Shown here: positions 1 through 25,567 of the stretch, in pieces
Layout: each line of letters begins with the position of its first letter
How positions within the stretch are numbered: position 1 is the first letter of the stretch
The notes under the pieces: generated by a model
Seen by the model: only the letters and a program-made list of their open reading frames with translations
Databases searched by the model: none
Told to the model about the DNA's origin: nothing
Position numbers and translations under genes: made by a program
Virus record (IMG/VR): IMGVR_UViG_3300017917_001341
Span: 1-25,567 of that record
Strand: one strand, 5' to 3'
Length of the DNA: 25,567 nt
From: a virus

Positions 1-276
1 AATGTCCTATATCCTGCTTATAGAAGTTTTCCCGAGACTTTTGCTGATGATCCTAATCGTCTTTATGTTCCTTGGTCAATCGACGACGCATACCATAAGT
101 TAGAAAACTTACTAAACGCACCGCATCACAACATGGGTCTAATTAGTGACTGGACTGATGGCACTGTGGATCGTATCGTGGACATCTTGGAAGGCAAGGG
201 CGAACAGTGGAACCGTGCAGGCAATCGTTATCGTGATCATGTCAGCCAAGCCAAATATCATGTCAGGAAAATGTAA
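1..276 (+). CDS. C-terminal fragment of a probable glycosyltransferase
   Basis: The reading frame is open from base 1 and ends at TAA 274-276, giving the last 91 residues of a protein that starts outside the window. The visible part reads like the end of a GT-B (group 1) glycosyltransferase: a P-x-Y-x-S-F-P-E-T stretch, then an acidic segment leading to VPWSIDDAYHKLENLL, then a helical, basic tail. The resemblance is to the general shape of such C-termini, not to a catalytic motif, so the call is tentative. The next gene, itself glycosyltransferase-like, starts 2 nt downstream, which supports a shared role in sugar transfer. No promoter or terminator separates the two. Confidence 0.45.
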   Translation, partial: NVLYPAYRSFPETFADDPNRLYVPWSIDDAYHKLENLLNAPHHNMGLISDWTDGTVDRIVDILEGKGEQWNRAGNRYRDHVSQAKYHVRKM

Positions 277-278
277 CA

Positions 279-1256
279 ATGAGAATGCCCGATTGGTTAG
301 ACCAGTCTGACATTTTTTATTTTGTAAATCCTGACATTGATGGTGTTTTGTATTCGGTCATTGATGGCAAGATAGACTACAGCAAAAACAAACTTGATCA
401 ATTAAAACAGTATGCCTTGGTAGTAGCAGACTACAGCACTGAACACTGGGGTCCGGGCACAGAAATCATTGATACCAGTTATCGTTTGCTCAAAGAATCT
501 GGAATCAACTTTGTTATTTTTGTGCATGACCCGGCAGATCATCAACGCTATCCCGAAGTATTCTTTTATCCATTTTGGTATTATACAGCAAAAAGATATT
601 TTGTTTTTGCCAAACAAGTTCCTACATCAAAAAAACAATATCTTGTAGGATGCTTTAACGGAACTCCTAGGACACATAGAATAATAAATTATTTGGAAAT
701 GTCCAAGAAGTCCTACATGGACCAAAATTTGTTTACTTTTTTCAATCCCGAAAACCGCCCAGTTGCCAACGAAGGCATTGTGTTAGACCAAGAACAACAG
801 GCTCAATGGGATGCAATTAAAAAAAATTTTCCCAAGCGGCATCCGGGTCCCGGATTCAACATAGACCATCCTATTTGCACAAACAGTTATATACATCTGG
901 TCACAGAAACAAATGTCGCTTCTAAAATATTTGTTTCAGAAAAAACCTGGAAAGCAATAGCCGCAGAACAACTATTCTTAGTGCTAGGAAATCCTGGAAC
1001 CATCAATTACCTGCGCGGCCAAGGAGTAGACTGTTTTGACGATATTATAGATCATAAGTATTATGACAACGAGCCAGATTGGCAAGTAAGAATGTCAAAA
1101 ATTCACAGCATCATTGATTCGTTAGTGGGTCAAGATCTTGAAAAAATTTATCAACAAACACAAGTTCGTAGACAAGCCAACTACCAAAAGTTTGTCAACG
1201 GGGAATTTGACCATAAGTATTGCCAAACCATCCAAGAATACATAGCCAACATATGA
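279..1256 (+). CDS. glycosyltransferase-like protein, copy 1 of a paralogous pair
   Basis: This 325-residue protein has no signal peptide or membrane segment. Residues 121-134 carry a C-F-N-G-x-P-R-x-H-R motif, and residues 206-227 carry HLVTETNVASKIFVSEKTWK, followed by a hydrophobic strand, LVLG, and an acidic FDDIID block near 257-262. The E-(x)n-SEKTWK-(x)n-LG arrangement resembles the nucleotide-sugar-binding end of fucosyltransferase-like GT-B enzymes. That is fold-level inference, not proof. The same ordered motifs recur in the gene at 15395-16342, so the two are paralogues. The ATG at 279 lies 2 nt after the preceding stop, and the end overlaps the next start (ATGA). The probable role is transferring a sugar to a surface or virion acceptor. 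Confidence 0.5.
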   Translation: MRMPDWLDQSDIFYFVNPDIDGVLYSVIDGKIDYSKNKLDQLKQYALVVADYSTEHWGPGTEIIDTSYRLLKESGINFVIFVHDPADHQRYPEVFFYPFWYYTAKRYFVFAKQVPTSKKQYLVGCFNGTPRTHRIINYLEMSKKSYMDQNLFTFFNPENRPVANEGIVLDQEQQAQWDAIKKNFPKRHPGPGFNIDHPICTNSYIHLVTETNVASKIFVSEKTWKAIAAEQLFLVLGNPGTINYLRGQGVDCFDDIIDHKYYDNEPDWQVRMSKIHSIIDSLVGQDLEKIYQQTQVRRQANYQKFVNGEFDHKYCQTIQEYIANI

Positions 1257-1834
1257 GTTTTGATCGACTATTTAAATTTGAGCAGGACCTAGCTGAATAC
1301 ACTGGCGCACCATACGTGGTTGTAACCGACGGTTGCACTCATGCCATTGAATTGTGTCTACGCTACGACCGTCCACAATTTTTGGCCTTTACAGCATTTA
1401 CCTACATAAGTGTTCCTTTGCTGATGCATCATCTACAGATTAACTATGTGTTGACGTCAGAGGATTGGACCGGCGAATATCAATTTCACGGCACACGCAT
1501 ATGGGATTCAGCACGTAGACTAGAACCTGGCATGTATCGCGCAGGTCAGATGCAGTGCCTTAGTTTTGGCTACAGCAAGCCCATGGAGTTAGGCAAAGTT
1601 GGTGCTATACTATTAGACGACGAACAGGCATATCAAACCTTAAGTGCTTGGAGATCAGATGGCAGAGATCTTAGAATACAACCTTGGCAAGATCAAAAAA
1701 TATTTGGTCTAGGATGGCATTATTGTCCTATAATAGATGATTGCGAACGTGGGTCACAATTATTACACAAAACTTCTCCAGCAAGTCAAAAAGTAACCTA
1801 TCCTGACTGCAGAGAAATCACAATAGTTCGTTAG
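1253..1834 (+). CDS. short DegT/DnrJ/EryC1-like PLP-dependent protein
   Basis: I chose ATG 1253 because it overlaps the upstream stop as ATGA; a TTG at 1220 is in frame but would need a long overlap. The 193-residue product matches the PLP-binding large domain of DegT/DnrJ/EryC1/StrS sugar aminotransferases. It has the N-terminal helix and GAPYVVVTDGCTHAIEL (residues 18-34), WDSA with Asp85 in the position that contacts the pyridine nitrogen, and SFGYSK with Lys109 as candidate Schiff-base lysine, followed by GKVGAILLDD. Family members usually run to about 370 residues; this one stops soon after the GLGWHYCPIIDD segment, so the C-terminal domain is missing. It may be a functional short phage form or a degraded enzyme. 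It heads a coupled cassette with two oxygenases and a radical SAM enzyme. Confidence 0.62.
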   Translation: MSFDRLFKFEQDLAEYTGAPYVVVTDGCTHAIELCLRYDRPQFLAFTAFTYISVPLLMHHLQINYVLTSEDWTGEYQFHGTRIWDSARRLEPGMYRAGQMQCLSFGYSKPMELGKVGAILLDDEQAYQTLSAWRSDGRDLRIQPWQDQKIFGLGWHYCPIIDDCERGSQLLHKTSPASQKVTYPDCREITIVR

Positions 1835-1845
1835 GAAATATCGGT

Positions 1846-2379
1846 ATGTTACAGATTGTAAAACTTGATTATGATTTTGGTTGTTTTTTAACAGCCGACT
1901 ATACTCAACACGAAGGCAGCTGTATCAAACATCAGGTATATGAACTCACAGACATTCACAAACAGTTTGGAGGATTTCCTGACAGCTATTGTTTTGCCAA
2001 TACCAAAATTCATCAGCTATGGTGGACTGCTGATCAAATTGACTATGAAGAAATTGGTCGACAACTGGGCATAGAAGTTATAACTGTCAGCAGTATCCTA
2101 CAACCACCAGGCTGTGTGATTCCTTATCATAGAGATACATTTTATCAAATTGGCAAACAATATCCCGAGCGCACCAGTTTAAAAGTTCGAGCCAACATTT
2201 ACCTAGAAGATTATAAACTTGGTCAAATGATTCAGTATGTTGAAAACAACAAAATCAACACCAGTGTGAATTGGTCTGCTGGCGATGGCTTTGTTTGGGA
2301 CAGCGAAATCCTACACCTAAGTGCCAATGCTGGCATGCAAGACAAATACACGTTACAGGTCTCTGGATTTTTAAAATGA
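1846..2379 (+). CDS. 2-oxoglutarate/Fe(II)-dependent oxygenase-like protein
   Basis: The 177-residue product reads as a compact double-stranded beta-helix oxygenase. The facial-triad candidates are His95 and Asp97 in IPYHRDTFYQ and His157 in EILHLSANAG. After the distal His the chain continues as DKYTLQVSGF, the usual closing strand of aspartyl/asparaginyl-hydroxylase-like and phage 2OG oxygenases. The sequence between the ligands (LKVRANIYLEDY) resembles the central strands. It would use O2 and 2-oxoglutarate to hydroxylate or desaturate a substrate; the substrate cannot be read from the sequence. It starts 11 nt after the DegT-like gene without a strong Shine-Dalgarno and its stop overlaps the start of the radical SAM gene, so the three are probably co-translated. 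The fold is fairly sure, the reaction is not. Confidence 0.7.
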   Translation: MLQIVKLDYDFGCFLTADYTQHEGSCIKHQVYELTDIHKQFGGFPDSYCFANTKIHQLWWTADQIDYEEIGRQLGIEVITVSSILQPPGCVIPYHRDTFYQIGKQYPERTSLKVRANIYLEDYKLGQMIQYVENNKINTSVNWSAGDGFVWDSEILHLSANAGMQDKYTLQVSGFLK

Positions 2380-4184
2380 ATAACGTGTATCTGTTTCAAC
2401 CGCAGTTTGCGGTAGAAATTAGAAATGAAAAAAATTATTGGTTGCCCTACAGCATTGGTTGTCTATGGAGTTATTGCCAACAGTTTGAAGATGTAAAGAA
2501 TAATTTTGAACTCAAAGATATTGTATTCAAACGAGAGCCACACTCAGACATACTGGCTAGACTAGACAATCCAAGGGTTGCGGCATTTAGTTGCTATCAA
2601 TGGAATCGAAATTACAATTTAAATCTAGCCAAATCTATAAAAAACGCATGGCCCAACTGTGTTGTTGTTTTTGGAGGACCCGAAGTTAATATTGACTTTA
2701 GCCTATATGACTTTATCGACACCGTGGTCTTGGCTGAAGGGGAATATTCAATGCTGGATATATTGCGTAAAATATCTCGCAATGAGCCTGTGCCCGAATC
2801 TTATACAAAACAACGTATTGCCACAGATGACTTGCCTAGTCCTTATTCTACAGGTGTGTTTGATGCCATCATCAAGGCCAATCCCGAAGTAAAATGGGCA
2901 ACTACCTTAGAAACCAACAGAGGTTGTCCGTTCAGTTGCACCTTTTGCGATTGGGGTGGACTGACCTACAGCAAGGTTAAAAAACTTTCGTTGGAACGTG
3001 TCAAACAAGATCTAGATTGGATTGCTGAAAATCCAATTGGTTACATATTTTGTGCTGATGCTAACTTTGGTATATTCAAAGAACGAGATTTAGAAATAGC
3101 CCGGATGGTCAGAGAAACCGGATTGAAAAATCCTGGACTTGATGTTTTCAATGCTACCTTTAACAAAAACAACAACGAGTGGAGTTTTAAAATTTTGGAA
3201 CTGCTGGGAGATCTCAACAAGGGATTTACAGTCAGTGTGCAGAGTCTACACCCACCCACACTCAAAGCAATCAAGCGCGACAACCTGGGCATAAACGACC
3301 TGTCCAACATCTTTGAGTTGAGCAACAAACATCAGGTCAATGCCTATACCGAAGTGATTCTTGGGCTACCCTTGGAAACCAAAGAAACATTCATCAACGG
3401 GTTGGTAACACTATTAGAGTTGGGTCAACACAATCAAATTGAAGTTTGGTTCACTGACTTATTAACAAACAGTGAACTGGCCACGGGCATGAGCAAAATA
3501 AACTATGGCATCAAAACCGTTGTTACAAAAAACTATTTGGCCTTGTTGAATCAGAACGACCACAACGAATTTGACGAAGACATAGAGTTAATTTGTGCTA
3601 CCAATACCATGAGCACACAGGACATGATTGACAGTTATCTATATGCTTGGATGATTGTCAATGTTCATATTCAGGGCTACAGTCAATTGGTCAGCAAATA
3701 CTGTAGATATGTTCACAATATAAGCTACAGAGATTTTTATGACCGCTTGTTGGACGAAATCAAAACACAACCAGAACTTGCCGAAATCTACACAAAGGTA
3801 AAAGACACTGTGACCGGTTTGTTAACCACTGGTCGCTTGCCCGCGGACGTAACCGCACACAATTTGGTATTTCTTGAAGGAGCAAGTTTATACAAGAACA
3901 AATACCAAATATTCCAAATAGTAAAAACTGTGTTTGAAAGCCTGGCACCCGCACCCAATCATAAATTAATAACATTACAACAGTGTTTTATTTTTAATTC
4001 AACCATGACGTATCCTATCGAATTGGATTGTGATTTTGATTTTGATCTGTTAAAATTATCACAGTGTTGTTACAAAATCAAACCCAAAGCAGATTCAATT
4101 GATCTCAAAGAATTTGCGGATTCTTACTATGTTCTGCGTCGCAAGGGTTTGATCAAAAACAAAATGGAAAAGGTAACTGTATGA
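2376..4184 (+). CDS. B12-binding-type radical SAM enzyme
   Basis: ATG 2376 overlaps the preceding TGA and gives 602 residues; an in-frame upstream start at 2271 would lie wholly inside the oxygenase gene. Residues about 1-130 resemble a cobalamin-binding (Rossmann-like) domain of B12-radical SAM proteins, with FSCYQWN followed by VVVFGGPEVN and VLAEGE. The radical SAM core follows, with Cys184, Cys188 and Cys191 in RGCPFSCTFCDWGG, the canonical CX3CX2C motif for the [4Fe-4S] cluster, then FCADANFGI and VILGLPLET strands. The C-terminal 200 residues are helical and unassigned. Such enzymes often methylate or rearrange unreactive carbons; the substrate here is unknown. The classical DxHxxG cobalamin loop is not visible, so actual B12 use is uncertain. 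It sits in one coupled run between two 2OG oxygenases. Confidence 0.85.
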   Translation: MNNVYLFQPQFAVEIRNEKNYWLPYSIGCLWSYCQQFEDVKNNFELKDIVFKREPHSDILARLDNPRVAAFSCYQWNRNYNLNLAKSIKNAWPNCVVVFGGPEVNIDFSLYDFIDTVVLAEGEYSMLDILRKISRNEPVPESYTKQRIATDDLPSPYSTGVFDAIIKANPEVKWATTLETNRGCPFSCTFCDWGGLTYSKVKKLSLERVKQDLDWIAENPIGYIFCADANFGIFKERDLEIARMVRETGLKNPGLDVFNATFNKNNNEWSFKILELLGDLNKGFTVSVQSLHPPTLKAIKRDNLGINDLSNIFELSNKHQVNAYTEVILGLPLETKETFINGLVTLLELGQHNQIEVWFTDLLTNSELATGMSKINYGIKTVVTKNYLALLNQNDHNEFDEDIELICATNTMSTQDMIDSYLYAWMIVNVHIQGYSQLVSKYCRYVHNISYRDFYDRLLDEIKTQPELAEIYTKVKDTVTGLLTTGRLPADVTAHNLVFLEGASLYKNKYQIFQIVKTVFESLAPAPNHKLITLQQCFIFNSTMTYPIELDCDFDFDLLKLSQCCYKIKPKADSIDLKEFADSYYVLRRKGLIKNKMEKVTV

Positions 4185-5251
4185 AAGTAAGCAAAATACC
4201 CGGATTTGGCAGTTATGGACAGTATATCGACGATCTTGACTTTGCCACATTGACCGACGAAGAGTGGTTGGCCATTGGTAAATCACACTTAAAAAACTTA
4301 TTGACCATTATTAGAAATCCCAAAGGCTTGAGCAAAGACGAATACGTTGAGCGCATTGGTCGCTTTGGACCAACCAAAGGTAGCGTTCGCGCAACCATAG
4401 CTAAAAAATACGGCAGACTAATTGATGCCTTTGATCCTGAGTCGCTCAAAGGAGTATCAGAAGAAGATCTTAGATTTTTGAATTCAAGAAAATACATGCT
4501 GGAGCAGACTGAGAAGGGCAACATGCTGTCAAGAATCTACGGAGTCAAAGACGAAGAAGGTCACATGTTGGGTTCATTTGACAGCGGCGACCTAGGCTGG
4601 CACAGCAATGAATCATCGCAACTGACTTTTGCTCCTGAAGTTTCTTTGATGGGCTCTGAAAACATGTTGAACAGTGCCACAGGCTTTATGCAGACTGCTG
4701 ACTACTATGAGTCAGTCAGCAACAGCTTTCGCAGTGAGCTAGACGAAATGGTAATTTTACATACCTACAAAGAAGGTGCTATCAGCCCAGCAGAAACATC
4801 CAATCCTGAATTTAGAAAACAAATACAATTAAATTTTTGCCCAGTTGAGGATGCGGAAACTCCTTTGGTATTAACCAGTCCCGGTGGCATTAGAGGATTA
4901 CACTATACAATAAATTCAGCTCACCGCATCAAAGGTATGTCAAAAGAACAAAGCGATCAAGTCTTCAAACAAATTGATCAGGAACTATTCTCAGATCGCT
5001 ATACGTTTTATCATCATTATCAGACCAATAACGATCTTGTATTGTTTGATAATTCCATTACGCTACACTGTAGATTAAAAGGTGATGTCAATCGATTGGC
5101 ATATAGAATACAGTATGAGCCTTGCCATTTGTTGGATGCTCCTTGGTATCCTTACGATGATCCAAAGTTTCTAAATGAATACATTGATCAAACTCATGAG
5201 TTGATTAAAATTTTACAAATTGAAGATTTTAAATTGCCAATCAAGTCTTGA
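4181..5251 (+). CDS. TauD/TfdA-like 2OG-Fe(II) dioxygenase
   Basis: This 356-residue protein begins at an ATGA overlap with the radical SAM gene. The fold is recognisable as TauD/TfdA: GWHSNESSQ (residues 139-147) at the first metal site, LTSPGGIRGLHYT in the middle, and VLFDNSITLHCR with His296 as distal ligand, followed by Arg309 in the place of the 2-oxoglutarate-binding arginine. Ligand spacing (His141 to His296) is close to that of TauD. The odd point is the first motif, which reads H-S-N-E where HxD or HxE is expected, so Asn143 or Glu144 replaces the usual acidic ligand. The N-terminal 100 residues are unassigned. It closes the cassette beginning at 1253; a strong promoter for the next gene overlaps its stop codon. 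Confidence 0.72.
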   Translation: MKVSKIPGFGSYGQYIDDLDFATLTDEEWLAIGKSHLKNLLTIIRNPKGLSKDEYVERIGRFGPTKGSVRATIAKKYGRLIDAFDPESLKGVSEEDLRFLNSRKYMLEQTEKGNMLSRIYGVKDEEGHMLGSFDSGDLGWHSNESSQLTFAPEVSLMGSENMLNSATGFMQTADYYESVSNSFRSELDEMVILHTYKEGAISPAETSNPEFRKQIQLNFCPVEDAETPLVLTSPGGIRGLHYTINSAHRIKGMSKEQSDQVFKQIDQELFSDRYTFYHHYQTNNDLVLFDNSITLHCRLKGDVNRLAYRIQYEPCHLLDAPWYPYDDPKFLNEYIDQTHELIKILQIEDFKLPIKS

Positions 5252-5276
5252 CAACGACCTAAATACCCTTTATAAT
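5248..5276 (+). promoter_or_regulatory. consensus sigma70-type promoter upstream of folE
   Basis: TTGACA at 5248-5253 and TATAAT at 5271-5276 are separated by exactly 17 bp, a full match to the bacterial sigma70 consensus. The -35 box overlaps the stop codon of the TauD-like gene. The predicted start near 5283 leaves a leader of about 36 nt, with GGAG at 5310-5313 before ATG 5319. It would allow early transcription of folE and the genes after it by host RNA polymerase. Confidence 0.82.
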
Positions 5277-5318
5277 AGCACTAAGACTAGCCATCCTCGG
5301 CTTTAACTCGGAGAAACA

Positions 5319-6119
5319 ATGACAACATACACATCAGAAGATTTAAAAAACGCAATCAAACATTCTAAATTGGTTGAGGAAGCACCATACCATCCCGGAT
5401 ATGAAGATGCCATAGTCCGCCCAGAAGATGGTCGCCCACTCAGTGAAGTAATTCGTGAACGCATGATTGCTGGCAAGAAACGCTTTTGGGCTGGCGACAA
5501 CATCAGTGAATATGTCTCAGAAGAAGATAAACAACAACTGATCAACGAAGCCACTCGGGCATTTGAAAAGGTCTTAGATGCCTTGTTGATTGATCGCACT
5601 TATGATCCCAACAGTCATGGCACGGCACGTCGCTTGGCCAAGATGTATTACAATGAGATCATGGCTGGACGTTACGAACCAGCACCGGACGCTACAGCGT
5701 TCCCAAATGATAGTAAGGATAGATATGAAGGTATGCTTGTGGTACGCAGTGAGTTGCGTAGTATGTGTAGTCATCATCATCAGCCTGTCTCGGGTGTGGC
5801 CTACATTGGTATCATTGCCGCGAACAAACTCATCGGTTTGTCAAAATATACAAGAATTGCACAATGGTGCGCCCGTCGTGGAACTCTTCAGGAAGAACTG
5901 TGTAATGATATTGCCCGCGAAATAATGCGAGCAACAGATTCAGAAAATGTTGGTGTGTATATTCAAGCCACACACGGTTGCTGTGAGAATCGTGGCATCA
6001 TGGCGCACAGCTCATTGACGCAAACTACTGTGTTAAAAGGTGTGTTTCAAACAGATCCAGCAACTAAAAAAGAGTTCATGGACAATATCAAACTACAACA
6101 AGAGTTTGCTCCTAGATGA
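5319..6119 (+). CDS. folE: GTP cyclohydrolase I
   Basis: The 266-residue protein converts GTP to 7,8-dihydroneopterin triphosphate, the first step to folate and to 7-deazaguanines. The zinc ligands are visible: Cys150 and His153 in RSMCSHHHQPV and Cys221 in HGCCENRG. Other family landmarks are HGTARRLAKMY (100-110), IGLSKYTRI (172-180) and QEELCNDIA (191-199). The core matches bacterial FolE, which is about 220 residues, with an extended N-terminus. GGAG lies 5 nt before the ATG, and the gene has its own consensus promoter. With queD (7326) and queE (17064) in the same window, its likely role is feeding 7-deazaguanine synthesis for DNA or tRNA modification rather than folate. Its stop overlaps a small ORF. 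Confidence 0.95.
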   Translation: MTTYTSEDLKNAIKHSKLVEEAPYHPGYEDAIVRPEDGRPLSEVIRERMIAGKKRFWAGDNISEYVSEEDKQQLINEATRAFEKVLDALLIDRTYDPNSHGTARRLAKMYYNEIMAGRYEPAPDATAFPNDSKDRYEGMLVVRSELRSMCSHHHQPVSGVAYIGIIAANKLIGLSKYTRIAQWCARRGTLQEELCNDIAREIMRATDSENVGVYIQATHGCCENRGIMAHSSLTQTTVLKGVFQTDPATKKEFMDNIKLQQEFAPR

Positions 6120-6250
6120 TGCGCTTTAGGTTATGGTTAGCTCGGCTGATCTTGGGCAAACATTGTTCATGCTACCGCATGGGCTATCATCACTTGTCAG
6201 ATTATTCTCAACAACAAATTGGTAAGAAGAATAATCCATGCGAGCACTAG
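6116..6250 (+). CDS. hypothetical 44-residue basic protein
   Basis: An ATG at 6116 overlaps the folE stop (ATGA), and the frame stays open to TAG 6248-6250, running 13 nt into the PIG-L gene. The product begins MMRFRLWLARLILG, an amphipathic/hydrophobic basic helix, then a Cys-x-Cys and tyrosine/histidine-rich stretch and a basic tail. Without it the 118 nt between folE and the PIG-L gene would be the only unexplained gap in a tightly packed stretch, and stop/start overlap is the rule here. No family is recognised. The evidence is positional only, so it could be a chance ORF. Confidence 0.45.
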   Translation: MMRFRLWLARLILGKHCSCYRMGYHHLSDYSQQQIGKKNNPCEH

Positions 6251-6750
6251 TCCTTGTAGCTCATCCTGATGATTGTGTGATTTGGGCCAAGGCTTACATG
6301 GATGCTCATCCTGAACATGGCTGGACTATAACATATCTTACACACTGGCGTTTTCACAAGCGTGGTCGTGAAATTGCTCGCTATTGGCGTAAGAGAAATG
6401 TTCCTGTGCGATTCCTAGGATTCAAAGACCACGGTCGAGATCTTGGTCTCGGTGGCCTACATACCTGGTCAGAAAAGGAAGCTGTTAGAGTGCTACAACG
6501 TGCAACCGAAGGATACGATCTTATTTTAACGCACGGTGAAGAAGGTGAATACGGACACCCACATCACTGTGTAATACACAAAGCAGTCAACGATTTGCCA
6601 CAGGCCAAAGTTTATTTTTCACAGGAGCCAACAGACATAGCATTTCCGGTGAAGATTGAACTAGATGAGTTGCCGAGGCATAGAGCGTCAATAGAGATTC
6701 ATGCTCGCGATACAGCATACTACAAGGAATTGTTTGAATGGCTGGATTAA
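6238..6750 (+). CDS. PIG-L/LmbE-family deacetylase
   Basis: The 170-residue protein has the two signature zinc sites of the PIG-L family: AHPDD at residues 8-12 (His9, Asp11, Asp12) and THGEEGEYGHPHH at 98-110 (His107, His109, His110). PIG-L enzymes remove the acetyl group from N-acetylglucosamine on lipids or from small glycosides and thiols. The protein is shorter than most (about 220-300 residues) but keeps the catalytic core and has no membrane anchor, so it is probably cytoplasmic. It starts inside the end of the 44-residue ORF and overlaps the next gene by 13 nt. Given the sugar-nucleotide genes further on, a glycan or sugar-derivative substrate is a reasonable inference. Confidence 0.86.
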   Translation: MRALVLVAHPDDCVIWAKAYMDAHPEHGWTITYLTHWRFHKRGREIARYWRKRNVPVRFLGFKDHGRDLGLGGLHTWSEKEAVRVLQRATEGYDLILTHGEEGEYGHPHHCVIHKAVNDLPQAKVYFSQEPTDIAFPVKIELDELPRHRASIEIHARDTAYYKELFEWLD

Positions 6751-7064
6751 CTTTTACTGGACAGAATCCATATACCACAACAACCGGTGTTACTAATACT
6801 GGATGGATTGCCGCAGGAACCACACGCTGGAACACTACCACTAGTCAGATGGAAGTGTTTGATGGCCAACAATGGACGGTGTTGGGTGCTGGCGAAGTTA
6901 AAGATGTAACTTTAGCGGACATGGTTCAATATGCCGAAGATCAAGTTGCTACACAAATTGAATTAGAATACGCAGACAATGCCACTATCCTGGATGCTTA
7001 TAAGACTTGGGAAGCGGCCAACGAAAGATTTCGAGTAATATTAGCCTTAGCGGAGAAGAAATGA
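6738..7064 (+). CDS. small protein with virion-like N-terminal motif
   Basis: The 108-residue product starts with a Thr/Gly/Asn-rich beta-like segment, and residues about 30-48 read RWNTTTSQMEVFDGQQWT, a motif often seen in phage fibre or head-decoration proteins where a short strand pair presents a W/F-D-G turn. The second half is an acidic, helical stretch ending WEAANERFRVILALAEKK. The similar ending (LQVLLALKEKK) of the protein at 18153-18485 may be chance or a shared tail. It overlaps the PIG-L gene by 13 nt, and its stop overlaps the start of the next small gene. It could be a minor structural protein, but the only support is motif resemblance. Confidence 0.55.
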   Translation: MAGLTFTGQNPYTTTTGVTNTGWIAAGTTRWNTTTSQMEVFDGQQWTVLGAGEVKDVTLADMVQYAEDQVATQIELEYADNATILDAYKTWEAANERFRVILALAEKK

Positions 7065-7246
7065 TAGCCTTAACAGCCTTGATGTGTGTCCTACTTGGAT
7101 ACCAAGTCAGCATGCCAGCAGTAGACAATGCCAAATACACTTTTACAGTTCATAAAGAACAAATTGTTCGAATGAATACACAAAATGGTTCATTTGAAGT
7201 GTGTGACGAAAAGTTAAAATGCACACCAGTTGAACCAAATAAATAG
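7061..7246 (+). CDS. small membrane-anchored or exported protein
   Basis: ATG 7061 overlaps the previous stop (ATGA) and is preferred to an in-frame start at 7007, which would sit inside the upstream gene. The 61-residue product starts with a hydrophobic segment (residues 1-18, IALTALMCVLLGYQV), then a polar tail with two cysteines (CDEKLKC) that could form a disulphide outside the cytoplasm. The N-terminus lacks a positive charge and a clear lipobox, so whether it is a signal anchor or a cleaved signal is open. No family is recognised. An AATAAATA element overlaps its stop codon. Confidence 0.6.
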   Translation: MIALTALMCVLLGYQVSMPAVDNAKYTFTVHKEQIVRMNTQNGSFEVCDEKLKCTPVEPNK

Positions 7247-7277
7247 TATTACAGCGGCCTATTCGGCGTCATCCCGC

Positions 7278-7306
7278 TTTACAAACTCTGCCGCCTATGC
7301 TAAAAT
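7278..7306 (+). promoter_or_regulatory. sigma70-type promoter with extended -10 upstream of queD
   Basis: TTTACA at 7278-7283 and TAAAAT at 7301-7306 are 17 bp apart, and TGC at 7298-7300 provides the extended -10 TGn. The predicted start near 7313 leaves a leader of only about 13 nt that still holds the AGGAG Shine-Dalgarno before ATG 7326. The remaining bases of the 7247-7325 gap show no clear terminator hairpin. Confidence 0.72.
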
Positions 7307-7325
7307 TTAACATAGGAGAAACAGC

Positions 7326-7883
7326 ATGATTCATTACAACGAAACAGAGTTGATCAAAACAATCAACGAACAGAAACAACAAAGCGTTCAACCCATCACT
7401 TACCGATTCACCAGCACCAAAGAGTATGTAGATCAATTCCCGGTAGCCTATCGTCAATGGCGTGCCGACAGTCATTGTAACTTGATTCATGGCTACGCAT
7501 TTAGCATGAAGTTTTACTTTGGCACCAACGACTTAGACGTTCGCAACTGGGCCGCAGACTACGGTGGACTCAAAGAACTCAAAGAAGTTTTACAAAGCCA
7601 GTTTGACCATACCTTACTAGTAGCACAAGATGATCCTGAATTGGAAACATACAAACTGTTAGAATCAAAAAACATGGCCAAGCTGACCATACTGCCAAGA
7701 TTAGGTTGTGAAGGTCTTGCTGACATGCTATACAAGTATGTGAATGGTGTTTACATTCCTGACTACTGGGGTCCAAGCGAAGCCGCACGTTTATGGTGCT
7801 ATCGTGTAGAAGTTCGTGAAACACAAAGCAACATGGCGTTCCGTGAAGGTCACCGTGAATGGAATGAAGATTTATTTGCTTGA
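7326..7883 (+). CDS. queD: 6-carboxytetrahydropterin synthase-like protein (QueD family)
   Basis: The 185-residue protein matches the QueD/PTPS family, which turns dihydroneopterin triphosphate into 6-carboxy-tetrahydropterin, the second step of preQ0 synthesis. Residues 49-57 (SHCNLIHGY) supply the catalytic Cys51 and the zinc ligand His55, AADYGGLK (76-83) is the family D-x-G-x-L-K segment, and FDHTLL (93-98) gives the Asp94/His95 pair; VEVRET near the end fits the substrate-binding Glu. Two of the three zinc histidines of E. coli QueD are replaced (AHR by AYR, HGH by HGY), a pattern I associate with a phage/alphaproteobacterial QueD subfamily; His50 may compensate. It has its own promoter and works with FolE and QueE in this window. 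Confidence 0.82.
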   Translation: MIHYNETELIKTINEQKQQSVQPITYRFTSTKEYVDQFPVAYRQWRADSHCNLIHGYAFSMKFYFGTNDLDVRNWAADYGGLKELKEVLQSQFDHTLLVAQDDPELETYKLLESKNMAKLTILPRLGCEGLADMLYKYVNGVYIPDYWGPSEAARLWCYRVEVRETQSNMAFREGHREWNEDLFA

Positions 7884-7960
7884 TAAACGGCGTATATAAG
7901 TATATGTCGTAGAGGGCCTAGCGGCAAATTGCTCCTACCATTTTTACTATAAAACAATCA

Positions 7961-8593
7961 ATGAAAATTTTCCTTACTGGTGCCAGCTCGGGTGTAGGCC
8001 GAGCATGTTATGATTTGCTTAAAGACCAACATCAAGTAGTTGCGCCAACCAGTCAAGAATTTAATCTAGGTCAATTTGATCAGGTGAGTTCTATAGACTT
8101 ATCTGACATAGATTGTGTTATCAATTGTGCTGGGGTAAATCCTGGCAGTTATCAAGGCTGGAAAAACAACACCTGGCAGAATCAACAAAATCAAGTTGAC
8201 GTAAATTTTACCGGGGCACTTTTTTTAATCAAGCAATATGTTTCTCAAAGAAACCAAGGGCACTTTGTTTACTTGACCAGCAACAACATTGACGATCCTA
8301 TTGCCCATAATATATTTTATACAGCTGCCAAACATGCTCTTAGATACAGTGTTCAAACCATAAGAAAAGAGTGCCCAGACATTGTTTTCACTGAGGTATG
8401 CCCAGGAAAAATAAAAACCAACATGCTCAAACAAAACTATGGAACTGCCAAATCAGCAGAAGAAATTGAGCAAATTTACAATCAAGCACCATTTTTATCT
8501 GCTGTTGAAGTGGCAAAGTGTATTGTGCATGCCATCGATCATAAAATAGATCACATCACAATTTTACCCCATAACAGTGCTCAAAATAAGTAA
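7961..8593 (+). CDS. short-chain dehydrogenase/reductase
   Basis: This is a 210-residue classical SDR with a Rossmann fold. The cofactor loop is TGASSGVG (residues 6-13), NCAG is at 55-58, and the catalytic set is Ser107 in YLTSNN, Tyr120 and Lys124 in FYTAAKHA (YxxxK), with the PGKIKT segment after it. It is somewhat shorter than typical SDRs (about 250 residues) because the specificity loop is compact. It would oxidise or reduce an alcohol or ketone using NAD(P)H; the substrate is unknown, but a second SDR at 11892 and the glycosyltransferases next door point to sugar or sugar-nucleotide chemistry. The 77-nt gap upstream contains AT-rich TATATAAGTATATG and ACTATAAAAC elements but no clear -35/-10 pair. 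Confidence 0.88.
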   Translation: MKIFLTGASSGVGRACYDLLKDQHQVVAPTSQEFNLGQFDQVSSIDLSDIDCVINCAGVNPGSYQGWKNNTWQNQQNQVDVNFTGALFLIKQYVSQRNQGHFVYLTSNNIDDPIAHNIFYTAAKHALRYSVQTIRKECPDIVFTEVCPGKIKTNMLKQNYGTAKSAEEIEQIYNQAPFLSAVEVAKCIVHAIDHKIDHITILPHNSAQNK

Positions 8594-8598
8594 CTATT

Positions 8599-9453
8599 AT
8601 GAAAAAACGTAAATTCAGTATAGCAGTTATGTTGGCAACTCATAAAAGAACAGACGCACTTAGTCGAAGTGTGTTTAGTTTGTTGGACCGCACTAGAGAT
8701 ACTTCTCAAATACAACTTATTTTTGGTATTGACAACAATGACGAAATTGGAACAAATCATTTTGTTGATGTGATACAGCCCGAGTTAGATCGCCGAGGGG
8801 TGGATTATACTGCCCTTAGTTTTGAACCAATGGGTTATTTGTGTCTTAATCAATACTATAACAAAATGTGCGAACATGCCGATGCTGATTGGTTAATGGT
8901 CTGGTGTGACGACGCTATCATGGAAACACAAGATTGGGATGATCGAGTGGTTGAATGCACAGGTGAATTCAAGTTGTTAAAAGCACACGCACACAACGAA
9001 CACCCTTACGCAGTGTTTCCTATCATACCTGCTGAATGGCACGAAATAACTGGATATTATGCCCAGCATCAGATGCTAGATGCCGAAGTCAGTCACATGG
9101 CCTACATGTTAGACGTAATGAAAATCATTGACATTACTATCACACACGATCGTGCAGACCTTACTGGCAATAACAACGACGAAACCAATCGAAAGAAAGT
9201 AATGCTAGAAGGCAATCCTAATAATCCATTGGATTTTCATCATCCAGGCATGCGTGGTCAGCGGGTAATGGACACAGAAAAAATTTCTCAATACATGAAA
9301 TCTTGCGGACTCGATACCTCGTGGTGGGAAGGTGTCAAAGCAGGCAAAAATGATCCGTTTAGTTTGATGGAAGCCAATGACCCAAATGGTCAAACTGTTA
9401 GAATGGCTTTGAAGACCGATTCACAAGGTCGCACCTATGCACAGAAAGTTTAA
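8599..9453 (+). CDS. GT-A-like glycosyltransferase, tandem copy A
   Basis: The 284-residue product starts like a family 2 glycosyltransferase, with a beta strand then ATHKRTDALSRSVFSLL (residues 13-29), IFGIDNNDE (41-49) and DADWLMVWCDDAIM (95-108), where Asp104-Asp105 stand in the DxD-like metal/nucleotide-sugar position. Further conserved stretches are HNEHPY (132-137), an IPAEWHE segment, MLDAEVSHMAYMLD, THDRADLTGN and EGNPNNPLDFHH. Every one of these recurs in the gene that begins 2 nt after its stop, so the pair arose by tandem duplication. No membrane segment is present. Its likely role is transferring a sugar from a nucleotide donor; the acceptor is unknown. There is no strong Shine-Dalgarno before ATG 8599. 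Confidence 0.72.
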   Translation: MKKRKFSIAVMLATHKRTDALSRSVFSLLDRTRDTSQIQLIFGIDNNDEIGTNHFVDVIQPELDRRGVDYTALSFEPMGYLCLNQYYNKMCEHADADWLMVWCDDAIMETQDWDDRVVECTGEFKLLKAHAHNEHPYAVFPIIPAEWHEITGYYAQHQMLDAEVSHMAYMLDVMKIIDITITHDRADLTGNNNDETNRKKVMLEGNPNNPLDFHHPGMRGQRVMDTEKISQYMKSCGLDTSWWEGVKAGKNDPFSLMEANDPNGQTVRMALKTDSQGRTYAQKV

Positions 9454-9455
9454 CA

Positions 9456-10292
9456 ATGTCTACAAAAACCTTTAGTATATCGGTTTTACTACCATCTCGT
9501 GGACGCACCGACGCACTTGAGCGCAGTGTTTCTAGTTTATTAACCTTAGCAGCTGATCCAAAAAAGATACAATTAATTTTTGGATTTGACAACGACGACG
9601 AAGTAGGATCCAACTATTTTTTAGAAAAAATGTTACCATGGTTGGACCAACAACAGGCCAACTATACTGCTTTGTCGTTTGACAGCATGGGCTACGAAGG
9701 TCTCAATCATTATTACAACAGCCTAGCAGAAAACGCTGACGCTGATTGGTTGTTTGTTTGGAACGACGACTGTATCATGAATACCGCTGGATGGGACAAC
9801 GTGATAAGACAATATGATGGAAAATTTTGTATTCAGAAAGTGCATACACACAACGAACACCCTTACAGTATTTTTCCAATAGTGCCTGCTGTGTGGGTAG
9901 AAACACTGGGACGACTTAGCCGTCATCAAATGATTGACGCTGAGATTAGCCAAATTGCTTATATGCTGGATGCAATTCAAATTGTTGACATTGATGTGAC
10001 ACATGATCGCACAGACCTAACCGGTAACCAATCCAATGAACCGCCCAAGCCCAGAGTAAGATACGAAGGCAATCCAGAAAATCCTCTGGACTTTCATCAT
10101 ATTATGACCATACAACATCGCATGGACGATACTGAAAAACTTTCTGACCTTATGAAATCTCGGGGCATGGACACTACCTTTTGGACCAATATCAAACTCA
10201 ACAAACAAGACCCATGGGAAAAACTCAAAAAGAATGATATAAATCATCATATGGTTCACTTTGACGGTCCGGAGGTAACATGTCAAATATAG
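9456..10292 (+). CDS. GT-A-like glycosyltransferase, tandem copy B
   Basis: The 278-residue paralogue of the preceding gene is collinear with it: LLPSRGRTDALERSVSSLL (11-29), IFGFDNDDEVGSNYF (41-55), DADWLFVWNDDCIM with Asp104-Asp105 (95-108), HNEHPY, IVPAVW, QMIDAEISQIAYMLD, THDRTDLTGN and EGNPENPLDFHH. The C-termini differ most, which is where acceptor specificity might have changed. A stretch of about 19 identical bases around the HNEHPY codons (near 8993 and 9851) shows that the duplication is not very old or is kept similar. The end overlaps the next gene by 13 nt, and the next gene's GGAGGT Shine-Dalgarno lies inside this coding sequence. Confidence 0.72.
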   Translation: MSTKTFSISVLLPSRGRTDALERSVSSLLTLAADPKKIQLIFGFDNDDEVGSNYFLEKMLPWLDQQQANYTALSFDSMGYEGLNHYYNSLAENADADWLFVWNDDCIMNTAGWDNVIRQYDGKFCIQKVHTHNEHPYSIFPIVPAVWVETLGRLSRHQMIDAEISQIAYMLDAIQIVDIDVTHDRTDLTGNQSNEPPKPRVRYEGNPENPLDFHHIMTIQHRMDDTEKLSDLMKSRGMDTTFWTNIKLNKQDPWEKLKKNDINHHMVHFDGPEVTCQI

Positions 10293-11491
10293 CAGTAAGC
10301 CAACTAGTTACGCATTGTTTAATTTCTGGGGAACCTGTTGAGAAAATTTTAGATTTTGGTCAACATCCCTATGCTGATACCTTTGTTTCTGATCAACAAT
10401 ATTCACTCAGTGAACCGGTTTTTCCACTACAAGTTTATATGAATTCTGATTCGGGCAGTGTTCAACTAGGCTACATCAGCGACGCATCCGAACGTTATAA
10501 TTTGTATTCGTATAGTTACACTTCTAGTAACAGCCAAACTTCAAGAGATCACTGGGACGAATTGGCCGAGTATGTTAAATCGACCTATGGCAACGACCGT
10601 TTGGTTGTTGAAGTAGGCAGCAATGATGGATATCTAATAGGTCAATTTGCCAAGGGATTAGGTATTGATAGTTCGCAAGACATGTGTGGCATTGCCATGG
10701 AGCGAGGTATTAATACTCTCAATGCCTTGTTTGATGTAATGGTAGCTGACCATGTGCGCGAAACCCATGGACCTGCTAACGCAGTGTTGGCCAACAATGT
10801 GTTCAACCATGCCAACGATCCTGTGGGCTTTGCCATAGCAGTTTCCAAACTGTTAGATGACACAGGCGTGTTTATATTTGAAGTTCCTTATTGGGGATGG
10901 ATGGTTACCAATGGTAAATTCCCCGACATGGTCTATCATGAGCATCCAAGTTACTTTACAGTTAAAAGTGCTCAAACATTATTAGAACGTGCTGGACTTA
11001 CTATTACGGATTTTGAACTGGTCAACTATCACGGACAGAGTTTGCGTATAACAGCTCGCAAAGGACAAGCAAGGTCAGACAAAGTAACAAAGGCCATTAG
11101 AGAAGAAACCGAACAAGGCTTGTTTAATCCTGAGTTTTATGCCAGCTTACAAGACAAATTAGTAAAAGCCAAAGTAGAATGGTTGAACAAATTTTATCAA
11201 CTGCTCAGTGACGATCCACAGGCTGTGATCATTGGAGTAGGTGCTGCTGCCAAGGCCAACACATGGTTACGATGGCACGGTCTTGACGCAACAGTAATTA
11301 AGTGTATTACAGATTCTAGTCCTTACAAGCAAGGCAAATACACTCCGTTAACACGTATTCCTATCTGCAGTGACGAAGAATTTGCCAACCATACCAATCC
11401 ATATGCACTTGTGCTAAGTTGGAACATCGGCGAACCACTACGACAAGCACTACTCGAAATCAATCCTAACACAAGGTTTATATCACAATGA
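10280..11491 (+). CDS. SAM-dependent sugar C-methyltransferase-like protein
   Basis: The 403-residue protein has the three-part layout of NDP-hexose C-methyltransferases. Residues 1-80 correspond to the putative zinc-binding domain (LDFGQHPYADTF), 108-240 to the SAM domain (VEVGSNDGY at 110-118, NNVFNHANDP, then PDMVYHEHPSYF at 215-226), and the last 150 to the C-terminal Rossmann-like domain (IIGVGAAAKANTWL). YHEHPSYF is the family's characteristic His/Glu-rich catalytic region. The N-terminal domain has only one cysteine (Cys13), where the family normally has four, so zinc is probably not bound. A GGAGGT Shine-Dalgarno lies just upstream of ATG 10280. It probably methylates C-3 of a keto-sugar nucleotide and is coupled (ATGA) to a cupin sugar isomerase-like gene. 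Confidence 0.85.
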   Translation: MSNIAVSQLVTHCLISGEPVEKILDFGQHPYADTFVSDQQYSLSEPVFPLQVYMNSDSGSVQLGYISDASERYNLYSYSYTSSNSQTSRDHWDELAEYVKSTYGNDRLVVEVGSNDGYLIGQFAKGLGIDSSQDMCGIAMERGINTLNALFDVMVADHVRETHGPANAVLANNVFNHANDPVGFAIAVSKLLDDTGVFIFEVPYWGWMVTNGKFPDMVYHEHPSYFTVKSAQTLLERAGLTITDFELVNYHGQSLRITARKGQARSDKVTKAIREETEQGLFNPEFYASLQDKLVKAKVEWLNKFYQLLSDDPQAVIIGVGAAAKANTWLRWHGLDATVIKCITDSSPYKQGKYTPLTRIPICSDEEFANHTNPYALVLSWNIGEPLRQALLEINPNTRFISQ

Positions 11492-11895
11492 AACACTACA
11501 ACATCTACAACAACACAGAACCCGGCCTAGGTAGCTTTGCTGATGATCGCGGAACTATTACAGATATCTTCCACTTGATTGATATGAACTCTGCGTGTTT
11601 GATTACCAACACACCAGGTGCTGTTCGTGCCAATCACTATCACAAGCACACAACACAGTTCACCTATATTCTGAGTGGCAGTTTAGACTACTACAGTAAA
11701 CCTGTAGACTCAGAGGAACCAGCCAATGTGATCACTGCTGGTGCTGGCGATTTTATTATTTCAGAACCAAACGAGATTCATGCCTGGCGCACAGGCCCAG
11801 AAGGTTGCACCCTTATTGCTTTTGCCAAGGGTCCACGTGGCGGAGAAGATTACGAAAACGACACGTTCCGAGTAGCCAGTATTATTCCTGAATGA
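11488..11895 (+). CDS. cupin protein, possible sugar-nucleotide isomerase
   Basis: This is a 135-residue single-domain cupin. The metal or active-site segment is RANHYHKHTTQFTYILSGSL (residues 47-66; His50, His52 and His54 in cupin motif 1), and motif 2 is around GAGDFIISEPNEIHAW. The N-terminal DDRGTITDI followed by a short strand resembles FdtA/WxcM-type dTDP-4-keto-hexose 3,4-isomerases, but also the broad polysaccharide-biosynthesis cupin group. The position directly between a sugar C-methyltransferase and an SDR, with ATGA overlaps on both sides, favours a step in modified-sugar synthesis. The exact reaction cannot be read from the sequence. Confidence 0.75.
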   Translation: MKHYNIYNNTEPGLGSFADDRGTITDIFHLIDMNSACLITNTPGAVRANHYHKHTTQFTYILSGSLDYYSKPVDSEEPANVITAGAGDFIISEPNEIHAWRTGPEGCTLIAFAKGPRGGEDYENDTFRVASIIPE

Positions 11896-12488
11896 CCCGG
11901 GTCGCTGTGATCTTTGGTGCTCGCGGTGGCATTGGAGCCGCAACACGAGAAGAATTTCTAGCAGCTGGATATCGTGTGGTTCCAGTCAACAGTCTTGGAG
12001 TTGATTTTGGTCAACCCAACTGTTACGAAAAAACCTCGGCCATTTTGTCAGTCGAGCCAGATGTCATAGTCAATTGCGTAGGGCACATTGATAAAACCAA
12101 TCTGGAAACCCATCATAAAACTCTAGATATCAATCTTGGTAGTAATTGGGCAATTTTAAGCCATTACATAAAAACCCCTCCCACCAAGCCACTAAAAATC
12201 ATCATGGTAGGATCCAGTGCTTATCGTGGCGGACGTCGAGACTATATTTTATACTCGGCCTCCAAAGCGGCACTATATAATGTGTGGCAAGGAGCATGTG
12301 ATTATTTTGGTGAAAGCGACATGGTTTCCATTGGTTTGATCAATCCTACAAGAACACGCACTCCCATGATAGACATGACTACTACAGCATTTTGTTATGA
12401 GCCCAAAGAAGTAGCACAACTAATATTAAAAATGGCATCAAGTGACACAAATCAATTGGTGGACATGAAGTATCCAGAGGAGATATAA
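11892..12488 (+). CDS. short-chain dehydrogenase/reductase
   Basis: This 198-residue SDR starts at an ATGA overlap. The cofactor loop reads GARGGIGAA (9-17), NCVG is at 61-64, the catalytic serine is within VGSSAYRGG (Ser108 or Ser109), and Tyr121/Lys125 form the YxxxK in YSASKAA. The NPTRTRTPM segment follows, as in classical SDRs. It is unlike the SDR at 7961 outside these motifs. It would reduce a keto group or oxidise an alcohol, and its place in the sugar block suggests a keto-sugar reductase. Its final TAA overlaps the ATG of the next gene (TAATG). Confidence 0.87.
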   Translation: MTRVAVIFGARGGIGAATREEFLAAGYRVVPVNSLGVDFGQPNCYEKTSAILSVEPDVIVNCVGHIDKTNLETHHKTLDINLGSNWAILSHYIKTPPTKPLKIIMVGSSAYRGGRRDYILYSASKAALYNVWQGACDYFGESDMVSIGLINPTRTRTPMIDMTTTAFCYEPKEVAQLILKMASSDTNQLVDMKYPEEI

Positions 12489-13261
12489 TGAAAATTGGTA
12501 TTATCGGTAAAGGCACTGTAGGTAAAGCAGTTTATGAAGGCCTAAATCATATGGGTCATCAAATGAGTTTTTTTGATCCTGCGTATGAAGGATCTCAATT
12601 AAAAGACGTGTTGGACACAGACGTGGTATTTCTTTCTGTGCCTACCAATCAAGCATCAAATGGTGATTGCGACACCAGTATTGTAGAAAAGGTTGTTGAA
12701 GAACTAAATCAAGCCGAATACAAAGGACTTGTTGGACTCAAGAGCACTTGTGTTCCTGGCACTTGTGATCGATTATCCAAACAGTATCCTGCCTTGCGCA
12801 TTTGTAGTGTGCCAGAATTCCTACGTGCCAAAACAGCACTAGCCGACTTTATGTATAATCATGACTTGTTGGTCATTGGTAGCGACCGTGTAGAAGATTT
12901 TGAAACAATCAAACGTATCCATGGTCACTTGCCAAAAAACGTTGCCTGTGTTAAACCTACCGAAGCAGAAGTAATCAAATACTTCAACAATGTGAATCAT
13001 TCAGTGCAGATTATATTTGCCAACATTGCCTATGAAGTATGTAAGAAGTTGGGTGTTCACTATGATGCGGTATATCATGCCATCAGCAAGCGTGAATGTT
13101 TCAATCCAGCTTACTTGATGTGTAACGAAAACCTACGTGGCTTTGGTGGTCATTGCTTGCCCAAAGACACCAGCGCCTGGCGCAATCTTGTTCGAGATCT
13201 AGGCTTGCCATACGAAATGATTGATGCTGTAATCAAAGACAATGAAAAGATTAACAAATGA
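12488..13261 (+). CDS. UDP-glucose/GDP-mannose dehydrogenase-like, C-terminal domain absent
   Basis: The 257-residue protein matches the first two domains of nucleotide-sugar 6-dehydrogenases. GKGTVG at 7-12 is the NAD loop, VFLSVPT at 47-53, STCVPGT at 86-92, PEFLRAKTALAD at 109-120, the Lys164 region EAEVIKYFNNV, and the catalytic Cys223 in GFGGHCLPKDT. Normal members have 390-450 residues, with a C-terminal UDP-binding domain that is missing here. The stop is followed directly (ATGA) by a healthy epimerase gene, so truncation is not obviously recent decay. It could act on UDP-sugar with altered binding, or oxidise another substrate. GAGGAG precedes the start. Confidence 0.82.
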   Translation: MKIGIIGKGTVGKAVYEGLNHMGHQMSFFDPAYEGSQLKDVLDTDVVFLSVPTNQASNGDCDTSIVEKVVEELNQAEYKGLVGLKSTCVPGTCDRLSKQYPALRICSVPEFLRAKTALADFMYNHDLLVIGSDRVEDFETIKRIHGHLPKNVACVKPTEAEVIKYFNNVNHSVQIIFANIAYEVCKKLGVHYDAVYHAISKRECFNPAYLMCNENLRGFGGHCLPKDTSAWRNLVRDLGLPYEMIDAVIKDNEKINK

Positions 13262-14148
13262 GTAAAATACTAGTAACAGGAGCCAGCGGACTATTAGGCA
13301 CAGAGTTTTGCCGTCAACTCAAAGCAGCCGGACACGAAGTCTGGGCACTAGACAATCACAGTAGGTCATCGTCGATTCCAGACTGCAATCAATTTGTCAG
13401 CGCAGATCTACAGGTAGCATTGGTCTATGAAACCTTGCCCAAGGACTTTGATTACATTTATCACTACGGTGCTATCAACGGCACAACTAATTTTTATGAA
13501 CGTCCAAATGAAGTTTTGAAAACAAATTTTGTCAGCGACTTAAATATATTTGAATTTGCTAGTCAATGCCCTAATTTAAAACGCCTTGTGTATGCTAGTT
13601 CAAGCGAAATTGTTAGTGACGATCCCGCAAGTCCAGTTCCTGAGAATTTAGACATTATGATCAAGAACATTCACAATGCTCGTTGGAGTTATCGTTTGGC
13701 CAAAGTTACCAGTGAAAACTATCTAGCCAATAGCAACTTGCCTTATGTTATGTTGCGTTACTTTAATGTGTATGGCGAGAACTCAAAGAAAGGTCACTTC
13801 CTAGGTGACCAAATCGACAAGATCCGTAATGGTGTGTTCACTGTAATCGGCTCACAAGAAACTCGTAGCTTCTGCCATGTGTCGGATGCTATCCGTGCCA
13901 GTATCTATGTGGCCGAAAACGTCAATCGTGAATTGGTCAACATTGGTAACGATCGCGAAATATCAATTGGTGATGCTGTTAAGGTTATCGCTGATGTAAT
14001 GGGACATCCAGATGCTGTGTTTGAACAGTTACCAAGCAAAGCTGGTAGTGTAGCTAACCGTCGTCCAGATATTACCAAATTGCGTAGTATCATGCCCGAC
14101 TACGAACCAATGAGTTTTGAACAAGGAATTAGATCAATTCTTGCTTGA
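13258..14148 (+). CDS. NAD-dependent epimerase/dehydratase (extended SDR)
   Basis: The 296-residue extended SDR has TGASGLLG (7-14) for NAD binding, YASSSEIV (112-119) with the catalytic Ser, and Tyr145/Lys149 in WSYRLAKVTSE, then LRYFNVYG (166-173) and RSFCHVSDA, the usual sugar-nucleotide contact segments. Length and motifs fit UDP-glucuronate decarboxylases, dTDP-glucose 4,6-dehydratases and UDP-glucose 4-epimerases; sequence alone does not separate these. Directly after a UDP-sugar dehydrogenase-like gene, a UDP-glucuronate-processing role is the simplest idea. It is the last gene of the coupled run from 10280; the promoter for the next gene overlaps its stop. Confidence 0.87.
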   Translation: MSKILVTGASGLLGTEFCRQLKAAGHEVWALDNHSRSSSIPDCNQFVSADLQVALVYETLPKDFDYIYHYGAINGTTNFYERPNEVLKTNFVSDLNIFEFASQCPNLKRLVYASSSEIVSDDPASPVPENLDIMIKNIHNARWSYRLAKVTSENYLANSNLPYVMLRYFNVYGENSKKGHFLGDQIDKIRNGVFTVIGSQETRSFCHVSDAIRASIYVAENVNRELVNIGNDREISIGDAVKVIADVMGHPDAVFEQLPSKAGSVANRRPDITKLRSIMPDYEPMSFEQGIRSILA

Positions 14149-14173
14149 CAATCCAAATACAGTCGTGTAAAAT
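14145..14173 (+). promoter_or_regulatory. sigma70-type promoter immediately before the phosphoribosyltransferase gene
   Basis: TTGACA at 14145-14150 and TAAAAT at 14168-14173 are 17 bp apart. The -35 box overlaps the TGA stop of the epimerase gene (14146-14148). The -10 ends only 6 nt before ATG 14180, so the expected transcription start falls on or next to the start codon, which would give a leaderless mRNA. Confidence 0.68.
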
Positions 14174-14179
14174 AACTGT

Positions 14180-14710
14180 ATGAAGAAAATCTATTATACC
14201 TGGTCTGACGTTGAATCTCAAACACAAGAGATCCTGCGTCAGATTTCCTTATCCGATTGGCGACCAGACTATGTTGTAGGCCTAACACGTGGCGGATTGA
14301 CGCCAGCTAATTTGATTAGTCAATACTTAGAAGTTCCTATGGAATGTCTTAAAGTAAGCCTACGTGATACTAGCACAACCGAAAGCAATACCTGGATGGC
14401 TCAGGATGCGTTTGGTGGCTATACCGATGCTGATAATCCTAAACGCTACATACACAAGAACATTCTTATTGTTGACGATATCAATGATTCAGGTGCTACC
14501 CTAAACTGGATCATGCAGGACTGGCCACAAGGTTGTCATCCCGACAACGTGCTATGGTCAAACATTTGGAACAACAATGTTCGATTTGCTGTATTAGTTA
14601 ATAATGCGGCCAGTGAGTTCAAACGTATAGATTATTCAGCTGTAGATATTGACAAGGCCGAAGAGCCTAGTTGGATTGTGTTTCCATGGGAGGACTGGTG
14701 GAAGAAATAG
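14180..14710 (+). CDS. purine-type phosphoribosyltransferase
   Basis: The 176-residue type I phosphoribosyltransferase has VVGLTRGGLTPANLI (32-46) as the PPi-loop region and ILIVDDINDSGATL (95-108) as the PRPP-binding motif, with the C-terminal PSWIVFPWEDWW typical of Gpt/Hpt-like purine enzymes. It would salvage a purine base (or an analogue) to its nucleotide using PRPP. In a phage with FolE/QueD/QueE, use of a deazapurine base is conceivable but speculative. No Shine-Dalgarno precedes ATG 14180, and the promoter lies so close that the message may be leaderless; the native-looking MKKIYYTW start argues against a later start. It overlaps the FkbM gene. Confidence 0.88.
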   Translation: MKKIYYTWSDVESQTQEILRQISLSDWRPDYVVGLTRGGLTPANLISQYLEVPMECLKVSLRDTSTTESNTWMAQDAFGGYTDADNPKRYIHKNILIVDDINDSGATLNWIMQDWPQGCHPDNVLWSNIWNNNVRFAVLVNNAASEFKRIDYSAVDIDKAEEPSWIVFPWEDWWKK

Positions 14711-15402
14711 TTAACACCATATTCGGACCAATGGCTGTGATACCCACTGATGCCAAGATCGGAGCCGAGCTTAAAAGCAAAGGTTGTTGGGACCTGGTAG
14801 AAATAGTTGAAAGCATTCAACTGTTTGAACGCTATACACAAAATCCAAAAACTATATTGGATGTAGGATGTAATGTTGGAGCATGGACCTTGCCCATTGC
14901 TCGTCGCTATCCCAACGCAAAAATATTGGCCTTTGACTGTCAAGAATACGTGATCCGTTGTCTAAATAAAACCATCGACTTGAACCAGATCGAAAACGTT
15001 CAAGCCTATGTAATGGCCATTGGCAATGAAGATAAAGTTATTAAGTTTGGATCAATTGATTATACGTTTGGTGGAAACTTTGGTGCGTTTGAACTGGAAC
15101 CGCCGGCACAGAATCCTGACTTTAATGGTCGTGCCTTGCCCGGTCGCTATGATGAACTTGATCAGCGCACTATAGATCGTTTGGAATTAGATGATGTAGG
15201 TTTAATCAAGATTGACGTAGAAGGCATGGAACTCAAAGTTATTCAAGGTGCATTGAATACTTTACAACGCTGTCGCAGTGTGGTGTTGTTTGAAAATCAC
15301 AAGTGTGATTATTCTGCTGTGGTCGACTTGCTGAGCACTATTGGATACCAAGTAATTGGCACCATTGGGCAGATGTCGTTTGCTGTAAGTCAACGTGATT
15401 AG
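14686..15402 (+). CDS. FkbM-family methyltransferase
   Basis: The SAM-dependent methyltransferase core is clear: ILDVGCNVGAWTLPIAR (motif I), ILAFDCQE after the next strand, and LIKIDVEGMELKVIQGA, the FkbM hallmark near the C-terminus. FkbM enzymes mostly O-methylate sugars or polyketides. I place the start at ATG 14686, giving 238 residues with 25 nt of overlap with the phosphoribosyltransferase gene. GTG 14698, with GGGAGG at 14688-14693 just upstream, is an equally good start and would give 234 residues. It belongs to the glycan-modification block, and its stop overlaps the next gene by 8 nt. Confidence 0.82.
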   Translation: MGGLVEEIVNTIFGPMAVIPTDAKIGAELKSKGCWDLVEIVESIQLFERYTQNPKTILDVGCNVGAWTLPIARRYPNAKILAFDCQEYVIRCLNKTIDLNQIENVQAYVMAIGNEDKVIKFGSIDYTFGGNFGAFELEPPAQNPDFNGRALPGRYDELDQRTIDRLELDDVGLIKIDVEGMELKVIQGALNTLQRCRSVVLFENHKCDYSAVVDLLSTIGYQVIGTIGQMSFAVSQRD

Positions 15403-16342
15403 TTCAAAACTTCCAGCAGGTTCGCAACGTGGGCAAGTGGATAATTTTATTATCAACACAGTTTGCCAACAACTAAACGACGATTATATTTTTATAGATA
15501 CCAGTTGGTTGTCTGTGTTGGATCTACAGTCATTGGATCCTAACAAAATTGCTGTTTGTTACTCGGGAGTTGACTGGGATAGCAGATACTGTATTCAAGA
15601 GCGCAGAGACGCACACAACATAATACAAAATCAAACTAGAGATCAAATTTACATTGGCAACACCAATGGTCAATATTATTTTAACTACTGGGCCGAATTT
15701 ATAAGACAGAATCCTCAATACTTTTTTGATCGCCGATATTTGGAAAGCCCACGCATAACCAAAAAGTTCATGTGCTTGAACAGAAAAGCTCATGCACACA
15801 GAAAGTTTTTTGTTGACCTTTTAATACAACACAACTTGATTGATCAAGGAATAGTAAGTCAATTTACAAACAACATTGGACAACTACTGGATCCGGACAT
15901 ATCAAAACTCATGCGCAAGGATTCGGAACTCAACACAGTAATACCCAACGACATCTACAGTCTAGGCGACCCTGATGTATGGTCCGAGCATTTTGTCAAT
16001 GTTGTTACAGAAACAACCACACATACCAATGTATTTTTAAGTGAAAAAACTTGGAAACCAATAATAGGTCTAAGACCTTTTGTGATACTGGGCGACTATC
16101 AAGCAGTTTACAAGTTAAAGGAACTGGGGTTTGATACCTTTGATGATGTATTTGGGCACTGGTATATTAACCCAGACTGGCAAATTCGTGCCCGATGCAT
16201 TGTAGATATTTTAAAAAACTTGCCTGCGGATCTAAATACAGTGTATCAGCAACTCTTGCCAAGGCTTGAAAAAAACCGTGAAACATTTATAAACTACATG
16301 GATCAGAATCATAAAAAAATTTCTAATTTAGGAATAAGATGA
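15395..16342 (+). CDS. glycosyltransferase-like protein, copy 2 of a paralogous pair
   Basis: This 315-residue protein begins with GTG at 15395, overlapping the FkbM stop. It shares the ordered motifs of the protein at 279: C-L-N-R-(x)4-H-R at 127-136, and VVTETTTHTNVFLSEKTW at 203-220, followed by PFVILGDY, a leucine-rich spacer and FDTFDDVFG. The two copies differ in the N-terminal half, which is probably the acceptor side. The motifs resemble the donor-binding end of fucosyltransferase-like enzymes, but no biochemical function is established by sequence here. No signal peptide is visible. The stop overlaps the next gene (ATGA). Confidence 0.5.
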   Translation: MISSKLPAGSQRGQVDNFIINTVCQQLNDDYIFIDTSWLSVLDLQSLDPNKIAVCYSGVDWDSRYCIQERRDAHNIIQNQTRDQIYIGNTNGQYYFNYWAEFIRQNPQYFFDRRYLESPRITKKFMCLNRKAHAHRKFFVDLLIQHNLIDQGIVSQFTNNIGQLLDPDISKLMRKDSELNTVIPNDIYSLGDPDVWSEHFVNVVTETTTHTNVFLSEKTWKPIIGLRPFVILGDYQAVYKLKELGFDTFDDVFGHWYINPDWQIRARCIVDILKNLPADLNTVYQQLLPRLEKNRETFINYMDQNHKKISNLGIR

Positions 16343-17067
16343 AATCGCAAACAAGATTACTAGTATCTGGATGCAGTTTCACTGACTACCCGTATGCTAC
16401 CTGGGCAGATTTTTTATTTCGAGAAGGGCATTGGGATGTCTATGAAAATTTTGCTTCGCCCGGAGCAGACAATGCTTTTATCGCAAGAAATATTGTAGAC
16501 CATGCTCGAACCGGAGATACTGTGGTTGTGCTTTGGTCTGGGTTTGATCGGTGGTCTAGATGGTCAGAAAAACCCAGTCATGATTTTAGAAGCCAAGCAT
16601 GTAATTGGATCAGAGGCGGCAGTGTTCGAGATCTCAAATCATACATGGTTCACTACTACCATCCAGTGGAAAGATTCCAAACCACAATGGACTACATATC
16701 CATGGTTGATTTACATCGGCAACTCAATGGCTATACTGTGTATCATTTTAGTGCTTTTCCATTTTTTCTTGGTGAAGTAGAAACCCAAGTTCATCCCGAA
16801 ATTATGAACATATTTTCTCGTTATAATTTTCCAAATAATTTTGTAACCGATCTAAGTTTATATGACTATATGGTTCAAAACAAGCAGGAAATGAAAACTG
16901 AACACCAATACAACAAAAATGATTCACATCCTACCCCATTGACACACTGGGAATATTGTAGTAAAATTATAGCACCACGAATGAATCTTACCTTGAACAA
17001 AACCACCAAAGAGCAAATGATGGAAATTCAAAACGACTTAATCAACAACGGAATAGCAAGAAAATGA
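16339..17067 (+). CDS. SGNH/GDSL-like hydrolase protein 1
   Basis: The 242-residue product opens with a strand and SGCSFTD (10-16), with Ser13 in the SGNH nucleophile position, has an SPGADNAFIAR block (40-50) resembling block II/III, and ends its core with NDSHPTPLTH (194-203), supplying Asp195 and His197 for the DxxH-like block V. SGNH proteins are esterases, acetyltransferase partners or lipases; phages often carry small SGNH-like proteins of unknown role. No signal sequence is seen. It is one of three such proteins in the window (also 20520 and 21185) and is coupled to queE by an ATGA overlap. Sugar O-deacetylation is a reasonable guess. Confidence 0.6.
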   Translation: MKSQTRLLVSGCSFTDYPYATWADFLFREGHWDVYENFASPGADNAFIARNIVDHARTGDTVVVLWSGFDRWSRWSEKPSHDFRSQACNWIRGGSVRDLKSYMVHYYHPVERFQTTMDYISMVDLHRQLNGYTVYHFSAFPFFLGEVETQVHPEIMNIFSRYNFPNNFVTDLSLYDYMVQNKQEMKTEHQYNKNDSHPTPLTHWEYCSKIIAPRMNLTLNKTTKEQMMEIQNDLINNGIARK

Positions 17068-17930
17068 AAATCAAAGTCAGCGAAGTATTTTATAGTTTAC
17101 AAGGCGAAGGTCGCTTTGTGGGTGTGCCCAGTGTGTTCTTGAGAACATACGGTTGTAACTTTACCTGTAGCGGGTTTGGTTGCAAGCCTGGAGAGAAATC
17201 CACAGGCGCAGATGAAGTGGCCAAGACAGTAGAGTTATACAAAGACTTTAACAGTTTGCCTTTGGTAGAAACAGGTTGCGACAGTTATGCATCATGGCAT
17301 CCTGCATTCAAGCATTTAAGTCCTACCCTGACCACAGAAGAATTAGTAGAACGTATGTTGGCCTTGACTCCTAACAACATGTGGGGACAGAACAACGGCA
17401 ACGATGTGCATCTTGTGATTACTGGAGGCGAACCCTTGTTGGGTTGGCAACGTGCTTATGCAGAGTTGCTGAGTCATCCGCGTATGTCAGACCTGAAGAA
17501 CATTACCTTCGAAACCAATGGCACTCAACCCTTACACGACGACTTTAAGATGTTTTTGCGTAACTGGGCATTAGATGGAATTGGTGCGCCAAGAGAAGTT
17601 ACGTTTAGTGTAAGTGCCAAGTTAAGTGCATCAGGCGAATCATGGGAAGATGCTATTTGTCCAGAGGTTGTCAACGAATATCAAAATTACGGACATACCT
17701 ATCTTAAGTTTGTTGTAGAAACCATAGAGCATGTGGACGAGGCTGTAAAGGCTGTGGATGCTTTCCGTGCAGGTGGATTCAAGGGTGTTGTTTACTTGAT
17801 GCCACAGGGTGGCGTTGTTAAACCTTACGAAGAAAACAAACTAAACATTGCCAACATCTGCTGTCAGCAAGGTTGGAATTACAGTCCACGATTGCATGTG
17901 GACTTGTGGGGCAACGGTTGGGGCAAGTAA
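17064..17930 (+). CDS. queE: 7-carboxy-7-deazaguanine synthase (QueE)
   Basis: QueE is the radical SAM enzyme converting 6-carboxytetrahydropterin to 7-carboxy-7-deazaguanine, the third step to preQ0. The 288-residue protein has the family opening FYSLQGEGRFVGVPSVFLRT (9-28), then Cys31 and Cys35 in YGCNFTCSGFGC, VITGGEPLL near residue 119, FETNGT and FSVSAKLS. The usual CX3CX2C is interrupted: after C31-X3-C35 the third cysteine appears to be Cys72 in GCDSYASW, matching the CDTxY segment of standard QueE, so about 36 residues are inserted in the cluster loop (Cys40 is an alternative). It starts at an ATGA overlap and, with folE and queD here, supports a phage 7-deazaguanine pathway. Confidence 0.9.
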   Translation: MKIKVSEVFYSLQGEGRFVGVPSVFLRTYGCNFTCSGFGCKPGEKSTGADEVAKTVELYKDFNSLPLVETGCDSYASWHPAFKHLSPTLTTEELVERMLALTPNNMWGQNNGNDVHLVITGGEPLLGWQRAYAELLSHPRMSDLKNITFETNGTQPLHDDFKMFLRNWALDGIGAPREVTFSVSAKLSASGESWEDAICPEVVNEYQNYGHTYLKFVVETIEHVDEAVKAVDAFRAGGFKGVVYLMPQGGVVKPYEENKLNIANICCQQGWNYSPRLHVDLWGNGWGK

Positions 17931-18163
17931 TGCCGCCATTAGATAGCCTATTTGGTGCCAGGCACAGTTTTTATCAACGTGCCAAATGGCGCATGGCATT
18001 TGCTTGGTTGCCTCATCGTTGTTGTATAAGCAGTCGTATCATATGGTTACAGTTTGGTTACATAGGAGAGGCCGTATGGCATGGGCCCGGCGATGATGTT
18101 ATTGAATACAACTGGCACACCTCCACGGAACATTTGATTTGGTGTTTAAAAAATGGCAAATGA
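17930..18163 (+). CDS. conserved-looking small phage protein, function unknown
   Basis: ATG 17930 shares one base with the queE stop (TAATG) and is preferred over an earlier in-frame start at 17873 inside queE. The 77-residue product is basic and aromatic: HSFYQRAKWRMAFAWLPHRC, then SSRIIWLQFGY and AVWHGPGDDVIEYNW. It has two adjacent cysteines (Cys-Cys) but no zinc pair pattern that I can defend. I recognise the general look of small conserved proteins in large myoviruses but cannot name a family. It overlaps the next gene by 11 nt. Confidence 0.65.
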   Translation: MPPLDSLFGARHSFYQRAKWRMAFAWLPHRCCISSRIIWLQFGYIGEAVWHGPGDDVIEYNWHTSTEHLIWCLKNGK

Positions 18164-18485
18164 TGATTTACATATAGACTTGGATCCAGGAAGGCAAGCT
18201 ATTTTTGAAATCATTGTTCCTGCTGGTGGTTGGCGCAGAGTGTTTCCACAAGAGTATATACAGGAAATCCGTCCCATAGCCGAAACACTAGCTATTATGG
18301 CTGGAGTTACCATTGGAGACTACCAGTCTTTTCTTCAAGAAGCAGATGCTGTATATCGACTGCACGAAGATCAACCCGATGAGTTTTCATGGATTGAACG
18401 CAATCGTCGCATGCAAGAAGATCCAGTATGTCGAGAGCTGTGGAATAAATTACAAGTGTTATTGGCTTTGAAAGAAAAAAAATGA
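18153..18485 (+). CDS. small acidic protein, function unknown
   Basis: The 110-residue protein begins with an acidic stretch (DDLHIDLDPG), has a short hydrophobic segment (IFEIIVPAGGWRRVFPQEYI), then acidic helices, and ends RELWNKLQVLLALKEKK. The ending resembles that of the 6738 protein (ILALAEKK), though the rest does not. The start lies inside the preceding gene and its stop overlaps the next start (ATGA), so it belongs to the same coupled run as queE and the ANL gene. No catalytic motif is visible. Confidence 0.65.
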   Translation: MANDDLHIDLDPGRQAIFEIIVPAGGWRRVFPQEYIQEIRPIAETLAIMAGVTIGDYQSFLQEADAVYRLHEDQPDEFSWIERNRRMQEDPVCRELWNKLQVLLALKEKK

Positions 18486-19906
18486 CTAATGCATCGGATC
18501 TGCTGTCACTAGATTACAAATTTGTTGCCCGTGATAAAACATATAGTCTTGCGGACATTGAAAATGCCAAACAGTTTTACAAGGAAGCCTTGTTCAAAAC
18601 TCTCGATGGCAAAACTGTGGGTAAAACTGTTTATCTCTGGACCAATGAACTGTTTGCTATTGTATCGGCATTGAAAGCAAGTTGGGAACTTGGTTGCACA
18701 GTTTTTGCTGCCGACTATAATCCTTACTACAATCAAATTCCAGAATTTAAAAACTTTCATGATTTTATTGATGTGGTAATAGGGCACGGCCCAGATCATG
18801 TGAACAGTAGTCTGAGTGTTTTGCCGCACAAGCCACATATCATAATTGATGAGCTAGACCTGGGCACCAACTATGCTGTAGTTGACTATGTGCTGGATCA
18901 ACCCATTGGTCCTGATACCAATGCTGTAACTACTCATACCAGCGGAACTACAGGATTTCCTAAACTAACATATTTTACACATCAGTTGGTTATAGACATT
19001 GCCAAATCTGAAGTAGAGATGAATCGCATGGAACTCAATGACGTAGGTGGTCACGTTAAAACTCTACACCACGGAAGTTTATTTTTAAATTATGCTATAC
19101 CGTTATTGTCGATCTGCACTGAACATCATTGTTTACACAACATGTTTCATTCTATTGCGACAGAACCAGAAAAATGTCTAAGGGTATTGCTTGAGTATGT
19201 GGATAAAAATAATCTCACACGATTGATGATTCCTTACAACTGGATCAGATACATGCCAAGCATGTTGGAAAATATTGATTTAAAACAGCGAGTAACTTTA
19301 AATTCTATACTTGGACCAACTGACGCCGAAATGCAAGATATCTTTGACCGATTCAGGCCTCGTAGAATTATCAACATGTGGGGATGCAGTGAAGTTGGAT
19401 CAGTATTTCATAGTATAACCGAAGTTGACAATATAGATCAATATAATCCCAACAAATTTGAAGTAATAAATAAAGATATAGACTATGTTATTGAAAATGA
19501 CCATATTCTATTAAAGTGGAAAACTTCAAATATTTGGCACAAAATTGGAGATGTATTTAAAGTTTTTCCAGATCACTTGCTTTGGTTAGGTCGTAGTGCT
19601 ACAATAACTCTAGATGGGACGACGGTTAATGTAGGCCGAATCAAAGAATTTTTAGAAAAGCAGTATAACACTGTTCATTTTAGTATTGTAATCGATTACG
19701 AACTAAATCAACTTTATCTGGCCAAATGGGACAAATCTATTCCGTCAGACATAACAGTGTTAAACAATTTGTTAGTTGAACAATTCGGCAAAGAATACAA
19801 GTTTAGTCGTGTGAAACAATTAAACTATGCTCGAGTGCTACAAGGAATGAAACCTAGTCAACCCATATTACTATACATGTTTAGAAACGATGAACAAACA
19901 TCTTAA
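18482..19906 (+). CDS. ANL-superfamily adenylating enzyme (acyl-CoA synthetase-like)
   Basis: The 474-residue protein carries the core motifs of AMP-forming acyl-activating enzymes in order: HTSGTTGFPK (152-161, the phosphate-binding A3 loop), NMWGCSEVG (299-306, A5), IGDVFKVFPDHLLWLGR (355-371, the A7 Asp/Arg region), LDGTTVNVGRIKEFL (A8), and a C-terminal lysine candidate near 457 in LQGMK. It therefore looks complete. Such enzymes activate a carboxylate (fatty, aryl or amino acid) as acyl-AMP and pass it to CoA, a carrier protein or another acceptor. Neither a carrier protein nor a condensation domain is nearby. It is unusual in a phage and overlaps its neighbours by ATGA at the start and 17 nt at the end. 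Confidence 0.88.
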   Translation: MTNASDLLSLDYKFVARDKTYSLADIENAKQFYKEALFKTLDGKTVGKTVYLWTNELFAIVSALKASWELGCTVFAADYNPYYNQIPEFKNFHDFIDVVIGHGPDHVNSSLSVLPHKPHIIIDELDLGTNYAVVDYVLDQPIGPDTNAVTTHTSGTTGFPKLTYFTHQLVIDIAKSEVEMNRMELNDVGGHVKTLHHGSLFLNYAIPLLSICTEHHCLHNMFHSIATEPEKCLRVLLEYVDKNNLTRLMIPYNWIRYMPSMLENIDLKQRVTLNSILGPTDAEMQDIFDRFRPRRIINMWGCSEVGSVFHSITEVDNIDQYNPNKFEVINKDIDYVIENDHILLKWKTSNIWHKIGDVFKVFPDHLLWLGRSATITLDGTTVNVGRIKEFLEKQYNTVHFSIVIDYELNQLYLAKWDKSIPSDITVLNNLLVEQFGKEYKFSRVKQLNYARVLQGMKPSQPILLYMFRNDEQTS

Positions 19907-20138
19907 AGAAAGTCAAACAACTTACTGGCCTCATTTCAAATGGGCTGTTGTAGCTGGATTCAGATTGATCTATGCCGGCATCTCCAGTTTGATTCATGCT
20001 ATTCATCCATCACTTTTTCCAGGCACCGCTGCCAAGACTGTGATTGATCTGTATCATCGTCGTTTGGAAAACCATCCTAATACACAGTATCAGGAAATTA
20101 TCAAAGAAGCAAAGGAAAAGAACAATGGGAATGTTTGA
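19890..20138 (+). CDS. DUF6356-like small membrane-associated protein
   Basis: The 82-residue product has the pattern I associate with DUF6356: a Y-(x)2-H-(x)3-A start (TTYWPHFKWAVVAGFRLIYAG), SLIHAIHPSLFPGTAAK in the middle, then a hydrophilic LYHRRLENH. Residues about 17-45 are hydrophobic enough for a helix or hairpin in the membrane. The family occurs in phages and in bacterial surface-polysaccharide regions, and its function is not established. ATG 19890 overlaps the ANL gene by 17 nt and the next gene overlaps its end by 14 nt. Confidence 0.7.
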   Translation: MNKHLKESQTTYWPHFKWAVVAGFRLIYAGISSLIHAIHPSLFPGTAAKTVIDLYHRRLENHPNTQYQEIIKEAKEKNNGNV

Positions 20139-20523
20139 TTTTTTAAAGAAGAAGCCGGCTCCTCCGGCACGTAAAAAACCTATCGCTGATGCAGCCGAAA
20201 AGCAGACCAAGTCAGCCAAAGACCTTGCCACAGAAAAAGGTGAGCCTTATGTGTCAATTTTGAGCATGGATGTTGATCCTGATGATCTACAAAATGGTGC
20301 TTTTGAATTAGACTGGAACGATATTTTTATTGCTCGCTTGGTCAAAGCCGGTTACATGATGAGCCCCGACGACACTGATGCTGACATTGTGGATCGCTGG
20401 TTTACTGCTGTGTGTCGTAACGTGGTTCTTGAAACTTATGAACAATACGAAGCAATGAATCCAGAACGTGATCGTGTGGTCAAGACACGCAACATCGGCG
20501 ACGGACGCACAGAGGTATCGTGA
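20125..20523 (+). CDS. conserved-looking phage protein with basic N-terminus
   Basis: ATG 20125 gives 132 residues and sits just after AAAGGAAAAG, a reasonable Shine-Dalgarno. The earlier in-frame start at 20044 would lie inside the DUF6356-like gene. The N-terminus is Lys/Pro/Ala-rich (MGMFDFLKKKPAPPARKKPI), followed by an acidic region with DVDPDDLQNGAFELDWNDIF, then DTDADIVDRWFTAVCRNVVLETYEQYE. The ending overlaps the next gene as GTGA. It looks like a conserved hypothetical protein of large myoviruses; no enzymatic motif is visible. Confidence 0.72.
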   Translation: MGMFDFLKKKPAPPARKKPIADAAEKQTKSAKDLATEKGEPYVSILSMDVDPDDLQNGAFELDWNDIFIARLVKAGYMMSPDDTDADIVDRWFTAVCRNVVLETYEQYEAMNPERDRVVKTRNIGDGRTEVS

Positions 20524-21188
20524 AAATTGGAGTGTTTGGCGACAGTTTTGTTGACAAAAGATCTAACAAGCATATCTGGTTCAACATTCTTCAACATAAA
20601 CACAATCACAAGGTTGAATCCTGGGGTGAAGCTGGATCCAGCATAGAATTTAGTGCGCAACTGATTGACCAAAAAGCTCAAGACTATGACTTGGTAATTT
20701 GGTGTGTAACAACTCCGGGTCGATTTAGTTTTTGCGTAGATGGAAAATCGTATCATGTGGCCACAGCGCAAGATGTGTGTCAAGAACAACAGTTGGAAGT
20801 CAAGCTAAAACATCAGGCCTGCACACAATGGTTAAAATATGTGTTTGAATGGGACCAAGGTAACTTTGTAGGGCAGGCCCTGGTTTCCTACTTGCTAAAC
20901 AAACATAAAAACCTAATGCTTATACCCTGCTTTGTTCCGCCATTGAGTGCTGAATTTAATTTATATGCTATAGCGGAAAAAGAAGCACAATTTTATTTTC
21001 CTGGTAAAACTTTGCCAGAAGTTTATGAAAAGTATATGGAACTACGACAAGGTCACATTTCCAACGAGAACCAAATGATTTTGGCAGATTTGATCAATCA
21101 GAATCTCAAACCTGGTCTTTTTCAAACTGGTTATGAAAATTTTGTTAACCCAACAGTTGAACTATCGGAGTGTTTTATAAAAAAATGA
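20520..21188 (+). CDS. SGNH/GDSL-like hydrolase protein 2
   Basis: The start is GTG 20520, overlapping the previous stop as GTGA with AGAGG a few bases upstream; the next in-frame residues MKIGVFGDSF match the SGNH block I (Gly7-Asp8-Ser9). WGEAGSSIEF resembles block II and GHISNENQ toward the C-terminus could be a block V equivalent, with the Asp-His pair less clear than in protein 3. The middle is rich in Trp/Phe and includes an IPCFVPP segment. At 222 residues it fits single-domain SGNH proteins. It is immediately followed by another SGNH-like gene, suggesting a related tandem pair, although the two are not alike outside the motifs. Confidence 0.55.
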   Translation: MKIGVFGDSFVDKRSNKHIWFNILQHKHNHKVESWGEAGSSIEFSAQLIDQKAQDYDLVIWCVTTPGRFSFCVDGKSYHVATAQDVCQEQQLEVKLKHQACTQWLKYVFEWDQGNFVGQALVSYLLNKHKNLMLIPCFVPPLSAEFNLYAIAEKEAQFYFPGKTLPEVYEKYMELRQGHISNENQMILADLINQNLKPGLFQTGYENFVNPTVELSECFIKK

Positions 21189-21886
21189 TATTATATGTAA
21201 ATGGCGACAGTCACACAGCAGGAGCCGAAGCTGTTAATGTTCATGCGTTTGCTGAAGATGATTCACAATACTTTTATATGGGGCGAGCTCCACATCCTGA
21301 CAATCTGCAGGTCAGTTGGGGCAAGCTTCTCAGTTTAGGTCTGCAGGCTGGATTCAAATGCGATGCTGAAAGTGCCAGTAGCAATCAACGAATACTAAGA
21401 ACCACTCGAGATTTTTTAAAAAATCAAACATTAAAAAACGATCTACTGGTCATTATACAATGGTCAACATGGGAACGCGAAGAATGGTTACACGAAGGTG
21501 TATATTATCAAGTCAATGCATCGGGCATAGATCATGTTCCTCAACCCTTGCAAGAAAAGTATCGTAACTATATCATAGGCATCGATTGGGAACAAAAGAC
21601 TCGAGAAGCACATGAACAAATTTGGGGATTCCACCAAGAGTTAGAAGCTCAAGGTATTCGTCATATCTTCTTCAATGGTAACAACAGTTTTGGTGGCATA
21701 ACGGACCGACAGGATTGGGGCACCAGTTACATCGAACCCTACGATCCAAAAGGCACCTTTTCGGCAAAATTGGCACAGGCTGGTATTGACACAGTGGCAC
21801 CCAACAGCTATCATTATGGCAAAGATGGCCATAGCTTTTGGAATCGTTTTATGTTACAATACATTATTAACAACAAATTTATGTAA
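21185..21886 (+). CDS. SGNH/GDSL-like hydrolase protein 3
   Basis: ATG 21185 overlaps the previous TGA; an in-frame GTG at 21170 would add only five residues. The 233-residue protein has NGDSHTAG (6-13) with Ser9 as nucleophile candidate, SASSNQRIL (63-71) with the block II/III-like Asn67, and YGKDGHSFWNRFML (211-224) supplying Asp214 and His216 as block V. GNNSFGG lies between. The triad is the best conserved of the three SGNH-like proteins here. It could be an esterase or deacetylase acting on sugars or glycans, but the substrate is unknown. No signal peptide is present. Confidence 0.66.
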   Translation: MILYVNGDSHTAGAEAVNVHAFAEDDSQYFYMGRAPHPDNLQVSWGKLLSLGLQAGFKCDAESASSNQRILRTTRDFLKNQTLKNDLLVIIQWSTWEREEWLHEGVYYQVNASGIDHVPQPLQEKYRNYIIGIDWEQKTREAHEQIWGFHQELEAQGIRHIFFNGNNSFGGITDRQDWGTSYIEPYDPKGTFSAKLAQAGIDTVAPNSYHYGKDGHSFWNRFMLQYIINNKFM

Positions 21887-21894
21887 GGCCTACA

Positions 21895-22896
21895 ATGAAG
21901 TATGTGTTGATTGACACAGCAAATCTTTTCTTTCGTGCTCGGCATGGAGCATTTCGTGCTAGTGACACTTGGGAAAAGATTGGATTCGCTCTACATGTAA
22001 CCTTAATGGCAGCCAACAAAGTGGCCAAGCGGTTTGAAGCAGACCACGTGATATTTGGCCTAGAAGGACGCAGTTGGCGCAAGGACTTTTACAAGCCCTA
22101 CAAAGCCAATCGTGCTGTAGCCCGTGCTGCCCTAACAGAACACGAACAAGAAGAAGATAAAATGTTCTGGGAAACCTATGATGCGTTGACTAAATACTTG
22201 TCAGAGAAAACCAATTGCAGTGTTATCCGGCACGAAAATGCCGAAGCGGACGATATCATAGCCCGCTGGATCGCACTACACCCCCAAGACGAACATGTAA
22301 TTATTAGCAGTGACACTGACTTTGTTCAGCTTCTAGCCGAAAATGTCAAGCAGTATAACGGAATCACCGACGAACTAATCACCATAGAAGGAATATTTGA
22401 TGCCAAAGGTAAACCAGTCCTTGACAAGAAAACTAAGGAACCAAAAACAATACCGGATCCAAAGTGGCTACTTTTTGAGAAATGTATGCGCGGCGATTCG
22501 AGCGATAATGTCTTTTCGGCATTTCCCGGTGTCAGAACAAAGGGCACTAAAAACAAAGTTGGCCTCATGGAAGCCTACGAAGATCGAGACAAAAAAGGGT
22601 ATGCGTGGAACAATCTAATGCTACAGCGTTGGTCAGATCCAGATGGTGTTGAGCATCGTGTGTTGGATGACTATGAACGTAATGTTCACCTGGTAGACTT
22701 GACAGCACAGCCACAAGAGATCAAAGACAAAGTGGATGGTGCTATTCGTGAACAAATCAGTCATAAAGATATAGGTCAAGTGGGTGTGCGTTTTATGCAG
22801 TTTTGTGGCAAATATGAATTGAACAAGTGTAGTGAGCAGGCCGATTCGTTTGGACGTTGGTTAAATCAAACATACAAAGGAGTATTAAATGGCTAA
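21895..22896 (+). CDS. rnh: T4 RNase H-like 5'-3' exonuclease
   Basis: The 333-residue protein has the metal-binding acidic residues of the FEN-1/T4 RNase H family: Asp7 in VLIDTANLFF, Glu57 in GLEGRSWRKDFYKPYK, Glu117/Asp119/Asp120 in AEADDIIARW, Asp140/Asp142 in SSDTDFVQL, and Asp201/Asp204 in RGDSSDNVFSAFPGV, with the following FPGVRTKG as the helix-hairpin DNA contact. T4 RNase H removes RNA primers and adjacent DNA from lagging-strand fragments. T4's enzyme is 305 residues, so the length fits. It is the clearest replication-related gene in the window and supports a T4-like phage. It is followed by a short membrane protein whose Shine-Dalgarno AAAGGAG lies within its last codons. Confidence 0.92.
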   Translation: MKYVLIDTANLFFRARHGAFRASDTWEKIGFALHVTLMAANKVAKRFEADHVIFGLEGRSWRKDFYKPYKANRAVARAALTEHEQEEDKMFWETYDALTKYLSEKTNCSVIRHENAEADDIIARWIALHPQDEHVIISSDTDFVQLLAENVKQYNGITDELITIEGIFDAKGKPVLDKKTKEPKTIPDPKWLLFEKCMRGDSSDNVFSAFPGVRTKGTKNKVGLMEAYEDRDKKGYAWNNLMLQRWSDPDGVEHRVLDDYERNVHLVDLTAQPQEIKDKVDGAIREQISHKDIGQVGVRFMQFCGKYELNKCSEQADSFGRWLNQTYKGVLNG

Positions 22897-23080
22897 AGAC
22901 ATGTTTTGGACCACAGTAACATTTGCTGTTATCATTGGTGTGTTGGCTCTGGCATTTTGGCCCTCAGGCAAATCAGATATAGTTGTTGTAAAATATGACT
23001 GCCGCCAGTTGATAGGCGGTTGGCATCCTGATATCCCACTCAAGGTTCAGGAAGAATGTAGAAAAAGGAGTAACAAATGA
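22889..23080 (+). CDS. small single-pass membrane protein
   Basis: The 63-residue product has one clear membrane helix (residues about 6-25, WTTVTFAVIIGVLALAFWP), then a short strand and a basic, cysteine-containing tail (DCRQLIGGWHPD...EECRKRSNK). A good AAAGGAG Shine-Dalgarno precedes ATG 22889. The overlap with the exonuclease gene is 8 nt, and its stop overlaps the next gene (ATGA). No named family is recognised; small inner-membrane proteins of this type are common in T4-like genomes. Confidence 0.8.
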   Translation: MAKDMFWTTVTFAVIIGVLALAFWPSGKSDIVVVKYDCRQLIGGWHPDIPLKVQEECRKRSNK

Positions 23081-23529
23081 CCCTAATAGCAAAACCCGTG
23101 ATCGATCGTAAGTATTGGATCTTACAGGACGACAATCAAAAGGTAGGCAACGTAGAAGCTTGCGACGGTGGTTTCCAAGTCAAGATTAATAATCAAGTTG
23201 TAGCACAGTATAAAACTATCAAGATGGTTGAACAAAGAGTGCATGTTCATTTCGAACCTCCACTCAAGACCAAGGCCAAGCCAGTGACCAATCTTGTTCA
23301 CGGTTATCCAGTGGCAGGACGAGTCTGTAATCCCATGTGGGACGTGCCCAAGAAGTTACCAGTATATACCAAGACCAACAAAAGTAAGTCATGGTTTGCC
23401 GCCGGCTGGTATCGTGTCAAGAAAGGTCGTAACTGGACTGCCATGCAAGGTCCTAAACTAATCTTACTACAACGCTACCCTTATGCGGGTCCATTTTATT
23501 CTAAAGAGGAAGCTGAACAACATGTCTAA
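23077..23529 (+). CDS. phage protein of unknown function
   Basis: The 150-residue product starts at an ATGA overlap. It has a short N-terminal beta-rich part (YWILQDDNQKVGNVEACDGGFQVKI), a basic linker with PVTNLVHGYPVAGRVCNPMWDVPKKLPVYTK, then SWFAAGWYRVKKGRNWTAMQGPKLILLQRYPYAGPFYSKEEA. The GWYRVKKGRNW and Y-x-G-P-F-x-S-K-E-E-A stretches look like repeated small-domain sequence of the type seen in many myovirus proteins, but I cannot assign it. The end overlaps the MazG-like gene by 8 nt. Confidence 0.75.
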   Translation: MTLIAKPVIDRKYWILQDDNQKVGNVEACDGGFQVKINNQVVAQYKTIKMVEQRVHVHFEPPLKTKAKPVTNLVHGYPVAGRVCNPMWDVPKKLPVYTKTNKSKSWFAAGWYRVKKGRNWTAMQGPKLILLQRYPYAGPFYSKEEAEQHV

Positions 23530-23878
23530 TCCATTTCGTGATCAAGAAACATTTATGATTGCCTGCGATCAAACCGTGGGCGTAGAAAATCAAGAACAGT
23601 ATGGTTTGTATCTTAACCTAATCAAAGAAGAAGTTCAAGAGCTTTGGGATTCAACCACTCGTGCAGACGACCTTGATGCCTTGATTGACATCCTGGTCGT
23701 GACCATTGGAGCTCTACACTCAATTGGTGCTGATGTTGAAGGTGCCTGGAAAGAAGTAATGGGCTCCAATCAGGCCAAAATTAATCCACGCACCGGTCGA
23801 GTCAATAAGCGTGATGATGGCAAAGTTTTAAAGCCAGAAGGATGGACTCCGCCTAAATTGGAGCAGTTTTTAAAATGA
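23522..23878 (+). CDS. MazG-like / PRA-PH-like nucleotide pyrophosphohydrolase
   Basis: ATG 23522 gives 118 residues, with AAGAGGAAG upstream; an earlier in-frame start at 23483 lies inside the previous gene. Residues 33-42 (LIKEEVQELW) and 52-60 (DALIDILVV) form the E-E-x-x-E ... D-x-x-x-D metal-binding pair of all-alpha NTP pyrophosphohydrolases, and the tail (KPEGWTPPKLEQFL) matches phage phosphoribosyl-ATP-pyrophosphohydrolase-like proteins. Such enzymes hydrolyse nucleoside triphosphates or alarmone-like nucleotides; in phages they are thought to adjust nucleotide pools or (p)ppGpp. The gene sits in the phage-core type segment next to the exonuclease. Confidence 0.82.
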   Translation: MSNPFRDQETFMIACDQTVGVENQEQYGLYLNLIKEEVQELWDSTTRADDLDALIDILVVTIGALHSIGADVEGAWKEVMGSNQAKINPRTGRVNKRDDGKVLKPEGWTPPKLEQFLK

Positions 23879-24084
23879 GTGCACATATACAACGATTTAT
23901 TGAGAGACTGCAAGGCTTTGAAGCTCGAGGATCTCGAGACTTTATCATGCCTATAAGTGATGCTAAAGGCATGCATGCTGACCTAACTCGCTTGTTACTT
24001 GAGTTAAATGACCTTAAAGAAGCGGCTGTAAAAGCCCAAGAAGAAGAAACTATTACGGTTCAAGTTGGTGGCGGATCATTCTAA
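23875..24084 (+). CDS. small helical phage protein of unknown function
   Basis: The 69-residue product begins at an ATGA overlap. It reads IQRFIERLQGFEARGSRDFIM, then DAKGMHADLTRLLLELNDLKEAAVKAQ, a strongly amphipathic helix suited to a coiled coil, and ends TVQVGGGSF. This looks like a conserved T4-like small protein, but its function is unknown to me. TCTAAATA runs over its stop codon and a CATAAATA motif lies 18 nt downstream, before the next gene. Confidence 0.75.
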   Translation: MSAHIQRFIERLQGFEARGSRDFIMPISDAKGMHADLTRLLLELNDLKEAAVKAQEEETITVQVGGGSF

Positions 24085-24101
24085 ATATACATATATTTTG
24101 G

Positions 24102-24109
24102 CATAAATA
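24102..24109 (+). promoter_or_regulatory. candidate T4-type late promoter element
   Basis: CATAAATA lies 5 nt before ATG 24115 in the AT-rich gap 24085-24114. It matches the TATAAATA-like -10 element of T4-family late promoters at seven of eight positions and has no -35 partner. Transcription would start almost at the start codon, so the call rests on the motif and the intergenic position only. Confidence 0.35.
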
Positions 24110-24114
24110 AATGC

Positions 24115-24402
24115 ATGAGTCGACCAAAACCAAAAGTGTTGGCAGAACTGACAAATAAAGCAACATACAAGACCGAACAGGTCTTAGCCTCAGAAGGCGT
24201 ATGGGCTGTATTCTATTCCGGTGAGCCAATCAATCTCAAGACCAGTAACTTACTGGTTCAATACCCTGGACCGAAATATAAAAAAGTTTCGTTCTCCAAT
24301 CCTGGCCACGCAAAGAATCTGGCCAAGAAACTCAACACACAATTCAAAACCGACAAGTTCACGGTAGTGCTTCTTAAAGCCGGCGAACAAGTTTATCCTT
24401 GA
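24115..24402 (+). CDS. small basic phage protein of unknown function
   Basis: The 95-residue product is basic with few acidic clusters: MSRPKPKVLAEL, then YKTEQVLASEGVWAVFYSGEPINLKTSNLLVQYPGPKYKKVSFSNPGHAKNLAKKLN and TVVLLKAGEQVYP. The G-P-K-Y-K-K-V-S-F-S-N-P-G-H-A stretch has the look of a conserved myovirus protein, but no domain is recognised. ATG 24115 has no recognisable Shine-Dalgarno; it follows the AT-rich gap with the CATAAATA element. The following gene begins with GTG one base after this gene's stop. Confidence 0.75.
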   Translation: MSRPKPKVLAELTNKATYKTEQVLASEGVWAVFYSGEPINLKTSNLLVQYPGPKYKKVSFSNPGHAKNLAKKLNTQFKTDKFTVVLLKAGEQVYP

Positions 24403-24403
24403 T

Positions 24404-24772
24404 GTGCGCGACAAAAAGAAACTCACCGAAGAATTAATTCAACATCTTCCTGATCCGTTTAAGATCTCAGCCGAAGAAGCCATGCCTATGTGGTGGTATA
24501 ATCTTAGGGCCAGTGGAGGCATGCGCTTGACCAAGATAGGATACGAAACATTTACCAAGATTCTCGAGTTGGAACACTACAATTACAATGTAGAACCGTT
24601 TGCTATAAACAGCAGAATGATTGTTGCTCTAGATCGTAAACTACAACATCCTTGGTTTATTGTGACCCACAAAATGATGCCAAAAACTCTGGTATTCTTT
24701 GGCAGTAAAGAAGCCATGATGGCCAACTTGTATGGCGATCTAAAGAAGTTTCTTGACAACTATACTCATTAG
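24404..24772 (+). CDS. phage protein of unknown function
   Basis: The start is GTG 24404, one base after the preceding TGA; ATG 24402 is in another frame. The 122-residue product has a helical N-terminus (KKLTEELIQHLPDPFKISAEEA), PMWWYNLRASGGMRLTKIGYETF in the middle, then LDRKLQHPWFIVTHKMMPKTLVFFGSKEAMM and a helical end. The M-x-L-T-K-x-G segment looks like a helix-turn-helix-type or conserved small-protein motif, but that is weak. The -35 box of the tRNA promoter lies inside its last codons. Confidence 0.72.
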   Translation: MRDKKKLTEELIQHLPDPFKISAEEAMPMWWYNLRASGGMRLTKIGYETFTKILELEHYNYNVEPFAINSRMIVALDRKLQHPWFIVTHKMMPKTLVFFGSKEAMMANLYGDLKKFLDNYTH

Positions 24773-24781
24773 TGCTACAAT
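24753..24781 (+). promoter_or_regulatory. sigma70-type promoter with extended -10 for the tRNA
   Basis: TTGACA at 24753-24758 and TACAAT at 24776-24781 are 17 bp apart, with TGC at 24773-24775 as extended -10. Transcription would start near 24788, about 3 nt before the tRNA. The 17-nt palindrome CTACAATACTATTGTAG (24775-24791) overlaps the -10 box; it could be a regulatory site or chance. Confidence 0.75.
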
Positions 24782-24790
24782 ACTATTGTA

Positions 24791-24867
24791 GGGCCTTTAG
24801 CTCAGTTGGTTAGAGCAAACGACTCATAATCGTTGGGTCGATGGTTCAAGTCCATCAAGGCCCACCA
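24791..24867 (+). tRNA. tRNA-Ile2 (CAT anticodon, probable lysidine) or tRNA-Met
   Basis: A complete cloverleaf with encoded CCA: acceptor GGGCCTT/AAGGCCC, D-stem GCTC/GAGC, anticodon stem AACGA/TCGTT, loop CTCATAA with anticodon CAT at 24825-24827, T-stem GATGG/CCATC with loop TTCAAGT. A CAT anticodon means elongator Met, or Ile if C34 is converted to lysidine by host TilS. The second and third G plus C4-C5 of the acceptor give pairs C4-G69 and C5-G68, the determinants by which TilS is reported to tell tRNA-Ile2 from tRNA-Met, and the CGACTCATAATCG arm resembles E. coli tRNA-Ile2. Ile2 is therefore favoured. It would decode AUA, which the window's genes use often. Confidence 0.85.
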
Positions 24868-24887
24868 AATAAGGTAAATATTTTACT

Positions 24888-25058
24888 ATGGAACAACGTA
24901 AACAGCCTGTGCAACAGTATTTTTACTCAGAAGAAGAGTGGAGTCGTTTAGGATGTGGGCCGCTGCCAGCGGAACGTGATCGAGCGCGGATAAATCAAAA
25001 AGTTATAGCTCGTGCTAACCCGTGGCAAGATGGTAAAGTAATCAAAGGCAGTAACTAA
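24888..25058 (+). CDS. small protein of unknown function
   Basis: An ORF of 56 residues runs from ATG 24888 to TAA 25056-25058 between the tRNA and the next gene: an N-terminal Gln-rich part (EQRKQPVQQYFYSEEEW), then RLGCGPLPAERDRARINQKVIARANPW and a Lys/Gly-rich tail. It fills most of an otherwise gene-free 216-nt space and reads like a real small protein (charged, aromatic, no runs of rare codons), but there is no strong Shine-Dalgarno and no recognised family. Confidence 0.55.
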   Translation: MEQRKQPVQQYFYSEEEWSRLGCGPLPAERDRARINQKVIARANPWQDGKVIKGSN

Positions 25059-25083
25059 ATAAAGTTATAAAAAGGATACATTT

Positions 25084-25332
25084 ATGACTATTTACACTTT
25101 AATGGTATGGGGACGCGAGTTATCATCTACTGAGCTCGACGCACTTAATACTCAAATCGCAGCCGATGTAGCAGCAGGGCAAACCGATGGAAATTTAGAA
25201 TTTGTACCATATGGCGATGCAGAATCTGCAGCACAACGCGATTGGACCACCACCGAATATGCTCAAGGATGGCTTGACTTCTGTAATACTTTTAGTCCAC
25301 CACCAACTACTGCTATAATTGAAACTGTTTAA
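25084..25332 (+). CDS. small acidic protein of unknown function
   Basis: The 82-residue product has an AAAAAGGA Shine-Dalgarno at a good distance before ATG 25084. It reads MTIYTLMVWGRELSSTELDALNTQIAADVAAG, an acidic helical middle, then TTEYAQGWLDFCNTFSPPPTTA. It is Ala/Asp/Thr-rich and could be a small structural or regulatory protein; no motif is identified. The TGCTATAAT element of the tmRNA promoter lies within its last codons, so its coding sequence and the RNA gene's promoter overlap. Confidence 0.7.
   Translation: MTIYTLMVWGRELSSTELDALNTQIAADVAAGQTDGNLEFVPYGDAESAAQRDWTTTEYAQGWLDFCNTFSPPPTTAIIETV
25311..25319 (+). promoter_or_regulatory. extended -10 promoter for the tmRNA
   Basis: TGCTATAAT at 25311-25319 is a full extended -10 box, and TTTAGT lies 17 bp upstream (25291-25296) as a weak -35. 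Transcription would begin near 25326, about 19 nt before the acceptor half of the tmRNA and inside the end of the preceding gene. Confidence 0.6.
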
Positions 25333-25344
25333 ATTCAGTAAAGA

Positions 25345-25409
25345 ATTGTTGTAATTCCTTCGTAGTGAAGGCACTGTGGACGAGGGTTCGATTCCCTCCA
25401 GCTCCACCA
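25345..25409 (+). ncRNA. ssrA: permuted tmRNA, acceptor piece (3' half with CCA)
   Basis: The T-arm is GAGGG (25382-25386), loop TTCGATT and CCCTC (25394-25398), followed by CAGCTCC (25399-25405) and ACCA ending at 25409. CAGCTCC pairs with GGGGCTG at 25463-25469, including the G-U pair that is the alanyl identity mark of tmRNA. Upstream, GTTGT (25348-25352), TTCGT (25359-25363) and CACTGT (25372-25377) pair with GCAAC, GCGAA and ATGGTG of the coding piece, building the long P2 helix. Because this half precedes the 5' half in the DNA, the gene is circularly permuted, as in two-piece tmRNAs. The exact 5' end is not determined; 25345 is an estimate from the start of the helix. Confidence 0.88.
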
Positions 25410-25462
25410 AAAAGGCACTACACCCCTCTTGACAATGGGCAACCTTGTAGTGCGTTTCTGAT
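25410..25462 (+). other. intervening segment of the permuted tmRNA
   Basis: These 53 nt lie between the CCA of the acceptor piece and the first G of the coding piece. GCACTACA (25415-25422) pairs with TGTAGTGC (25446-25453) in an 8-bp stem with a 23-nt loop that can pair further (TTG/CAA, CCC/GGG). In known permuted tmRNAs this stretch is cut out by tRNA-processing enzymes, leaving two separate RNAs. Confidence 0.75.
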
Positions 25463-25567
25463 GGGGCTGACCGGTTTCGACATGGTGAGATAGCGAAAGA
25501 GGCAACACGGTAGGCGATGACCGTAAATCAAGCAAATCTCGTAAATGCAAAAGCATCTACTGGCGAA
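25463..25567 (+). ncRNA. ssrA: permuted tmRNA, coding piece (5' half, truncated by window edge)
   Basis: The piece starts GGGGCTGACCGGTTTCGAC, the tmRNA 5' end with the TTCGAC D-loop-like signature. ATGGTG (25482-25487), GCGAA (25493-25497) and GCAAC (25502-25506) pair with the acceptor piece. ACGGT (25507-25511) and ACCGT (25520-25524) form a short stem, probably part of pseudoknot 1. After CTCGTAAAT, GCA at 25547-25549 is the likely resume codon, and the tag would begin A-K-A-S-T-G-E before the window ends. It pairs with the upstream acceptor piece to make a complete rescue RNA that uses SmpB and releases stalled ribosomes. Later pseudoknots and the tag end lie beyond 25567. Confidence 0.87.

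Follow-up and report, generated by a model that had tools for sequence, protein, structure and literature searches.

The window analysed here is the whole of an IMG/VR virus record of 25,567 bases (IMGVR_UViG_3300017917_001341), and positions 25347 to 25567 form a circularly permuted (two-piece) tmRNA gene that is cut by the end of the contig. The 3′ tRNA-like half lies upstream of the 5′ half, which is the permuted order. The features of the locus are as follows.

24404–24772, + strand: gene for a 122-aa protein that marks the phage clade carrying the tmRNA, with 40 viral relatives
24791–24867, + strand: tRNA-Met (CAT), found by ARAGORN and RF00005; relatives show the same order
25084–25332, + strand: ORF of 82 aa, ending 14 nt before the tmRNA; no family match
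25347–25409, + strand: acceptor (3′) piece of the tmRNA, with a P2 strand, the T arm (25382–25398), the acceptor strand CAGCTCC (25399–25405), the discriminator A (25406) and CCA (25407–25409); from RF04321 and RF01850 alignments, with acceptor and T-stem pairs that covary in relatives
25410–25462, + strand: intervening segment of exactly 53 nt, a hairpin (fold −15.2 kcal/mol, z −2.05)
25463–25567, + strand: coding (5′) piece, cut by the contig end, with the acceptor strand GGGGCTG, a P2 strand, the first pseudoknot region and the start of the tag; from the sequence and Rfam alignments
25547–25567, + strand: first seven tag codons, GCA AAA GCA TCT ACT GGC GAA, encoding AKASTGE; from the sequence

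The coding piece starts GGGGCTGACCGGTTTCGAC at 25463, and its GGGGCTG (25463–25469) pairs with CAGCTCC (25399–25405) at all seven positions, including the G3:U70 wobble. The original prediction proposed a covariance search, and this gives 120 bits with the Rfam model tmRNA_permuted RF04321 (cut-off 47, E 2.9e-23) and 114.6 bits with beta_tmRNA RF01850 (cut-off 84, E 1.6e-34), the latter alignment being cut at its 3′ end. RF01850 is the best clan model for this gene, matches of the same clan scoring lower. Scores over the cut-offs rule out chance similarity as the source of the signal. The predicted layout of a CCA-ending half, a 53-nt hairpin and a coding half is thus borne out in all its parts by sequence, fold and Rfam, and the predicted 7-bp acceptor stem with a G–U pair is further supported by covariation in relatives. 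The intervening segment, the length of which differs between relatives, is expected to be cut out during tRNA-type processing, and the 82-aa ORF is possibly co-transcribed with the tmRNA. ARAGORN calls no tmRNA in the window, and the truncation of the gene is the presumed cause.

The last 21 bases of the window, GCAAAAGCATCTACTGGCGAA, read AKASTGE; the contig then ends, so that the stop codon and the remaining pseudoknots lie beyond it. The same 21 bases, letter for letter, open the tag of the relative L094, which in full is AKASTGEVTVSGKNIKFRTLAAKGQSLAV. This identity places the window gene in the long-tag type on the seven codons seen, and its tag would be completed as in the relatives. The long tag was beyond the reach of the original prediction.

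The closest matches of the 5′–3′ exonuclease encoded in the window are in jumbo phages such as PA5oct, and GTP cyclohydrolase, QueE-like and MazG-like genes are also present. Positions 1–20000 hold a long run of sugar- and methyl-transferase-like, radical SAM, TauD-type and AMP-ligase-like genes, together with FolE and QueE, and within this stretch a pair of neighbouring ORFs (284 aa at 8599–9453, 278 aa at 9456–10292) looks like a tandem duplication. The 122-aa protein has no match among the cultured phages of INPHARED, nor in PHROGs or Pfam; its gene lies upstream of the tmRNA, in the same orientation, at 64 of the 74 long-tag loci, several of which share a contig. Several relatives that carry this gene sit on contigs, between 182 and 340 kb long, that also encode a T4-type gp23 capsid protein. 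The one gp23 compared has its nearest counterparts, at ~65%, in Vibrio phage 2.275.O, Phosso and PA5oct. A bacterial chromosome or bacterial contamination as the source was considered and is ruled out by the IMG/VR record, gp23 on related contigs, the permuted tmRNA in related viral records and the synteny with the 122-aa gene.

Downstream of the 122-aa gene and tRNA-Met, the relatives carry a complete permuted tmRNA with its tag, stop codon and downstream stems. A permuted tmRNA scores over the Rfam cut-off in every one of the 50 related records tested, of which 48 have the exact core of the long tag, one (L075) a variant of it and one (L073) a short tag. The prediction of a permuted tmRNA in a phage therefore stands on the Rfam matches, the viral record, the complete copies in relatives and the gp23 contigs. 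The tags of the relatives are either short (ANDEQFALAA, ANASNDETFALAA) or long, at 28–29 residues, in proportions that mean little since part of the sample was found through the long tag. In a tree built from the 122-aa protein alone, a short one, and without a formal test, the short tag falls in three separate places (L042; L063, L068 and L071; L073 and L077) amid long-tag relatives. Such scatter suggests that tag segments have been exchanged or repeatedly replaced.

How well defined is the long tag? It has the core GEVTV[ST]GKN[VI]KF, ends LAV or FAV where LAA is usual, and is about three times as long as tags usually are. Searched with a degenerate DNA pattern for GEVTV-x-GKN, 60 viral contigs give a match, and the 74 loci yield 32 distinct full tags, every one of 28 or 29 residues and ending LAV or FAV. 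The reading frame is conserved: the length difference found in three loci is one codon, in frame, and in core codons 6–17 there are nine synonymous against four nonsynonymous changes (26% synonymous expected, p 0.0015), which is moderate evidence given the few sites and the related lineages. The dominance of synonymous changes in the core indicates that the tag is probably translated. In the relatives a hairpin is predicted with the stop codon in its loop. Where TTC GCA replaces TTA GCA at the tag end, the downstream strand differs too, which preserves a stem.

No tmRNA in the 84,980 bacterial and archaeal genomes searched contains the core motif, a result that speaks against the motif itself in these genomes but leaves room for a strongly diverged host tag. 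Matches to the pattern in these genomes, 23 in number, were rejected as tmRNA tags, their reading frames showing other proteins. The motif is likewise absent from 50,697 phage records, and tblastn of the 29-aa tag against INPHARED gives nothing at E up to 10. No mention of the long tag was found in the literature searched, the coverage of which is partial. On these sequence comparisons the long tag looks like a new, phage-specific variant.

The tRNA-like half is highly variable. Ten acceptor-strand combinations occur in the relatives, from GGGGATG/CATCTCC to GGGCCAT/ATGGTCC, and among 29 distinct forms the T stem and acceptor stem covary, with 71 double-change cells against 22.1 in shuffles. 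Since a full acceptor stem was the basis for choosing the rows, the figure of 100% paired is partly a product of selection; L075 is mismatched as parsed, L135 is unparsed and the alignment omits L083. G3:U70 is invariant, in 29 of 29 distinct forms. Many copies have ACCG, ACCT or AAAA in place of ACCA. In L052 and L054 the acceptor piece reads CTCCAAAA and the CCA is not encoded, while T loops without TTCGA (GGCGGAG, GGCAGAG, TGCAACT) occur in L058, L070, L095, L097 and L107, with the T stem kept. Given the odd T loops, the missing encoded CCA and the acceptor mismatch of L075, not every copy need be functional. With G3:U70 fixed while acceptor stems, T loops and CCA vary, these phages provide a natural mutational scan of what a tmRNA needs.

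We read the locus as a beta-type permuted tmRNA of a clade of jumbo T4-like myophages, serving ribosome rescue in dependence on host SmpB and adding a phage-specific tag, and we put the probability of this reading at about 0.85. Host tRNA-processing enzymes would split the precursor into an acceptor RNA and a coding RNA, which would stay joined through pairing in the acceptor stem and P2. Host AlaRS would charge the tmRNA by way of G3:U70, and host SmpB would deliver it to stalled ribosomes. A search of 14 related viral records, the largest of 340 kb and each of them perhaps incomplete, found neither SmpB nor SspB, and on the SmpB result we assume that the tmRNA would depend on the host protein. 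The ribosome would then resume at GCA and add the tag of 28–29 residues, ending LAV or FAV and not the usual LAA. Expression, processing, charging and rescue are predicted steps, and the role originally proposed, ribosome rescue during infection, is plausible.

What would become of the tagged proteins? ClpX recognises LAA ends, and changes there slow degradation. Most likely the tagged proteins would still be degraded by ClpXP or ClpAP, whether encoded by host or phage. An alternative, which we consider rather unlikely, is that the phage tmRNA diverts tagged proteins, which as poor substrates of host ClpXP might be spared or handed to a phage Clp. The LAV or FAV end, a length about three times that usual, and a core motif found in no bacterial tmRNA searched would all fit such a role, as would the Clp protease genes on the two largest of the 14 related viral contigs. 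A 340-kb contig with the long tag carries ClpP, one copy scoring 309 bits against a ClpP-family cut-off of 249, together with a ClpA-like protein. A 337-kb contig carries ClpP as well, and a ClpX of 507 bits (cut-off 359). The ClpA-like proteins score 784 and 802 bits, under the ClpA-model cut-off of 993, and a long AAA_2 match of ClpA-like size is found in five of seven records. However, the tag of the 337-kb contig is the short one ending LAA, so that Clp genes do not track the long tag, and ClpX and ClpP also occur in other jumbo phages. The ClpA-like, ClpX and ClpP genes of the related 337–340 kb phages lie at 88–2361 of L176, 1204–2403 of L179 and 1462–2052 of L169, and each of these phages has a second ClpP-like gene.

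It is improbable that the RNA acts as a decoy, inhibiting host tmRNA/SmpB and rescuing no ribosomes. By analogy this would have a precedent in phage DS6A, for which a tag-less form of tmRNA is reported to inhibit host tmRNA/SmpB (PMC11915505), and the unusual T loops or lack of an encoded CCA in some copies would be compatible with it; yet the frame of the tag, its stop codon and G3:U70 are all conserved, and a decoy would have no need of a conserved tag. A fragment of a host tmRNA left by an integrating phage, or bacterial contamination, is very improbable indeed, for while integration at tmRNA genes is common (PMC9004378, PMC11915505), the sequence is an IMG/VR record, the gene has a fixed position beside tRNA-Met and a gene of viral contigs, relatives have complete genes on gp23 contigs, and the tag motif occurs in no tmRNA of the searched genomes.

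It is possible, if only as a tentative proposal, that this clade of giant phages has swapped the usual proteolysis tag for a conserved 29-residue tag of its own, giving tagged proteins a fate of the phage's choosing during infection. If so, that fate might be slower or phage-Clp-specific degradation, or another use. The occurrence of the tag so far on phage contigs only, its conservation in 60 of them, its length and its C-terminus make the question of why phages carry tmRNA testable, as the fate of a reporter protein bearing the long tag should in principle be measurable.

Permuted tmRNA in a phage is not new in itself, having been published for Melnitz and others. Methylophilales phage Melnitz has a two-piece tmRNA on a myophage genome, and 53 two-piece tmRNAs were present in a 2021 phage collection, mostly aquatic (PMC9004378). 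The tmRNA database lists 79 phage sequences (PMC11915505), and huge phages with both tmRNA and SmpB have been described (PMC7162821). The standard form (RF00023) is not found at cut-off in six cultured jumbo phages. The window gene resembles the RNAs of RF01850 and RF04321 in gene order, in the acceptor stem with G3:U70, and in the T arm, P2 and the resume codon GCA. It shares with Melnitz a circularly permuted tmRNA on a myophage genome, but the Melnitz gene is alpha-type and accompanied by a predicted glutamine riboswitch, whereas that of the window is beta-type, has the 29-residue type of tag and belongs to another phage group.

Two further phages provide close comparisons. Pseudomonas phage SM1 (Samunavirus) also has a beta-type permuted tmRNA (118.6 bits), but its tag is ANDTSFDVRLAA and the phage is of 93 kb. 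The gene lies at ~1471–1891 of L161 (KU245542.1 52566–55635), where no feature is annotated, and five more Pseudomonas phage records match the SM1 acceptor half. Sinorhizobium phage Phosso (469 kb) is similar in its capsid protein (65.5%) and in having a permuted tmRNA (113 bits), and differs in that the gene is alpha-type with a span of 603 nt. The Phosso tmRNA (PV764938.1:349596–350198, L190) is unannotated and is missed by ARAGORN. These comparisons bear on the suggestion in the original prediction that the gene points to the host lineage. The beta model is best for the window gene, and the alpha-type gene of Phosso agrees with its alphaproteobacterial host; however, SM1, a phage of Pseudomonas, has a beta-type gene, and in Melnitz the gene is alpha-type while the host is not an alphaproteobacterium (PMC9004378). 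With these two mismatches the pointer to the host is a weak one. The other permuted phage tmRNAs compared mostly have tags of 10–14 residues ending LAA, whereas those of the present clade have 28–29 residues and end LAV or FAV.
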